A stretch of DNA of 57,052 nucleotides from Acidimicrobiaceae bacterium (GTDB lineage Bacteria; Actinomycetota; Acidimicrobiia; Acidimicrobiales; Aldehydirespiratoraceae). The stretch lies in contig VXTM01000026.1 in assembly GCA_009837445.1 (NCBI GenBank), positions 68,470 through 125,521 of the forward strand. Reading direction: 5' to 3'. A program made the position numbers and the translations under genes. This document shows, one piece after another, positions 1 through 57,052 of the stretch (its first letter is position 1; each line of letters starts with the position of its first letter). The notes beneath the pieces are model-generated. The model saw only the letters and a program-made list of their open reading frames with translations. It was not told the DNA's origin and searched no databases.

Positions 1-95
1 GAACCGGAGCCTGAGCCGGTGGCGCCGGAACCGGAGCCTGAGCCGGTGGCGCCGGAACCGGAGCCTGAGCCGGTGGCGCCGGAACCGGAGCCTGA
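1..95 (+). repeat. 27-bp in-frame tandem repeat encoding EPEPEPVAP
   Basis: Three perfect copies of a 27-base unit begin at 1, 28 and 55, followed by a diverging E-P run. The period is a multiple of three, so it only lengthens the E-P linker of the binding protein. Confidence 0.9.
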
Positions 96-1206
96 GCCCG
101 AGCCCGAGCCGGAACCCGAACCGACGCCGGAGCAGCCGGAGCTTGCAGCCGACGACGGCGTCGGAACTCTGCGACCGGGCGAGGGTGTGACGGTGCTGGC
201 CGGTCGGGCCGACTGGTTCGATGGCTACTTCCAAGCATCGCTGTTCAAGCTGCTGCTGGAGGAGCTCGGCTACAGGGTGCCTGATCCGGCTGCGCTGGAG
301 ATGAGCCCGAGCGACGCCTACACCGCGATGGCTCTGGAGAACATGGACTTCTGGGCGAACAGCTGGTACCCGGGCCACTACGAGTGGCATGACGTCGAGC
401 TGCCCGACGGGTCGCGGGTCGGTGACCATCTGAGCGTGGTGGGCGAGATGCTGTACGAGGGGATCCTCCAGGGCTTCCTGGTGACCAAGTCCTTCGCCGA
501 CGCCTACGGCGTGTACACCATGGACGACCTCAACAACGACGCTGAGGCGCTGACCGCTTACGACGCCACCGATCATGTGCCCGGCAACGGCAAGGCCGAG
601 ATCTACGGCTGCGACGGGTTCTGGACCTGCAACGACATCATCGCGAACATGATCGCGTTCTCGGGCTGGGACAACGTCGTCCAGATCAGCGGGGACTACG
701 ACGCCTATTTCGAGCTGGCTCGACAGGACGTCGCCAGCGACGTCCCGATGGTTGTCTACACGTGGACCCCGTCTCCTTACATCACCGTGCTACGCCCCGG
801 CGACAACGTGTACTGGTTGGGCGTCGAGAACATCCTTGACGACTCCAACCCGACAGGCTCCGAGCGCGGCGAGGAGTTCAGCCAGCGCGGCCCCGACGGC
901 ACCGGCGGCTTGGTGTCGATCGGCCCGGATCAGTGCCCTTCGGCCGCTGACCGGCCCGACGGCAAGTGCCCGATCGGCTGGCTCGCGGGGCACATCCTGA
1001 TCACGGCCAACACTGCGTTTCTGGAAGCCAACCCGGCGGCGCGCGCCCTGTTCGAGGCGGTCAGGCTCACACCCCTGGACGTCTCGCTGGCCAACGTCGC
1101 GCAACGCGAGCGCGGAGCCCACCCCGACGACCTGGCCGCCCAGTGGATACAGGACAATCGCGACCGTGTGGACTCATGGCTAGCAGCCGCTCGCACCGCT
1201 GGCTGA
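1..1206 (+). CDS. Glycine betaine/proline-type ABC transporter substrate-binding protein (5' partial)
   Basis: The reading frame is open from the first base, so the start and any lipoprotein signal lie upstream. The first ~45 residues are an E-P-rich linker (EPEPEPVAP repeats), as often tethers actinobacterial lipoproteins to the membrane. The rest resembles the OpuAC/ProX family: an LRPGEGVTVL strand, then ADWFDGYFQASLFKLLLEELGY, then FWANSWYPGHYEWH, a Trp/Tyr-rich region of the type that cages quaternary amines. No permease or ATPase of the system is visible; they would be upstream. Family assignment is fairly secure; the exact ligand is inferred. Confidence 0.75.
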   Translation, partial: EPEPEPVAPEPEPEPVAPEPEPEPVAPEPEPEPEPEPEPEPTPEQPELAADDGVGTLRPGEGVTVLAGRADWFDGYFQASLFKLLLEELGYRVPDPAALEMSPSDAYTAMALENMDFWANSWYPGHYEWHDVELPDGSRVGDHLSVVGEMLYEGILQGFLVTKSFADAYGVYTMDDLNNDAEALTAYDATDHVPGNGKAEIYGCDGFWTCNDIIANMIAFSGWDNVVQISGDYDAYFELARQDVASDVPMVVYTWTPSPYITVLRPGDNVYWLGVENILDDSNPTGSERGEEFSQRGPDGTGGLVSIGPDQCPSAADRPDGKCPIGWLAGHILITANTAFLEANPAARALFEAVRLTPLDVSLANVAQRERGAHPDDLAAQWIQDNRDRVDSWLAAARTAG

Positions 1207-1234
1207 TGCCCGATCCCCGAGAGGTTCCGGGCGG

Positions 1235-1468
1235 CTAGGTCGAGTTGGGCTCCTCGACTTCTTCCGGATGCTGCTTCGCCGGTGCGGCGCCAGCCGCCTG
1301 AGACGCGGTGGCGTCAGGCATGCCGATGCCCAGGAAGCCCTCGATCCGGGCCAGCCGCTGCCCGTTGGCCGCTACCTCTGTTCTGAGCTTGTCGATGGTT
1401 CGCTGCTGGTGCCAGATGATGGCGACGACGGCCAGTGCGACGGTCACGACCTGAACGAGGGTCTCCAC
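1235..1468 (-). CDS. Small membrane-anchored hypothetical protein
   Basis: A 77-aa protein with one N-terminal hydrophobic helix (residues 4-19, VVTVALAVVAIIW) followed by a charged stretch (QQRTIDKLRTEVAANGQRLARIEGFLG) that could form a short coiled coil, then an Ala/Glu/Pro tail. Arrangement suggests a single-pass protein with a cytosolic helix. It is convergent with the binding-protein gene and its start faces an AT-richer stretch (1490-1550) that could hold the promoter. I do not recognise the family. Supported by its composition and separation from other genes rather than by homology. Confidence 0.55.
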   Translation of the reverse strand: METLVQVVTVALAVVAIIWHQQRTIDKLRTEVAANGQRLARIEGFLGIGMPDATASQAAGAAPAKQHPEEVEEPNST

Positions 1469-1550
1469 GACGCATACCTTAGCCGCTCTCTCCCAGCCTG
1501 CAACTCAATAACATGAAAATATTCTAAAACAACCGCCAAACACTGGTCGG

Positions 1551-2456
1551 TCAAGGGCAGAGGAGTTGCTTCACTTCGGCCGCGGCCTCGATCTCGGCGG
1601 TGCGGTCGGGGCCGCAGGGGGTGAGGTTCAGCGTCGTCGCCCCGGCTTCGACGTACGGCTGGAGGAACTCGGCGACGCCGGCCGCGGTGCCGCACGGGGT
1701 GTAGCGCTCGAAGGGCTCGAAGCTCATCCGGTAGAAGCGCTCCATCGTCTCGGCCACATGGGACCGGCCCTCCTCGGGCGAGGCGCCCACCCCGAGCCAC
1801 AGTTGCAGGCCGTGCTGCCAGTCGACGCCCCGGCCTGCGCTGGCCGTCTCGACCAGCCTGACACCCTCGGCGAACCGGCGGGGCGAGCACCAGGCGGCCA
1901 GCCACCCATCACCGAGCCGGCCGGCCCGCTCGAGGGCGGCGTCGCTGCGGCCCCCGACCACCAACGGCACCGCGGGATCGGGCACGGGACGGATCCTGCC
2001 GCCCCGGAACTGAAAGAACTCGCCGTCGCCGTCGACTGTCTCACCTGCCAGCAGGGCCCGCACCAGGCCCAGGGCGGCGTCGGTGCGGCGGCCCCGGGTG
2101 GACGGATCGACATCGCAGACCTCGACCTCGTGGCGGTCGTCGCCACCTACCCCCACTCCCACCGTCAGCCGTCCGGGCGCGGCCTCGGCCAGCGTCGCGA
2201 TCTGGCGGGCGGCCACCATAGGGTGGCGCAACCCCAGCAGGTAGACGCCTACGTGCAGGCCGAGCCGCGGCTCGAGTCCGCTGAGCGCGGCCAGGGTGAC
2301 CAGGCCGTCCATGCCGCTGCCGTCGCGGAAGCTCACATGGTCGGCGGTGAACACATGGTCGATGCCGGCATCGGCGATCCGGCTCAGCAAGGCCCGCTGC
2401 TCACCCGGCGGCAGCCCCCACAGACCCCATGGCAGGCTCAGTCCGACGGCGACCAT
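1551..2456 (-). CDS. LLM-class F420-dependent oxidoreductase
   Basis: A 301-aa bacterial luciferase-like TIM-barrel protein. Visible landmarks are the N-terminal GLSLPWGLWG strand, ADAGIDHVFTADHVSF, the GRLTVGVGVGG strand characteristic of the F420-type branch, and VPLVVGGRSDAALERAGRLGDGWL near residue 165. The actinobacterial F420 branch reduces or oxidises diverse substrates with coenzyme F420; the substrate here is unknown. It lies 72 bp after the flavoprotein at 2529-3683 on the same strand and could be co-transcribed with it. Start is the ATG at 2456. Confidence 0.85.
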   Translation of the reverse strand: MVAVGLSLPWGLWGLPPGEQRALLSRIADAGIDHVFTADHVSFRDGSGMDGLVTLAALSGLEPRLGLHVGVYLLGLRHPMVAARQIATLAEAAPGRLTVGVGVGGDDRHEVEVCDVDPSTRGRRTDAALGLVRALLAGETVDGDGEFFQFRGGRIRPVPDPAVPLVVGGRSDAALERAGRLGDGWLAAWCSPRRFAEGVRLVETASAGRGVDWQHGLQLWLGVGASPEEGRSHVAETMERFYRMSFEPFERYTPCGTAAGVAEFLQPYVEAGATTLNLTPCGPDRTAEIEAAAEVKQLLCP

Positions 2457-2465
2457 GTCAGCATC

Positions 2466-2525
2466 GGGTCACAGCGGGCAGCGGCGGGTCACAGCGGGCA
2501 GCGGCGGGTCACGGCGGTCACAGGC
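2466..2525. repeat. 20-bp tandem repeat, three copies
   Basis: Two identical 20-base units (gggtcacagcgggcagcggc) at 2466 and 2486 plus a degenerate third at 2506 fill the gap between two minus-strand genes, immediately upstream of the LLM oxidoreductase start. No spacers or palindromes make it CRISPR-like; its location could affect translation of the downstream gene. Confidence 0.85.
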
Positions 2526-2528
2526 GGA

Positions 2529-3683
2529 TCAAAGCGTGGTGGTGTCGGTGGGAAGCCCCATCCGCAGCCGCCCGGCGGTCTCCATCGTGCGGGGCGCCAC
2601 CATGGCGTGCTGGGCGGCCACCGCAGCGTCCCGGAAGCAGCGCTGGATCGGGCTGGTGCGATACACCGAGGCCCCGCCCGCTGCGGTGAACATCGACGCG
2701 GCCACACCGGCCGCGGTCTGGGTGGCGTGGGTGGCGGCCAGGCGGATCCGGCGCTTCTGATCGACCGTCGAGGACTCACCCGCCAGCGCGCTCTGCCAGG
2801 TGCCGTCCACCGCGTCGAGCATCAGCCCCCAGGCCGCCGCCAGCCTCGCCTCCGCCTCGGCGACACCGGCCTGGGTGGTGGCCCGCTCGGCCAGGGTGCG
2901 GGTGCTTCCCTGCGGCTTCCTCGCCCCGGACAACTCCACCAGTTCGTCGATCGAGCGGCGGGCGATTCCCACTGCGGCGGAAGTCACCCCGCAGGCCAGC
3001 AGCCCGTAGAACGAGAACCGGGACCAGGCGTTGTCCCGCACCGGCCCGCCCGCGCCGATCTGCACCCAGCGGCCCTCGGGAACGAACACGTCACGAGCCT
3101 CGAAGTCGACCGAGCCGGTCCCGGCCAATCCGGCCACGTCCCAAGTCTCGATGAAGGTGATGTCGCCGGGATCCATGAACACGAACGGCGCGGCCAGACC
3201 GTCGTCGCGGGGCTCGGGCTGCCCCTCGAGACCGACCACACGGCAGCCGCCCCCGATGGTGGTGCAGTGCTTGGTGCCCGAGCCCCACTGCCAGCGCCCG
3301 GACACCCGCAGCCCGCCCTCGGTGGGCACCGCCCGGCCCCGGGGCATCACGAACCCCCCGCCGATGGCGGAGGGATCGCCGAACAGGGCGGCGGCGTGCG
3401 GGTCGGGCAGCCACGACGCCAGCAGGGACGTCGTGGCGGCGATGGCCACACACCAGCCGACTGAGCCGTCGTGGTAGGCGAACTCCTCGCAGACCTCCAG
3501 ACTCTCGACCGCGGTCACCGCCGGGCCGCCCAGGTCGGCGGGCACGTACATCCGGAACGCCCCCGTCGGCCGGATCTCATCCACCAGGTCCATCGGCAAC
3601 GTCCCCAGCGCCTCGATCTCCGCCGAGCGGGCACTGATGGTGGGGCCCAACTCGCGGGCCGCAGCCAGCAACCGGTGAGTCAC
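2529..3683 (-). CDS. Acyl-CoA dehydrogenase-family flavin monooxygenase/dehydrogenase
   Basis: A 384-aa protein (from GTG 3683; a GTG/ATG frame extends to 3737 but adds low-quality sequence) of the acyl-CoA dehydrogenase fold. Residues near the N terminus (LPMDLVDEIRPTGAFRMYVPADLGG) and the central GSVGWCVAIAATTSLLASWLPD and WDVAGLAGTGSVDFEARDVFVPE segments match the HsaA/hydroxylase side branch of the family, which uses reduced flavin to hydroxylate aromatic or steroid substrates. The C-terminal helical part (SVYRTSPIQRCFRDAAVAAQHAMVA) is typical. Substrate unknown. Divergent from the SDR gene at 3812. Confidence 0.8.
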   Translation of the reverse strand: MTHRLLAAARELGPTISARSAEIEALGTLPMDLVDEIRPTGAFRMYVPADLGGPAVTAVESLEVCEEFAYHDGSVGWCVAIAATTSLLASWLPDPHAAALFGDPSAIGGGFVMPRGRAVPTEGGLRVSGRWQWGSGTKHCTTIGGGCRVVGLEGQPEPRDDGLAAPFVFMDPGDITFIETWDVAGLAGTGSVDFEARDVFVPEGRWVQIGAGGPVRDNAWSRFSFYGLLACGVTSAAVGIARRSIDELVELSGARKPQGSTRTLAERATTQAGVAEAEARLAAAWGLMLDAVDGTWQSALAGESSTVDQKRRIRLAATHATQTAAGVAASMFTAAGGASVYRTSPIQRCFRDAAVAAQHAMVAPRTMETAGRLRMGLPTDTTTL

Positions 3684-3811
3684 ACAGCCCAATCTAGATC
3701 GACAACCCGACCCGCCTGCCCCCGGCTTGCGATCCATCGAGAGTCCGGGCCGTTATGTTCGGGCCCATCCGGCCATATACCCGGCATCGAGACCCAACCA
3801 GGGAGGCTCGC

Positions 3812-5332
3812 ATGAAGCAGGCTGACTTGAACGTCGGCGTGATCGGCGCCACTGGGTATGTGGGCGGGAGACTGGTCCCGGCCCTGCTCGAGGCCGGGCA
3901 CAGGGTCCGGTGCCTGGCCCGCGCACCCGGGCGGCTCGACGGTGTGGCCTGGCGAGCCGAGGTGGAGGTAGCCGAGGCCGACGTGCTCGACCAGGCGTCG
4001 CTGCGCCGGGGGTTCGAAGGGCTCGATGCCGTCTACTACCTCGTCCACGCCATGGGTCACGCCAAGGACTTCGAGCGGGCCGACCGCGCCGGGGCGCACA
4101 ACACGGGCGTGGCCGCCCAGCAGGCCGGAGTGGAGCGCCTCGTCTACCTCGGGGGACTGGGCGGCGAGGATCCTGGGGCTCTGTCGCACCATCTGGCCAG
4201 CCGCCACGAGGTCGGCCGGCTCCTCGAATCGGGCTCCGTTCCCGTCACCGAGCTGCGGGCCGCGGTGATCATCGGCTCGGGCAGCGCCTCCTTCGAGATG
4301 CTGCGCTGTTTGGTCGAGGTGCTGCCGGTGATGGTCTGTCCCCGGTGGGTGACCCGCACCCGCTGCCAGCCGATCGCCATCGCCGATGTGCTGCTCTGCC
4401 TGGTGGCCGCCCTCGACTCGCCGGCCACCGGCAGCCGGCGCATCGAGATCGGCGGCCCCGACGTGCTCACCTACCGGGAGATGATGGAGCGCTACGCGGC
4501 GGTGGCCGGGCTGCGGCGCCGCCTGATCCTGGGCGTGCCCGTGCTCACCCCCCGGCTGTCGTCGCACTGGGTGAACCTGGTCACGCCCTTGCCCATCGGC
4601 CTGGCCCGGCCGCTGGTCGACAGCCTGCGCAACGACGTGGTGGTGACCGACCCCGACCCCGCGGCCGCGCTGTTCGGGACGCGCCGGCCGCTGCCGTTCG
4701 ACGAGGCGCTGCGCCGTGCACTGTCGCAGGTGCAGGACCTCGACGTGTCGACCAGCTGGATCGACAGCGCGCCCGCACCGACCCCGGCCTCGCCCTTGCC
4801 CCAGGATCCCGACTGGTCCGGCGGCACCGTCCTGGAGGATGTCCGGACCGCCCGCACCGGGGCCTCTCCCGAGGCGGTGTTCGCCGCGGTGTCGGGAGTG
4901 GGTGGCGACCGGGGCTGGTACTTCGGCGACCGGCTCTGGGCGGCCCGGGGCTGGGTCGACAAGCTCCTCGGCGGTGTCGGCATGCGCAGGGGTCGGCGCC
5001 ACCCCGACGAGTTGCGGGTCGGCGATGCCCTCGACTTCTTCCGGGTGGAGGTGCACGAGCCGCCCCGGCTGCTGCGGTTGCGGGCCGAGATGAAGCTGCC
5101 CGGCGAGGCCTGGCTCGAGTGGCAGGTGTCCAGCGACGGCGCCGCCGGCGCTGGCGCCACCGTGCTTCAGCAACGGGCCCGTTTCCATCCCCGCGGCATC
5201 GCCGGGCGGGCCTACTGGTGGCTGTTGCTGGGGCCCCACGCGGTGATCTGGCGCAGGCTCCTCGCCGGTCTGGTGCGGGCCGCGCGGGAGCAGCCGGCGG
5301 AGTCCCTACCGGCGGGGCGCACCAGCGGCTGA
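3812..5332 (+). CDS. SDR-family NAD(P)-binding protein with DUF2867 domain
   Basis: A 506-aa two-domain protein. Residues 1-~300 form an atypical extended SDR: VGVIGATGYVGGRLVPALLEAG gives the nucleotide-binding GxxGxxG. The C-terminal ~190 residues (WSGGTVLEDVRTARTGASPEAVFAAV ... RGWYFGDRLW) match DUF2867, a START-like domain. Such YbjT-like fusions are common in actinobacteria and their reaction is unproven. The start chosen is ATG 3812, preceded by a GGGAGG ribosome site; an upstream in-frame ATG at 3755 lacks one. Confidence 0.85.
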   Translation: MKQADLNVGVIGATGYVGGRLVPALLEAGHRVRCLARAPGRLDGVAWRAEVEVAEADVLDQASLRRGFEGLDAVYYLVHAMGHAKDFERADRAGAHNTGVAAQQAGVERLVYLGGLGGEDPGALSHHLASRHEVGRLLESGSVPVTELRAAVIIGSGSASFEMLRCLVEVLPVMVCPRWVTRTRCQPIAIADVLLCLVAALDSPATGSRRIEIGGPDVLTYREMMERYAAVAGLRRRLILGVPVLTPRLSSHWVNLVTPLPIGLARPLVDSLRNDVVVTDPDPAAALFGTRRPLPFDEALRRALSQVQDLDVSTSWIDSAPAPTPASPLPQDPDWSGGTVLEDVRTARTGASPEAVFAAVSGVGGDRGWYFGDRLWAARGWVDKLLGGVGMRRGRRHPDELRVGDALDFFRVEVHEPPRLLRLRAEMKLPGEAWLEWQVSSDGAAGAGATVLQQRARFHPRGIAGRAYWWLLLGPHAVIWRRLLAGLVRAAREQPAESLPAGRTSG

Positions 5333-5376
5333 CGGGTCATGCAGCCGGTGCGGCCTGTGTGCGAACATCACTGGTG

Positions 5377-6501
5377 ATGCTGCAGCGCGCGGTGCACTTC
5401 GAGCCGGGCCGGTGCGCGGTGGAGATTGAGCCCTCCGGGACGCTACCTGAGGCGGGCTGGGTGTGGATTGACATCACCGCGGGTCCCGACGATCACGACG
5501 AGCTGGCCGAACTCGTCGAGCAGATGGGGTTCGACGCCCTGGCACTGCGGGACGCGGTGGAGGACATCGACCTTCCCAAGGTCGACGACTTCGGCTCGTT
5601 CTTGCTGGTCGTGCTGCATGCGCTGGCCGAGGACCGGATCGAGACCTATGAGCTCGATTGCTTCCTTTCCGAGCGCCGGCTGGTCACCGTTCACGACCAG
5701 CGCTCGCCGTCAGTCGAGGCACTCTGGGAGGGCGTGCTGTGCCGTCCCGAGGTGGCCGCCGGCGGGCCCGACGAAACTATGGCCCGCCTGGCCGACGTGG
5801 CCACCCGCCGGTTGGCGTCGGTCCTGGAGGTGTTCGACGACCGCAACGAGGAACTGATCGACCTAGCCCTAAACGCCGACGCCGACTTCCTGATCGAGAT
5901 CACCGCGGTGCGGGCCGACGTGGCCAAGCTGCGCCGGGTGGTGCACCCCCAGCGGGAGGCGCTCGACGTGGTGCGCCACTCGACCTCGCCGCTGGTGTCG
6001 GACTTGGGACGGCGGCGGTTCTCCGACGTGTTCGACACCGCCTCCCGGGCCGCGCAGGGCGTCGACGGCGCCCGCACCGCCCTGGCCGAGACCCTCGACG
6101 CCTACCGGGGCGCCGAGGCCCGCCAGGCGACGGAGGTCACCAAGGTCCTCACCGTGTACGCGGCCATCATGTTGCCGCTGTCGCTGGTGGCCGGATTCTT
6201 CGGCATGAACTTCGTCGACCTGCCCCTGCTGGCCAGCCCGGCCGGGTGGATCATCGTCACCGGGTTCATGGCCTTCATCGCCATCCTGTCGCTGGGGGTG
6301 TTCGTGGCGCTGGGATGGACCCGCCGCACGTCGGGTCGCAGCGCGGGCGCGATCCTCGGCCGCGGCCTGGTAGAGGCCGCCCGGGCCCCGGCGCAGCTGG
6401 TCGGGGCCGTGTTCGAGATCTCCACCATGCCCATGCGCTCGGTCGCCGAGTCAGTGACCAGCGTGCGCCGACCCAAGGCATCAGAGCCGGAGTCCGGCTG
6501 A
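5377..6501 (+). CDS. corA: CorA-family magnesium/divalent cation transporter
   Basis: A 374-aa protein with a long cytosolic N-terminal domain (WVWIDITAGPDDHDELAELVEQMG) and two C-terminal transmembrane helices. The signature G-M-N motif (residues 276-278, in FFGMNFVDLP) ends the first helix, as in all CorA channels that move Mg2+ and sometimes Co2+ or Ni2+. ATG 5377 (or the adjacent GTG 5374) is used because the frame upstream of it is only the shadow of the SDR gene. 44 bp separate it from the SDR gene. Given the nickel theme of the window, Co/Ni leakage is conceivable but not shown. Confidence 0.9.
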   Translation: MLQRAVHFEPGRCAVEIEPSGTLPEAGWVWIDITAGPDDHDELAELVEQMGFDALALRDAVEDIDLPKVDDFGSFLLVVLHALAEDRIETYELDCFLSERRLVTVHDQRSPSVEALWEGVLCRPEVAAGGPDETMARLADVATRRLASVLEVFDDRNEELIDLALNADADFLIEITAVRADVAKLRRVVHPQREALDVVRHSTSPLVSDLGRRRFSDVFDTASRAAQGVDGARTALAETLDAYRGAEARQATEVTKVLTVYAAIMLPLSLVAGFFGMNFVDLPLLASPAGWIIVTGFMAFIAILSLGVFVALGWTRRTSGRSAGAILGRGLVEAARAPAQLVGAVFEISTMPMRSVAESVTSVRRPKASEPESG

Positions 6502-6548
6502 CCCAACCGGGCGCTGGCCCAAAGCATCCGAGCCGGAGTCGGGCTGAC
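6472..6548 (+). repeat. 31-bp imperfect direct repeat at the corA 3' end
   Basis: The last 31 bases of corA (6472-6502) recur at 6518-6548 with three mismatches, 46 bases later. Each copy contains a near-palindrome agccggagtccggct that could form a 7-bp hairpin, so the pair may act as a weak terminator or be a recent duplication. Confidence 0.7.
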
Positions 6549-6647
6549 TGATCGGGGCCACTTCGAGCCGTAGCACGCGCCGGCTCCGTGTTGCACAATG
6601 GGGCCCGGCGCCTTCGAGGGGACGGCGCCGACGGGAGGGAGGCTTCA

Positions 6648-7823
6648 ATGGCTCTGCAGGACGATGTGCAGACGATTCTCGAGCGCGGCGTGAGCGACGG
6701 CGACGTCGTCGGCGCGGTGGCCCAGGTGGTCACCGGTGACGGCACCCTCGCGGCCGCGGCCGCGGGTAAGCGGTCCGCGGATCCCGACGCCGGAGCCGGA
6801 GCGATGACCCTCGACACGGTGTGCTGGATCGCGTCGATGACCAAGGCCATCACCGGCACCGCGGCCATGCAGCTGGTCGAGCAAGGCCGGCTGGATCTCG
6901 ACGCGCCGGCCTCCGGCGTGGTGCCCTCCCTGGCCGAGGTGGGCGTGCTGGAGGGCTTCGACGACGACGGGCAGCCCCAGGTGCGGCCGGCCCGCTCACC
7001 GATCACGCTGCGGCACCTGCTGACCCACACCGCCGGCTTCGGGTACGAGTTCTGGACCGAGGAACTGCTGCGCTACCAGCAGGCCACCGGCGTCCCGTCG
7101 GTCACCACCTGCGAGCTGGCCTCGCTCACCGCCCCGGCGTTGTTCGACCCGGGCGAGCGGTGGTGGTACGGCACCAACATCGACTACGCCGGCCTCATGG
7201 TGCAGGAGGTCTCGGGCCAGCGCCTCGGCGACTACCTGGACGAGCACGTGCTCGGGCCGCTGGGCATGGACTCGACGAACTTCCGGATCAGCGAAGACAT
7301 GGCGGCCCGCCAGTCCGCCATGCACGCCCGGCTGCCCGACGGGTCGCTGGTGGCCATCGAGTTCGGGCTGCCGCCCGAGCCGGAGTTCCAGATGGGCGGC
7401 GGCGGCCTGTACGGGACGGTGGGCGACTACTGCCGCTTCCTCCAGATGATCCTGGGCCGGGGCAGCCGCAACGGCGCCCGGCTGCTCCAGCCCGAGACAG
7501 TGGACCAGATGGCGGCCAACAGCATGGGCGACGTGCGAGTGGTGGCGCTGCCCGCAGTGATCCCCGACCTCACCAACGAGGCCGAGTTCTTCCCGGGCAT
7601 CGAGAAGTCCTGGGGGCTGACCTTCCAGATCAACGAGGAGCCTTTACCCACCGGGCGTCCCGCCGGCGGTCTCATGTGGGCCGGGCTGGCCAACTCCTTC
7701 TTCTGGATCGACATGGCCAATCAGGTGGCCGGCGCATACATCAGCCAGCAGCTCCCGTTCGCGGACTCCCGCTCCTACCAGCTCTACGAGGACATCGAGA
7801 CGGCCACCTACGCCAGCCTCTAG
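6648..7823 (+). CDS. Serine beta-lactamase-family hydrolase (class C / esterase-like)
   Basis: A 391-aa protein of the beta-lactamase/penicillin-binding superfamily. The nucleophile motif S-x-x-K is at residues 63-66 (WIASMTKAITG); RHLLTHTAGFGYEF is the typical following segment; WWYGTNIDYAG provides the tyrosine motif; GLMWAGLANSFFWID occupies the third-motif position with W-A-G instead of K-T-G, which is usual for esterase-type members such as EstB. No signal peptide, so cytosolic. The ATG 6648 follows a strong GGGAGGGAGG site; the 6588 ATG does not. Likely an esterase or peptidase, not a resistance enzyme. Confidence 0.85.
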   Translation: MALQDDVQTILERGVSDGDVVGAVAQVVTGDGTLAAAAAGKRSADPDAGAGAMTLDTVCWIASMTKAITGTAAMQLVEQGRLDLDAPASGVVPSLAEVGVLEGFDDDGQPQVRPARSPITLRHLLTHTAGFGYEFWTEELLRYQQATGVPSVTTCELASLTAPALFDPGERWWYGTNIDYAGLMVQEVSGQRLGDYLDEHVLGPLGMDSTNFRISEDMAARQSAMHARLPDGSLVAIEFGLPPEPEFQMGGGGLYGTVGDYCRFLQMILGRGSRNGARLLQPETVDQMAANSMGDVRVVALPAVIPDLTNEAEFFPGIEKSWGLTFQINEEPLPTGRPAGGLMWAGLANSFFWIDMANQVAGAYISQQLPFADSRSYQLYEDIETATYASL

Positions 7824-7848
7824 CCAGAGCGTTAGCCCACGCCGCTAC

Positions 7849-7865
7849 CCGCCCTACGGGGGCGG
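7849..7865 (+). terminator. Possible hairpin terminator after the serine hydrolase
   Basis: ccgcc (7849-7853) pairs with ggcgg (7861-7865) across a 7-base loop, 25 bases after the stop codon. It lacks a clear T tract, so it is tentative. Confidence 0.3.
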
Positions 7866-7965
7866 CTCTCTGCGTCCATGTATCGGACTGCGAGTGTGGA
7901 TAGACATGTGATATAGCTACATTGCCTGTAGAGTCCGTTCGGTTGATACCCTGCGTGGCAGCAAT

Positions 7966-7982
7966 GGTATCGATCTGATACC
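7966..7982. promoter_or_regulatory. Palindromic operator candidate of the RHH/Doc module
   Basis: GGTATC-gatct-GATACC is a perfect 6-bp inverted repeat with a 5-base spacer; another gatacc half-site lies at 7945-7950. It sits 14 bases before the antitoxin ATG in an AT-richer leader, where the ribbon-helix-helix antitoxin of such pairs normally binds to repress its own operon. Confidence 0.55.
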
Positions 7983-7996
7983 GTAGGAGTGTGGCT

Positions 7997-8194
7997 ATGA
8001 CGCTCAGGTTGACCGATGAGGAGCATGAGGCGCTGCGTGAGAGGGCCTCTCTGGAGGGCATCTCGATGCAGGAGGCGGCCCGGCGGGCCGTCCGCGAGTA
8101 TGTCGCCTCCCACGATCGCCGCGATCGGATCGACGCGGCAGCCGCACTGGTCATGCGACGGCACGGCGAGGCGTTGCAGCGCCTCGGCGAATGA
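7997..8194 (+). CDS. Ribbon-helix-helix antitoxin (CopG-like)
   Basis: A 65-aa protein beginning TLRLTDEEHEALRERASLEGISMQEAARRAVREYV, a classic RHH fold: one strand then two helices, the DNA-binding part of CopG/Arc-type antitoxins. The C-terminal helix (DRIDAAAALVMRRHGEALQRLGE) would wrap the toxin. AGGAG at 7985-7989 is correctly spaced for ATG 7997 and too close for the in-frame GTG at 7991. It overlaps the Doc toxin by four bases (ATGA), so the two are translationally coupled. Proposed to neutralise Doc and autoregulate through the palindrome just upstream. Confidence 0.8.
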   Translation: MTLRLTDEEHEALRERASLEGISMQEAARRAVREYVASHDRRDRIDAAAALVMRRHGEALQRLGE

Positions 8195-8571
8195 CCGAGT
8201 CTTTGGAGTATCTCGAACCGGACGACCTCATCGACCTGGCCGGGCGGCTCCTCGGCGACCCCCCGCCGATCCGCGACGCCGGACTACTGGCCGCCGCGGC
8301 CGCCCGACCTCAGGCCAGCGCCTTCGGCACAGACGCTTATCCGGACATCTGGACCAAGGCGTCGGCCCTGCTCCAGTCGATCGTTGGCAACCATCCTCTT
8401 ATCGACGGCAACAAACGTCTCGGCTGGCTGGCCACCGCGGTGTTCTTGGAACTCAACGGTGTAGGGATCACGACGGCTCCCAACGACGATGTCTACCGCC
8501 TGGTGATGCGAGTGGCCTCCGAGTCCCCCGAAGTCGAGGAAATCGCACGCTGGCTCCGGTCGCTCGTCTAG
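8191..8571 (+). CDS. doc: Doc-like toxin (Fic/Doc family)
   Basis: A 126-aa protein whose NHPLIDGNKRLGWLA segment matches the Fic/Doc catalytic consensus H-x-F/L-x-D/E-G-N-K-R; the His and the D-G-N-K-R loop are intact, so it is probably active. Doc from phage P1 phosphorylates elongation factor Tu and arrests translation. The rest (FGTDAYPDIWTKASALLQSIVGNHPL) is the standard helical scaffold. Here the antitoxin is an RHH protein rather than Phd, a pairing known in actinobacteria. 60 bp separate it from the next toxin-antitoxin pair. Confidence 0.85.
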   Translation: MTESLEYLEPDDLIDLAGRLLGDPPPIRDAGLLAAAAARPQASAFGTDAYPDIWTKASALLQSIVGNHPLIDGNKRLGWLATAVFLELNGVGITTAPNDDVYRLVMRVASESPEVEEIARWLRSLV

Positions 8572-8604
8572 CCAGAGGTGCTGGCCCGTGCGGCAGAGCG
8601 TGTC

Positions 8605-8615
8605 GGGTATTACCC
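8605..8615. promoter_or_regulatory. Palindrome upstream of the second antitoxin
   Basis: GGGTA-t-TACCC is a perfect 11-base palindrome, 16 bases before the ATG at 8632. It is the likely operator for the RHH antitoxin/MazF complex; it may also overlap the promoter. Confidence 0.45.
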
Positions 8616-8631
8616 GGTTATACTCATCGCC

Positions 8632-8865
8632 ATGAAGGTGGCGGTCTCGATCCCTGACAGCGTCTTCGAGGCGGCCGAGGAGCTTGCCGCCCGCCGGCAG
8701 TGCTCGCGGTCGAGCCTCTATGCGCAGGCGTTGGAGTGCTTGCTGGCCGAAGTCGACGCCGACGATGTGACCGCCCGCCTGGACGCGGTCTATGCCGACG
8801 AGCCCTCCAACCTCGACCCGGCCTTGCGGGATGCGCAGGCCCGGGCGGTGGCCGAATCCTGGTGA
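8632..8865 (+). CDS. MazE/ChpI-like RHH antitoxin
   Basis: A 77-aa protein, MKVAVSIPDSVFEAAEELAARRQCSRSSLYAQALECLLAE, with the strand-helix-helix pattern of RHH antitoxins that partner MazF/PemK toxins. The acidic C-terminal half (VDADDVTARLDAVYADEPSNLDP) is typical of a flexible toxin-binding tail. ATG 8632 fits the family start; the 18 residues of frame upstream of it do not. The stop overlaps the MazF start (GTGA), a standard toxin-antitoxin arrangement. Confidence 0.8.
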   Translation: MKVAVSIPDSVFEAAEELAARRQCSRSSLYAQALECLLAEVDADDVTARLDAVYADEPSNLDPALRDAQARAVAESW

Positions 8866-9215
8866 TCCGCCGCGGCGACATCCATTGGGCTGATCTGCGC
8901 GCTCCGACAGGATCAGAACCGGGGCACCGGCGACCGGTGCTGGTGGTGTCCAGCGACCGCTTCAACCGCAGCCGGATCTCCACCGTGCTCGCGGTAGCGA
9001 TCACGTCCAACCTCCGCCTGGCCGACGCGCCCGGAAACGTCGAACTGGCTGCCAGCGAGTCAGGACTGGATCGCGACTCGGTGGTCAACATCTCACAGAT
9101 CGTCACCATCGACAAGGCGGCGTTGTCCGACTGGGCCGGCACTGTCGACCCCGCGACGATGCGGCGAATCGAAGCCGGCATATCGCTAGCCCTCGACCTG
9201 CCAACGGCGGGTTGA
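8862..9215 (+). CDS. mazF: MazF-family endoribonuclease toxin
   Basis: A 117-aa protein beginning VIRRGDIHWADL. RRGDIHWADLRAPTGSEPGHRRPVLVVSSDRFN is the hallmark N terminus of MazF/PemK (the G-x-x-RPVLVVS strand), and SVVNISQIVTIDKAAL matches the conserved N-x-x-Q-I/V-x-T/S-V-D-K segment. MazF enzymes cut mRNA at short sequence motifs and halt growth. Start GTG 8862 overlaps the antitoxin stop. Convergent with hyuB. The strand just before this start is the antitoxin in another frame, so longer versions are not real. Confidence 0.88.
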   Translation: MIRRGDIHWADLRAPTGSEPGHRRPVLVVSSDRFNRSRISTVLAVAITSNLRLADAPGNVELAASESGLDRDSVVNISQIVTIDKAALSDWAGTVDPATMRRIEAGISLALDLPTAG

Positions 9216-9238
9216 CCACGCGAGCCGGTCGCGGGTAC

Positions 9239-10795
9239 TCAGGGGGCGCCCCAGGCGCCTCCTCCTGGGGTTAGGACTCTTAGGCGGTCGCCGGCCCTGG
9301 CGTCGAACGTGACCTTGCCGGGCAGGAACTCCCGGGTGCCGGAGCGGCGGATCAGCCAGTCCTCGCCTTTGGCGCCGGGGCCGCCGCCCTGGAGGCCCCA
9401 GGGCTGGGTCACCCGGCGCTCACCCATCAGCGTCACAGTGGCGTCCTCCAGGAACTCCATCTCGCGCACGATGCCCTCACCGCCGGCGTAGCGGCCGTCG
9501 CCGCCGCTGCCTGAGCGCAGCCCGTAGGCGGTGATGCGCAGCGGGTAGTGCTGGACCAGGCTCTCGATCGGGGTGTTCTTTGTGTTGGTCATGCCGGTGT
9601 GGATGCCGGACTGGCCGGCGAGGCCCCGGCGCCCGCCCTGCCCGCCGCCGACGGTCTCGTAGTAGGCGAAGGCGTCGGAGCCGGCCAGCACGTTGTTCAT
9701 CGTCCCCTGCGAGGCGGCCGGGACCGCCTCCGGCGAGGCCTGGGCCAGTGCCCCGAGCAGCGCGTCGGCGATGCGCTGGGAGGTCTCCACGTTGCCGGCG
9801 GCCACGGCGGCGGGCGGCTCGGCACTCACGATCGAGCCCGCCGGCGACGACATCGTGACCGACCGGTAGCAGCCGCCGTTGGCGGGGATGGACGGATCGG
9901 TGGCCACCCGCACCGCGTAGTAGAGGCACGACACCGCCACCGCCTCCACCGAGTTGAAGTTGGCCTCCACCTGCGGCGCCGAGCCCGTGAAGTCGGCGTG
10001 CAGGTCCGAGCCGTCGATGGTGACCCGCACCGTGATGTTGTGGAGCCGGTCGGGGCCCTCCACGTAGTCCTCGAAGGCGTAGTCGCCGTCGGGCAGGTCG
10101 CCGATGGCGGCCCGCATCCGCCGCTCCCCGTAATCGAGCAGCCCGTCGCAGACGGCGCTGAACCCGGCCGGCCCGTAGGCCTCGCACAGCTCGATCAGTC
10201 TCCGTGCGCCGACCTCGTTGGCGCCGAGCTGGGCCGACAGGTCCCCGACCCGCTCGTCCGGGGTGCGGGTGGCGGCCAGGAACGGGTCCAGGAACTCCGG
10301 CACCCACTGGCCGCCACGGGCGGCCAGCGTCGGCGGGACCACATGGCCCTCCTGGTCGAGCCGGATGGCGTCGGCCGGCATCGACCCGGGCGCGTCGCCG
10401 CCGACGTCGGAGTGGTGGGCCCGGTTGGCCACCCACCCGACCAGGTCGCCCCTGTAGGCGACCGGCCGCACGATGGTCAGGTCGTTCAGGTGGGTGCCGC
10501 CGTAGTAGGGGTCGTTGACGGCGTACTGGGCGTCGAGTTCCAGGGTGCCGCCAAAGGCGTCGATCACCGCCTGCACCGACGCTGGCATCGAGCCCAGATG
10601 CACCGGGATGTGCTCGGCCTGGGCCAGCAGCTCGCCGGCGGGCACGAACAGCGCAGTCGAGAAGTCGGCCCGCTCCTTGATGTTGGGGGAGTAGCCGGTG
10701 CGGCGCAGCACCCCGCCCATCTCGTCGGCCGCGGCCGTGAACCGGTGCCGGGCCACCTCCAGGTCGATCGCATTCAGCGCCATGGGCGTCACCAC
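9239..10795 (-). CDS. hyuB: N-methylhydantoinase B / 5-oxoprolinase beta-type subunit
   Basis: A 518-aa HyuB-family protein. [44 protein letters not shown] is the conserved N terminus, and [19 protein letters not shown] and [18 protein letters not shown] are family landmarks. With HyuA it forms an ATP-dependent amidohydrolase that opens hydantoin or 5-oxoproline-like rings. GTG 10795 overlaps the hyuA stop by four bases (GTGA) and is translationally coupled; ATG 10783 is an alternative. The physiological substrate cannot be told from sequence. Confidence 0.9.
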
Positions 10796-12870
10796 TCGAT
10801 CCTCAGGGCGCCGGTCTCATGGACCACCGCCCGGTCGCCGTCAGCCAGGTATGTCGTGGACTCGCCCTCGGCGATGATGGCCGGCCCGGCGACCTCGGAG
10901 CCGACCGGCAGCGCCGGCCGCCACCACACCTCCGCCTCGGCCGGACCGGACCGGCCCAGCACGGTGCGCGACCCCCGCCGCGGATCGCCGGACTCCGGCT
11001 CGAAGGCGGGCAGGTCGGCCCAGTCCAGCGCGGCCGAGCCGACCGCCTCGGCCCGCACCGTCACGGCCTCCACCGGATCGGTGGGACGGGCGAACCCGTT
11101 GCGCTCGGCGTGCAGGCCATGGAACCGCTCGCACAGCGTCTCCCAGGGCTCGCCCTCGGTGTAGGGCACCGACGTCTCGTGGGCCTGGCCCACATAGCGC
11201 ATGTCCACGATCAGGGCCGAGGCCCGGGCGGGCCGGCCGCTGTCGGCCTCGATCCGGCGGAGTGCCGTGGCCAGCAGGTCCCCGGCCGCGGCCGGAAGCC
11301 GGTTGCGGCCGGTGGCGGTGACGTTGACGGTCTGGGCCGCGTCGGCCCGGGGCGGGCTCAACAGCAGACCGAAGGCGGAGAACACCCCGGCGAAGGGCGG
11401 GACGATCACGCCGTCCATCTCCAGGGATCGGGCCAGCGCACTGGCGTGCAGACCGCCGGCGCCCCCGAAGGCCATCAGCACCGCGTCGCGGGGGTCGGTG
11501 CCCTGCTCCACCGACACTGCCCGCACCGCGTGGGTCATGTGCGACTCCACCACGGCCACCGCCCCCAGCGCGGCCTCGACCGGCTCCAGCGAAAGCTCCG
11601 AACCCAGCCGCTGGAAGGCGGCCATGGCCAGGTCGGACCGCAGCGCCACCGTGCCGGCCAGTCGGGCGTCGGGATCCAGCCGGCCCAGCACCAGGTTGGC
11701 GTCGGTGACGGTCGGCTCGGTCCCGCCGCGGCCGTAGCACGCCGGGCCGGGGTCAGCCCCCGCGGAGCGGGGCCCCACCCGCAGGGCGCCGCCGGGGTCG
11801 GCCCAGGCCACCGACCCGCCCCCGGCGCCGACGGTGTGAACCGCCACCGACGGCATCAGGCAGGCATGGCCCGCGATCTCCCGGTTGTAGGTCACCTCGG
11901 GTCGGCCCCGGCGCACCCGGCACACGTCGGTGGAGGTGCCACCCATGTCGAAGGAGATCAGCGTGCCCGTGCCCATGAGCTCACCCAGCGCGGCTGCGGC
12001 CACCACCCCGCCGGCTGGCCCCGAGAGCAGGATCGACGCCGGGAACGCCGAGGCGTGGTCGAGAGACACCAGCCCACCCGAAGATCGCATGACCGAGATC
12101 TCGTCGATGAAGCCGGCCCGCGAGGCCCGGTCGGCCAGGTTGCCCATGTAGCGGGCCACCTCGGGTGACAGGAAGGCGTTGAGCACCGCGGTGGAGAACC
12201 GCTCGTACTCCCTGAACTCGGCCACCACCTCGGACGAGGCCGATACCGGCACCCCAAGCTCGGCGCGCAGGCGCTCGGCCAGCGCCGACTCGGTCGCGGA
12301 GTCGGCGTAGGAGTACATCAGGCACACCGCCACCGCCGCCGCGCCCTGGTCGCGGGCCGCGGAAGCAACCGCAGCCGCCGCCGCTTCCACCCCGTCGCCG
12401 TGACCGGCCGCGCCCACGTCGACCCCCATGCGCATTCCGGGCTCGGCCAGCGGTCTGGCCCGGTCGGCGAACGGGTCGTACAGCGACGGTCGATCCTGCC
12501 GGGCGATCTCGATCAGCGACTCGAATCCGGCGTCGGTCACCAGCAGCGTCCGGGCCCCGCGCCGTTCGAGCAGTGCGTTGGTGGCCACGGTGGTGCCGTG
12601 CAGCAGGTCGGCCCGCCCTCCAGGGTCCACCGCGGCGGCGGCACCGGCCATGACCCCCTCGCTCTGGTCGCGGGGAGTGGAGGGCACCTTGCCGACCGTC
12701 ATGGCCTCGCCATCCCAGGAGGCGACGTCGGTGAACGTCCCGCCCACGTCGATGCCGAGCGTTATCGGGCCCGACGTGCGACCGTCCGTGGAGTCTGCGT
12801 CGATCCGAGCATCGTATTGCCCGGTCCGGAGCCGACGGCCGCAGCCCGAGCCGGTATCGCGAGGCTGCAA
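10789..12870 (-). CDS. hyuA: N-methylhydantoinase A / 5-oxoprolinase alpha-type subunit
   Basis: About 690 aa with the HyuA ATPase fold: LGIDVGGTFTDVA is the N-terminal phosphate-binding strand, LLHGTTVATNALLERRG, LSGPAGGVVAAA and SFDMGGTSTDV follow in the usual order. It supplies ATP hydrolysis for the ring opening done with HyuB. The start is uncertain: no ATG or GTG lies in frame near the expected N terminus, and the nearest usable codon is TTG 12870, which puts the LGIDVGG strand about 30 residues in. The frame continues further upstream but would overlap the divergent transporter gene. Confidence 0.85.
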   Translation of the reverse strand: MQPRDTGSGCGRRLRTGQYDARIDADSTDGRTSGPITLGIDVGGTFTDVASWDGEAMTVGKVPSTPRDQSEGVMAGAAAAVDPGGRADLLHGTTVATNALLERRGARTLLVTDAGFESLIEIARQDRPSLYDPFADRARPLAEPGMRMGVDVGAAGHGDGVEAAAAAVASAARDQGAAAVAVCLMYSYADSATESALAERLRAELGVPVSASSEVVAEFREYERFSTAVLNAFLSPEVARYMGNLADRASRAGFIDEISVMRSSGGLVSLDHASAFPASILLSGPAGGVVAAAALGELMGTGTLISFDMGGTSTDVCRVRRGRPEVTYNREIAGHACLMPSVAVHTVGAGGGSVAWADPGGALRVGPRSAGADPGPACYGRGGTEPTVTDANLVLGRLDPDARLAGTVALRSDLAMAAFQRLGSELSLEPVEAALGAVAVVESHMTHAVRAVSVEQGTDPRDAVLMAFGGAGGLHASALARSLEMDGVIVPPFAGVFSAFGLLLSPPRADAAQTVNVTATGRNRLPAAAGDLLATALRRIEADSGRPARASALIVDMRYVGQAHETSVPYTEGEPWETLCERFHGLHAERNGFARPTDPVEAVTVRAEAVGSAALDWADLPAFEPESGDPRRGSRTVLGRSGPAEAEVWWRPALPVGSEVAGPAIIAEGESTTYLADGDRAVVHETGALRIEW

Positions 12871-12884
12871 CGTAGCCTGATGGC

Positions 12885-13742
12885 TTGCCTGTATTCCTAG
12901 GGGGACTGGCCGCGGCGCTGCTAGGGACCGGCGACTTCTTCGGGGGCGTCGGCGGCCGCCGCATCGACCATCCCGGCGCGGTGGTGTCGATCGCATGGGT
13001 GGCATCGATCGTGGGTGCGGCGGTGGCGGGCCTCTTCGTGCTGGTGTTCCCTCCCGCCCACTTCGGCCGGACCGACTTCTACTGGACGATGCTGGCGCTG
13101 GTATTCGCGGCCACGGCACGGCCGCTGCTGTACCTCTCCATGGAGCGGGGCCCGATGGCGGTGGTGGCGCCGGTGTTCAGCCTGGTGTCGCTGGTGATCC
13201 CCGCGGTGGTGGGCCCCCTCACCGGCGACGCGCTGGGCGGAGCGGAACTGATCGGTGTGGCGCTGGCCGTTCCCGCGGTGCTGCTCATCTCGAGCGAGGG
13301 TCAGCTGCCCACCACCGAGATGCTCCAGGCTGGCTCTGCGCTGGCGTTGGGTTGCCTCGTGGGGGCCATCCTGGGCTGCCTAAGCCTCACCTTCGCGCAG
13401 ATCACCCCCGACGCCGGGGCGATGCCTGCGTTCCTGACCCAGTTGGGCGCGGTGGCAGTCATCCCTCTGGTGACGAAGCCGTTCCGGTTGATGGCCCCGG
13501 TGTCGAGGGACGCTCGCCGCTTCGGTGTCCTGGTGGGCCTGATCGACATCGGGGCCGTGATCGCCATGGTCATCGCCTTCCAGCGGGGCAACGTGGCGGT
13601 GGTAGCTGCGATGCTCGGCTTCGCGCCGGTGACGGCCATGACACTGGCCTGGCGGATCTACCACGAGGCCGTGCGCCGCTGGCAGTGGGCTGGCGCGGCG
13701 ATGGGCGCGGTCGCCATCATCCTGTTCTCAACCGCCGCCTGA
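12885..13742 (+). CDS. EamA/DMT-superfamily transporter
   Basis: A 285-aa integral membrane protein with about ten hydrophobic helices in two EamA repeats (FLGGLAAALLGTGDFFGG ... and VLVGLIDIGAVIAMVIAFQRGNVAVVAAMLGFAPV). Members export amino acids, metabolites or cofactors. TTG 12885 is the only plausible start; it faces hyuA with a 14-bp gap, so the divergent promoters must overlap coding sequence or the starts are further downstream. Substrate unknown; proximity to hyuAB may be meaningful. Confidence 0.75.
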   Translation: MPVFLGGLAAALLGTGDFFGGVGGRRIDHPGAVVSIAWVASIVGAAVAGLFVLVFPPAHFGRTDFYWTMLALVFAATARPLLYLSMERGPMAVVAPVFSLVSLVIPAVVGPLTGDALGGAELIGVALAVPAVLLISSEGQLPTTEMLQAGSALALGCLVGAILGCLSLTFAQITPDAGAMPAFLTQLGAVAVIPLVTKPFRLMAPVSRDARRFGVLVGLIDIGAVIAMVIAFQRGNVAVVAAMLGFAPVTAMTLAWRIYHEAVRRWQWAGAAMGAVAIILFSTAA

Positions 13743-13750
13743 ATCCGGCG

Positions 13751-13768
13751 CGGAGTACCGCTACTCCG
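13751..13768. terminator. Short hairpin between convergent genes
   Basis: CGGAGTA-ccgc-TACTCCG is a perfect 7-bp hairpin located 8 bases after the transporter stop and overlapping the stop of the convergent minus-strand gene. It could serve both directions but lacks a T tract. Confidence 0.35.
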
Positions 13769-14453
13769 GCAGGAGCCTGACCTCGTTGATCGACGCAACC
13801 GCGATCTGTTCCCGTAGGCCGGTCGGCGACGCCAGCACGAGCCCGCCGGCGTCGTCGATGTCGGCGGCCACACCTCGCATGGATCCGTGGGGCAGCATCC
13901 GCAACTCGACCGTCTGTCCGAGGGTGGAGCAGCGGTCCCGGTAGGCGTCGAGGACCGACGCCGGGTCGTCGAGCCCGGATGCCAGGTCCCGCAGGTGCGT
14001 CAGCAGTTCACCGGTGATCCGGGAGCGCTCTTCAGCCGGGACGACGGGCCCGACCCGGACCGTGAGTGCGGCGAACTCGACCCGGCCCGGGCCCAGCGTG
14101 CACGCCGAGCTGACGGCCACATCAAGGCCGTCTTCCGGTTCGCACTCGATCCGATCAGGCCAAAGGCAGGACCGGTGACCGCCGCGGCAAGCATCCAGCG
14201 CTCGGGCCGCGGCCAGGCTGGCAGCCGCCCAGCCCACATCGACCATCGATGGATCGAGTGCTGCGGGCCGGGCCAGCACGCTCACCGCGACGGCGTCGGC
14301 GGTGCGCCATTCCGTGCCGCCGCGGCGCCGGGCCGCGATCTCGGTGTCGGCCACGACGGCTGCTCCGGCGGGAGCGGCCGACTGGCGGGCCCACTGGTGC
14401 AGGAGCGCATCAACGGACAGCGCCACGGTCGCCGTTCTCGTGGGGGGTGTCAC
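13761..14453 (-). CDS. Biotin-protein-ligase-like protein, last gene of the hydrogenase operon
   Basis: A 230-aa protein with the layout of the BirA catalytic plus C-terminal domains: ADAVAVSVLARPAAL, a CLWPDRIEC segment where ligases have K-W-P-N-D, and a C-terminal SH3-like part (YRDRCSTLGQTVELRMLPHGSMRGVAADIDDAGGLVLAS). The biotin-binding G-R-G-R-x-G-R loop is replaced by ARRRGGTEWRT and the catalytic lysine region is degenerate, so biotin ligation is doubtful. GTG 14453 overlaps the upstream stop (GTGA). Its place at the end of a hydrogenase operon suggests an accessory role in maturation or a cofactor-binding remnant. Confidence 0.6.
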   Translation of the reverse strand: MTPPTRTATVALSVDALLHQWARQSAAPAGAAVVADTEIAARRRGGTEWRTADAVAVSVLARPAALDPSMVDVGWAAASLAAARALDACRGGHRSCLWPDRIECEPEDGLDVAVSSACTLGPGRVEFAALTVRVGPVVPAEERSRITGELLTHLRDLASGLDDPASVLDAYRDRCSTLGQTVELRMLPHGSMRGVAADIDDAGGLVLASPTGLREQIAVASINEVRLLPE

Positions 14454-14887
14454 GGCCCCGCCAGCCTGGGCTCCAACCGGTCGACCACCCAGCCCCGGTC
14501 GGCGTCGCGGCTCAGGACGAGCCGGCCCGCCGGCCAGGCGTCGATGCCGGGGAGCTGCGACGGTGACAGCAATTCGACCGCAACCGAGCCGTCCTCGACA
14601 GCGTGGCACTCTCCCAGCGCGAGCTCGGTGAGCTCGACGCTGCGCAGATCGCGGCGCAGGCCCCCCACCAGCTGTTGCAGGAAGCGTTCCCGTTCGACGG
14701 GGTTGGCGAGGTCGTCGCGTATCCGTCCGGCGGCCACCCGATCGAGGCCGTTGCGCATCGCCACCGACAGGGCGGCGGTCCGGCCGTGGTCGCTGAGCAG
14801 GTCCCACAGGGTGGTGTGCTCGGCCCAGACGATCGCATGGATGAAGGCCGCGGCGCGCTGAACGGCCTCGTCGAGGCTTCCCGTCAT
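14450..14887 (-). CDS. Hydrogenase-operon hypothetical protein
   Basis: A 145-aa soluble protein (MTGSLDEAVQRAAAFIHAIVWAEHTTLWDLLS...) with an all-helical N-terminal half and a strand-rich C-terminal half (GSVAVELLSPSQLPGIDAWPAGRLVLSRDADRGWVVDRLEPR). I do not recognise the family. Overlaps both neighbours by four bases (ATGA at the start, GTGA at the end), so it is translated with the hydrogenase genes and is likely dedicated to them. Start ATG 14887 rather than 14899 because of the overlap with the upstream stop. Confidence 0.65.
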   Translation of the reverse strand: MTGSLDEAVQRAAAFIHAIVWAEHTTLWDLLSDHGRTAALSVAMRNGLDRVAAGRIRDDLANPVERERFLQQLVGGLRRDLRSVELTELALGECHAVEDGSVAVELLSPSQLPGIDAWPAGRLVLSRDADRGWVVDRLEPRLAGP

Positions 14888-16185
14888 GGCCGCACCCACC
14901 CGTTCGCCTCCAGCAGGTCACGGACCCGCACCCGCTGCGGCCCGAAGAGTCGGTCAGTGATCACACCGTCCAGCGTCTCGTCCAGGACCTCGGCGGAGTC
15001 GTGGTCCCGGTGGACCCGGCACAGCACGTCGCAGGCGGCCTCGAGCAACCGGTCCGGCAGCTCCATCAGCACCCCGATCAGGGTGCGCAGGACCTCCCGG
15101 TAGTCGTCGAGGTCCAGCGCGGCCAGCGAGTCGACCAGCGCTTCGAGGGCGGCACTCATCCCCATTGGCGGCAGCGACGCAGCCCGCAGGAGCCGATCCC
15201 GCAGCAACTGCTCGCGCTCCGTCTCGTCGGTGCTGGCCAGCAGGCGGGCCACATGGCCCATCCGCCCGGTCGGTGGATCGGCATCGTCGAGGGCGGCCTC
15301 GAGACGGGCCAGCGTGGCGTGAGCGGTGCGCCAGTGTGACTCGTGCAGCCGGGGGTCGAACACCGAGAGCGACGCGTGCGCGCTGTTCAGGGCCCGGGCC
15401 AGGTCGCCGGGGCCGTTCCTCATCTCGAACGCCAGTGCCAAGCTGTGGCGGGCCACGGCGTGATGGAACGGGAAGCTGCCGTGGCTGAGCACGCTGAGGG
15501 ACTGCTCGAAGGCGCCGACGGCCTCTTCGGGAGTCGAGCCGGACGCGCCCCGCCGGCACAGTTCCAGCACTGCGGCGCCGAGCCCGTGGGCGGCCATACC
15601 CGCCTGCAGCGACGAGGACGGAAGCGCCGCCATCGCGCTCCGGTAGTCGTCGAGTGCCGCTCGCATGTCCTCGTCGCGGCCGAGCGACTGGCGGGCCTGG
15701 GCCCGGTTGATCAGCGCGGCGCCCAGGAGCCGTCCGGCCTCGTCGTCCGGCCCGGACTCGCCGCTGCCACCGGTCATCAGCTCGACTGCGTGATCCAGCG
15801 CTTTGATCGCGGGTTCGGGATGGCCAGCCTCGTAGTGCGCCAGGCCGAGGTTGATCAGCGCGGCGGCGTGCTCGACTGCTGGCGCGCGGGGGGCGATCAG
15901 ATCGGCGGCCCGCCCGAACAGTTCGAGGGCCCGATCGGCACGGCCCCCGGCGCGGTGGCAGTTCGCCGCGGCGGTGAGGATGCGCCCGTGCTCGACGGGC
16001 GCCCGGTCGGCAGTGAGGATTCGAGCGGCCTTGTCCAGCATTTCCAGAGCCTGATCGATTTCCTCGGGCCGGCTGGCGGCCTCCGATCTCGCCACCGCCA
16101 GCCGGTACGCGGCCAGCGCCCAATCGTCGGGCGCCTCGGCCAGGCTCACGGCCTCGAGCGCGGCCTCAAGGTCCTCGACGGTCAC
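14884..16185 (-). CDS. TPR-repeat protein of the hydrogenase operon
   Basis: A 433-aa protein built of tetratricopeptide-like helix pairs: WALAAYRLAVARSEAA, ALEMLDKAARIL, RADRALELFGRAADL, ALINLGLAHYEAGHPEPAIKALDHAVELM and others. TPR proteins act as scaffolds. Genes for TPR and NifU-like proteins accompany actinobacterial-type (group 1h/5) uptake hydrogenases in other genomes, so assembly or electron transfer is the likely role. GTG 16185 is chosen because a 17-base duplication places a second GTG at 16208 that leads only to an 8-codon frame. No signal peptide or membrane segment. Confidence 0.75.
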   Translation of the reverse strand: MTVEDLEAALEAVSLAEAPDDWALAAYRLAVARSEAASRPEEIDQALEMLDKAARILTADRAPVEHGRILTAAANCHRAGGRADRALELFGRAADLIAPRAPAVEHAAALINLGLAHYEAGHPEPAIKALDHAVELMTGGSGESGPDDEAGRLLGAALINRAQARQSLGRDEDMRAALDDYRSAMAALPSSSLQAGMAAHGLGAAVLELCRRGASGSTPEEAVGAFEQSLSVLSHGSFPFHHAVARHSLALAFEMRNGPGDLARALNSAHASLSVFDPRLHESHWRTAHATLARLEAALDDADPPTGRMGHVARLLASTDETEREQLLRDRLLRAASLPPMGMSAALEALVDSLAALDLDDYREVLRTLIGVLMELPDRLLEAACDVLCRVHRDHDSAEVLDETLDGVITDRLFGPQRVRVRDLLEANGWVRP

Positions 16186-16208
16186 AGCGCGAGGTCCTCG
16201 ACGGTCAC
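16169..16208 (-). repeat. Duplicated translation start with 8-codon mini-ORF
   Basis: A 17-base segment at 16169-16185 recurs exactly at 16192-16208. On the minus strand each copy reads GTGACCGTCGAGGACCT. The upstream copy overlaps the protease stop (GTGA), encodes V-T-V-E-D-L-A-L and ends in a TGA that itself overlaps the true TPR start (GTGA at 16185-16182). Confidence 0.75.
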
Positions 16209-16717
16209 GGTTCGGAGCCGTGGACGGGGACAAGCTCCCGCACACAGCGCTCGACTTCGGCGACTGCATGGTCGACGGCGTCGTTCACAGCCGAGGTCAG
16301 CCCGATCCCCAGCGTGTCGACCTCGGCGGGCTGGCAGCCGACGATGATGGTGCGCTCCGGAAGCACGCCGGCCGCCTTGGCCACCATGAGGGCCCGTTCG
16401 GGGGTGGCCAGGTGCATGTCGGCCAGCAGGTCGTGTCGCTCATCGACAGGCAGTTCACCGACGTCGATCACCTCTGCGTCGATCACCATCACGGTCCCGG
16501 GCGGGCGGTCCCGGTCGACCGCGTCGACCACCACGAGGGCGTCGTAGCCCGCCATGAGCTCATGGACGAGGTGGATCCCGCCGATGCCGGTCTCGGCCAC
16601 GTCGACCCCCGATGGGAGGCGCCGTTCGCTGAGCCGCTTCACCACCTCCACCCCGAATCCGTCGTCGCCGTGGAGGACGTTGCCCACGCCGACCACCAAC
16701 ACCCGCCCGGCAGTCAC
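16205..16717 (-). CDS. [NiFe] hydrogenase maturation protease (M52)
   Basis: A 170-aa HyaD/HycI-type endopeptidase. RVLVVGVGNVLHGDDGFGVEVVKRL is the conserved N terminus with the metal-binding acidic residue in the G-N-x-L-x-x-D-D-G-x-G motif; GYDALVVVDAVDR provides the second ligand (D) and ADMHLATPERAL the third position (H). It removes the C-terminal peptide of the large subunit after nickel insertion. The cut is expected after His616 in the large subunit encoded at 18451-20361. GTG 16717 overlaps the upstream stop. Confidence 0.9.
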   Translation of the reverse strand: MTAGRVLVVGVGNVLHGDDGFGVEVVKRLSERRLPSGVDVAETGIGGIHLVHELMAGYDALVVVDAVDRDRPPGTVMVIDAEVIDVGELPVDERHDLLADMHLATPERALMVAKAAGVLPERTIIVGCQPAEVDTLGIGLTSAVNDAVDHAVAEVERCVRELVPVHGSEP

Positions 16718-17214
16718 GGTGTGGGAAGTTCGCTGGCCCGCAGGGCGTAGCCGTGGATCGTCCACCATGCGATGTAGTCCTCGAGCTCGGACCACGACGC
16801 GTCGTCCAGCTGCTCGCGCACGTGCTCATTCCGCTTGTCCAGCTCGGTGGCGATGATCCGGTCGAGCGCGGCGACGGTCACCTCCGCCGGCAGCAGCGAG
16901 ACACTGCCGGGGTCACCCACCCGCAGCGTCTCACTGAGGGCGGCAACGTTCTCAAGGTCGATCTCGCCATCGGCCGCAGCCGCCGGCAGCCGGTCCCCAG
17001 GGACCCGCTGCTCCTCCGAGCGGCGCAGGCAATAGCCCACCAGCAGGGCGGTGCTGGCCCAGTCGGCCAACTCGGTCACCGGCTGGCGCGCCCGCTCGGT
17101 CTCGAAGCACTGCTGCCGGTAGCGCAGCGACGCCTCGGTCATAGGGTGGGTCTGGGCCAGGGCCCGGGCTGCGAAGCAGAGATCGCTCACGCCGGTCTCC
17201 GCCGCTGCGGTCAT
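16714..17214 (-). CDS. Hydrogenase-operon conserved hypothetical protein
   Basis: A 166-aa mostly helical protein (TAAAETGVSDLCFAARALAQTHPMTEASLRYRQQCFETERARQPV...LEDYIAWWTIHGYALRASELPTP). It has three scattered cysteines but no metal motif and no membrane segment. I recall DUF-type conserved proteins in this position in actinobacterial hydrogenase clusters but cannot assign one safely. ATG 17214 overlaps the NifU-like stop (ATGA); the frame upstream is only a shadow of other genes. Confidence 0.65.
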   Translation of the reverse strand: MTAAAETGVSDLCFAARALAQTHPMTEASLRYRQQCFETERARQPVTELADWASTALLVGYCLRRSEEQRVPGDRLPAAAADGEIDLENVAALSETLRVGDPGSVSLLPAEVTVAALDRIIATELDKRNEHVREQLDDASWSELEDYIAWWTIHGYALRASELPTP

Positions 17215-17792
17215 GACCGGCGAGGCCCGATGGTTAGACCGGTGGAGACCTCGCCCGGGCTCGGCGGCGGATGCGGAGCCTCGGTGTGCTCCTCCATCTC
17301 GACTCTCCGGAAGTCGATCCAGTGCTCGCGCAGCGACACCTCGATACGGCGGGTGACGGTGTCGTCGGCGGCTGTGCACCCGTTGCAGGTGCCGTGCATC
17401 CGAAGCCGCACCACGCCGTCGCTGACCGAGAGCACCTCGACCTCGCCCCCGTGGGAGTGGATGTAGGGACGCACCTCGTCCAGGGCCAGCTGGATGACCC
17501 GCTCGGCGGCGGCCGCGTCGGTGTCGGTGCCGAGGCCGTAGGTGGCCAGCAGCTCGCCCACGACGGGATCCAGGGCGGCCTGTTCCAGGAACAGTTCGCC
17601 GCGCCACTGCCGCACCATCTCGACGAAGCGGCCCAGCCCCTCCCGGTGGTAGGCGTCGAGCCAGTCCAGCAGCTCCTCGGCGTCGGCGGCCACCCGCTGG
17701 TCGCCGCACTCGAGCAGCCGGGTGGCTAGCTCGGACGCCCGCTCGAGGATCTCGCCGTAGGCCAGCTCGTCGGGCGCCCCCGGCTCGCTCAA
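17211..17792 (-). CDS. NifU C-terminal-domain protein
   Basis: A 193-aa protein. The last ~90 residues hold a NifU-like domain: VIQLALDEVRPYIHSHGGEVEVLSVSDGVVRLRMHGTCNGCTAADDTVTRRIE, with the C-x-x-C (CNGC) that carries a transferable [4Fe-4S] cluster. The N-terminal ~95 residues are helical. It probably supplies or repairs Fe-S clusters of the hydrogenase small subunit. TTG 17792 overlaps the upstream stop (TTGA), so translation is coupled; no ATG lies near. NifU-like genes are a known part of actinobacterial-type hydrogenase operons. Confidence 0.85.
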   Translation of the reverse strand: MSEPGAPDELAYGEILERASELATRLLECGDQRVAADAEELLDWLDAYHREGLGRFVEMVRQWRGELFLEQAALDPVVGELLATYGLGTDTDAAAAERVIQLALDEVRPYIHSHGGEVEVLSVSDGVVRLRMHGTCNGCTAADDTVTRRIEVSLREHWIDFRRVEMEEHTEAPHPPPSPGEVSTGLTIGPRRS

Positions 17793-18451
17793 CGGGACAC
17801 CTCATGGCGGACCATGCCGAGGACCTCGTCCACGGCGTCCTCAACCGGCTGCGAGAAGCCCCAGCCGAACTCGCTCTCGGCCGGCTCCACCTCGATGACC
17901 ACCGTGTCGTCGGGGAGCGCATTCCAGTGCCGGCACACGGCCAGGGTGTGGTCCAGGTCGACGATGCCGCCCACCGCCTCGCCCAGGCGTTCGTGCACCT
18001 CGTCGGGGTCGGGCTCGGGCAGCTCGGCGAGCGCGTAGCGCCGGACCGTTCCGGGCGGTCCGGTGCCCCGGGGCATGCATCCGAGCAGCACCACCCGTCC
18101 GGGTTGCAGTTCCTGAAGACGGTGCATGACGCGGTGCGCGGCGTAGGACAGGTCTTCGAGCACCACGCCGTCGGGCCAGGCCAGCGTGGCGGCCCGGGCC
18201 AACCAGTTCGTGCCGAAGTCGAGGTCGCGCAGCCAGGGCAGGCCGATGCCTCCCACCAGCGTGCAGCCCGGCTCGGCCTCACCCCGCCCGGGCTTCACCT
18301 GGGCGCCGGGACCCAGCAGCGTGTCGAGTACCTCGTCCCGCCCGGCCCACGTTGCCGGCGTCACCGGCGGGTCCGCGCCCGCAGGGAGGTCAGCGGGGGG
18401 TGTCGCCTGGGCTGGAGGGTTGTCGGGAGTGCCGTCGGATGCGGCCCGCAT
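17789..18451 (-). CDS. Divergent hydrogenase-maturation-protease-like protein
   Basis: A 220-aa protein with a Pro/Ala-rich N-terminal ~40 residues. The core GCTLVGGIGLPWLRDLDFGTNWLARAATLAWPDGVVLEDLSYAAHRVMHRLQ ... RVVLLGCMPRG resembles the Rossmann-like M52 fold, but G-I-G-L-P-W-L-R-D-L-D-F-G replaces the usual G-N-x-L-x-x-D-D-G-x-G. Metal ligands may be changed, so it could be a non-proteolytic chaperone of the large subunit. ATG 18451 shares a base with the large-subunit stop (TGATG), implying tight coupling with it. A canonical M52 protease is three genes downstream. Confidence 0.6.
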   Translation of the reverse strand: MRAASDGTPDNPPAQATPPADLPAGADPPVTPATWAGRDEVLDTLLGPGAQVKPGRGEAEPGCTLVGGIGLPWLRDLDFGTNWLARAATLAWPDGVVLEDLSYAAHRVMHRLQELQPGRVVLLGCMPRGTGPPGTVRRYALAELPEPDPDEVHERLGEAVGGIVDLDHTLAVCRHWNALPDDTVVIEVEPAESEFGWGFSQPVEDAVDEVLGMVRHEVSR

Positions 18452-20361
18452 CACTCCAGTGTGCACCCGCACGAGTTGACCTCGCGGGTTATGACCCCCC
18501 GGCCGGTGTCCATGTGGGTGGTGCACGGCATGCACGGATCGAAGCTGCGGATCGTCCGCAGGATGTCGATGCCCTTAATGTCGTCGTCCCCGACGCTCTC
18601 CAGGATCGGCGTTCCCATGATGGCCTGCTCGTAGGGGCCAGGGTTGTCGAAGGGGTCCCGGGGTGAGGCATTCCATGTGGACGGGGTGTTGATCTGGTAG
18701 TTGAGCAGGCGCCCCTTGTCCATGTGCATGTGGTGGGTCAGGTACCCCCGTCCGGCCTCCCAGAAACCGGCTGCCACCCGCTCGTCGCGGGGCACCTTGA
18801 ACGGCGTCGACACCCTCGTCTCACCCTTGCGCCAGTACTCGAAGGCCTGCATCAGGCAGATCATCCCGATAGCTGCGGTGAAGGCCACGCCGTAGGCCCG
18901 GCCCCGGTTCCGCTCGAAGGCGTTGAGCTTGGCGGGCACCCTCCAGAACAGCTCTGTCTCGGGCAGATCGTGCGCCGGCAGCAGCATGCGAAGACCGTCG
19001 CCGGTGGCCTCTATGTACGGGTTGTCGGGCAGCTGCTGGGCCATGGCGGTGGTCCACATTCGCCCGTACACCCCGGTCTCCATGGAGGTGCGGTCCCAGC
19101 GGGGTGCAGTGGCCCAGGAGTACTTGTCCTTGAAGTTCTTGCCCTCCGGGCGGGGGATGGTCTCCTTGTTCCAGGCGTGGTACGGCGATAGCGGGTTGCC
19201 GAGCGCGTCGGTGGGGAACGGTACGTTGCCGCTGCCGTTGCCGCTGCCGTTGCCGTTGGTGGTCCAGTCCTCGTAGTAGGAGTGCTCGACGAACTCCTCG
19301 ATGCCCATGTTGATCTCGGTGAGCTTGGTGGTGAGGAGTTCGCCCTCCTTGATGATCCCCGGTGCCGAGTAGCGGGCCTGGCCCCAGGCGTCGATGTTTG
19401 CGTAGGTGGCGTCGTAGACCTCGAGGTCGTCCCAGATGCCCGTCTGGATCAGGTTCGACGGTCGCAGGCCCACATCGGAGTAGGCCGGGTTGGCCTCCAG
19501 GAAGAAGTCGCAGATGTCGTCCCAGATCCCGGCCAGCCGCTTGGCGTAGTCGAAGATCAGGCCGAGGTTGGCGTAGTACTCGTTGAAGGTGGTGGTGCTG
19601 ACGGTGGTGGACACCCCGCCGGGCACGAGTGTGGAGGGGTGCGGGTACTTGCCGTACATCAGCGTGCACATCTTGCGTGCGATGCGGGTGTACTCCAGCG
19701 ACTCCAGGTAGATGGAGCCCTCCAGCGGGTTGAATCCATCCATGATGTCCTTGATGGTGACGTACCCGTGGACGTCGGCGTGCGGGGCCAGGGTCCTGGA
19801 GGCCAGCTCCACCAGTTCGGGGTTGGTGACCGACACGATGGCCGTGGAGTAGTCGGGCCCGGCCAGCAGCCCGAGATGCAGCGGATGGTCGTAGAACATC
19901 TCGGCCACCTCGCCCAGGTTGCGCACGCACACGCCGAGGGGCGGGGGCTTTATCCCGAAGGCCATCTCGATGGCCAGCGACGACACCGAGGCGTGCACTC
20001 CGCCGCACACCCCGCAGGCCCTCGACGAGATGTCGATGGCGTCGCGGGGGTCGCGGCCCTTGAGGATGATCTCGTAGCCGCGGAACAGCATGGCCATGGA
20101 GTGGGCCTCGACTGCGGTGCGGGTCTCGAGGTCGAGCACGGTGTGGACGGCCAGCGCGCCCGCGACCCGGGTGACCGGGTCGATGCTCCACTCCCGCAGG
20201 CGGGGCGGGGCGGCCAGCGCGCCGGCACTGCGGCGGTTCAGCGCGCCCCGGACGAAGTCCCGCGGCTCGGCGACCGCTACCGCGTACGGGTCGTTGATGC
20301 CGTCAACTAGGCGGGCCTTGCCGTTGTCGTCGAAGGTGATGGGCAGGTTCTTGAAGCACAT
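18451..20361 (-). CDS. hhyL: [NiFe] hydrogenase large subunit, actinobacterial-type (group 1h/5-like)
   Basis: A 636-aa catalytic subunit. The L1 motif R-A-C-G-V-C-G-G-V-H gives C116 and C119; the L2 motif D-P-C-M-P-C-T-T-H gives C610 and C613; together these four thiolates hold the NiFe(CN)2CO site. After H616 a 20-residue tail including CGC is removed by the M52 protease. REWSIDPVTRVAGALA and GKYPHPSTLVPGGV resemble what I recall of high-affinity group 1h uptake enzymes. A glycine/asparagine/serine run (GNGSGNGSGN) near residue 370 is a loop insertion. No UGA occurs at L1 or L2, so this is not a [NiFeSe] enzyme. Cytosolic, no signal. Confidence 0.92.
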   Translation of the reverse strand: MCFKNLPITFDDNGKARLVDGINDPYAVAVAEPRDFVRGALNRRSAGALAAPPRLREWSIDPVTRVAGALAVHTVLDLETRTAVEAHSMAMLFRGYEIILKGRDPRDAIDISSRACGVCGGVHASVSSLAIEMAFGIKPPPLGVCVRNLGEVAEMFYDHPLHLGLLAGPDYSTAIVSVTNPELVELASRTLAPHADVHGYVTIKDIMDGFNPLEGSIYLESLEYTRIARKMCTLMYGKYPHPSTLVPGGVSTTVSTTTFNEYYANLGLIFDYAKRLAGIWDDICDFFLEANPAYSDVGLRPSNLIQTGIWDDLEVYDATYANIDAWGQARYSAPGIIKEGELLTTKLTEINMGIEEFVEHSYYEDWTTNGNGSGNGSGNVPFPTDALGNPLSPYHAWNKETIPRPEGKNFKDKYSWATAPRWDRTSMETGVYGRMWTTAMAQQLPDNPYIEATGDGLRMLLPAHDLPETELFWRVPAKLNAFERNRGRAYGVAFTAAIGMICLMQAFEYWRKGETRVSTPFKVPRDERVAAGFWEAGRGYLTHHMHMDKGRLLNYQINTPSTWNASPRDPFDNPGPYEQAIMGTPILESVGDDDIKGIDILRTIRSFDPCMPCTTHMDTGRGVITREVNSCGCTLE

Positions 20362-20367
20362 TGCGGA

Positions 20368-21603
20368 CTAGCGGCCTCCCTCGTGAGAGTGCTGTTTGCG
20401 GGAGTAGAGCCGGTGGATCAGGCGCTCAGCCCCGACGGGCTGCGTCTTGTAGCGACCCCAGCCGCTGGGGAGGTCGCGGTCGTCGTGCCAGCGGGCCGAG
20501 CGCATCTTGTCGCTCTGGGACAGCTGGCGCATGCGCCGGATGAACCCGCCGAACACCCGGTTGGTGTTGGTGGACAGCATGGCGCCCGGGGGCCGCTCGT
20601 ACATGGGGGAGAACTTGTCGGGGAAGCCGGGCATGGTGCAGCCGATGCAGATGCCGCCCATGTTCATGCACCCGCCGTGGCCGTCGACGATGCCCCGCTC
20701 GGCGATGTTGCACTGCACGATCGGACCCCAGCACCCCAACTCGACCAGGCACTCCTTGTCGCCGTAGGAGTGGGCGAACACGCCCTCCTCGTAGTAGCCG
20801 GCCCGCGGGCAGTGGCGATGGACGGTCTCGGTGAACAGCCACGCGGGCCTCCCGAGCTCGTCGAACTCGGGCAGCGGCGCGAGGCCGTTGAGGAACAGCA
20901 GGGCCGCGGCGGCCGTCTCGGTGATGTTGTCGCCCACCGGGGAGCAGCCCGGGATGTTGATCACCGGCAGCCCCAGAGCCGACCGGTAGTCCTTGCCCAG
21001 GTGGTCCATGACGCCCATGGCGTTGGTGGGATTGCCGTGCGCGGCCGGGATGCCGCCCCAGCAGGCGCAGGTGCCGATCGACAGCACGGCGGCGGCGCCG
21101 GGAGCCAGGCGGTCGAGCCACTCCAGGCTGGTTATCTGGCGGCCGTCGGTGCGGTCCTCGCCGAGCCCCATCCAGTAGCCGTACTCGCCCGAGACGGTCT
21201 CGTCCATGATCGACCCCTCCCAGAAAATCAGGTAGGGGGCGTCGAGCTTGCCCTCGGCCGCCAGGCGGAGGTTCTCGGTCCACTCCGGCCCCGACTCCAC
21301 CGACAGCACCGTGTGGATGAGCTCGATGCGGGGCAGTCCCGGAACCCGGCCGGTCAGCAGGTCCTCGACCCTGGGGTGGGTGGCGCCGGATATGGCGATG
21401 GTGCAGCCGTCGCAGCTGGCACCCACGATCCAGAACAGGTAGGCCTTCTCCAGCGGCCCCTGGGAGACCAGCTCGGATCGCTTGGGCCGCAGGGGGCTGC
21501 GAAGGGCGACCGGCGCCAGCGGGTCGGCGGGGTCGGTGATGAGCGGCTTGGCCTCTAGTTCGCCGTGCGTCGAGCCCGGCACGACCTTGGTGTACTGAAC
21601 CAC
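20368..21603 (-). CDS. hhyS: [NiFe] hydrogenase small subunit
   Basis: A 411-aa electron-transfer subunit. C64-D-G-C67 begins the proximal-cluster site, with further cysteines in IGTCACWGG and IPGCSPVGDN; the medial/distal sites are HRHCPRAGY, ELGCWGPIVQCN and GGCMNMGGICIGCTMPGFP. No twin-arginine signal, so the enzyme is cytosolic or on the inner membrane face. The C-terminal ~60 residues are basic and may bind a partner. GTG 21603 is chosen: GGGAGG precedes it by 8 bases, and the longer frame runs into the operator at 21654. It lies 6 bp before the large-subunit gene. Confidence 0.92.
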   Translation of the reverse strand: MVQYTKVVPGSTHGELEAKPLITDPADPLAPVALRSPLRPKRSELVSQGPLEKAYLFWIVGASCDGCTIAISGATHPRVEDLLTGRVPGLPRIELIHTVLSVESGPEWTENLRLAAEGKLDAPYLIFWEGSIMDETVSGEYGYWMGLGEDRTDGRQITSLEWLDRLAPGAAAVLSIGTCACWGGIPAAHGNPTNAMGVMDHLGKDYRSALGLPVINIPGCSPVGDNITETAAAALLFLNGLAPLPEFDELGRPAWLFTETVHRHCPRAGYYEEGVFAHSYGDKECLVELGCWGPIVQCNIAERGIVDGHGGCMNMGGICIGCTMPGFPDKFSPMYERPPGAMLSTNTNRVFGGFIRRMRQLSQSDKMRSARWHDDRDLPSGWGRYKTQPVGAERLIHRLYSRKQHSHEGGR

Positions 21604-21653
21604 GAAAGAAGCCTCCCAAGCGTGGACCTGCCAGCAGGAATGAAATCCTAACA

Positions 21654-21674
21654 CTAAGTGCGAATCGCATCTAG
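21654..21674. promoter_or_regulatory. Shared 21-bp palindrome, copy 1 (hydrogenase/hyp divergent promoter)
   Basis: Left arm ctaagtgcg, spacer aat, right arm cgcatctag: seven of nine positions are complementary. It lies 51 bases upstream of the small-subunit GTG and 55 before the ATG at 21729, so it can control both divergent operons. The same arms recur at 31908 and 39390. Confidence 0.7.
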
Positions 21675-21728
21675 CAGCGGCCTTGGGCTAAGCTGCGCCG
21701 ACTACCGTCGTGGCTTGCGGGAGGGTCC

Positions 21729-21983
21729 ATGTCGACAGGATGGGTCATCGGCTACGTGATCGGGGGCGTCCTGATCCTGGCCGTGGTCGTGCTACTGCTG
21801 CTCATGATCCGCGGCGCCCACGGTGCCGCCGTGAAGGCCGAGGCGATCCTGGCCGCGCTGAAGGAGTCCCGCGACAACACCGCTCCGTTGTGGGCCGTCA
21901 ACGACGTCAACTCCGCGATAGAGCGGATCACCGCGGGGGCGGGCGCGGTCCGCGAGCATCTCGCCTCGAAGGACGGGGGCTGA
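21729..21983 (+). CDS. Small single-pass membrane protein A1
   Basis: An 84-aa protein: one N-terminal helix (residues 5-26, WVIGYVIGGVLILAVVVLLLLMI) then a soluble amphipathic tail (GAAVKAEAILAALKESRDNTAPLWAVNDVNSAIERITAGAGAVREHLASKDGG). A GGGAGG site precedes ATG 21729. First gene of the plus-strand hydrogenase-maturation operon. The tail aligns with that of 39451-39699 (AEDILEHGLGLDQNLEPLPAVADTRDLVSAAKGLAVRY): shared A-E-x-I-L, N-x-x-P-L-x-A-V and spacing. Function unknown; a membrane anchor or partner of the cytosolic hydrogenase is the simplest idea. Confidence 0.75.
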   Translation: MSTGWVIGYVIGGVLILAVVVLLLLMIRGAHGAAVKAEAILAALKESRDNTAPLWAVNDVNSAIERITAGAGAVREHLASKDGG

Positions 21984-21985
21984 CG

Positions 21986-22261
21986 ATGAGCACCAACGCG
22001 CTCTGGTGGCTCACCCTGGCACTGGGTCTGGTGGTCTGCCTGGTGGCGGTGCTGCTGCTGCAGATCTTCTACCGCAAGGTGCGCCGCATCGAGACAGGCG
22101 CAGACGCCATCTGGGAGACGGGCAAGCAGGTGGCCCGAAACACCGCCACCACCTGGATGTTGCATCAGACCACCGTCCGCCTGGACGCCTTCACCGAGGA
22201 GGCGCTCAAGCACGACGCCTTCCTTGACGAAGCCCTTGCACCGGCAGGGGGTGACGACTGA
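21986..22261 (+). CDS. Small single-pass membrane protein B
   Basis: A 91-aa protein with one N-terminal helix (WWLTLALGLVVCLVAVLLLQIFY) and a cytosolic tail KVRRIETGADAIWETGKQVARNTATTWMLHQTTVRLDAFTEEALKHDAFLDEALAP. One Cys lies inside the helix. It begins 2 bases after the previous stop and shares a base with the next start (TGATG), so it is tightly coupled. No paralogue of this one is present in the second set at 39.4 kb. Family not recognised. Confidence 0.72.
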   Translation: MSTNALWWLTLALGLVVCLVAVLLLQIFYRKVRRIETGADAIWETGKQVARNTATTWMLHQTTVRLDAFTEEALKHDAFLDEALAPAGGDD

Positions 22262-22524
22262 TGCGGACGCTCCTCATCGTGCTGACTGTGGTCGAGATCG
22301 TGGTGTTCGTCGGGGCCCTGGCGGTGTACCTGATCGCCATAGCCCGCTCGCTCCGGCGCATCTCGCAGTCGTTGGGCAAGGTCACCTTCGGCGTGAGGGC
22401 CATCGAGACCCAGTGCGCCTCCGTCGGACCGTCGGTCACCCGGGTGAACGAGCAGCTGACCGTCATCGCCGGCGCCCTCGAGGGAGTGTCGGTCAAGGCT
22501 GAGCGCCTCGGCGCCGGATCGTGA
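22261..22524 (+). CDS. Small single-pass membrane protein A2
   Basis: An 87-aa protein with one N-terminal helix (LLIVLTVVEIVVFVGALAVYLIAIA) and a tail LRRISQSLGKVTFGVRAIETQCASVGPSVTRVNEQLTVIAGALEGVSVKAERL. The tail aligns with 39716-39976 (LRAVNDSLGNITSGVRSIAQRTAPLGELLTPVKTDLEAVADTLEAV): S-L-G-x-x-T-x-G-V-R-x-I and L-x-x-V are shared, so they are paralogues. The tail pattern resembles the helical DUF948-type membrane-tethered proteins. Located between the membrane set and the regulators of the hydrogenase locus. Confidence 0.72.
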   Translation: MRTLLIVLTVVEIVVFVGALAVYLIAIARSLRRISQSLGKVTFGVRAIETQCASVGPSVTRVNEQLTVIAGALEGVSVKAERLGAGS

Positions 22525-22919
22525 GCACCCCGGCGGCGTCACCCAAGTCCGATGCGGTGGCTGCCCTCTACTGGCGCAGCGAGATCCTCCAGGTCATGTA
22601 CTGGCTGCGGGGCGAGGGGTTCGGCGATGTGGTCGATCCCGGATTGATCGAGCGCTTCCTGGGGGTGGACGCCGCCATCGGCATGACCTACCTGGATCGT
22701 CTGGTCATCGAGGGCTATCTGGTGCGCGACGGCGACTGGTTCGCTCTGTCGGAGTTCGGCCTGGAGCGGGGCGCCCGGGAGTTCCAGGAGGCGTTCGCCG
22801 ACCTGACCAAGCCCACCCACGGCGAGTGCAGCGACGACTGCTGGTGCCATGCCTCCGTCGACGAGGCCGAGGCGTGCGTCGCGCAGCGCCTGCGTGACGG
22901 CCACGATCATGCCCACTGA
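22521..22919 (+). CDS. Winged-helix protein with Cys/His metal-binding tail
   Basis: A 132-aa protein. Residues ~10-85 look like a winged helix (AALYWRSEILQVMYWLRGEGF ... DAAIGMTYLDRLVIEGYLVRDGDWFALSEFGLERGAREF). The tail HGECSDDCWCHASVDEAEACVAQRLRDGHDHAH carries C-x3-C-x-C-H, another Cys and an HDHAH end: a plausible metal site. GTG 22521 overlaps the previous stop. In this operon it is a candidate nickel or redox sensor for the three palindromic operators, or alternatively a HypA-like zinc/nickel carrier. Both are inference. Confidence 0.65.
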   Translation: MSTPAASPKSDAVAALYWRSEILQVMYWLRGEGFGDVVDPGLIERFLGVDAAIGMTYLDRLVIEGYLVRDGDWFALSEFGLERGAREFQEAFADLTKPTHGECSDDCWCHASVDEAEACVAQRLRDGHDHAH

Positions 22920-23262
22920 GCCGGCCGACGGGCTCCCGCGGCGGTTCCTGCCCGCGTTCCTGCTGCTCGGCCTGGAGCGCGCCGGCACGTCCTACGGCTA
23001 CGAGCTCTACGAGACCGTCACGTCGCTGGGCCTGTCGGTGGACCTGGCCGCGGTCTATCGCGGGCTGCGGACCATGCAGCAGCGCGACCTAGTCACCTCG
23101 CAGTGGGTTCCGTCCCTCTCCGGACCGGATCGACGCCTGTACTCGCTCACCGAATCCGGACGGCAACAGGCCCGGGCCGCGGCCACCGAGCTGGCAGCGG
23201 TGCGCGACGGCCTTGTAGCCGCCCTGGAGCACTTCAGCACCCGCGACGGCGCTCCCGCATGA
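22909..23262 (+). CDS. PadR-family transcriptional regulator
   Basis: A 117-aa winged-helix protein: RRFLPAFLLLGLERAGTSYGYELYETVTSLGLSVDLAAVYRGLRTMQQRDLVTSQWVPSLSGPDRRLYSLTESGRQQ is the standard PadR N-terminal domain (G-Y-E-L, L-Y-R-x-L, R-x-Y-x-L-T-x-x-G). The usual C-terminal dimerisation helices are short. ATG 22909 overlaps the preceding gene by 11 bases and the next by four (ATGA). As the only classic DNA-binding regulator in the operon it is a good candidate for recognising the 21-bp palindromes. Confidence 0.85.
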   Translation: MPTEPADGLPRRFLPAFLLLGLERAGTSYGYELYETVTSLGLSVDLAAVYRGLRTMQQRDLVTSQWVPSLSGPDRRLYSLTESGRQQARAAATELAAVRDGLVAALEHFSTRDGAPA

Positions 23263-24038
23263 GGATCGCGGTCGCGGGCAAGGGCGGCGCCGGCAAGACC
23301 ACCATCTGCGCGACCGCGGCCCGGCTCATGGCCAGGTCGGGCCACCGGGTGGTGGCCATCGACGGCGACACCAACCCCAACCTGCACGCAGCCATCGGGG
23401 TCGAGACGGCCGCGGCGGCTCCGTTCCTGCCCACGTCGCTGGTGTCGCGCCGCTTCGACGGGCCGCGGCTGACGGCCCCGGTGGACGAGGTCCTCGACCG
23501 GCACAGCGTGCCCGCTCCCGACGGTGTTCGCCTCGTGCGCATGGGGATGCCCCAGCACGCCGACGAGGGCTGCATGTGTTCCGCGCACGCCACCGTGAGC
23601 GCCTTCCTCGCCGATCTCGGCGCCGCGCCGGGCATGGTCACACTGCTGGACCTCGAAGCGTCCCCGGAGCACCTGAGCCGGGGGACGGCCCGGCACTCCG
23701 ACGTGCTGCTGCTCGTGGCGGAGCCCTACTACCGGTCGCTGGAGGCGGTGAGGCTGCAGGCCTCGCTGGCGGCCGAGACCTCCATCGGCCGGGTGGCGGT
23801 GGTGGCCAACAAGTGCCGCCAGCCGTCGGACTTCGACGCCATCGAGGAGTACTGCCACCGCCACGGGCTGGAACTGGCCGGCGCCCTGCCCTGGTCGGAC
23901 GCCGTGCTCGACGCGGACGGCGCGTCCCGGCCCTTGCTCGACCACGCCCCCGGCGACCCGGTGGTCGGCGAACTCGACACGTTGTTCGGTGCTCTCGTGA
24001 CCGGGTCAGGGGTCGCACGAGCGGAGGCCGGCGTCTGA
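23259..24038 (+). CDS. CooC-like nickel-handling ATPase 1
   Basis: A 259-aa SIMIBI-class ATPase: MRIAVAGKGGAGKTT is the deviant Walker A, VVAIDGDTNPNL switch I, LLDLEASPEHLSRG switch II. The C-x-C of CooC is present as C105-M-C107 (in DEGCMCSAHATVSAFL). In CooC of CO dehydrogenase systems this motif binds nickel at the dimer interface and ATP hydrolysis drives its transfer. Here it is coupled to hypC (TGATG), implying nickel loading of the hydrogenase. Replaces the expected HypB position. Confidence 0.85.
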   Translation: MRIAVAGKGGAGKTTICATAARLMARSGHRVVAIDGDTNPNLHAAIGVETAAAAPFLPTSLVSRRFDGPRLTAPVDEVLDRHSVPAPDGVRLVRMGMPQHADEGCMCSAHATVSAFLADLGAAPGMVTLLDLEASPEHLSRGTARHSDVLLLVAEPYYRSLEAVRLQASLAAETSIGRVAVVANKCRQPSDFDAIEEYCHRHGLELAGALPWSDAVLDADGASRPLLDHAPGDPVVGELDTLFGALVTGSGVARAEAGV

Positions 24039-24307
24039 TGTGTGTCGGGATCCCCGCCCGGGTTGTCGAGCTGGAGTCCTCGGGTCCCCATACCGCCATC
24101 GTCGATGTGGACGGGGCGCAGCGGGAGGTCAACACCGTCATGGTCGACGACGAACCGCTCGCCGTCGGCGAGTGGGTGCTGCTGCACGTCGGGTTCGCCA
24201 TGTCCAAGATCGATGCGGCCGAGGCCGCCGACACGCTGGCGTTCATGCGGGAGCTCGGATCGGTGTACGACGAGGAGATCGAGGCCTTCACCAGCGACCT
24301 GCCATGA
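24038..24307 (+). CDS. hypC: Hydrogenase maturation chaperone HypC
   Basis: An 89-aa protein starting M-C-V-G-I-P-A-R-V-V, the invariant HypC/HybG N terminus whose Cys2 binds the Fe(CN)2CO precursor. VGEWVLLHVGFAMSKIDAAEA is the second conserved region of the beta-barrel. HypC shuttles between HypD, where the Fe(CN)2CO unit is built, and the large subunit. Starts inside the CooC stop (TGATG) and overlaps the SIS gene by four bases. Confidence 0.95.
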   Translation: MCVGIPARVVELESSGPHTAIVDVDGAQREVNTVMVDDEPLAVGEWVLLHVGFAMSKIDAAEAADTLAFMRELGSVYDEEIEAFTSDLP

Positions 24308-25335
24308 ACACGGGGTCGGCGCCCATCGACTGCGGCCGCGACCCGGTCGAGGCTGCGATGTGGCTGGCCCGGGCCTTCACTGCCGGCCGCCGATTGTGGG
24401 TGTGGGCGCCGGGAGCGCCCGACCATGCCCACCACGTGGCCGTCGAGTTCGTCCATCCCGTGGTGGCCGGCACCCGCCCGCTGGCCGCGGCGGTGGCCGC
24501 ATCCGCCGCCGACCGGACCGTCTCGACGGACGCCACCCTGGTCATCGGGCCCGACGGCGCTACCGCCGACCTGTTCATCTCCACCGATCAGAGCGACACC
24601 GCCATCGTCCGCAGCTACCACGTGCTGTGGGAACTGGTCCAGGTCGCCCTCGAGCATCCCGGGCTGATCGGCAGCTCAGCGGTGGCCGGCGGCGACTCCA
24701 CCGGGTTCCTGTACCCGTTCCTGGACGCGGCCGAGGCGGACGAGGCCGCGCTGCGCCGGTCGCTGCGGGCGTCGGCCGACGCCAAGACTCGGGAGTCCGA
24801 GGAGCTGTCCCGGCAGGCGGTGGAGTCCAACGGGGCCGCGCTGGCACAGGCCGCTACGGCCATCGGGCGGGCCGCCGGGTCCGGCGGCCGGGTGCTGACC
24901 ATGGGCAACGGGGGAAGCGCCACCGACGCCGCCCGGCTGGCCCGGCTGCTGCGAGCCCGGGGCATCCCGTCCGAGTCGCTCTCCGCCGACTACGCGGTGG
25001 CCACCGCGCTGGCCAACGACCTCGGCGCCGAGCGGATCTTCTCGCGCCAGCTCGACGCCTTCGCAGCGCCCGGCGACGTGCTCGTCGGCTGCAGCACCAG
25101 CGGCGCCTCCCGGAACCTGCTGGCCGCCTTCGACCAGGCTTCGGCAATAGGACTGGCCACGGTGGGTCTCAGCGGCTACGGCGGCGGGTCGTTCACGGAT
25201 CACCCGAGCGTGAACCACAAGCTCGTCGTACAGTCCATGTCGGTGCATCGCATCCAGGAGGCCCAGGCCGCGCTCATGAGCGCACTGTGCGAACGGGTCG
25301 CCGGCGCGCTCGCGGCCACCAGCCAGACGTCGTGA
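24304..25335 (+). CDS. Tandem SIS-domain protein of the hyp operon
   Basis: A 343-aa protein. The C-terminal half is a GmhA-like SIS domain: GRVLTMGNGGSATDAARLARLL and VLVGCSTSGASRNLLAAFDQASAIGLATVGLSG hold the phosphosugar-binding S/T-rich loops. The N-terminal ~170 residues (EAAMWLARAFTAGRRLWVW ... ATLVIGPDGATADLFISTDQSD) look like a degenerate second SIS fold. SIS proteins bind or isomerise sugar phosphates. Its tight coupling to hypC (ATGA) suggests a hydrogenase role; binding of carbamoyl-phosphate-like or other ligands is speculation. Confidence 0.75.
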   Translation: MNTGSAPIDCGRDPVEAAMWLARAFTAGRRLWVWAPGAPDHAHHVAVEFVHPVVAGTRPLAAAVAASAADRTVSTDATLVIGPDGATADLFISTDQSDTAIVRSYHVLWELVQVALEHPGLIGSSAVAGGDSTGFLYPFLDAAEADEAALRRSLRASADAKTRESEELSRQAVESNGAALAQAATAIGRAAGSGGRVLTMGNGGSATDAARLARLLRARGIPSESLSADYAVATALANDLGAERIFSRQLDAFAAPGDVLVGCSTSGASRNLLAAFDQASAIGLATVGLSGYGGGSFTDHPSVNHKLVVQSMSVHRIQEAQAALMSALCERVAGALAATSQTS

Positions 25336-25435
25336 ATTCCGCGCTTGTTCGCTTCGCTCACGGGCCGCTCGGGCCACGGCCTCGCCCGTATGGGAGGATT
25401 TGTTCACCAATTCGCTCGGCCTCTGAGGCTGCCCC

Positions 25436-26566
25436 GTGAAGTACGTCGACGAGTTCCGCGACCCCGAGGCAGCCCGCCGTCTGCTGGCCGACATCGCCGA
25501 CGCGGCCGCCGACCAACCGCACCGGAAGTTCATGGAGGTCTGCGGGGGTCACACCCACGCCATCTACCGGCACGGCATCGAGGCCCTGCTCCCCGACAGC
25601 ATCGAGCTCATCCACGGGCCGGGGTGCCCGGTGTGCGTCATCCCGATGGGCCGTGTCGACGACGCCGTCGCGGTCGCCTGCGCCGACGGCGTGACCATGT
25701 GCTGCTTCGGGGACATGATGCGGGTGCCGGGCGGGGAGTCGACCCTGCTGGAGGCCAAGGCCGGCGGCGCCGATGTCCGCGTCGTGTACTCGCCGCTGGA
25801 CGCGCTCGCGCTCGCGGAGCGCAACCCCGACCGCCAGGTCGTGTTCCTCGCCGTCGGCTTCGAGACCACCGCGCCCTCGACCGCGGTCACGCTCCTGCAG
25901 GCCCGCGAGCGCAACGTCGACAACTTCAGCGTGTTCTGCAACCACGTCACCATCGTCCCCCCGCTGAAGGCCATCCTCGACTCGCCCGGGCTCGACCTCG
26001 ACGGCTTCCTGGGGCCCGGTCACGTATCCACCGTGATCGGCACCCACCCGTACCGGTTCGTCCCGGCGCAGTACGGACGGCCCCTGGTCACCGCTGGCTT
26101 CGAGCCGGTGGACATCCTCCAGGCGGTGCTGATGCTGCTGCACCAGCTAGCCGAGGGACGCTGCGAGGTGGAGAACCAGTACCGGCGGGTCGTGTCCGGT
26201 GCCGGCAACAGCAGGGCGCTGGAGCTGCTGCGAGAGGTCTTCGTGGTGAGGCCGCACTTCGAGTGGCGGGGCCTTGGGTTCATCGCCCAGAGCGCTCTGG
26301 CCATCGCGCCCGAATTCGCGCCGTGGGACGCCGAGCTGCGCTACGACGTGCCCGGTGTGCGGGTGGCGGACCCGAAGGCCTGCCAGTGCGGCGAGGTGCT
26401 CAAGGGAGCGCTGCGGCCGTGGGAGTGCAAGGTCTTCGGAACGGCCTGCACCCCCGAGACGCCGATCGGCACCTGCATGGTGTCGTCGGAGGGCGCCTGT
26501 GCCGCCTACTACAACTACGGGCGGTACTCGAGCCGGTCGCGCATCCCGGTCCACGCATCGACCTGA
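25436..26566 (+). CDS. hypD: Hydrogenase maturation protein HypD
   Basis: A 376-aa [4Fe-4S] scaffold on which the Fe(CN)2CO group is assembled with HypC. Landmarks: KFMEVCGGHTHAIYRHG near residue 30, the IHGPGCPVCV active-site motif near residue 60, GFETTAPSTA, and the C-terminal cluster cysteines CQCGEVLKG, WECKVFGTACTPETPIGTCMVSSEGACAAYY. All the usual cysteines are present. GTG 25436 is preceded by GAGG; a 100-bp gap separates it from the SIS gene, the largest break in the operon. Shares a base with hypE (TGATG). Confidence 0.95.
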   Translation: MKYVDEFRDPEAARRLLADIADAAADQPHRKFMEVCGGHTHAIYRHGIEALLPDSIELIHGPGCPVCVIPMGRVDDAVAVACADGVTMCCFGDMMRVPGGESTLLEAKAGGADVRVVYSPLDALALAERNPDRQVVFLAVGFETTAPSTAVTLLQARERNVDNFSVFCNHVTIVPPLKAILDSPGLDLDGFLGPGHVSTVIGTHPYRFVPAQYGRPLVTAGFEPVDILQAVLMLLHQLAEGRCEVENQYRRVVSGAGNSRALELLREVFVVRPHFEWRGLGFIAQSALAIAPEFAPWDAELRYDVPGVRVADPKACQCGEVLKGALRPWECKVFGTACTPETPIGTCMVSSEGACAAYYNYGRYSSRSRIPVHAST

Positions 26567-27657
26567 TGCCGTCCGAGGACGACTTCGAGGCACGAGAGGC
26601 GGTTCTGGCCCGGGTCGAGTCGTGGCGGCGGCGCGCCCCCAGGCTCACCGACGACACCATCACCATGGCCCACGGGGCCGGTGGCAGGGCCAGCCAGTCG
26701 CTGATCGAGGCCGTCATCCGCCCGGCCTTCTCCAACCCGGCGCTCGACCGGCTCGAGGACGGCGCCGTGCTCGAGGCCGGAGAGGGCAGGCGCCTGGCCG
26801 TGACCACCGACGCCTTCGTGGTCACACCCCGCCGCTTCAACGGAGGCTCCATCGGCGACCTGGCCGTGAACGGCACCGTCAACGATCTGGCCGCCATGGG
26901 GGCCGAGCCCGCGGCGCTCACCGTCTCGCTGGTGCTGGAGGAGGGGCTGGCGGTCGAGGAGCTGCGAGCCATCGTGGACGATGTGGCCCGGGCGGCCGCA
27001 TCCGCCGGCGTCGACATCGTCACCGGCGACACCAAGGTGGTCGAGCGGGGCGCGGCCGACGGCTGCTACATCACCACCACCGGGATCGGGTTCGTGAGAA
27101 CGGGTGCGCAACTGGACGCCGCGGCGGTGCGGCCCACGGACGCGCTGGTGCTCTCCGGCACGATCGGCGACCACGGCGTGGCCGTGATGGTGGCCCGCGG
27201 CGACCTGGCCCTGGCCGCCGACGTGGCGTCGGACACTGCGCCGCTGCATCAGCTGGTAGCGGCCCTGCTGGACGCGGTGCCGGCCACCCGGTGGCTGCGG
27301 GACCCGACCCGCGGCGGGGTGGCCTCCATCTGCAACGAACTGGCGGCCGCATCCGGGCTGGGGGTGGAGTTGGACGAGCGGGCCTTGCCGGTGCGGGGCG
27401 CGGTGGCCGGGGCGTGCGAGCTGCTGGGCCTCGACCCGCTGTACATCGCCAACGAGGGCAAGATGCTGGCGGTGGTTCCCGCCGCCGACGCCGAGACCGC
27501 GGTGGAGGCCATGCGGAGCTGCGAGGCCGGCGCCGACGCCTGCGTGGTGGGCAACGTCACCGACGAGCACCCGGGCCTGGTGCTGGTGCGAACCGGCTTC
27601 GGAGGAACGAGGATCGTCGACATGCTGGTCGGCGACCCCCTGCCCCGGATTTGCTGA
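26566..27657 (+). CDS. hypE: Hydrogenase maturation protein HypE
   Basis: A 363-aa PurM/AIR-synthase-like ATPase that dehydrates the carbamoyl group on its C-terminal cysteine to make the cyanide ligands. ITMAHGAGGRASQSLIEAVI is the N-terminal signature, VTTDAFVVTPRRFNGGSIGDLAVNGTVNDLAAMGA the substrate and ATP region, and the protein ends exactly in P-R-I-C, the modified Cys363. Start ATG 26566 overlaps the hypD stop. An N-terminal ~30-residue extension rich in Glu and Arg precedes the conserved part. Confidence 0.95.
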   Translation: MPSEDDFEAREAVLARVESWRRRAPRLTDDTITMAHGAGGRASQSLIEAVIRPAFSNPALDRLEDGAVLEAGEGRRLAVTTDAFVVTPRRFNGGSIGDLAVNGTVNDLAAMGAEPAALTVSLVLEEGLAVEELRAIVDDVARAAASAGVDIVTGDTKVVERGAADGCYITTTGIGFVRTGAQLDAAAVRPTDALVLSGTIGDHGVAVMVARGDLALAADVASDTAPLHQLVAALLDAVPATRWLRDPTRGGVASICNELAAASGLGVELDERALPVRGAVAGACELLGLDPLYIANEGKMLAVVPAADAETAVEAMRSCEAGADACVVGNVTDEHPGLVLVRTGFGGTRIVDMLVGDPLPRIC

Positions 27658-27727
27658 TGGCGCGGCGGACCGCGGCAGATTGTTGCCCATGAGCCGGGCC
27701 GTGATCTCTGCTGGGGAAGGCCCATGA
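27657..27727 (+). other. Relay of two overlapping mini-ORFs linking hypE to the transporter
   Basis: The hypE stop shares a base with ATG 27657, which opens MARRTAADCCP and stops at 27690-27692. That stop overlaps ATG 27689 (ATGA), which opens MSRAVISAGEGP and stops at 27725-27727, overlapping the transporter ATG 27724 (ATGA). The second and third starts sit in near-identical cccatgagccgggccg segments 35 bases apart, so duplication probably made the chain. It may carry ribosomes from hypE to the transporter. Confidence 0.5.
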
Positions 27728-28758
27728 GCCGGGCCGGGATTATCCGCTGCCTGCTGGCCGCGGTGCTGTTCGGCGCGTCGGCGCCGGCCGCGTCGGAGTT
27801 GGCCGGCGAAATGTCCTCGCTGGTATTGGCCGGCCTTCTCTACCTGGGCGCGGGGATCGCGGTGGTGCCGTCGGTCGTCCGCTCGCCCCCGTCGGCGGTG
27901 GCGCTGCGGCGCGACTGGCGTCCCGCGCTGGCGGCGGTCGTCGCCGGTGGCGCCATCGGGCCGGCGCTGCTGGTGGCCGGCCTGGCCCGTACCCCGGCTG
28001 CGACCGCATCGATCCTGCTCAACCTGGAGCTAGCCGCCACCGTCCTGCTGGCCGCCGTCATCTTCCGCGAGCATCTCGGGGGGCGTGTGCTGGCCGGCGC
28101 CGCGCTGGTCACCGTGGCCGGGGTGGTCCTGTCCTGGGAACCGGGCGCGCAGATCGACATCGGTGCGCTGTTGATCGCGGCGGGTTGCCTGGCGTGGGGA
28201 GTCGACAACGGCGTAACCGCCAGGATCGACCAGCTCAGCCCCGAGCAGGTGGTGCTGCTGAAGGGGTTCGTGGCCGGGCTGGCCAACCTGGCACTGGGTC
28301 TGGCCTTCGCTGAGGGCATCACCGGCATCACTGCTGGCCGGGTCGTGGCAGCGTTGCTCATCGGCATGGCCGGCTACGGCGCGTCGATCGTTTTCTGGGT
28401 CAAAGGCGCCCGGGACCTGGGCGCGGCCCGGGGCCAGGTGATCTTCGCGGCCGCGCCATTCATCGGGGCCATCATCGCGTGGTCGGTACTGGGGGAGTCC
28501 GTCACCGTTGCGCAGTTGATCGCGGTCGTGATCGCCGCGGCCGGCGTGGGGGTGTCATTGGAGTCGGCCCACGATCACCGACACGCCCACGAGGCCATGG
28601 AGCACGAGCACGAGCACAGCCACGACGACGGCCATCACGACCACACCCACGACGAGCCCGTAGAGGGCCGTCACACCCACGTCCACCAGCACAGGCCCGG
28701 GGTGCACAGCCATCCGCACGTCCCCGACCTCCATCACCGCCACCGCCACGACGACTGA
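27724..28758 (+). CDS. EamA-family transporter with histidine-rich C-terminal tail
   Basis: A 344-aa membrane protein with two EamA repeats (about ten helices, residues 5-280) followed by ~60 residues extremely rich in His and Asp/Glu (HDHRHAHEAMEHEHEHSHDD, then DGHHDHTHDE ... HRHRHDD). Such tails bind Ni2+, Zn2+ or Co2+. Last gene of the hyp operon, so nickel import, export or storage is the natural guess; EamA proteins with similar tails occur near hydrogenase genes. The first EamA repeat has no His. Convergent with the CooC gene at 28779. Confidence 0.82.
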   Translation: MSRAGIIRCLLAAVLFGASAPAASELAGEMSSLVLAGLLYLGAGIAVVPSVVRSPPSAVALRRDWRPALAAVVAGGAIGPALLVAGLARTPAATASILLNLELAATVLLAAVIFREHLGGRVLAGAALVTVAGVVLSWEPGAQIDIGALLIAAGCLAWGVDNGVTARIDQLSPEQVVLLKGFVAGLANLALGLAFAEGITGITAGRVVAALLIGMAGYGASIVFWVKGARDLGAARGQVIFAAAPFIGAIIAWSVLGESVTVAQLIAVVIAAAGVGVSLESAHDHRHAHEAMEHEHEHSHDDGHHDHTHDEPVEGRHTHVHQHRPGVHSHPHVPDLHHRHRHDD

Positions 28759-28778
28759 ACGTCGCTCTAGAGGTGCAG

Positions 28779-29543
28779 CTATTGAGGCGCTGGGACGCTG
28801 GCGGTCTCCAGGAGCCGGTCGGTCAGCGACTCGACGGCGGTCCACACGCTATCGGCGTCGCCGGGAGCCAGCGGGGTGCCCAAGCGGTCGGCCTCAACCA
28901 CGTCGGCGCTGAGCGGGACCACCACATCGAGCGGCACCTCGTTGTCGGCGCACAGCCGGGCCAGCAGGTCCCGGTGGTCGCTGCCGACCTTGTTGCCCAC
29001 GCCGATCCACGCTCCGATGCCCAGCTCGCGGGCCAGGGCGATCGTCCGGCGGGCGGTGATGACCGCCTTGAGGCTGGGCTCCATGACCAGCACCAGCACA
29101 TCGGCATGGGCCAGTGTCCCCCCGGAACGGCTGAGGTGCTCGATGCCGGCCTCCATGTCGACGATGGTGTCGTCGGTCTCGGTGTCGAGAGCCTCCCCGA
29201 GCAGGCTCCTCACCGTGGCGTGGCCACCGCAGGTGCATCCCGCGGCGGCCTCGGTGACTCTCAGTGCCGACATCACCGCCACCCCGGACGGGGTCTTGGC
29301 CGCGTAGTCGGCCATCAGCTCGGCGACAGTCAGATCGCCCCGGGAGCCGACGACGATCGATCGAGGGACCGTCGGCAGAGCCTCGGTCTGGACAGGGTCG
29401 AGTCCCAGCGACAGTCCCAGGTTCGGGTTGGAGTCGGTGTCCACCGCCAGCACCCGGCGACCGCGGTCCGCCAGCGACCGGGCCAGCAGCGCGCTGAGCG
29501 TGGTCTTGCCCACGCCGCCCTTGCCCACGACCCCGATCTTCAT
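28779..29543 (-). CDS. CooC-like nickel-handling ATPase 2
   Basis: A 254-aa paralogue of the other CooC-type proteins here: MKIGVVGKGGVGKTTLSALLA (Walker A), VLAVDTDSNPNLGLSLG (switch I), TIVDMEAGIEHLSR (switch II). The nickel motif is C103-T-C105 in AAGCTCGGHATVRSLLGEAL. It follows hypF on the minus strand after a 38-bp gap and is probably co-transcribed with it. It is the closest guide for aligning the UGA-containing gene at 38623, whose UGAs match C103 and C105. Confidence 0.87.
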   Translation of the reverse strand: MKIGVVGKGGVGKTTLSALLARSLADRGRRVLAVDTDSNPNLGLSLGLDPVQTEALPTVPRSIVVGSRGDLTVAELMADYAAKTPSGVAVMSALRVTEAAAGCTCGGHATVRSLLGEALDTETDDTIVDMEAGIEHLSRSGGTLAHADVLVLVMEPSLKAVITARRTIALARELGIGAWIGVGNKVGSDHRDLLARLCADNEVPLDVVVPLSADVVEADRLGTPLAPGDADSVWTAVESLTDRLLETASVPAPQ

Positions 29544-29581
29544 CGTCTCAGCGCTCCATCGTCCGGTCCGATTGGGGAACG

Positions 29582-31843
29582 CTAGCCGCGGTTGGTCAGA
29601 GTGGCCCGGCCTATGGCTGCTTGGCCAAGGGCGATCCCCCCGTCGTTGGGCGGGACCTGCCGGTGGTGGAGGACCTCGAAACCCGCCTTCTCGAGGTCAG
29701 GCACCAGCAACTCAACCAACCGGCGGTTCTGGAACACGCCACCCGACAGGGCCACCGCTGACAGCCCGGTCGACTCACGGGCCTGACGGCTCGCGGCCAC
29801 GGCCGCGTCGGCGACCCACCGGTGGAACGCCGCCGCGATCAGCGCCGGCGACTGCCCGGCCAGCAGGTCCGAGATGACGGCACCGATCAGCGGCGAGAAC
29901 TCGATCACGGCCGGCGTGCCTTCGCTGATCTCGACGGGGTAGCGCCTGACTTCGGGGCCCGCGGCCTGCTCAAACCGGATGGCGGCCTGACCCTCGTACG
30001 TAACCGACTCGACCAGGCCGCATAGGGCTGCCATCGAGTCGAACAAGCGGCCCACTGAGGTGGTGAGGATCGACCGGCCCGGACGGCACTGGTCCAGCAC
30101 ACGCTCCGCCTCCTCTTGGTGGCCGGCGAGAGAACCGATCGCGGGCACGTCTGGGCCGGTCTTCTCGAACAGGTGGGCCAGCGCCATGCGCCAGGGCTGG
30201 CGGACCGCGGCGGTTCCGCCGGGCATGGGCACCGCGCGGAGGTGGGCGAAGCGCTCGTAGCCGTTCGCGTCGCCCACCAGGATCTCGCCGCCCCACAGGG
30301 TGCCGTCGATGCCCCAGCCCATCCCGTCGAACATCACGCCGATGGCCGGGCCGCGATGGCCCGTGTCGGTCAGGCAGGACGCCAGGTGGGCATGGTGGTG
30401 CTGCACCCCCAGGCGGGGAGCGAGGTCGCTGCTGGCCGCGAACTTGGTGGACAGGTACTCGGGGTGCAGGTCGTGCACCAGCAGCTCCGGTGCGGCCCGG
30501 GTCAGCTCCAGCAGGTCGGCCACCGCAGCCTCGAAGGCGGCCAGCGCGGCCGGATGCTCGAGATCGCCGAGGTGCACCGACATGTGGGCGTCGGCACCGA
30601 GGGCCAGACAGACCGTGCTCTTGAGTTCCGCGCCCACGGCCAGCACGGACGGGCCGTCGCGGTCCAGCCGCACGGCGCCGGGGGCGTAGCCCCGGGCACG
30701 GCGCAGCAACTGGAAGTCCCCCGCTATGACGTGGCCCACGGAGTCATCGGCCCGGCGCTCGATCACCCGGTCGTGGCCGAGCACCGCGTCGGCGATGACG
30801 CCCAGCTCGGTCCCAACCTGGGCGTCGTCGATGACGATGGGCTCGTCGGAGCGGTTGCCGCTGGTGCACACCAGGGCCACACCGGCCGCATCGGCCAGCA
30901 GGGCATGTAACGGCGTGGCGGGGAGCATCACCCCCAGCAGGCGGGTGTCGGGGGCCACCTCGGGCGCGACCGGCGCCGACTCCCGCCGCGGCGCGAGCAC
31001 GATGGGCGCCTCGGGCCCGGTCAGGGCTCGCACCGCCAGGTCGTCGAGGTCGATTAGCTCCCCGGCCGCGTCGACCGAGGCGACCAGCAGCGCGAACGGC
31101 TTCTCCTCCCGGTGCTTGCGCCGTCTCAGCCGGGTCACCGCTGCGCTGTCGTCGGCCCGGCACGCCAGTTGGTAGCCGCCGACACCCTTGACGGCGACGA
31201 TGTTGCCGGCCTGGAGCAGGGCGATAGTCCCTTCGACAGGATCGAGGTAGATAGGTTCCCCAGTCATCGACCGCAACGACAGCGCCGGTCCGCAACTGGG
31301 GCAGCACACCGCCTGGGCATGGTGACGCCGATCGGTCGGATCCTGGTACTCGGTCTCGCAGGCCTCGCACAGTTCGAAGGCCGCCATCGAGGTGCGCTCG
31401 CGGTCGTAGGGCAGGCTCCGCACGACCGTGTAGCGGGGCCCGCAGTCGGTGCAGCAGGTGAACGCGTACCGGTAGCGGCGCCCATCGGGATCCGCTATCT
31501 CGGCGAGACACGAAGAACAGGCGGCGACATCGGGGGGAACGGTGCCGGCGACCGTGCCGGAGCCGGACGCGCTGACCGCGATCGAGAACTCCCGCTCTCC
31601 CTCCACCGGCGGCACGTCCGCAGAGCGAACCAAGTCCACCCGGGCGAGAGGAGGGGCCTCGGCGGCAACCCGCGCCTCAAACTCGTCGAGGTCGGCTCGG
31701 TGCCCCTGGACCTCACACCACACGCCCTCGTCGTCGTTGCCCGCGGCGCCCGTGAGCGACAGGCTCCGGGCCAGCCGGTGCAGGTGGGGCCGGAATCCCA
31801 CGCCCTGGACGGTGCCCGCGATGCGCAAGCGGCGGCGCCCCAT
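29582..31843 (-). CDS. hypF: Carbamoyltransferase HypF
   Basis: A 753-aa multidomain enzyme that makes the carbamoyl group for HypE from carbamoyl phosphate. Order: acylphosphatase domain (RLRIAGTVQGVGFRPHLHRLA, residues 4-90), two C-x2-C-x18-C-x2-C zinc fingers (ACSSCLAEIADPDG ... CCTDCGPRY; CEACETEYQD ... CCPSCGPAL), a YrdC-like adenylation domain (VAVKGVGGYQLACRADD), and the Kae1-like C-terminal domain with the HHHAHLASCL metal site. Full length and intact. Its start faces the palindrome at 31908. Confidence 0.95.
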   Translation of the reverse strand: MGRRRLRIAGTVQGVGFRPHLHRLARSLSLTGAAGNDDEGVWCEVQGHRADLDEFEARVAAEAPPLARVDLVRSADVPPVEGEREFSIAVSASGSGTVAGTVPPDVAACSSCLAEIADPDGRRYRYAFTCCTDCGPRYTVVRSLPYDRERTSMAAFELCEACETEYQDPTDRRHHAQAVCCPSCGPALSLRSMTGEPIYLDPVEGTIALLQAGNIVAVKGVGGYQLACRADDSAAVTRLRRRKHREEKPFALLVASVDAAGELIDLDDLAVRALTGPEAPIVLAPRRESAPVAPEVAPDTRLLGVMLPATPLHALLADAAGVALVCTSGNRSDEPIVIDDAQVGTELGVIADAVLGHDRVIERRADDSVGHVIAGDFQLLRRARGYAPGAVRLDRDGPSVLAVGAELKSTVCLALGADAHMSVHLGDLEHPAALAAFEAAVADLLELTRAAPELLVHDLHPEYLSTKFAASSDLAPRLGVQHHHAHLASCLTDTGHRGPAIGVMFDGMGWGIDGTLWGGEILVGDANGYERFAHLRAVPMPGGTAAVRQPWRMALAHLFEKTGPDVPAIGSLAGHQEEAERVLDQCRPGRSILTTSVGRLFDSMAALCGLVESVTYEGQAAIRFEQAAGPEVRRYPVEISEGTPAVIEFSPLIGAVISDLLAGQSPALIAAAFHRWVADAAVAASRQARESTGLSAVALSGGVFQNRRLVELLVPDLEKAGFEVLHHRQVPPNDGGIALGQAAIGRATLTNRG

Positions 31844-31907
31844 CAGACCGACGCTACCGGCGCCGCAGGCACGCCCTCCGGTGCCCTCCTTCGTGGCCTT
31901 ACCTTTA

Positions 31908-31928
31908 CTAGATGTAGATTACAGATAG
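31908..31928. promoter_or_regulatory. Shared 21-bp palindrome, copy 2 (hypF / nickel transporter promoter)
   Basis: Arms ctagatgta and tacagatag flank gat; seven of nine positions pair, and the two mismatched positions are the same ones as in copy 1. It lies 65 bases from the hypF start and 95 from the ATG of the binding protein at 32023, in an AT-rich stretch that could hold both promoters. Confidence 0.65.
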
Positions 31929-32022
31929 TGGAAAATATCGGCTGGCAGGGTATCTGTATCTCCGTCACATTTGTCTTCGAGCTGCCTTTGGGCAGGTCAA
32001 TGCGCTCCTGAAAGGACCAAGA

Positions 32023-33798
32023 ATGCGACGACTGAGACTGATCGGTGCGATCCTCGCCCTGGCGCTGCTAGCAGCGTCCTGCGGCGACGACGGCAGCGAC
32101 GAGCCGGTATCTCAGCCGGCCGAGCCTGCGGCCGAGGGACCTTCTGCCGAGCCTGAGACCGCGGCCGAGGAGCCTGCTGAGGAGCCAGCGCCCGCTGCGG
32201 AGCCGGAGCCCGCGGCCGAGCCTGAGACCGCGGCCGAGGAGCCGGCCGATGAGGAGCCTGCTGCGGAGTCTGAGCCCGCGGCTGAGGAGCCCGCGGCCGA
32301 GGACCCGCGCCGCGGCGGCACGCTGGTCATCGCTCTCTCCGACGATCCCGGCCACTTCAACCCCGGCATAACCACCGGGTTCAACGTGCACGCCGTCACC
32401 GGATCGATCTTCAACGGCCTCGTCGAGCTGGACGACAACGCCAACCCCCACCCCGACCTGGCCGAGAGCTGGGACGTCAGCGACGACAGCACCCAGTACA
32501 CCTTCCACCTCGCCCAGGGCGTGCGCTGGCACGACGGCGAGCCCCTGACCTCCGCCGACGTGAAGTTCACCTTCGAGAACGTTCTGCTGGACTACCACTC
32601 GCGCACCAGGGGCGGTCTCAGCGGCATCCTCGAGTCGATCGACACGCCCGACGCCACCACCGTGGTATTCAACTTCACGCAGCCCTACGCGGCTCTGCTG
32701 CAGCGGCTGAACTCCACCGAGGCGCCCATACTGCCCAAGCACATCTACGAGGGCGTCGACGACGTGCAGACCGCGGACGCCAACCTCACGCCGGTGGGCA
32801 CCGGCCCGTTCAAGCTGGAGTCCTACGACATCGACAACGAGATCACGCTGGTCCGCAACGACGACTACTTCAAGGCGGGCCTGCCCTATCTCGACCGGGT
32901 CGTGATGAGGGTGATCCCCGACCAGAACACGCAGGTGCTGGCCCTCGAGGAGGGCGAGGTCGACTACATCTGGCGGGTCCCCGGCGGCGACATCGAGCGC
33001 CTCGGCAGTGACGACTCCATCACGCTGCACAACATCAACAGCGGCCCCGGCGGCGGGTTCTGCATCCCGACGCTGACCTTCAACTCGGACCGCGAGGTGT
33101 TCAGCGACCTGCGGGTCCGCCAGGCCATAGCCCACGCGGTCAACCGCGACCAGCTCGTGGCCCAGGTGCTGTTCGGCCAGGGCCGGGTGGCCACCGGGCC
33201 GATCAACAGCCAGATGGCCTTCGCCTACAGCGACGACGTGACCAGCTACCCCTACGACGTCGACCGGGCCACCGCGCTGCTCGACGAGGCCGGATACGCG
33301 TCCGGCGGGACCCGCTTCAGCATCGACCTGTTGGTTTTCAGCTTCGGGGTGTTCCCCAAGTACGCCGAGGTGATGCGGCAGAACCTCGCTGAGGTCGGGA
33401 TCGATGTGGTGGTGACGCCTCTGGACCGAAGCGCCTTCATCCCGAGGGTGTTCGGTGAGCGCGACTTCGACACCAACATCATCAGCTACTGCAACAACAC
33501 CGACCCGTCGATCGGCGTCGCCCGCATGTACATCTCCAGCAACATCGGCGACATCCCGTTCTCGAACGGCGCGGCCTACATCAACCCGGCCATCGATGTG
33601 CTGTTCGACGAAGCGGCCAGCACCCCCGACGTCGCCCGGCGGGGCGAGCTCTACGCCGAGATCCAGAGGATCCTCACCGCCGAGCTGCCGTACCTGTGGC
33701 TGGTCGAGACCCAGTTCACGGCTGGCTCCGGTGCCAACGTTCAAGGTCTCCAGGCCAACTCCGGACACGTCGCCGAGACCGCCTACTTCGAGGAGTAG
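32023..33798 (+). CDS. Family 5 solute-binding lipoprotein, probable nickel-complex binding
   Basis: A 591-aa lipoprotein: signal MRRLRLIGAILALALLAASC with lipobox LAAS-C at residue 20, then a ~75-residue Glu/Pro/Ala linker, then the DppA/OppA/NikA fold (RRGGTLVIALSDDPGHFNP; NPHPDLAESWDVSDDSTQYTFHLAQGVRWHDGEPLTSADVKFTFE; the family signature region). AAAGGA lies 7 bases before ATG 32023. Family 5 proteins bind peptides or Ni/Co chelates; the shared operator and the hydrogenase genes on both sides favour nickel, but no specific ligand residue can be named. Confidence 0.85.
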   Translation: MRRLRLIGAILALALLAASCGDDGSDEPVSQPAEPAAEGPSAEPETAAEEPAEEPAPAAEPEPAAEPETAAEEPADEEPAAESEPAAEEPAAEDPRRGGTLVIALSDDPGHFNPGITTGFNVHAVTGSIFNGLVELDDNANPHPDLAESWDVSDDSTQYTFHLAQGVRWHDGEPLTSADVKFTFENVLLDYHSRTRGGLSGILESIDTPDATTVVFNFTQPYAALLQRLNSTEAPILPKHIYEGVDDVQTADANLTPVGTGPFKLESYDIDNEITLVRNDDYFKAGLPYLDRVVMRVIPDQNTQVLALEEGEVDYIWRVPGGDIERLGSDDSITLHNINSGPGGGFCIPTLTFNSDREVFSDLRVRQAIAHAVNRDQLVAQVLFGQGRVATGPINSQMAFAYSDDVTSYPYDVDRATALLDEAGYASGGTRFSIDLLVFSFGVFPKYAEVMRQNLAEVGIDVVVTPLDRSAFIPRVFGERDFDTNIISYCNNTDPSIGVARMYISSNIGDIPFSNGAAYINPAIDVLFDEAASTPDVARRGELYAEIQRILTAELPYLWLVETQFTAGSGANVQGLQANSGHVAETAYFEE

Positions 33799-33929
33799 CG
33801 GGACAGATCACGACCCGCCGCCCCGGTCCCGGTACTTCGCGGCCGCGGCCAGGGCGGTGGGCATTTCTGCTAGAACGCGGGATCCGGGCCGCCGCCGGAG
33901 GGCGCTCGGGCCGTGGAGAGGAGGCGCTG

Positions 33930-34895
33930 GTGGTCCGGTACACCGTGAGACGCCTCCTGCAGGCCGTGCCGCTCGTGTTCGGCGCGGCGGTCGTGACCTG
34001 GATCCTGATCCACGCGGCGCCCGGCGACCCGATCGTCGCCCTCGCCGGCGAGGACGGTGACGCTGGCTACTACGCCATGATGCGGGAGCGCTTCGGGCTG
34101 GACCGCCCGCTGCACGAGCAGCTCTTCGTCTACCTGGGCCGGCTCGCTCAAGGCGACCTGGGGTTCTCGTACCGGCAGAACCGGTCCGCGGTGAGCGTGA
34201 TCCTCGACCAGCTGCCGGCCACGCTGCTGCTGATGGTCCCTGCGCTGGCCGTGGCCTCCGTCATCGGGATCAGCGTGGGAACCCTCGCTGCGGCCCGCAA
34301 GAACTCGGCGCTGGACAACACCGCCCGCACCGCGACCCTGCTGGGCCACGCGGTGCCGGTCTTCTGGCTCTCTCAAGTGCTGCTGCTGCTGTTCGCGCTG
34401 CGCTTCGACTGGTTCCCGGTCCAGGGCCGCAGCGACGCCCGGGCGGGCTACGAGGGGTTCCGGGCCCTGCTCGACGTGGGCCACCACATGGTGCTGCCCA
34501 TCGCCGCGCTGGTGACGGTGTACGTCCCGCCGATCATGCGGGTCACCAGGGCGGCGGTGATCGAGAACCTCGATGAGATGTACATACGAGCCGCCCGGGC
34601 CCGGGGCCAGTCGCGCCGCCGGGTGCTGATCCGCCACGCCCTCCCCAACGCCATGCTGCCCATAGTCACCGTGATCGGGAGCCAGATCGGCTTCATGTTC
34701 GCCGGCTCGGTCCTGGTCGAGACGGTGTTCGCCTGGCCCGGGCTCGGCCGGCTGCTGCTGAGCGCCATCCTGGCCCGCGACTTCGCCATCATCACCGCGA
34801 TGCTGCTGATGCTGTCGGTGACCATCATCTTGATGAACCTCATCACCGACCTCGTGTACTCGCTCCTGGATCCGCGGGTGCGTCATGGCACGTGA
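33930..34895 (+). CDS. ABC transporter permease, DppB/NikB type
   Basis: A 321-aa inner-membrane permease with about six helices. VRYTVRRLLQAVPLVFGAAVVTWILIHAAPGDPI is the typical N terminus and MYIRAARARGQSRRRVLIRHALPNAMLPIVTVIG the EAA loop that docks the ATPases. GTG 33930 is chosen: GGAGG lies 6 bases before it and the frame upstream is a shadow. A 130-bp gap follows the binding-protein stop; the two are still likely one transcript. Confidence 0.88.
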   Translation: MVRYTVRRLLQAVPLVFGAAVVTWILIHAAPGDPIVALAGEDGDAGYYAMMRERFGLDRPLHEQLFVYLGRLAQGDLGFSYRQNRSAVSVILDQLPATLLLMVPALAVASVIGISVGTLAAARKNSALDNTARTATLLGHAVPVFWLSQVLLLLFALRFDWFPVQGRSDARAGYEGFRALLDVGHHMVLPIAALVTVYVPPIMRVTRAAVIENLDEMYIRAARARGQSRRRVLIRHALPNAMLPIVTVIGSQIGFMFAGSVLVETVFAWPGLGRLLLSAILARDFAIITAMLLMLSVTIILMNLITDLVYSLLDPRVRHGT

Positions 34896-35832
34896 GGGGC
34901 GGGCCGCGGAGCCGGTCACGCTCAGAGAACGGGCCGCCTCCGGCCCCGGCCCGGGCCGGCCGAGAGGGTCGGACCCCGCCGGCGCCCGGGCGGCACGGGG
35001 CTCCTGGCGGCGGTTCGCGTCCAGCCCGGTGGCGGTCGTCGGGCTCGTGTTGACGGTCCTGTTCGTGCTGGTCGCCGCGCTGACCTCAGTCATCGCTCCC
35101 ACCGACCCGTTCTCGTTCGCGGGAACGCCTTTCGAGCCGCCCTCGGCCAAGCACTGGCTCGGCACCGACGACCTGGGACGCGACGTCGGTGCGGGTGTGG
35201 TCCACGGCGCCCGCACCAGCCTGTTCGTTGGGGTGGCGGTGGCTGGCGCATCGCTGGTCATAGGCACCGTCGTGGGCGGTGTGGCCGGATTCGCGGGCGG
35301 CAAGGTCGACGACCTGCTTATGCGCCTGACCGAGCTCTCGCAGGTCTTGCCCCGGTTCTTCCTGGCGCTCACGGTGGTGGCCCTGTTCGGCCCCGGTCTG
35401 ACGAACATGGTGCTCGTCTTGGCGCTGACATCATGGGAGTTGACCGCCCGGGTGTCGCGCTCGGGGGTGCTGGCCGTCAGGGAGCTCGAGTACGTCACCG
35501 CGGCCGAGGCGCTGGGCTCGTCGCCGTGGCGCAACCTGCGCACGCACGTGCTGCCCAACACGATCGCGCCGGTGGTGGCGCTGGCCTCGCTGCAGGTGGG
35601 CGGGGCCATCCTGATCGAGGCCAGCTTGAGCTTCCTGGGGCTGGGCGACCCCAACGTGATCAGTTGGGGCTACATGCTCAACAACGCGCAGTCCTTCGTG
35701 CGCCGTGCCTGGTGGATGTCGGTCTTCCCCGGCCTGGCCATCGCGGTGGCGGTACTGGGCGTCAACCTGCTGGGCGACGCCCTCAACGACTTCTGGAACC
35801 CGAGGTCCCGCTCGGGGGGAGCATCGGCATGA
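34885..35832 (+). CDS. ABC transporter permease, DppC/NikC type
   Basis: A 315-aa permease: ~45 polar N-terminal residues, then WRRFASSPVAVVGLVLTVLFVLVAALTSVIAP, the HWLGTDDLGRDVGAGVVHGARTSLFVG signature of the OppC N-terminal region, and the EAA loop LEYVTAAEALGSSPWRNLRTHVLPNTIAPVVA. Overlaps the NikB-type gene by 11 bases and the next ATPase by four (ATGA). Partners the other permease as a heterodimer. Confidence 0.9.
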   Translation: MAREGRAAEPVTLRERAASGPGPGRPRGSDPAGARAARGSWRRFASSPVAVVGLVLTVLFVLVAALTSVIAPTDPFSFAGTPFEPPSAKHWLGTDDLGRDVGAGVVHGARTSLFVGVAVAGASLVIGTVVGGVAGFAGGKVDDLLMRLTELSQVLPRFFLALTVVALFGPGLTNMVLVLALTSWELTARVSRSGVLAVRELEYVTAAEALGSSPWRNLRTHVLPNTIAPVVALASLQVGGAILIEASLSFLGLGDPNVISWGYMLNNAQSFVRRAWWMSVFPGLAIAVAVLGVNLLGDALNDFWNPRSRSGGASA

Positions 35833-36806
35833 CCGAGCCGTTGCTGAGCGTCGAAGGCCTCCGCACTCATTTCTTCGTTGAGGCCGGGGTGGTCAAAGCG
35901 GTCGACGGGGTCAGCCTTGAGATCCGGCGGGGCGAGGTCGTGGGCCTGGTGGGCGAGTCCGGATGCGGCAAGACGGTGACTTCGCTGTCGATCGCCGGCC
36001 TCATCGAACCGCCCGGGCGGATCGTCGACGGGTCGGTGCGCTTCGACGGGACCGAGTTGGTGGGAGCACCTGAGCGGGTGCTCAACTCGGTGCGAGGCCC
36101 GAGGATCGCCATGATCTTCCAGCAGCCCCGGGCCTCTCTGGACCCTGTCATGTCGGTGGGGCGCCAGATCAGTCAGGCGCTGCGGTCCGGCACCGGCATG
36201 GACCGCCCCGCTCGCCGCCGCCGGGCCGTCGAGCTGCTCAACCGGGTCGGCATCTCCGACCCCGACCGCCGGGTCAGGGAGTATCCGCACCAGCTGTCGG
36301 GCGGGATGGCTCAGCGAGTGATGATCGCCATCGCTCTGGCCGGTGAGCCCGACCTGCTTATCGCGGATGAGCCGACCACCGCGCTCGACGTCACCGTGCA
36401 GGCGCAGATTCTCGAGCTGCTGCGGGAACTCCAGGCGGCCAACGACATGGCCGTCATCCTGGTCACCCACGACCTGGGAGTGGTGGCGGAGATCGCGGAC
36501 CGGGCCGCGGTGATGTACGCCGGCCGCATCGTCGAGGAGTGCTCCGTGTCGGAGCTGTACGACGCGCCGCTGCATCCCTACACCGTCGGGCTCATGGAGT
36601 CGCGGCCGGCGGCATCGCATTCCAAGAGCCGCCTGCGGGTGATACCGGGCAGCGTGCCCGTGCCCCTCGACCTGCCGGTGGGATGCAGTTTCGCGCCCCG
36701 CTGCGAGGCGCGGTCCGCCACCAACCTGACGGTGTGCACCGAACAGGCACCCCAGTCCGTGTCGCCCCGGGACGGGCATCGCGTGAGGTGCTGGCTCCAT
36801 GGGTAG
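35829..36806 (+). CDS. ABC transporter ATPase, DppD/NikD type
   Basis: A 325-aa ATPase with Walker [13 protein letters not shown], signature [15 protein letters not shown], Walker [13 protein letters not shown] and H-loop THDLG, plus the C-terminal oligopeptide/dipeptide extension with [18 protein letters not shown], a cysteine cluster that in some members carries an Fe-S cluster. Energises the uptake of the ligand. Coupled to the permease (ATGA). Confidence 0.92.
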
Positions 36807-37803
36807 CGCACCCGCGAACGGGCCGGCCGCCGCCGCGGAGCCGGCGCTGCTGGAGGTCACCGACCTCGTCAAGCACTACCGGATCCGCTCCCGGCAGTTG
36901 GCTCGCTCCGGGTTGTCACTCCGAGCGGTCGACGGGGTCAGCTTCCGTGTCGGCGCCGGCGAGACGCTCGGGCTGGTGGGTGAATCCGGTGGCGGCAAGA
37001 CGACGGTCGGCCTCAGCGTGCTGCGCCTCGTCCAGCCCAGCGGAGGCACGGTGAGCTTTGAGGGCCGCGACGTGCTCGCGGCCGGCCGGGTCGAGCTGAA
37101 GGCCCTCCGGCAGCGGATGCAGATCGTGTTCCAGGATCCGATCGGCGCGCTGGATCCCCGCAAGAGCGTCGGCGACAGCGTGGCCGAGGGACTGAGGATC
37201 CAGGGCCTGGCGCCGCGGGCGGAGGCGCGCCGTCGGGCCGTCGAGGTCCTCGATCGTGTGGGACTCACCCCGGCCCAGGCCCGCAGCCTGCCCCACGAAC
37301 TGTCGGGCGGCCAGCTCCAGAGGGTCGGCATCGCCCGGGCCCTGGTGCTCGATCCTCGACTCGTGGTGTGCGACGAGCCCGTGTCGGCGCTCGACGTCTC
37401 GATCCAGGCTCAGATCATCAACCTGCTGCTGGACCTCCAGGACGAGCGCGGCCTCGCCTACCTGTTCATCGCCCACGACCTGGCCCTGGTCCAGCACATC
37501 TCGGACCGGGTCGCGGTCATGTACCTGGGACGCATCGTCGAGTCGGCCCCGGCCGGGGAGTTGTTCGGCAGTCCGGCCCATCCCTACACCCGGGCGCTGC
37601 TCTCGGCTGTCCCCGCCGATCATCCCTCCGCAGCCCGGCAGCGCATGGTGCTGAGGGGCGAGATCCCCAGCGCCAGCGCGCCGATGACTGGCTGCCCGTT
37701 CGCCCCCCGATGCCCCGACGCGATGGCCAAGTGCAGCGACGAGGCGCCCCAGTTCAAAGAGATCTCCCCCGGCCGCTGGGCCGCCTGCTTCCTCAATGAC
37801 TGA
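36799..37803 (+). CDS. ABC transporter ATPase, DppF/NikE type
   Basis: A 334-aa second ATPase: Walker A GESGGGKTTVGLSVLRL, PIGALDPRKSVGDSVAEGL, signature LSGGQLQRVGIARAL, Walker B LVVCDEPVSALD, H-loop AHDLA and C-terminal CPFAPRCPDAMAKC. Overlaps the NikD-type gene by 8 bases. Completes a standard five-protein peptide/nickel importer. Its end meets the MinD-type ATPase gene. Confidence 0.92.
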   Translation: MGSAPANGPAAAAEPALLEVTDLVKHYRIRSRQLARSGLSLRAVDGVSFRVGAGETLGLVGESGGGKTTVGLSVLRLVQPSGGTVSFEGRDVLAAGRVELKALRQRMQIVFQDPIGALDPRKSVGDSVAEGLRIQGLAPRAEARRRAVEVLDRVGLTPAQARSLPHELSGGQLQRVGIARALVLDPRLVVCDEPVSALDVSIQAQIINLLLDLQDERGLAYLFIAHDLALVQHISDRVAVMYLGRIVESAPAGELFGSPAHPYTRALLSAVPADHPSAARQRMVLRGEIPSASAPMTGCPFAPRCPDAMAKCSDEAPQFKEISPGRWAACFLND

Positions 37804-37849
37804 ACTCCGATCAATGAGCGTGACGGGATCCCTGGCAGAATCGGCGTCG

Positions 37850-38626
37850 ATGATCCGGGTGGCGTTCGTGGGCAAGGGAGGCGCGGGCAAGTCGACCATC
37901 GCGGGCACGTTCGCCCGGCTGCTGGCCCGGCGAGGCCAGCCGGTGCTCGCACTGGACTCCGATCCGATGCCGGGGCTGCCCTACTCCCTGGGCGTGGGCG
38001 TGGACGACCATCCCATACCCGACGACGTGGTCGTCGCCGGCCCGGAGGGCGGACCCCGATGGGTGCTCCGTCCCGGCCTGGACGCGGCCGCCATCGTGGA
38101 CCGGTACGCGGCGCGGTGCCCCGACGGCGTCCGCTACCTGCAGTTCGGCAACCTGTGGGGCCACGTAGTGAGGCTCCAGCAGGCCCAGCACGCCTGGAGC
38201 CAGGTGGTCGAGGAACTCGACCGGGACTCGTGGCACTTGGTCGGCGACCTTCCCGGCGGCACCCGCCAGGCCATGTTCGGCTGGGGCAAGTACGCCGACA
38301 CCGTGTGCGTGGTGGTCGAGCCGACCGTCAAGTCGATGCACACGGCTAGGCGCCTCTTGACCCTCTCAGGGGCGAGGTGGGGGCCGTCGCGCCTGGTGCT
38401 CGTCGTCAACAAGGCACGCGACGGCTCCGACGCGGCCCGCGTTTCGGAGCGCCTGGGGCTGGAGGCGGCCGCGGTCGTACCCCACGACGGCACCGCCGGT
38501 CGGGCCGACCGTCGCGGCGCCGCCCCCTTGGACTCCGCTCCCGGTGGCCCGCTGGCCGGAGCCGTGGATGGCTTGGTTGACCATGTCGTGTCGCTCTACT
38601 CTCTCGGCCGGGAGGTGACGCAATGA
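37850..38626 (+). CDS. MinD/CooC-type ATPase lacking the C-x-C motif
   Basis: A 258-aa (from ATG 37850) paralogue: MIRVAFVGKGGAGKSTIAGTFARLLARRGQPVLALDSDPMPGLPYSLGV keeps Walker A and switch I; HLVGDLPGGTRQAMFGW is switch II. The segment where the others have C-x-C reads VRYLQFGNLWGHVVRLQQAQHAWSQVVEEL, with no cysteine. ATG 37796 overlaps the transporter gene and is an alternative start, but the family begins at MxR/KxAxVGKGG. The stop overlaps the start of the U-x-U gene (ATGA), so the two are made together; a heterodimer is plausible. Confidence 0.8.
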   Translation: MIRVAFVGKGGAGKSTIAGTFARLLARRGQPVLALDSDPMPGLPYSLGVGVDDHPIPDDVVVAGPEGGPRWVLRPGLDAAAIVDRYAARCPDGVRYLQFGNLWGHVVRLQQAQHAWSQVVEELDRDSWHLVGDLPGGTRQAMFGWGKYADTVCVVVEPTVKSMHTARRLLTLSGARWGPSRLVLVVNKARDGSDAARVSERLGLEAAAVVPHDGTAGRADRRGAAPLDSAPGGPLAGAVDGLVDHVVSLYSLGREVTQ

Positions 38627-39357
38627 AGATCGCCGTCGTGGGCAAGGGTGGGGCCGGCAAGACCACCACCAGCGCGGTGCTGGCCCGCACCTTGGGCCGC
38701 CGGGGCGCCCGGGTGGTCGCCCTCGACTGCGACACCAACCCCAACCTCGGCCTGTCGCTGGGGGTCGGCGACTCCGAGACCGAGCGGCTCCTGACCCTGC
38801 GCGAGGAGGTCGGCGACGGCGCAGCCGACCATGCACCGACCTGGGAGGACATCCTCGACCGCTACGGGGCCGACGCCCCCGACGGGGTGCGCCTCTCGGT
38901 GATCACCCGCATCGAGAATCCCGAGCCGGGTTGACCTTGATGCGGTCTGTCGGCCGAGCAGTTGCTCGGCTCCGTGAATGACGAGTCCACCACCGTTGTG
39001 GCCGACCTCGAGGCTGGGATAGGCACCCTGACCCGGCTGGCCAGCGCGTCGGTGGACGCCACCGTGGTGGTGGTGGAGCCGACGCTGCGCTCGATCGACG
39101 TGGCCCGCCGGGCCGTCGCGGTCGCCGACGAGCAGCGTCAGGGCCGGGTAGTGGTCGTGGCCAACAAGGTGGGAGACGACGAGGACCGGGCCCGCATCGA
39201 CGAGGCCTTCGCCGGCCGGAGGATGGTGGTGGTCCCCGACGACCCGGCAGTGGACACCGCCGACCGGCTCGGGGTGTCGCCGGTCGACCACGAGCCCGGC
39301 GCCCCCGCCGTGGCGGCATTGGAGAGCCTGGTCGAAGCACTGGGCCTTGCGAGCTGA
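38623..39357 (+). CDS. CooC-like ATPase selenoprotein with U-P-U motif (two in-frame UGAs)
   Basis: A 244-aa reading frame if UGA at 38932-38934 and 38938-38940 are read as selenocysteine. The first part has Walker A (MKIAVVGKGGAGKTTTS) and switch I (VVALDCDTNPNLGLSLG); the second has switch II (TVVADLEAGIGTLTR) and VVVVEPTLRSIDVARR, all in one frame with no other stop. The codons give ENPEPG-U104-P-U106-C107-GLSAEQLLGS, which aligns with AAAGC103-T-C105 and ADEGC105-M-C107 of the paralogues. In CooC that C-x-C binds nickel at the dimer interface. ATG 38623 overlaps the preceding gene (ATGA). Alternative: a pseudogene with two nonsense codons. Position, SECIS-like hairpin and tRNA-Sec argue for Sec. 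Confidence 0.82.
38953..38970 (+). promoter_or_regulatory. Candidate bacterial SECIS hairpin
   Basis: GCCGAGC (38953-38959), loop AGTT, GCTCGGC (38964-38970): a perfect 7-bp stem extended by a G-U pair at 38952/38971. The loop begins 25 bases after the first UGA and 19 after the second and has G at its second position. These fit the published bacterial SECIS consensus (apical loop about 16-37 bases from the UGA with an early G). One hairpin could serve both UGAs. Confidence 0.65.
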
Positions 39358-39389
39358 CTGGACCGCTTCGCTGCTCGCAAGCGACCGGA

Positions 39390-39410
39390 CTAGATGCAGA
39401 ATGCATCTAG
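39390..39410. promoter_or_regulatory. Shared 21-bp palindrome, copy 3 (distal small membrane proteins)
   Basis: Arms ctagatgca and tgcatctag flank gaa: a perfect 9-bp inverted repeat, the best of the three copies. It lies 41 bases before ATG 39451 and just after the U-x-U ATPase gene, so the two small genes probably have their own regulated promoter. Confidence 0.72.
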
Positions 39411-39450
39411 GCGCGACTATGATCGCCCCAGCGCACACGGGGAGATGACT

Positions 39451-39699
39451 ATGTGGCTCTGGTGGATCGGCAACGCGGTACTGCTGCTGGCTGTGGTGCC
39501 GGTCGTGCTGCTGCTGGCCAACCGGGTGATCAGGCCCGCGCTGGAGATCAAGCGCTACGCCGAAGACATCCTCGAGCACGGGCTCGGGCTGGACCAGAAC
39601 CTCGAGCCGCTGCCGGCGGTGGCCGACACCCGCGACCTGGTCTCCGCGGCGAAGGGCCTGGCCGTGCGCTACGTCGGCGCAGCGGGGCCGCTGCTATGA
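39451..39699 (+). CDS. Small single-pass membrane protein (paralogue of 21729)
   Basis: An 82-aa protein: N-terminal helix WLWWIGNAVLLLAVVPVVLLLAN, then RVIRPALEIKRYAEDILEHGLGLDQNLEPLPAVADTRDLVSAAKGLAVRYVGAAGPLL. GGGGAG lies 6 bases before ATG 39451 (an ATG at 39445 abuts the site and is less likely). The tail aligns with the first small protein of the hydrogenase operon. It is controlled by the best copy of the shared palindrome, so it belongs to the same regulon. Confidence 0.75.
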   Translation: MWLWWIGNAVLLLAVVPVVLLLANRVIRPALEIKRYAEDILEHGLGLDQNLEPLPAVADTRDLVSAAKGLAVRYVGAAGPLL

Positions 39700-39715
39700 C
39701 CGGAGGAGCCGTCTG

Positions 39716-39976
39716 ATGCCTGCCGCAGCGATCGTCACCATTGTGATTGCCCTCGTTATCGCGGCCGCGCTGGCCTACTACCTGACGCGGGTGGTGATCG
39801 TGCTGCGGGCCGTCAACGACTCGCTGGGCAACATCACCTCGGGTGTGCGCTCCATAGCCCAGCGAACTGCACCGCTGGGCGAGTTGCTGACCCCGGTCAA
39901 AACCGACCTCGAGGCGGTCGCCGACACGCTCGAGGCGGTGGCGGCCAGCCTCGCCCCGGAGTCCCAGGCCAGCTAA
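39716..39976 (+). CDS. Small single-pass membrane protein (paralogue of 22261)
   Basis: An 86-aa protein with one N-terminal helix (AAIVTIVIALVIAAALAYYL) and tail VIVLRAVNDSLGNITSGVRSIAQRTAPLGELLTPVKTDLEAVADTLEAVAASL. Shares S-L-G-x-I/V-T-x-G-V-R-x-I with 22261-22524. GGAGGA precedes the start; 16 bp separate it from the preceding gene. The pair copies the order seen at 21.7 kb without the middle gene. Confidence 0.75.
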   Translation: MPAAAIVTIVIALVIAAALAYYLTRVVIVLRAVNDSLGNITSGVRSIAQRTAPLGELLTPVKTDLEAVADTLEAVAASLAPESQAS

Positions 39977-39994
39977 GGGATTATCCCGTCTAGC

Positions 39995-40789
39995 TCAGCG
40001 GTTGACGTCCCACCAGATGGTGACCCGCTCGCGCGGGAAGGGCACATCGGCGACTAGAGCGGCCACCTCGGGCTCGCGTTCGGGCGGCAGGCACAGGTTG
40101 CGGCACCATTGGGGTGCCTCGAACTCGCGGCGCACCGCGGCGCGCGGATCCTCGGGCAGTAACGACTCCTCGGCGACGGGATCCAGGCCAGCCTCGGCGA
40201 TGGCCTCCACTGCGGTGGCCGCAGTGGGCTCGTGGGGCCGCTCCAGGTTCCAGAAGTGGCGCCACAGCATGCGGCGGCGGTCCTGGGGGTGCTTCGGGGT
40301 GATCTCGATCACCACCCGGCGGCGGGCGTGGGCGTCCAGCGCGGCCACGAACGACGGAATATCGGTCACGTTGTAGAGCACGTTGTGGCACACCACCACG
40401 TCGGCGACCGGCACCTCGCCGGCCACCTCGGGCCAGGAGCCGGCATGCACGGAGGCGGCGATGCCGCGCTGCTGCGCGGTCGCCGCGAACAGCTCCAGCA
40501 TGTTGTCCTGGCGGTCGGTGCCGATCACCTCGGTGGCCGGCGGCGCCACCGCGAAGGCCGCGGCCCCGCCCCCGCAGCCGACGTCAAGCACCGAGCCCCC
40601 GTCGCCCAGAGCCTCCGCCGCCCGTTGGTTCGACAGGGACCGCTCGAAGGTACCGGGCTCCGGTGCGGCGAATATCTCCGGCGTGAACACGAAGGGCCGG
40701 CGAGGAGCCGAGCCGAGGATCTCGGCCGGGATGGCCCAGTCGGCCATCTGCCGCGCCCACCGCTCAGCGGCCGTCTCTCGCTGTGTCAT
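39995..40789 (-). CDS. Class I SAM-dependent methyltransferase
   Basis: A 264-aa protein (ATG 40789; a GTG at 40822 would add 11 residues). SVLDVGCGGGAAAFAVAPPATEVIGTDRQDNMLELF is the SAM-binding motif I and II, VADVVVCHNVLYNVTDIPSFVAALDAHARRRVVIEIT motif III-IV. The C-terminal part (RRMLWRHFWNLERPHEPTAATAVEAIAEAGLDPVAEE) resembles small-molecule methyltransferases. Substrate unknown; it is convergent with the hydrogenase accessory genes and probably unrelated. Confidence 0.82.
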   Translation of the reverse strand: MTQRETAAERWARQMADWAIPAEILGSAPRRPFVFTPEIFAAPEPGTFERSLSNQRAAEALGDGGSVLDVGCGGGAAAFAVAPPATEVIGTDRQDNMLELFAATAQQRGIAASVHAGSWPEVAGEVPVADVVVCHNVLYNVTDIPSFVAALDAHARRRVVIEITPKHPQDRRRMLWRHFWNLERPHEPTAATAVEAIAEAGLDPVAEESLLPEDPRAAVRREFEAPQWCRNLCLPPEREPEVAALVADVPFPRERVTIWWDVNR

Positions 40790-40818
40790 GGGCGCAGAAC
40801 CTACTGGGGTATGGGGGC

Positions 40819-41481
40819 TCACCAGATGCGGCGGGCGGCCGCCCAGCGGCTCAGCTCGTGGCGGTTCGACAGCTGGAGCTTGCGCAGCACGGCCGAGGCG
40901 TGGGTCTCCACCGTCTTGATCGAGATGGTCAGCTGCCGGGCGATCTCCTTGTAGGTGTAGCCCCGGGCGAGGTGGCGCATCACCTCCTGCTCCCTGGCGG
41001 TGAGCCGGTCGAGGTCCTCATCGGACTCCGACCCGGCGACGGCCACCGCGTCGGCGGCGAAGGCGTCCAGTACGAACCCGGCCAGACGGGGAGAGAAGAC
41101 CGCGTCGCCGTCCCTCACCCGCACGATGGCGTCCACCAGGTCGTCACCGGAGATTGACTTGGTGACATAGCCCCGGGCACCGGCCCGGACCACCGCGATC
41201 ACGTCCTCGGCGGCGTCGGAAACGGAAAGGGCCAGGAACCGGGTCTCGACGCCGGCCGCGGCCACCGACTCGATCACCTCGCGCCCTGATCCCGACGGCA
41301 GGTGCACGTCCAGCAGGACCACGTCGGGGCTCCAGAGCTCGATGGCCTCCACCGCGGTGCCCACATCGTCGGCCTCGGCCACGACGGTCACCCGGTCTCC
41401 GATCTCGGCCCGCACACCGCTGCGGAACAGCCGGTGGTCGTCGACGATCACCACCCGGGGAGGCGCAGCCGCCATGGCCAT
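40819..41481 (-). CDS. NarL/LuxR-family response regulator
   Basis: A 220-aa protein: receiver domain (RVVIVDDHRLFRSGVRAEI; phosphoacceptor Asp in VVLLDVHLPSG; K in ARGYVTKSISGDDL) and a LuxR helix-turn-helix (DLDRLTAREQEVMRHLARGYTYKEIARQLTISIKTVETHASAVLRKLQ). ATG 41481 (or GTG 41484) follows the kinase stop by 19 bp, so kinase and regulator are one operon. Likely controls the divergent PspC genes. Confidence 0.9.
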   Translation of the reverse strand: MAMAAAPPRVVIVDDHRLFRSGVRAEIGDRVTVVAEADDVGTAVEAIELWSPDVVLLDVHLPSGSGREVIESVAAAGVETRFLALSVSDAAEDVIAVVRAGARGYVTKSISGDDLVDAIVRVRDGDAVFSPRLAGFVLDAFAADAVAVAGSESDEDLDRLTAREQEVMRHLARGYTYKEIARQLTISIKTVETHASAVLRKLQLSNRHELSRWAAARRIW

Positions 41482-41500
41482 CACCCTAGATCGGCTGGTC

Positions 41501-42664
41501 TCAACTCCGGGCGAGGTGCAGGCGCACCTCCGTGCCCTGCCCAGGCGCGCTGTTGATTTCAAAGCGACCGCCCACCCGGTCGAGGCGGCCCCGGATCGAG
41601 TCCCGGATCCCGTGGGAGCCATCCTCGACCTCTTCGGTGTCGAAGCCGACGCCCCGGTCGCGCACGAACACGTCCACCGCCTGCTCGGTGGCCTCCACAA
41701 ACACTGAGACGGTCGCGCAGCCCGACCACCGGGCCGCGTTGGTCATGGCCTCACCGGCCGCGGCCACCAGCGACTCCATCGCCGGATCCAGCGCGGCGTC
41801 GCCCACGGCCACCACGTCCATGACAACACCGTGGCGGTCCTCGACCACACCGGCCAAACGCTCGACCGCGGCCCTGACCGTGGCCGCGTCGGGCTCGGAA
41901 CCACCGCCGTAGAGCCAGCCTCGCAGCTCCCGCTCCTGGCGCCGGGCCAGCGCGGCCATCCGGGCCGGGTCGTCGGACCGCTGCACCAGCGACAGGGTCT
42001 GCAGCACCGAGTCGTGCAGGTGGGCGGCCATCTCGGCCCGCTCGTCGGCCCGGATGCGGCGCCGACGCTCCTCGCGCCGGTCCCGGAGCAACACCATCAT
42101 CCACGGTCCCAGGATCAGGGCCAGCCCGCCCACCACCAGCCCGCCCGACAACAGCCCGTCGCGCACCGTGGACAGCGACAGGTTGGCCGCGGCGATGGCC
42201 CCGATGCCCAGCGCGAGCAGGATCGTGCCCGCCGCGATCCGCATCGCGGCGGCCCGGCCGATGCCGGCGGCGGGCTGCACCCTCCAGACCACGATCCCGA
42301 GCCCGAAGGCCACGCACAGCGCGGGCCAGAGCAACGTGTCGGGCAGAGCCACGCCCAGGTGCCGGACCAGCAGCACCGTTCCGAGAACGATCAACGCCAT
42401 CCCCGCCGCCCTCCGGGCCGCCGTGCGAACCGCCGATGCAGTGTCGTCGGCCTCTGTGGTGGCTGGGACAGTGGCGGCCTGGGGGAGCAGGACCCACCCC
42501 AGCAGGTAGAGGGGCACCCCGATCCAGGCAAAGGCGAGGGCCACGAAGGCGATCCTCACGATGGTGGCGTCGATGCCGAGCCGGGCGCCGACGCCGCCGC
42601 ACACCCCTGCGATCACACGGTCGGTGCGGGACCTGACCGGCCAGCCTGCACGAGTCGGTGCCAT
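41501..42664 (-). CDS. PspC-domain sensor histidine kinase
   Basis: A 387-aa kinase: N-terminal PspC domain (RSRTDRVIAGVCGGVGARLGIDATIVRIAFVALAFAWIGVPLYLLGWVLLP), further helices, then a HisKA_3-like phosphoacceptor (RAEMAAHLHDSVLQTLSLVQ, His in HLHDSV) and an HATPase (AAAGEAMTNAARWSGCATVSVFV; DRGVGFD; SHGIRDSIRGRLDRVGGRFEI). Matches the MacS/LiaS-like kinases that sense envelope stress. ATG 42664 is preferred to 42700. Confidence 0.88.
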   Translation of the reverse strand: MAPTRAGWPVRSRTDRVIAGVCGGVGARLGIDATIVRIAFVALAFAWIGVPLYLLGWVLLPQAATVPATTEADDTASAVRTAARRAAGMALIVLGTVLLVRHLGVALPDTLLWPALCVAFGLGIVVWRVQPAAGIGRAAAMRIAAGTILLALGIGAIAAANLSLSTVRDGLLSGGLVVGGLALILGPWMMVLLRDRREERRRRIRADERAEMAAHLHDSVLQTLSLVQRSDDPARMAALARRQERELRGWLYGGGSEPDAATVRAAVERLAGVVEDRHGVVMDVVAVGDAALDPAMESLVAAAGEAMTNAARWSGCATVSVFVEATEQAVDVFVRDRGVGFDTEEVEDGSHGIRDSIRGRLDRVGGRFEINSAPGQGTEVRLHLARS

Positions 42665-42794
42665 GGCAGAGATGATGGCACGACGGCACTGGGGCGGCAC
42701 CGGGTACCTCCCCCGATAAGGGCGACCGCCCTAGGGGAAAGTTCAGGGACATACCCCATTGGACGCCCTGGGACCGGGCAGCACACTGGACGCC

Positions 42795-44141
42795 ATGGCC
42801 GAAGAGCAGCCGGACCCGAGACCCGAAGACCCGGGTCCCGACGCAGACCCGGACCCGACCGAGGGAGCTTCCGCTGAGGGCGCCGCCGCTAGGCGCCGCA
42901 CGCTGTGCCGCAGCTCCACCGACAAGGTGGTCGCCGGAGTCGCGGGCGGGATCGGCGCCTACTTCGGCATCGACTCGGTGATCGTGAGGATCGCCTTCAT
43001 CGTGCTGACGTTCTTGGGCGGAGCCGGCCCGTTCCTGTACCTGATCGGCTGGCTGGCTCTGCCCAAGGAGGACTCGCGCAGCATTGTGGCCAAGGCGCTG
43101 GGTGGAGACTCCCCCCACCGCTTCCGCAGTGTGATGGCCGTGATCCTGATCGGCCTCGGCCTTCTGATCACTGCCAACCTCAGCAGTGGCCTATTCGGCT
43201 TGCTCGTCGATGTGTGGTCCATCGCTCCCTATCTGGCCCTGCTCCTCATCGCCGCCGGCGTGGCCCTGGTCCTGTGGCCCGGACCCGCCGGACGCCCCAA
43301 GCCCACTCCGGCCCGGCCGCCGGCTCCACCGCCGCCGGCAACGCCGCCGCCCTCCTCGGCGTACGCGACCGGTGCGCCGCCTCCCCCCAGCGCGGCCGGG
43401 CCGGAGTGGCCATCTCCCCCCAGCGCGGCCGGGCCGGAGTGGCCGCCTCCCCCCGGTCCGACCGCGCCCGCTGCGGAACCGCGCCGCCGCCGCTCGGTGA
43501 TCGGCTCGGTCACGGTGGCGGCGCTGTTCGTGTACACGGGCGCAGCAATGATGCTGGACCGCCTCGACGCAGTCGACGTCGACCTGGGCGTGTTCTTCGC
43601 CATCGCGCTGGCCATCACCGGCGCCGGCCTGCTGGCGTCCGCCTTTGCCCGTCCCGCCCGGGGACTGATCGCGCTCGGGGTAGTGCTCTCAGCGCCCCTG
43701 TTGCTGTTCGTAGGCGTGGACGTGCCGCGGGGCTCGGGCATCGGAGAGGACCGGGTGAGCGTCGCCGACGTAGACGAGTTGGAGGACGAGTACCGCCACG
43801 GCATCGGCCAGTTGACCGTGGATCTTCGCAGTCTCGATCCCGACCGCACCGACCACTCCGTGGAGTTGAGCCTCGGCATCGGCGAGTTGCGGGTGTACGT
43901 GCCTGAGAGCATCTCCACCACCGCCGACATCGACGTGCGAGCCGGGAACATCGTGACGCGCGGGTCCGTCTACACCTCGTACAGCTGGACAGGCAGCGAG
44001 GACGGCTTCGATGTGAGTCGCACCGTCACGATGCCCGCGCACAGCGAGACGACCGGTGAGCTGCGCCTGGACATCGACGTCGGCATCGGCGAGGCCCGGC
44101 TCATCAGCGGGCCCGCCCCCGTCGAGGGATCCAACCGATGA
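42795..44141 (+). CDS. PspC / toastrack-domain membrane protein
   Basis: A 448-aa protein divergent from the kinase: Pro/Glu-rich start, PspC domain (LCRSSTDKVVAGVAGGIGAYFGIDSVIVRIAFIVLTF), several helices, a Pro-rich linker with an 11-residue repeat, more helices and a C-terminal toastrack beta-domain (GIGQLTVDLRSLDPDRTDHSVELSLGIGELRVYVPE). Probably an envelope-stress output of the adjacent two-component system. ATG 42795 is used; the TTG at 42759 lacks a clear ribosome site. Confidence 0.82.
   Translation: MAEEQPDPRPEDPGPDADPDPTEGASAEGAAARRRTLCRSSTDKVVAGVAGGIGAYFGIDSVIVRIAFIVLTFLGGAGPFLYLIGWLALPKEDSRSIVAKALGGDSPHRFRSVMAVILIGLGLLITANLSSGLFGLLVDVWSIAPYLALLLIAAGVALVLWPGPAGRPKPTPARPPAPPPPATPPPSSAYATGAPPPPSAAGPEWPSPPSAAGPEWPPPPGPTAPAAEPRRRRSVIGSVTVAALFVYTGAAMMLDRLDAVDVDLGVFFAIALAITGAGLLASAFARPARGLIALGVVLSAPLLLFVGVDVPRGSGIGEDRVSVADVDELEDEYRHGIGQLTVDLRSLDPDRTDHSVELSLGIGELRVYVPESISTTADIDVRAGNIVTRGSVYTSYSWTGSEDGFDVSRTVTMPAHSETTGELRLDIDVGIGEARLISGPAPVEGSNR
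43383..43443 (+). repeat. 33-bp coding repeat (PSAAGPEWP)
   Basis: A 28-base identical segment starts at 43383 and again at 43416, 33 bases later. It encodes tandem PPSAAGPEWP units in the proline linker of the PspC protein and keeps the frame. Confidence 0.85.
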
Positions 44142-44398
44142 GCTACGAGGAGAACGACATGCCCGGCAACGAGACCGCGGACCCGCCGTCCAATCGCTGG
44201 GGCACCGGTCGCATCGACGCCGTGTCGGTGGTGACCGGTCTGCTGTTCGTCGCGTTCGCCATCCTGGCGCTGGCCGACCGGTTCTGGACCGAGATCGATC
44301 CGGTTCTGGTGGTCGGCGGGGCCATCATCGCGATCGGCGTGGCCATGATCGCAGGTGTGATCGTCCGGGGACGCCGCGGCGGTCAGAATGGTGCCTGA
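44138..44398 (+). CDS. Small two-helix membrane protein
   Basis: An 86-aa protein: polar N terminus, then IDAVSVVTGLLFVAFAILALADRF and VLVVGGAIIAIGVAMIAGVIVRG, two likely membrane helices, and a basic tail. ATG 44138 overlaps the PspC/toastrack stop (ATGA), so it is part of that envelope-stress operon. Similar small proteins follow PspC genes in other actinobacteria; function unknown. Confidence 0.7.
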   Translation: MSYEENDMPGNETADPPSNRWGTGRIDAVSVVTGLLFVAFAILALADRFWTEIDPVLVVGGAIIAIGVAMIAGVIVRGRRGGQNGA

Positions 44399-44411
44399 GA
44401 GCAGATCGGCA

Positions 44412-44861
44412 CTAGGCGTCGAGGGTTGAGCGCCAGCCGGCCGCGATGTGCTCCAGCCACCACTGCGGGGCGTTGTCGAGCAGGTTCGACAGGTTGGAGT
44501 AGTCCCACCAGCGGGCGATGAGCCCGTCGGCGTCGAGCTCCATCACCGACGTGAACGGGTGCCGGACCACCTCGCCGGTGTGGAACCACCAGACCTCGAG
44601 GTGCTCGGTGACCACGACCGGTCCATCGGCCACCACCAGGCCCGGCTCGTGGGTGTGGCGTTCCACCGGCTCCAGCCCCAGCCGGAGCCGGGCCACGATC
44701 TGCGCCGGTCCGTGGGCGCCGCCACCCGACTCGCCCGTGCCCACATCGGCGTAGTTGGCCTCGGCGCTGAAGAAGCCGCCGACGGCCTCCCAGTCGTGGG
44801 CGTACAGCGCATCCCAGAACTGCCCGACGATCTGCTTGTTGCGTTCCTGTGCTTCACCCAC
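44412..44861 (-). CDS. SnoaL/NTF2-like protein
   Basis: A 149-aa cone-shaped alpha+beta protein: NKQIVGQFWDALYAHDWEAVGGFFSAEANYADVGTGESGGGAHGPAQIVARLRLGLEPVE ... DGPVVVTEHLEVWWFHTGEVVRHPFTSVMELDADGLIARWWDYSN. The pattern is that of SnoaL-like/limonene-epoxide-hydrolase-type folds, which act as small isomerases or hydrolases. Catalytic residues are not certain. ATG 44861; stands alone between convergent and co-directional neighbours. Confidence 0.8.
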   Translation of the reverse strand: MGEAQERNKQIVGQFWDALYAHDWEAVGGFFSAEANYADVGTGESGGGAHGPAQIVARLRLGLEPVERHTHEPGLVVADGPVVVTEHLEVWWFHTGEVVRHPFTSVMELDADGLIARWWDYSNLSNLLDNAPQWWLEHIAAGWRSTLDA

Positions 44862-44876
44862 GGCGACAGGCTAGAA

Positions 44877-46370
44877 CTATTCGCCGGAATCCTCGGGTCT
44901 GGGTGCCGGTGGTGGCGGTGCGGGCACCTCAGCCTTAGCTCTCCTGCGCCTCGACCTTGGCCTGCGCTCCGGTTCGGGGGTGCGCTCGGAGCGGGGGCCG
45001 CGCCGGCGCCGGCGCCGGCGCCACCATACGAGAGCCGCGATCACGGCCAGGAAGGGCAGGAAGGGCACGAGCACGCCAACCACCACCAGGACCACGCCCA
45101 CGATGGTGCGCAGGAAGCCGGCACCCTCGGAGACCGAGTCGGCGAACCCCGGCAGCGACTCGTCGGTGCGGGAGTCGAGCCACACGAGGGCGGTGCCGGA
45201 GACCTCGGGAAGCTCGGCTTCCTGCGCGTCCACCGGAATGGCCTTGGCCTGCAGCCGGATCTCCAGGCCCCGGGTGGCCACCCGGCCGGCCAGCCGACCG
45301 TCCTCGATGGGAACCTCCAGCACGGCAACCAGCAGCTCTCCGGGCTCGATCCGGTCGAAGCCGCCCTGCCGCGTCTCGAAGGCGCCGGTGTCGAGACGCA
45401 CGTCGAGGGACCGGACCGACACCTCGGTGAGGGCCGAGGCGCCCGGATTCTCCACCTCCAGGCACAGGTACACGGTCGAGTCGGGGTCGACGGTGAGGTG
45501 CTGGGCCCCCAGGCACGGGTCTTCGGCGTCTTCGGAGATCCAGGCGTCGACCTCGATCCCGGTGTCGGGCGGCACTGTGGGCGACTGGTGAATGGTCAGG
45601 GTGATGGTGGCCAGGTCCACCTGGTCCCGCAGGGTGCGCAACTGGCCCCGCAGGACCTCCAGGGTGGTCTCCCGGTCGAGCAGCTCCCGCTCGATCTGGG
45701 CCACATCCTCCAGCTCGACTGCCTCCTCCAGGAGCTTGCGCAGGCGGGTCACGCTGGTCTCGGCGGTGCTGATGCGGCTCTGAAGGTCGACGACCCGCTC
45801 GGTCACGTCGTCGGCGCTGATCGACTGGTCGACCAGCTTGCCCACGCCGGCCAGCCGCTCGAGCGCAGTCGAGAAGTCGGCGGGCAGCACCTTGAATGTG
45901 ATCTCGGCGGAGGGCCGAGGCTCGGTGCGGGTGGTCTGGTTGAAGACGATCCCGCCCAGGCCCTGGACGATGGCAACCGCCTCGTTGCTGGCCGCGGTCA
46001 CGTCGTCGGCCTGCACGCTGATGGTGGCCCGGTACACGATGTCGCGGCCCAGGTCGACGGGCGTCAGCGCGGTGGGAACCGCCAGCGCAGCGCCCTCGGT
46101 CCCCGCCTGCAGTCCGGACGCTTCACCGGCGGTGGTGGTGCCTTCGTCCGCCTCGGCCATCGGCGCTTCCTCCGCAGGCGCTTCTTCGGCGAAATCAGCG
46201 GGTGCGTCGGCCGCCGAGGTGGCCATCACGCGCTCGACCGCGGCGGCGTCGTCCTCGTCGCCGCCGCCGACACATGCCGTCAGCAGCACCGTGCTCATCA
46301 CTGCGAGCACGAACAGGAACGGGGCGCGGCCGCGCCGCCGCTCAACTCGAGGGGTGTCGGTGTAGGTCAC
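44877..46370 (-). CDS. DUF4349-type lipoprotein
   Basis: A 497-aa protein with signal APFLFVLAVMSTVLLTAC (lipobox LLTA-C), an Ala/Glu/Asp-rich linker, a DUF4349 domain (DIVYRATISVQADDVTAASNEAVAIVQGLGGIVFNQTTRTEP ... KVLPADFSTALERLAGVGKL), a coiled coil (VTERVVDLQSRISTAETSVTRLRKLLEEAVELEDVAQIERELLDRE) and a C-terminal membrane helix before an Arg/Pro tail. So it is held in the membrane at both ends. GTG 46370 follows AGGA by 6 bases. Role unknown, probably envelope-related. Confidence 0.82.
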   Translation of the reverse strand: MTYTDTPRVERRRGRAPFLFVLAVMSTVLLTACVGGGDEDDAAAVERVMATSAADAPADFAEEAPAEEAPMAEADEGTTTAGEASGLQAGTEGAALAVPTALTPVDLGRDIVYRATISVQADDVTAASNEAVAIVQGLGGIVFNQTTRTEPRPSAEITFKVLPADFSTALERLAGVGKLVDQSISADDVTERVVDLQSRISTAETSVTRLRKLLEEAVELEDVAQIERELLDRETTLEVLRGQLRTLRDQVDLATITLTIHQSPTVPPDTGIEVDAWISEDAEDPCLGAQHLTVDPDSTVYLCLEVENPGASALTEVSVRSLDVRLDTGAFETRQGGFDRIEPGELLVAVLEVPIEDGRLAGRVATRGLEIRLQAKAIPVDAQEAELPEVSGTALVWLDSRTDESLPGFADSVSEGAGFLRTIVGVVLVVVGVLVPFLPFLAVIAALVWWRRRRRRRGPRSERTPEPERRPRSRRRRAKAEVPAPPPPAPRPEDSGE

Positions 46371-46453
46371 AGGTGTCCTCCCTGTCGGGACAGTTTACAC
46401 CTATGACGCCGGCCGGGCCTGGCTGGTTCCCGGCCGAGTGGACTGAACGGGGG

Positions 46454-47137
46454 TTAGTTCCCCGGCTCGCCCTCTAGTTGCTCGTCGAAGCCGGCGGTGC
46501 CGGTGGGGGGCGGCAACACGACATCGGCGGCCGCACCGCAGGGGGCTCCCGCCGCTGTGTAGAGACCGTCCACGCTGTACCAGCCGGACTCCTGGCCGAG
46601 CTGGTTGAACGAGGTCGCGTACAACTTCACCAGTACGTCGGCTGGCACTCTGCGGACCGGCGCGGCCCAGCGGGTCCCACCGTCGCGAGTGGTGTCGACC
46701 TGTCCGACCGTGAACTCGCCGTTGGCGATGACCGGCTCGCCCTCGAGCTGCATGTACGTGCGGACCTTGGAGATCTCGGCGGGATCGGGGAGGGCGTCGA
46801 ACTCCACCAGGAGCTCGTTGTCGGCGCTGCCGCCGACGCACCTGAGGTTGCTGGGCGGCGGGGGAGCAGCCACGCTCACCGTTGGCGCCAGGGTCGTCGT
46901 CGCCTCCTCGGGAGCGTCCTCGGACGGAACCTCGGTAGTCGTCGTGGTCTCGGGGGGCTCCGATGTCGGCGTGGTCACCAGCGGCTCGCCGGTCGTGGTT
47001 GTGGCCGCCCGAGTCGTCGTGGTATCGGCGGCCCCGTTCTCAGGTGTCGGCTCCTCGCCGTCGCCTTCGTCGTCGCTGCATGCTGCCGCGACCAGCGCCA
47101 GTGCCAGCAGGGCGGCCCCGAGCCTCAGTGAACGCAT
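46454..47137 (-). CDS. Thr-rich-linker lipoprotein of unknown function
   Basis: A 227-aa lipoprotein: signal MRSLRLGAALLALALVAAAC with lipobox VAAA-C, a Thr/Glu/Pro linker (TTTTRAATTTTGEP), then a single beta-rich domain (NLRCVGGSADNELLVEFDALPDPAEISKVRTYMQLEGE...YATSFNQLGQESGWYSVDG) resembling a fibronectin-III-like fold with paired cysteines. Unknown function. Divergent from the HD-domain gene. Confidence 0.75.
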   Translation of the reverse strand: MRSLRLGAALLALALVAAACSDDEGDGEEPTPENGAADTTTTRAATTTTGEPLVTTPTSEPPETTTTTEVPSEDAPEEATTTLAPTVSVAAPPPPSNLRCVGGSADNELLVEFDALPDPAEISKVRTYMQLEGEPVIANGEFTVGQVDTTRDGGTRWAAPVRRVPADVLVKLYATSFNQLGQESGWYSVDGLYTAAGAPCGAAADVVLPPPTGTAGFDEQLEGEPGN

Positions 47138-47186
47138 GTGGAACTCCTTTCCAGGTGTCCACCATACAAGTTATCGCTCAGCCCCG

Positions 47187-48074
47187 ATGTCGGGCGAGGC
47201 CGAACAGTGCGGCGCGATCATAGGCTGTTCTGCGGTGACGGATGTGGACCCTCGGGCCGAGTTGTGCGACCTCGTCGGCGGCGACGATCCCGCGTCCCGG
47301 CTGTGGTCCGCGATCGACTGCGGCCGCATGGCCGAGATCGTGCCTGAGCTGCCCGATCTGCAAATGGAACAGGATCCGATCCACAGGCACAAGGACGTGC
47401 TGGCCCACACGATCGCGGTTGTGGCGAAAACACCTGATGACCTCGTGGTTCGCCTAGCTGCGCTGTTCCACGACATAGGCAAGCCCCGCACCCGCAGCTA
47501 CGAGCACGGCGAGGTCACCTTCCGCCATCATGAGGCTGTCGGCGCCCGGATGACCCGCAAGCGCATGACCGCGCTGTGCTTCGACGAACGCACGGTGGAA
47601 GACGTCAGTGAGCTGGTGCGGCTGTCGGGTCGGTTCAAGGGCTATGCGTCGGGTTGGAGCGACGCGGCGGTGCGCCGCTACGCCCGCGACGCCGGACCGC
47701 TGCTGGGCCGCCTCAACCAGCTGGTCCGGTCGGACTGCACCACCCGGAACCTGCAGAAGGAGGCCGACCTGCACCGCCAGATCGACGACCTCGAGCGCCG
47801 CATCGCTGAGCTGGCTGAAGCCGAGCGCAAAGCGGCCGAGCGTCCCCAGATCGACGGCGCCGCCGTCATGGCCCATCTCGGGGTCGCTCCGGGCCCCGAC
47901 GTCGGCCGGGCGCTGGCCTGGCTGCTGGAACTCAAGCGCACCGAGGGGGAACTGCCCCTCGACGAACTGCTGGCCCGGCTCGATGACTGGTGGGCCGAGA
48001 ACGGCTGGCGGGCCGGTAGCCTCGACCCGGACCCAAACCTCCCAAGCACCCAACCCAGCAAGGAGATGTCGTGA
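47187..48074 (+). CDS. Stand-alone HD-domain protein resembling the C-terminal half of CCA-adding enzyme
   Basis: A 295-aa protein. HRHKDVLAHTIAVVAKTPDDLVVRLAALFHDIGKPRTRSYEHGEVTFRHHEAVGARMTRKRM has the H...HD...D metal-dependent phosphohydrolase motif and the exact arrangement of the HD part of actinobacterial tRNA nucleotidyltransferase (PcnA), followed by its helical tail (RRYARDAGPLLGRLNQLVRSDCTTRN ... RIAELAEAERK). The N-terminal nucleotidyltransferase domain is absent. ATG 47187 chosen; GTG 47235 is possible. It overlaps the glutamine synthetase start by four bases (GTGA). Confidence 0.78.
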   Translation: MSGEAEQCGAIIGCSAVTDVDPRAELCDLVGGDDPASRLWSAIDCGRMAEIVPELPDLQMEQDPIHRHKDVLAHTIAVVAKTPDDLVVRLAALFHDIGKPRTRSYEHGEVTFRHHEAVGARMTRKRMTALCFDERTVEDVSELVRLSGRFKGYASGWSDAAVRRYARDAGPLLGRLNQLVRSDCTTRNLQKEADLHRQIDDLERRIAELAEAERKAAERPQIDGAAVMAHLGVAPGPDVGRALAWLLELKRTEGELPLDELLARLDDWWAENGWRAGSLDPDPNLPSTQPSKEMS

Positions 48075-49093
48075 CTTATCGGGCGGAGTATTTGTGGATT
48101 GACGGCGTTGAGCCGGTTGGTGAGATTCGTACCAAGACGAAGATCGTCGACAATGATGAGGAGCCTCCGATTTGGGGGTTTGACGGTTCTTCGACGAATC
48201 AGGCCACCGGCGACAATTCCGATGTGGTGCTCAAGCCGGTGTTCACCTGCGGGGATCCGATTCGCGGCGGTGACAACATCTTGGTGTTGTGTGAGACGTT
48301 GCTCACCCACGACCTGTCGCCGCATCCCACCAACCGGCGCGCGGAGTGTGTGGCGGTGTATGAGAAGTACAAGGACCAGGCTCCGTGGTTCGGGATGGAG
48401 CAGGAGTACACGCTGCTGGACGCGATCACGCGATGGCCCGCGGGGTTCCCGCCGTCGGGGTTCCCGCCGCCGCAGGGCCCGTACTACTGCGGGGTTGGTG
48501 CGGGCCGCATCTCGGGCCGGGATCTGATAGAGGAGCACACCACTGCCTGTATCCAGGCTGGTCTGGGTATCGCGGGCACCAACGCGGAGGTGATGCCGGG
48601 CCAGTGGGAGTTCCAGATCGGGCCACTCGACACCGTCACGGTCGCGGATCACATGTGGGTGGCGCGCTACCTGCTTTTCCGTCTGGCCGAGAAGCACGGC
48701 ATCGAGGTGACCATCGAGCCCAAGCCGATGCTGGGCGACTGGAACGGTGCGGGAATGCACACCAACGTGTCGACCAAGGCGATGCGTGAGAGCTACGAGC
48801 CGATCATCGCGGCCTGTGAGGCGCTGGGCGCAGCCGGCAAGCCTGAGGAGCACCTGTCCGGCTACGGCGCCGGTATCGAGTTCCGCCTCACCGGCGAGCA
48901 TGAGACCGAGCGCTATGACCAGTACTCCTACGGGGTATCAGACCGGGGGGCGTCGGTGCGGATCCCCTGGCAGGTCGCCCGCGAGGGCAAGGGCTACATC
49001 GAGGACCGCCGCCCCAACGCCAATGCCGACCCCTACCACGTCACCACCCTGCTGACGAGAACCATCTGCGAAGCCCTCGTCGGCTACAACTAA
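48071..49093 (+). CDS. glnII: Type II glutamine synthetase
   Basis: A 340-aa GSII: EYLWIDG, WGFDGSSTNQATGDNSDVVLKPV, WFGMEQEYTLLD (metal-binding Glu), NAEVMPGQWEFQIG, DWNGAGMHTNVSTKAMRE (ammonium/ATP loop), YGAGIEFRLTGEHET and SVRIP. Condenses ammonia with glutamate; eukaryote-like short form common in actinobacteria. AAGGAGATG precedes GTG 48071. The first ~350 bases use noticeably more AT-ending codons than the neighbours (e.g. gtttgacggttcttcgacga), which may mark high expression or an acquired segment. Confidence 0.95.
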   Translation: MTYRAEYLWIDGVEPVGEIRTKTKIVDNDEEPPIWGFDGSSTNQATGDNSDVVLKPVFTCGDPIRGGDNILVLCETLLTHDLSPHPTNRRAECVAVYEKYKDQAPWFGMEQEYTLLDAITRWPAGFPPSGFPPPQGPYYCGVGAGRISGRDLIEEHTTACIQAGLGIAGTNAEVMPGQWEFQIGPLDTVTVADHMWVARYLLFRLAEKHGIEVTIEPKPMLGDWNGAGMHTNVSTKAMRESYEPIIAACEALGAAGKPEEHLSGYGAGIEFRLTGEHETERYDQYSYGVSDRGASVRIPWQVAREGKGYIEDRRPNANADPYHVTTLLTRTICEALVGYN

Positions 49094-49108
49094 GACAGGC
49101 GGCCCGCA

Positions 49109-50890
49109 TTGGCCGTCGGCACAGCTACCGAAGCAGGTGCAAACCGGCTGAGGGTGGCGATCTGCCAGATCAACCCCACCGTCGGCGACCTCGACCGGAA
49201 CGCGGACCTGGTCACCGGCGCGCTGGCCGAGGCTGAGGCGGCCGGCGCGGATGTCGCCGTGCTGCCCGAGCTGGCCATCACCGGCTACCCGCCCGAGGAC
49301 CTGGTGCTGCGGCCCGGCTTCGTGGCGGCCAGCCGGGCCGCGCTTGAGCGGGTCGCCGCCGCGACCGGCTCTTGCGCGGCGGTGGTTGGCTTCGTCGACG
49401 GCGAGGGCGAGTCCCGCCGCAGCGTGCCCGACATGGCCGGCGTCGAGAGCTTCAGCGAGGCCTACAACGCGGTGGCGGTCTGCGCCAACGGCGAGGTGTG
49501 CGGCGTCTACCGCAAGCGCCACCTGCCCAACTACGACGTTTTCGACGAGATGCGCCACTTCCGTCCCGGCCTCGACGAGCCGCCGCTGTTCGAGATCGGT
49601 GGCGCGGTGGTGGGAGTCACCGTGTGCGAGGACGCCTGGGTTCCCGACGGTCCGGTCAGCGATCTGGCCCGGGCCGGCGCGCAACTGGTGGTGAACGTCA
49701 ACGGTTCGCCGTTCCGGGTCGGCAAGCAGGCCGCCCGCGAGCAGGTGATCGGCCGGCGGGTCGCCGAGTCGGGCGTCGCCGTGGTGTGCGTGAACCTGGT
49801 CGGCGGCCAGGACGAGCTCGTGTTCGACGGCGGCTCGTTCGTCATCGGCGCCGACGGAGCGGTGGCCGCCCGGTGCGTGTCCTTCTCCGAGACCGTCGAC
49901 GTCTTCGATGTGGAGCTCGCGGCCCGAGAGCCTGCGACCACCCCCCGGCACCGGGCGGGGATCACCCGTGTGACGCCGGCCGCCCCGCCGGAGGTGGGCC
50001 GCGGCCCGATGACCGCCCCCCTGGCGGCGCTCACGGACCGGCACGCCCAGCAATGGGCTGCGCTCACCCTGGCCACCCGCGACTACGTGCACAAGAGCGG
50101 CTTCAGCGACGTCTGCGTGGGCCTGTCCGGCGGCGTGGACTCGTCGCTGACGGCGGCCGTCGCGACCGATGCCCTGGGCGCCGAGCACGTCCACGGCGTG
50201 CTCATGCCGTCTCGCCACTCCAGCGACCACTCGGTGACCGACGCCGAGAAGCTGGCCGCCAATCTCGGCATCGACGCCCTCATCGTCGGGATCGAGCCGG
50301 GCCACGCCGCGCTGGCCGGGATGATCGAGGCCGGTCTCGGCGGCGGTCTGGACACCGGCGGGATCACCGACCAGAACCTCCAGTCCCGCATCCGGGGTGT
50401 GACGCTCATGGCGCTGGCCAACGAGCGCGGCTGGCTGGTGCTCACCACCGGCAACAAGAGCGAGCTGGCGGTGGGTTACTCGACCCTCTACGGCGACACC
50501 GCCGGCGCGTTCGCAGTCGTCTCCGACCTCTGGAAGCTGGACGTGTACGAGCTGAGCCGGTGGCGCAACGGCCAGGCCGGCGGCGAACTCATCCCCGCAA
50601 CGGTGCTGTCCAAGGCGCCGTCGGCGGAGCTGGCCCCCGACCAGCGCGACGACCAGTCGCTGCCCCCCTACGAGGTGCTCGACCCCATCCTGCGTCTCTA
50701 CGTAGAGGATCTGCGCACCGTGGCCGAGATCCAGGAGGCCCAGATCGCGCCCCCGGATGTGGTGGAGCGGGTGTGCCGTATGGTCGATCTCGCCGAGTAC
50801 AAGCGCCGCCAGACGCCAATCGGCCCGCGGCTCACAGGCCGGGCGTTCGGCCGCGACAGGCGCATGCCGATCGTCAACCGCCACCGGTGA
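49109..50890 (+). CDS. nadE: Glutamine-dependent NAD+ synthase
   Basis: A 593-aa two-domain enzyme. N-terminal nitrilase-like glutaminase: VAICQINPTVGDLDRN, Glu in PELAITGYPPEDL, Lys in YRKRHLPNYDVFDE, Cys in VTVCEDAW. C-terminal synthetase: GLSGGVDSSLTAAVA (ATP pyrophosphatase loop), TTGNKSELAVGYSTLYGDTAG. Makes NAD+ from deamido-NAD+, glutamine and ATP. TTG 49109 gives the full N terminus; GTG 49154 would start at the first conserved strand. Confidence 0.95.
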   Translation: MAVGTATEAGANRLRVAICQINPTVGDLDRNADLVTGALAEAEAAGADVAVLPELAITGYPPEDLVLRPGFVAASRAALERVAAATGSCAAVVGFVDGEGESRRSVPDMAGVESFSEAYNAVAVCANGEVCGVYRKRHLPNYDVFDEMRHFRPGLDEPPLFEIGGAVVGVTVCEDAWVPDGPVSDLARAGAQLVVNVNGSPFRVGKQAAREQVIGRRVAESGVAVVCVNLVGGQDELVFDGGSFVIGADGAVAARCVSFSETVDVFDVELAAREPATTPRHRAGITRVTPAAPPEVGRGPMTAPLAALTDRHAQQWAALTLATRDYVHKSGFSDVCVGLSGGVDSSLTAAVATDALGAEHVHGVLMPSRHSSDHSVTDAEKLAANLGIDALIVGIEPGHAALAGMIEAGLGGGLDTGGITDQNLQSRIRGVTLMALANERGWLVLTTGNKSELAVGYSTLYGDTAGAFAVVSDLWKLDVYELSRWRNGQAGGELIPATVLSKAPSAELAPDQRDDQSLPPYEVLDPILRLYVEDLRTVAEIQEAQIAPPDVVERVCRMVDLAEYKRRQTPIGPRLTGRAFGRDRRMPIVNRHR

Positions 50891-50976
50891 GCAAGCCGGC
50901 CGCGAGTCGCGGCTACTCGGTGGCTCTCGGGTGCCGCCCCGGACGGAGCGGGGTTTCTGGGACGGCAGGTCGGTGA
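50887..50976 (+). other. 29-codon bridging mini-ORF after nadE
   Basis: GTG 50887 overlaps the nadE stop (GTGA); the frame runs VSKPAASRGYSVALGCRPGR and nine more residues to a TGA at 50974-50976 that overlaps GTG 50973. Its segment gagtcgcggctactcggt (from 50904) recurs with one change from 50975, at the start of the next gene. Confidence 0.4.
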
Positions 50977-51536
50977 GTCGCGGCTATTCGGTCGCCCAGA
51001 CGGCCCGTCTGGTGTGCGGGCTGCGGTGGGCCTGCGGCCGGCTGTCGGAGATTCTGGGAGTCTGGGCTGCACAGGCGGCCGCAGGCCCGGAACCCCACGC
51101 CTTCGCCGCCTTCCGCCTGACAGTGCTGAGCCGGCGGCTCGAAGCGCATCTCGAGATCCTCGACGGTCTCCAGCCCGACTCCGAACTCATGGCGGCGTGG
51201 AGGCAGGCTGCGCCCGCGGATCAGGCCCTGGTCGCCGCGCTCGACGAGATGGCGGCGATGGAGGGTCCGTTCGAGCGTCTCGCGGTGGCCGAGACGGTGA
51301 TCGTCCCCGCGCTCGACGGTGTCTACCGCGAGATCGGCGAGCACGCCGCGCCCCACTGCGACGGCGCTCTTGCGTCGGCGGCCCGGGCGCTGCGCCACGA
51401 CCTGGGAGGCGAGACGGCCGTGGCCGGGGCCGGACAGCTCAGCGCGGCCGCGGCTATCGAGGCGGCCGACCGCGTGCTGGCCGCGGCCGGCAGCCTCGTC
51501 GGGCCGCACGTGCTGAGGCCCAACGACTGGGCCTAG
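50973..51536 (+). CDS. Helical hypothetical protein
   Basis: A 187-aa protein, almost entirely helical and Ala/Leu-rich (LVCGLRWACGRLSEILGVWAAQAAAGPEPHAFAAFRLTVLSRRLEAHLEIL ... FERLAVAETVIVPALDGVYREIGEHAAPHCDGALASAARALRHDL). Several E-x-x-H-like pairs resemble ferritin-like bundles but no full metal set is clear. Start GTG 50973 overlaps the stop of a 29-codon mini-ORF that begins in the nadE stop. Not recognised; co-directional with nadE. Confidence 0.6.
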   Translation: MSRGYSVAQTARLVCGLRWACGRLSEILGVWAAQAAAGPEPHAFAAFRLTVLSRRLEAHLEILDGLQPDSELMAAWRQAAPADQALVAALDEMAAMEGPFERLAVAETVIVPALDGVYREIGEHAAPHCDGALASAARALRHDLGGETAVAGAGQLSAAAAIEAADRVLAAAGSLVGPHVLRPNDWA

Positions 51537-51546
51537 GGGCCGAAGC

Positions 51547-51664
51547 GAATTGGCAGCGTTTTGCACGGTATGCGCGCATTCTGCTGCCAATTCGGGTTCG
51601 GGCCGGGTGGCTAGCCGGAATTGGCAGCGTTTTGCACGGTATGCGCGCATTCTGCTGCCAGTTC
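51547..51664. repeat. Tandem pair of 47-bp hairpin repeats
   Basis: 51547-51593 and 51618-51664 are 47-base direct repeats, 71 bases apart, identical but for one change. Each has 11-base inverted ends: gaattggcagc and gctgccaattc (second copy gctgccagttc, where the change keeps a G-U pair). The core holds tgcgcgca. The only content of the 262-base gap before the sigma factor gene. Could be REP-like elements, attenuators or protein-binding sites. Confidence 0.8.
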
Positions 51665-51798
51665 CGACCGGGCCGGGTGGCGCTGAATTGTGCGGGCCGT
51701 GGTTGGCGATGGGCGAAACGTCGTTATCGTTCAACCTGTCAATGGCGAGCGGGGCGGCGATCGTCGTGGCTTGCTCCTCGGACCCGGAGCGGGGGTAA

Positions 51799-52746
<948 letters not shown>

Positions 52747-52791
52747 CCGTTCCGGCCCTCCCCGGGGCGCGGCTCAGAGGCCCTTCGGGGT

Positions 52792-53457
52792 TTAGCCGGA
52801 CCGGGGCGCGGCCACGGCCCCGACGATCCGCTTCATCAGCGCGTCCCATTCCTGCTGGGTCGGAGCCGGCTGCCTCGGCCCGTCGGCGGAGAGGGCCAGG
52901 TGGGTCCCCAGATCGAGCGCTTGGCAGAACACCACGATGGCCTCGGTGCTCAGCGACGGGTCGATGAGGCCGGCTTCCTTGCCCTCGGCCACCATCGCGG
53001 TCAGCGTGTCGGCCTCGGTGTCGAGGCACTCCGAGACCAGTTTGGCGATCGAGTCGTCGTGCCGCGCGCTGACGAACGTCTCGAACATCAGGTCGCCGAG
53101 TCTGTGATCATCTGACGAGAGCAGGCTGGCGCCGAGGGCGGTCATCCTCTCATCGGCCGGCGTGCCGGCTGAGTTGCCGATGAAGGCCATCCGTTGGGAT
53201 GTCGCGTACTCGACGACCGCAAGGAACAGTTGGGGCTTTGTGGGCCAGCGCGCGTAGATGGCGCCGGTTGTGAGCCCGCACCGTCGGGCGATCTCGTGGA
53301 TCCGGGTCGCCTCGTAGCCGTTCTCGCCGAAGGCGGCGACACCCGCCTCCAGCAGACGTCTGGTGACATCCTGTGACTTGCGGGAACCCGTGGTGGCGCC
53401 GGACGCGCCGTCGGGCCCGCTGCCTTGCGTCTCAGTCCGGTCCGTGTCCAACGCCAT
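52792..53457 (-). CDS. TetR-family transcriptional regulator
   Basis: A 221-aa repressor. QDVTRRLLEAGVAAFGENGYEATRIHEIARRCGLTTGAIYARWPTKPQLFLAVVEYAT is the TetR DNA-binding domain; the rest is the helical ligand-binding domain. ATG 53457 has AGGA 7 bases upstream; ATGs at 53463 and 53475 are less well placed. Faces a palindrome at 53477-53495. No obvious target other than itself; the divergent sensor kinase gene starts 290 bases away. Confidence 0.88.
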   Translation of the reverse strand: MALDTDRTETQGSGPDGASGATTGSRKSQDVTRRLLEAGVAAFGENGYEATRIHEIARRCGLTTGAIYARWPTKPQLFLAVVEYATSQRMAFIGNSAGTPADERMTALGASLLSSDDHRLGDLMFETFVSARHDDSIAKLVSECLDTEADTLTAMVAEGKEAGLIDPSLSTEAIVVFCQALDLGTHLALSADGPRQPAPTQQEWDALMKRIVGAVAAPRSG

Positions 53458-53476
53458 GTGCATGTCCTGTCTCATT

Positions 53477-53495
53477 ACATATGACGGTCATGTGT
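53477..53495. promoter_or_regulatory. TetR operator candidate
   Basis: ACATATGAC-g-GTCATGTGT: eight of nine positions form an inverted repeat. It lies 20 bases upstream of the TetR start on the minus strand, a typical autoregulatory site. The rest of the 53458-53748 gap shows only an AT-richer stretch (53590-53660) that could hold promoters. Confidence 0.6.
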
Positions 53496-53748
53496 TGAAA
53501 TCATCACCGGAGGCCGACTCTAGCACTTGCGCCTGCCCACGCACCTGGGCCGACGATCAGCCACGCCCCGCGCGAGGCCTGTGAGCACCTAATTTCGCAA
53601 GAAATGGAATATCCGAAAGAGCTGTAGCGTAGGAGGGCGCGCCCACACAGAACAGGATCGATAGTTTGACCAACGATGCCCTAAGCTGCGGCGAACCGGG
53701 GCCGAGAGCGAGCACTCGCTCGACGGCTTCCCGGGTTGCGGCCGAGCG

Positions 53749-56124
53749 ATGGAGGGTGCCGGGTTGGGCGACAGTGACCTCTTGAGGGTGGAGAACGACA
53801 TGCTGCGCGCCCGGCTGTCGGGATTAACCGAAGCGATCCTGCGCATCAGTGAGGATCTCGACCTTGATGTCGTGCTCCAGGAGGTGGTTGACAGCGCTCG
53901 GGTCCTCACCGGCGCACGCTACGGCGCGATCGCCACTCAGGACGATGCCGGGGAGTTGCAGGACCTGCTGCTGTCGGGGACGTCTCCCGAGCAGGAACAG
54001 GCGCTCCTGGGCTATGCCCGGGGCTTGGACTTGCTCGCGTACCTGACCGGCTCCCGCGAGCCGTTGCGGACCCCGGATTTTGCGGCTCTCCTGGAGTCTG
54101 AGGGCTTCGAGGGGTTCCAGGTCCCCATAGGCGCGTTTCTTGGGACTCAGATCCGGGTGCGGGACTGCCAGGTGGGATCGATTTTCATCGGCGAGAAGGA
54201 CGATGACTCGGCGTTCACCCGCGAGGACGAGGAGACCCTGGAGATGTTCGCTACGCAGGCGGCGATGGCGGTCACCAACGCCCGCCGCTATGGCGAGGAG
54301 CAGCGGGCCAAGGCCGACCTCGAGGCTCTGGTCAACACTTCCCCGGTGGGGGTGCTGGTGGTGGACGTCGGCTCGCGGACGGTGGAGATGGCCAACCGCG
54401 AGGCGCGCCGCATCGTCGGCGTGCCACCGGCTGACGACCGCGACCCGACGGGCGCGTTCTGGGGGCTGACCTGCCGGCGGATAGACGGGTCCGAGGTCGC
54501 CTACCACGATCTGCCGGTGGTGCGGGCGGTCCGGCTGGGCGAGGCGGTGCAGGCCGAGGAGTTGGTGATCGAGCGCCGCGACGGCAGCGACGTGACCACC
54601 CTGATCAACGCCACGCCGATCCGCTCCGAGGACGGCGAGCTGGTGACGGTGGTGGCCACGCTGCAGGACATGACGCCGCTAGAGGACCTGGAGCGGCTGC
54701 GAGCCGAGTTCCTGGCGATGGTCAGCCACGAGCTCCGGGCTCCCCTCACGTCGATCAAGGGCGCCGCGGCCACCGTTCGGGGCTCGTCGATGCCGCTTGA
54801 CTCCGTCGAGGTGCGCCAGTTCTTCGGCCTCATAGAGGACCAGGCCGACCACATGCGAGACCTGATCAGCGACCTGCTGGACATGACCCGGATCGAGGCC
54901 GGGACCCTGTCCATGGCCCCCGAGCCGACTGACCTGGCGTCCATCATCGACCAGGCCAGGAACGCCTTCCTCAGCAGCGGGCATCGCCACATCGTCGACG
55001 TCGAGGCCGGGCCGAGCCTGCCCCGGGTGTGGGCCGACAGGCGGCGCATCGTGCAGGTCCTGCACAACCTGCTGTCCAACGCGGCGGCCAACTCGCGCGA
55101 ATGGTCCACCATCACGGTGGCCGCGTCGCTGGAGGGCACCCATGTGGCCGTCTCGGTCAGCGACGAGGGAGTCGGCATCGCGCCCGAGCGCCTGCCGCTG
55201 CTGTTCGTCAAGTTCTCCCGGCTCCACGGAGACGACCACGATCGATCCGAAGCCGGCTACGGCCTGGGCCTCACCATCTGCAAGGGCATCGTCGAGGCCC
55301 ACGGTGGCCGCATCCGGGCCCACAGCAAGGGCGAGGGCCACGGCACCCGGTTCACGTTCACCGTCCCCGCGCTGGAGGAGCCGGCCGTCGAGGAGCCCAC
55401 CGGCACCGGCCGCGACAACGGCGAGGCGGCCCGAGCGCCGTCGAGGGTGGAGCGCATCCTCGCCATCGACGACGACCCGCAGACGCTGCGCTACGTCCGC
55501 AACACGCTGGCGCAGGCGGGCTACACGCCCATCGTCGCCAGCGACCCCAGCGAGCTCGAGCGCCTCTTCGACGCCGAGAAGCCCCACCTGGTGCTGCTGG
55601 ACCTGGTGCTGCCGGGAGCCGACGGCTTCGAGCTGCTCAGGCGCCTCCCCAAGATCATGGAGGTGCCCGTGATCATCATGTCGGGTAGAGGCGACGACCA
55701 GAAGGTGGCCGAGGCCTTCGAGCTGGGAGCCTCCGACTACGTCGTCAAGCCCTTCTCGCCCACCGAGCTGCTGGCCCGCATCAAGGCGGCGCTGCGCAGG
55801 CGGGCCCAGTCCCAGCACGCAGAGCCCTACCGTGTGGCCGACCTCACCGTCGACTACATCACCCGCGACGTCACCGTCGCGGGGCGGGCCGCGAAGCTCA
55901 CCCCCACCGAGTACAAGCTGCTGGCCGAGTTGTGCACCAACGCGGGCCGGGCGCTGAGCTACCAGCAGCTGCTCGAGTGCGTCTGGGAGGAGGGCTCCAG
56001 CGGCGACCCCCGTCGGGTGCGCACCTTCATCAAGGACCTGCGGGCCAAACTCGGCGACGACGCCCGGAACCCCACCTACATCCTCACCGTCCCCGGCATC
56101 GGCTACCGGGCCGCCGCCCCCTAG
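53749..56124 (+). CDS. Fused sensor histidine kinase and OmpR-type response regulator
   Basis: A 791-aa one-protein two-component system. Order: short coiled coil; GAF (residues ~25-180, VVLQEVVDSARVLTGARYGAIATQD ... ATQAAMAVTNARRYGE); PAS (~190-315, LVNTSPVGVLVVDVGSRTVEMANREARRI); HisKA with H-box EFLAMVSHELRAPLTSIKGA; HATPase (NLLSNAAANS, SDEGVGIA, GYGLGLTICKGIV); receiver (ILAIDDDPQTLRYVRNTLAQ, Asp in VLLDLVLPGADGF, Lys in YVVKPFSPTELLARI); OmpR winged helix (LTPTEYKLLAELCTNAGRALSYQQLLECVW ... YILTVPGIGYRA). Cytosolic, no transmembrane helix. Kinase and DNA-binding output normally sit on separate proteins. Confidence 0.92.
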   Translation: MEGAGLGDSDLLRVENDMLRARLSGLTEAILRISEDLDLDVVLQEVVDSARVLTGARYGAIATQDDAGELQDLLLSGTSPEQEQALLGYARGLDLLAYLTGSREPLRTPDFAALLESEGFEGFQVPIGAFLGTQIRVRDCQVGSIFIGEKDDDSAFTREDEETLEMFATQAAMAVTNARRYGEEQRAKADLEALVNTSPVGVLVVDVGSRTVEMANREARRIVGVPPADDRDPTGAFWGLTCRRIDGSEVAYHDLPVVRAVRLGEAVQAEELVIERRDGSDVTTLINATPIRSEDGELVTVVATLQDMTPLEDLERLRAEFLAMVSHELRAPLTSIKGAAATVRGSSMPLDSVEVRQFFGLIEDQADHMRDLISDLLDMTRIEAGTLSMAPEPTDLASIIDQARNAFLSSGHRHIVDVEAGPSLPRVWADRRRIVQVLHNLLSNAAANSREWSTITVAASLEGTHVAVSVSDEGVGIAPERLPLLFVKFSRLHGDDHDRSEAGYGLGLTICKGIVEAHGGRIRAHSKGEGHGTRFTFTVPALEEPAVEEPTGTGRDNGEAARAPSRVERILAIDDDPQTLRYVRNTLAQAGYTPIVASDPSELERLFDAEKPHLVLLDLVLPGADGFELLRRLPKIMEVPVIIMSGRGDDQKVAEAFELGASDYVVKPFSPTELLARIKAALRRRAQSQHAEPYRVADLTVDYITRDVTVAGRAAKLTPTEYKLLAELCTNAGRALSYQQLLECVWEEGSSGDPRRVRTFIKDLRAKLGDDARNPTYILTVPGIGYRAAAP

Positions 56125-56223
56125 CCAGCGCCCGGCGGCGCCGGGCATGTGAGAAAAACGACAACCACAAGAGGCATGTGCTTCTGAATATGCGCGGCTG
56201 ATCCGGAGCCTTATAGTGGTCTG

Positions 56224-56277
56224 GCCCGGCCCCGATTAGGCGACTCGTACCTGATATGCCTTCCAACGGGGCCGGGC
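56224..56277 (-). terminator. 10-bp inverted repeat downstream of tRNA-Sec
   Basis: GCCCGGCCCC (56224-56233) is the exact complement of GGGGCCGGGC (56268-56277), with a 34-base loop that has its own small aggc/gcct stem. It follows the 3' end of tRNA-Sec on the minus strand by 32 bases and could end that transcript, though no T tract follows. The rest of 56125-56309 shows nothing else I can support. Confidence 0.4.
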
Positions 56278-56309
56278 ATCTTCATCCCCCGTCAGACTCG
56301 GACCGGTAG

Positions 56310-56405
56310 TGGCGGAGGTGGACGGGAATCGAACCCGCCGGACGGGGATCGCCCGTCCCACCCGCTTTGAAGGCGGGGGAGCCCACCAGGCGCTCAGACA
56401 CCTCC
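56310..56405 (-). tRNA. selC: tRNA-Sec (anticodon UCA)
   Basis: 96 bases including an encoded 3' CCA. On the minus strand the 5' acceptor strand is GGAGGTG (T at the next position) and the 3' end is CCACCTCC-G-CCA. The anticodon arm is CCCGC-CTTCAAA-GCGGG, loop centre TCA, which reads UGA. A long variable arm (GGGACGGGCGATCCCCGTCC) and a T-arm GCGGG-TTCGATT-CCCGT follow. Length, G73 discriminator, long variable arm and U-C-A anticodon match bacterial tRNA-Sec (E. coli selC is 95 bases). The eighth acceptor pair is a T-C mismatch. A Ser or Leu tRNA would not have this anticodon. Confidence 0.92.
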
Positions 56406-56497
56406 GCCCGGCAGGGTAACCGGCTCGGCCGGCCAGGCCCCGTCGCAACCCGCGGAGCCTCGTTGCGGTCACGCGCCAGGCCATTACCCTTCGGCGA

Positions 56498-56581
56498 GTG
56501 AAGACCTTCAAGCGGCTCGTAATCCTCAGCGCAATCGTGGCTCTGGCCGTCGTGCTGGCCCGCAAGATCCGGGAGATCTGA
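56498..56581 (+). CDS. Tiny membrane peptide
   Basis: A 27-codon frame from GTG 56498: V-K-T-F-K-R-L, a hydrophobic helix (LVILSAIVALAVVLA), then R-K-I-R-E-I. Positive ends around one helix are what a real single-pass micropeptide shows, similar in style to short actinobacterial DLW-39-like proteins, though the D-L-W motif is absent. No clear ribosome site. Lies between tRNA-Sec and yqeC, 15 bp before the latter. Confidence 0.4.
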   Translation: MKTFKRLVILSAIVALAVVLARKIREI

Positions 56582-56596
56582 CCGACCGGCTGATCC

Positions 56597-57052
56597 GTGC
56601 GCGCCACCGACCTGGCCGGCGCCGCTGAGGCTCTGGAACTGGGGCGCCGCTCGCTGGTGTCCCTGGTCGGCGGCGGCGGCAAGACAACCCTGCTGTTCGC
56701 GCTGGGGCGGCAGCTACCGGCCCCCACGCTGCTCACCACCACCACCCGCATGGGACGCGACCGCACCGGCGGCTTCCCGTGCCTGATCGGCCCCACCGAC
56801 GCCGAACTGGCCGCGGCGTTCGCCCAGCACGACGCCGTCCTGGCCTGGAGGACCACCGACGACCGCAAGGCACTCGGCTACAGCCCCGAAGACGTGGACC
56901 GCTGGTTTGCCGCTGGGGCTGCTGATCACATAATTGTGGAGGCCGATGGAGCCCGCCGCCGCCCCTTCACCGCCCCCGCACCTGTCTGTTATTCAAATAA
57001 ACGAGCCCACCAGGCAGGCAGAAAATGCGTATTGCGGGTTCGGCGTGTAAAA
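56597..57052 (+). CDS. yqeC: YqeC-like selenium-dependent hydroxylase accessory protein (3' partial)
   Basis: The first ~128 residues match YqeC: RRSLVSLVGGGGKTTLLFALGRQLPAPTLLTTTTRMG is the family P-loop (VSLVGGGGKTT), then AGAADHIIVEADGARRRPFTAPA. YqeC is linked to selenium-dependent molybdenum hydroxylases and is often near sel genes, in keeping with the tRNA-Sec 200 bases away. After 56980 the sequence becomes AT-richer and no longer fits the family (residues PVCYSNKRAHQAGRK), so the last ~70 bases may be an assembly artefact. GTG 56597 start. Confidence 0.75.
   Translation, partial: MRATDLAGAAEALELGRRSLVSLVGGGGKTTLLFALGRQLPAPTLLTTTTRMGRDRTGGFPCLIGPTDAELAAAFAQHDAVLAWRTTDDRKALGYSPEDVDRWFAAGAADHIIVEADGARRRPFTAPAPVCYSNKRAHQAGRKCVLRVRRVK

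What the first reader, a model, noticed from the sequence alone, without database searches (positions are those of the whole stretch)
38623..39357. CooC-type nickel ATPase whose C-x-C motif is encoded as UGA-CCU-UGA: a putative U-x-U selenoprotein
Two in-frame UGAs at 38932 and 38938 interrupt an otherwise intact ATPase frame. They sit at residues 104 and 106, matching C103/C105 (28779-29543) and C105/C107 (23259-24038), the C-x-C that binds nickel in CooC. Walker A and switch I lie before and switch II after, all in the same frame. Random nonsense mutations would not be expected to strike exactly both ligand cysteines and nothing else. Selenolates bind nickel strongly and are redox-tunable, so a di-selenide/di-selenolate nickel carrier is chemically sensible. 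I recall no described CooC selenoprotein. The next residue is also Cys (U-P-U-C).
Basis: partly seen in the sequence, partly recalled or inferred. Interest (0 to 1): 0.96.

Follow-up and report, generated by a model that had tools for sequence, protein, structure and literature searches.

The report
Selenium-bearing nickel-carrier ATPase for hydrogenase
Beside the genes for a hydrogen-handling enzyme, this bacterium carries a gene that is predicted to make a protein with two selenium amino acids exactly where its closest solved relative grips a metal ion, so it would likely be a selenium-based nickel carrier, a kind missing from the selenoprotein catalogue we read.

Summary
Window 38623-39357 is one ATPase frame whose C-x-C motif is spelled TGA-CCT-TGA (residues 104, 106), followed by TGC. 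It is not decay. Among 43 distinct orthologues collected, 35 have a stop codon at one or both positions (29 U-x-U; 6 C-x-stop) and 8 have plain C-x-C. All 35 carry GAG-CAG-TTG-CTC downstream, a covarying hairpin of bacterial SECIS type; only 1 of 8 Cys forms does. The genome has tRNA-Sec (in the window), selA, selB and a selD with TGA at its known Sec position. Modestobacter sp. DSM 44400 has TAG at the second position and a tRNA-Sec with CTA anticodon. The gene sits in a [NiFe]-hydrogenase cluster with hypC/D/E/F, three paralogous ATPases and a peptide/nickel-type transporter. Of 25 carriers tested, hypB passes its cut-off, and hypA matches, in the same 4. Best reading: a di-selenocysteine CooC-type ATPase that likely delivers nickel to the hydrogenase in place of HypA/HypB. 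Sec decoding is very well supported; nickel is inferred. Two paralogues carry a single UGA at the same motif in other genomes. A 2026 catalogue of 119 prokaryotic selenoprotein families has no such family.

The parts
38623..39357 (+). CooC-type ATPase gene, 244 residues if both UGAs are read (predicted U104-P-U106-C107)
   Evidence: closest solved sequence CooC1, E 1.8e-16; AlphaFold2 model pLDDT 91.2
38932..38934 (+). first in-frame UGA, residue 104 (aligns with CooC1 Cys112)
38938..38940 (+). second in-frame UGA, residue 106 (aligns with CooC1 Cys114)
38953..38970 (+). predicted bSECIS hairpin GCCGAGC-AGUU-GCUCGGC; loop starts 19 nt after the second UGA and 25 nt after the first
   Evidence: fold; pair counts against Cys forms; codon fixation; model limits in PMC13188914 section 5
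37796..38626 (+). paralogous ATPase without C-x-C, overlapping the start of the UGA gene; a homologue lies directly upstream in 28 of 30 loci L073-L102
28779..29543 (-). paralogous CooC-type ATPase B, C103-T-C105
23259..24038 (+). paralogous CooC-type ATPase A, C105-M-C107
24038..24307 (+). hypC
   Evidence: TIGR00074, 77.8 bits, over cut-off; frame
25436..26566 (+). hypD
   Evidence: TIGR00075 E 1e-146
26662..27657 (+). hypE (start approximate)
   Evidence: TIGR02124 E 1.8e-121
29582..31843 (-). hypF
   Evidence: TIGR00143 E 4e-216
18451..20361 (-). [NiFe]-hydrogenase large subunit; closest solved chain HofG 5aa5_C
20368..21654 (-). [NiFe]-hydrogenase small subunit
16205..16795 (-). hydrogenase maturation protease
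   Evidence: TIGR00072 E 3.8e-34
17789..18535 (-). second hydrogenase maturation protease-like gene
   Evidence: TIGR00072 48.6 bits, just over cut-off; no Pfam hit
32023..37803 (+). peptide/nickel-type ABC transporter, five genes
   Evidence: the best NCBIfam models listed are all below their cut-offs, so the substrate is not settled
56310..56405 (-). tRNA-Sec, anticodon UCA
   Evidence: RF01852 68.3 bits

Best explanation
The gene at 38623-39357 encodes a CooC-type ATPase whose two motif cysteines are replaced by UGA codons that are predicted to be read as selenocysteine (U-P-U-C) through a conserved hairpin just downstream, and the protein likely carries nickel to the [NiFe]-hydrogenase encoded in the same cluster. 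Shown by sequence: the two UGAs, their conservation, the Cys forms in relatives, the covarying hairpin with fixed codons, the Sec machinery, the switch to UAG together with a CUA tRNA-Sec in Modestobacter, the hydrogenase neighbourhood, and the scarcity of hypA/hypB in the carriers tested. Inferred: ribosomes insert Sec at both UGAs from one SECIS; the ATPase dimerises as CooC1 does, so that U104 and U106 of two chains would form a four-selenolate metal site; nickel is the metal; the nucleotide cycle drives its release to the hydrogenase large subunit, the step done elsewhere by HypB and HypA. The adjacent paralogue without C-x-C may be a partner subunit.
For: Orthologues: 22 of the 100 genomes (own included) carry one across the motif at 59% identity or more; 20 have two TGAs, one C-x-TGA, one C-x-C. 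Over, 43 distinct orthologues: 29 U-x-U, 5 C-x-TGA, 1 C-x-TAG, 8 C-x-C. SECIS: GAG CAG TTG CTC in 35 of 35 stop forms and 1 of 8 Cys forms; Leu114 is TTG in 34 of 34, while Leu34, Leu42 and Leu56 each use four codons, and TTG is 47 of 680 Leu codons in 14 window genes; 98.2% of cells paired and 16 double-change cells, reached by 0 of 500 shuffles, against 62.5% paired in Cys forms. Machinery: tRNA-Sec, selA, selB, selD with TGA in its U-x-x-K motif. UAG: L098 TAG with a tRNA-Sec of anticodon CTA; CUA tRNA-Sec in Geodermatophilaceae is published (PMC5330540, passages). Family: CooC1 is the best PDB sequence, motif aligned. Context: a hydrogenase of 68% identity or more in those 22 genomes plus G013, and three same-genus genomes (G004, G010, G014) lack both; hydrogenase subunit or hypD/E/F genes in 24 of 30 loci L073-L102; of 25 carriers given, hypB over cut-off in 4 and hypA matching in the same 4; hypC over cut-off in 21 of 21 given.
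Against: No protein or metal data. CooC of Rhodospirillum rubrum does not bind nickel tightly, and its CooC/T/J are not involved in maturing its hydrogenase (PMC6006190, passages). Fold searches do not single out CooC: MinD, FleN, NifH and BchL chains score as well. Stop-coded genomes without a found tRNA-Sec: 2 of 9 (G469, G471; 1.6 and 1.8 Mb), which also lack selB over its cut-off. Cys-coded G095 and G460 do have tRNA-Sec. Weak hypB matches below the cut-off exist in 19 more of the 25 genomes, the strongest 53 bits in G059; I take them for other GTPases, untested. On two of five pair measures the hairpin does not beat the shuffles (354 and 437 of 500), and 7 of 200 shuffles of the window stretch fold as well. 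Some UGA paralogues read U-T-G or U-G-G, without a second Cys, which does not fit a four-ligand site. The transporter's substrate is not settled. G013 has the hydrogenase but no UGA gene found (420 contigs). One SECIS for two UGAs may be inefficient.
Confidence: 0.78

Rival explanations
1. The protein is a genuine selenoprotein of this ATPase family, but the Sec pair serves a redox switch (diselenide, or selenenylsulfide with C107) or binds another metal or an Fe-S cluster, not nickel.
For: Most uncharacterised selenoproteins are thought to serve redox functions (PMC13188914 section 7); a third thiol follows (UPUC); U-T-G and U-G-G paralogues lack the second ligand; NifH/BchL folds score as well as CooC.
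Against: The two positions coincide with the metal ligands of CooC1; the neighbourhood is hydrogenase maturation and hypA/hypB are scarce among carriers; the motif is C-x-C-C in all 120 listed homologues of the Cys form (113 by pattern, 7 by eye), a list of 120 of 782 that cannot contain UGA forms.
Confidence: 0.17
2. The UGAs are real stops: the locus makes two fragments or is a decaying gene.
For: UGA is an ordinary stop here, ending 9 of the 14 genes counted; a TTG-started frame follows at 38962.
Against: Same two codons and an open frame in 29 orthologues, Cys in 8 others, covarying hairpin with fixed codons, third-position bias downstream; the TAG/CTA switch.
Confidence: 0.02
3. UGA is read as another amino acid, such as cysteine by a tRNA-Cys with UCA anticodon.
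For: Cys is the alternative residue at both positions.
Against: A tRNA-Sec with UCA is in the window, SelD in the same genome has UGA at its known Sec position, and the fixed hairpin goes with the stop codon, with one exception, L056. A whole-genome survey of tRNA-Cys anticodons was not run.
Confidence: 0.02

Closest known systems
CooC1 of Carboxydothermus hydrogenoformans (PDB 3kje, 3kjg, 3kjh, 3kji)
   Same: Deviant Walker A GKGGxGKT, best PDB sequence match over residues 1-190, UGAs on Cys112/Cys114 (function from PMC6006190 passages)
   Different: Two predicted Sec instead of Cys; beside hydrogenase genes; no CODH model among the hits shown for the 40 window frames scanned with NCBIfam
HypB/HypA nickel insertion of [NiFe]-hydrogenases, including the ATP-using archaeal HypB
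   Same: Predicted role: NTP-driven nickel delivery to a hydrogenase; the archaeal ATPase HypB is a precedent for an ATPase in this role (PMC9164220 passages; PMC12134894 passages)
   Different: No HypB model hit to the protein at E 1e-5; HypA also missing in 21 of 25 carriers tested; 3vx3 (which I recall as the Thermococcus HypB) matches weakly, 24.0 bits, in the P-loop
CobW-related selenoprotein (NF041053, U-x-x-C)
   Same: A predicted selenoprotein in a P-loop family tied to metal handling (Table 1 of PMC13188914; the metal role of CobW relatives in PMC9164220 passages)
   Different: GTPase family, one Sec, other motif
[NiFeSe]-hydrogenases
   Same: Selenium meets nickel biology (PMC13188914)
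   Different: There Sec is in the enzyme itself; here the hydrogenase large subunit has Cys (DPCMPC) and the predicted Sec is in an assembly ATPase

Membership tests
Bacterial UGA-Sec selenoprotein | In-frame UGA with conserved coding sequence on both sides | tested here: met
Bacterial UGA-Sec selenoprotein | Cys homologues aligned at the UGA positions | tested here: met
   8 of 43 orthologues C-x-C; 120 of 120 listed homologues of the Cys form
Bacterial UGA-Sec selenoprotein | bSECIS: apical loop 3-9 nt with G in its first two positions, 4-16 bp stem, 16-37 nt from UGA, MFE at or below -7.5 | tested here: met
   loop AGUU, 8 bp in the fold, 19 and 25 nt, -21.5 kcal/mol for the 54-nt stretch
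Bacterial UGA-Sec selenoprotein | selA, selB, tRNA-Sec and selD in the genome | tested here: met
Bacterial UGA-Sec selenoprotein | Sec found in the protein | not testable with these tools
   needs mass spectrometry or 75Se
CooC | Deviant Walker A and C-x-C (here by UGA) at the CooC1 positions | tested here: met
CooC | Encoded with, or needed for, nickel CODH | tested here: inconclusive
   no CODH model among the hits shown for 40 window frames; frames before 9239 and the rest of the genome were not searched for CODH
CooC | Nickel or zinc at the dimer interface | not testable with these tools
   needs purified protein
CooC | CooC-like fold | tested here: met
HypB (GTPase) | Match to the hypB model | tested here: not met
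   TIGR00073 is not among the ten NCBIfam families at E 1e-5

The most novel reading that the evidence does not exclude
Actinobacteria run a selenium-based nickel-insertion machinery for a HofG-like [NiFe]-hydrogenase: a set of CooC-type ATPases has replaced HypA and HypB, and Sec has been recruited separately at the metal site of three of them (U-x-U in this one, U-L-C in paralogue A, U-T-C in paralogue B), giving a nickel carrier with a tetraselenolate site in the dimer, decoded by UGA or, in Modestobacter, by UAG.
Probability: 0.5. Interest if true: 0.93.

Novelty: new variant of a known kind. Interest (0 to 1): 0.88.

Why it matters
It would be the first CooC-type selenoprotein and, as far as the sources we saw show, the first case of two selenocysteines standing in for the metal ligands of a nickel-insertion ATPase. 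It makes testable how hydrogenases are loaded with nickel in bacteria that keep hypC, D, E and F but lack hypA and hypB, and whether selenium can be used for metal hand-over rather than catalysis. Ordinary gene calling would cut the gene in two, so the family is likely overlooked. The Cys, single-Sec, double-Sec and UAG forms are a natural series for measuring what selenium adds.

Tried and rejected
Pseudogene, sequencing error and genome-wide recoding of UGA were considered and rejected. SECIS_1 of Rfam (RF00031) in the own genome: no hit, but the control rang nowhere, so this says nothing (I recall that it is a model of eukaryotic SECIS). The first DNA alignment, A1, mixed strands and was discarded; it was repeated with strands set. 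Locus L023 (G038; 61% identity, residues 121-239 only) has no readable motif and was left out. L062 overlaps the same gene as L057 and was left out; L083 fell together with L010 when identical sequences were merged. L102 has a frame break before the motif; it was counted as a Cys form from its motif and left out of the tree. L010 (start cut off) was left out of the codon table and the tree. Orthologues were taken by the amino-acid pattern [stop or C]-x-[stop or C]-C-[GA]-[LIVM]-S-x-E-[QR]-L-L, which would miss diverged ones. Fold searches do not choose between CooC, MinD and NifH. PMC5424206 was checked by term search and returned no passage on UGA.

Paper searches behind the statement that no CooC selenoprotein was seen in print: (open-licence PMC library only). 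I judged them by titles and abstract starts in the listings, which show only the best rows (for example 20 of 30, 15 of 137, 20 of 58). Catalogue PMC13188914: abstract, section 5, and section 7 parts 1 and 2 (whole Table 1) were read; section 7 part 3 was not. PMC12013277 (deep-Sep) and PMC9312934: term passages only; 'CooC' has no occurrence in either.

Full report
OBSERVATION. The frame 38623-39357 reads MKIAVVGKGGAGKTTT...IENPEPG*P*CGLSAEQLLGS... to a TGA at 39355-39357. The stops are TGA at 38932 and 38938, residues 104 and 106. The paralogues at 28779-29543 and 23259-24038 have C103/C105 and C105/C107. In a six-frame scan of the window for TGAs flanked on both sides by long coding-type frames, this was the only place returned.

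IT IS CONSERVED. One search covered 100 genomes, the own one included: 22 carry an orthologue across the motif at 59% identity or more. Of these, 20 have two TGAs, G090 has C-x-TGA and G095 has C-x-C. A search of 395 genomes of the class (12 with a match at E 1e-35) and a scan of named genome contigs (44 loci) extended this. After merging identical sequences and dropping L062, 43 orthologues remain: 29 U-x-U, 6 C-x-stop, 8 C-x-C. The named U-x-U loci are mostly labelled Acidimicrobiia or Acidimicrobiales. C-x-TGA occurs in two Nocardioidaceae MAGs and three others. C-x-C occurs in Amycolatopsis marina, three Nocardioidaceae MAGs, a Jiangellales and a Sporichthyaceae MAG, and G095 and G324. On a tree with the motif stops written as Cys, the three states need 9 changes, and well-supported branches force at least 3 for C-x-C. 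So Sec and Cys have interchanged repeatedly; the direction is not settled. In ungapped comparison with six relatives, more than half of the differences after the UGAs are at third codon positions in each.

SECIS. Immediately downstream lies GCCGAGC-AGUU-GCUCGGC, which folds as an 8-bp stem with a 4-nt loop; the 54-nt stretch has z -2.06 against shuffles, 7 of 200 of which fold as well. It meets the published bacterial model: G within the first two loop positions, followed by U, and 19 or 25 nt from the UGAs (PMC13188914 section 5). The four codons GAG CAG TTG CTC are identical in 35 of 35 stop forms but in only 1 of 8 Cys forms. That one, L056, sits in a genome with selB over its cut-off but no tRNA-Sec over its own, perhaps a relic. 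Leu114 is TTG in 34 of 34 sequences although TTG is 47 of 680 Leu codons in 14 window genes. The other conserved Leu columns listed (34, 42, 56) use four codons each; Leu115 (CTC) and Ile97 (ATC) are also fixed. The stem covaries: C-G to U-A in 10 and G-C to C-G in 6 of 32 distinct rows. 98.2% of cells pair, and none of 500 shuffles reaches that, the 16 double-change cells or the covariation score; on the number of pairs with double changes and of pair types the shuffles do as well (354 and 437 of 500). In Cys forms 62.5% of cells pair.

MACHINERY AND THE UAG CASE. tRNA-Sec is in the window at 56310-56405, minus strand. selA and selB lie near each other on contig 21, and selD has TGA in HGAG-U-GCK, the known U-x-x-K Sec motif (PMC13188914 Table 1). 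Of 17 genomes with an orthologue or UGA paralogue, a tRNA-Sec of 59 bits or more was found in 7 of 9 stop-coded and 2 of 8 Cys-coded ones. G472, with only a distant homologue, was left out. selB over its cut-off was found in 5 of those 9 stop-coded genomes (a sixth, G463, at 234 bits lies just below) and 2 of 8 Cys-coded ones. Modestobacter sp. DSM 44400 has TAG at the second motif position with the hairpin intact (L098). Its tRNA-Sec (RF01852, 66.9 bits) has anticodon CTA; ARAGORN labels it Pyl. CUA tRNA-Sec in Geodermatophilaceae is published (PMC5330540, passages). A stop codon that changes together with the Sec anticodon is hard to explain unless it encodes Sec.

FAMILY. The best PDB sequence is CooC1 (63.7 bits; next MinD, 43), with residues 104 and 106 on C112 and C114. 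In CooC1 these cysteines of two chains hold zinc at the dimer interface; nickel binds one per dimer with Kd 0.4 uM and competes for the same site, while R. rubrum CooC does not bind nickel tightly (PMC6006190, passages). The AlphaFold2 monomer (pLDDT 91.2, Sec modelled as Cys) falls in the MinD/CooC/NifH superfamily without singling out CooC.

CONTEXT. The window holds the hydrogenase small and large subunits, two maturation protease genes, a NifU-like gene, hypC, hypD, hypE, hypF, a peptide/nickel-type ABC transporter and four MinD/CooC-type ATPases. The large subunit is closest to HofG, 5aa5, which I recall as the actinobacterial-type (group 1h) hydrogenase of Ralstonia eutropha. A hydrogenase of 68% identity or more occurs in the same 22 genomes plus G013; six further genomes have one of 57% or less and no orthologue, and three same-genus genomes lack both. 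A homologue of 37796-38626 is directly upstream in 28 of 30 named loci L073-L102, and hydrogenase subunit or hypD/E/F genes lie in 24 of 30. For hypB and hypA I gave 25 carriers: 20 of the 22 and five through named loci. hypB exceeds its cut-off in 4; hypA matches (below its cut-off) in the same 4: G054, G079, G095 and Modestobacter. Weaker hypB matches, 53 bits at most, occur in 19 others. In G054 and G095 hypB shares a contig with a second, 43%-identical hydrogenase. hypC is over cut-off in 21 of 21 given. So nickel insertion for this hydrogenase probably does not use HypA/HypB, and the CooC-type ATPases are the obvious candidates.

PARALOGUES. UGA also appears in the motif of paralogue A (U-L-C in L155, L156, L104) and B (U-T-C in L153, L154). 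In L154, L155 and L156 hydrogenase genes are on the same fetched stretch; in L104 a maturation protease; in L153 none was matched. Of nine UGA paralogues folded, six (L104, L150, L151, L152, L153, L156) have a clean stem with GU in the loop at similar spacing; L149, L154 and L155 have another minimum-energy fold. In G333 (L156) both A and the orthologue of the present gene have UGAs in one cluster. Further members read U-T-G or U-G-G, without the second Cys and without a matched hydrogenase gene (L149-L152); these speak against a uniform four-ligand site.

NOVELTY. NCBIfam 20.0 (June 2026) has no selenoprotein model hitting the protein at E 1e-5. The 2026 catalogue of 119 families and subfamilies lists none named for CooC, MinD or ParA (Table 1). 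Paper searches showed none in their listings. Nearest precedents in the catalogue are the CobW-related selenoprotein and the SO_0444 Cu/Zn efflux transporter (U-x-C).

VERDICT. Selenoprotein: about 0.95. Carrier of a metal, most likely nickel, for the hydrogenase, combined: 0.78.

Noticed in passing
L098 (Modestobacter sp. DSM 44400), motif at 10310-10318; tRNA in L123 1501-1596: TAG at the second motif position and a tRNA-Sec with CTA anticodon: a likely UAG-Sec gene, of a family not among those named in the passages we saw of PMC5330540.
   Followed up: yes
L153, L154, L155, L156, L104: Paralogues A and B of the same ATPase family carry a single UGA at the first motif position (U-L-C, U-T-C), three of them in hydrogenase clusters.
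   Followed up: partly
L149, L150, L151, L152: Further ATPases with U-G-G or U-T-G, lacking the second Cys, with no hydrogenase match on the fetched stretch; function unclear.
   Followed up: partly
window 39394-39699 and 39716-39976: Two small genes without Pfam or NCBIfam match; the first is matched near the ATPase gene in 22 of 30 loci L073-L102. They read as short, partly hydrophobic proteins.
   Followed up: no
L056 1501-2223: Cys form that still has the SECIS-like GAG CAG TTG CTC, in a genome with selB but no tRNA-Sec over the cut-off: possible relic of a lost Sec state.
   Followed up: partly
L161 (G000 contig 6, 36209-37123): The organism's own selD is itself a predicted selenoprotein (HGAG-U-GCK).
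   Followed up: yes
L110 (Rhodoferax sp. MAG): A proteobacterial hydrogenase cluster (large subunit 53%) with a paralogue-A-like ATPase beside hypF, hypD and hypE, so the ATPase link to this hydrogenase type may reach beyond actinobacteria.
   Followed up: no
window 24040-25335: Frame with a SIS domain at its C-terminal end whose N-terminal part overlaps hypC; the true start is probably internal.
   Followed up: no
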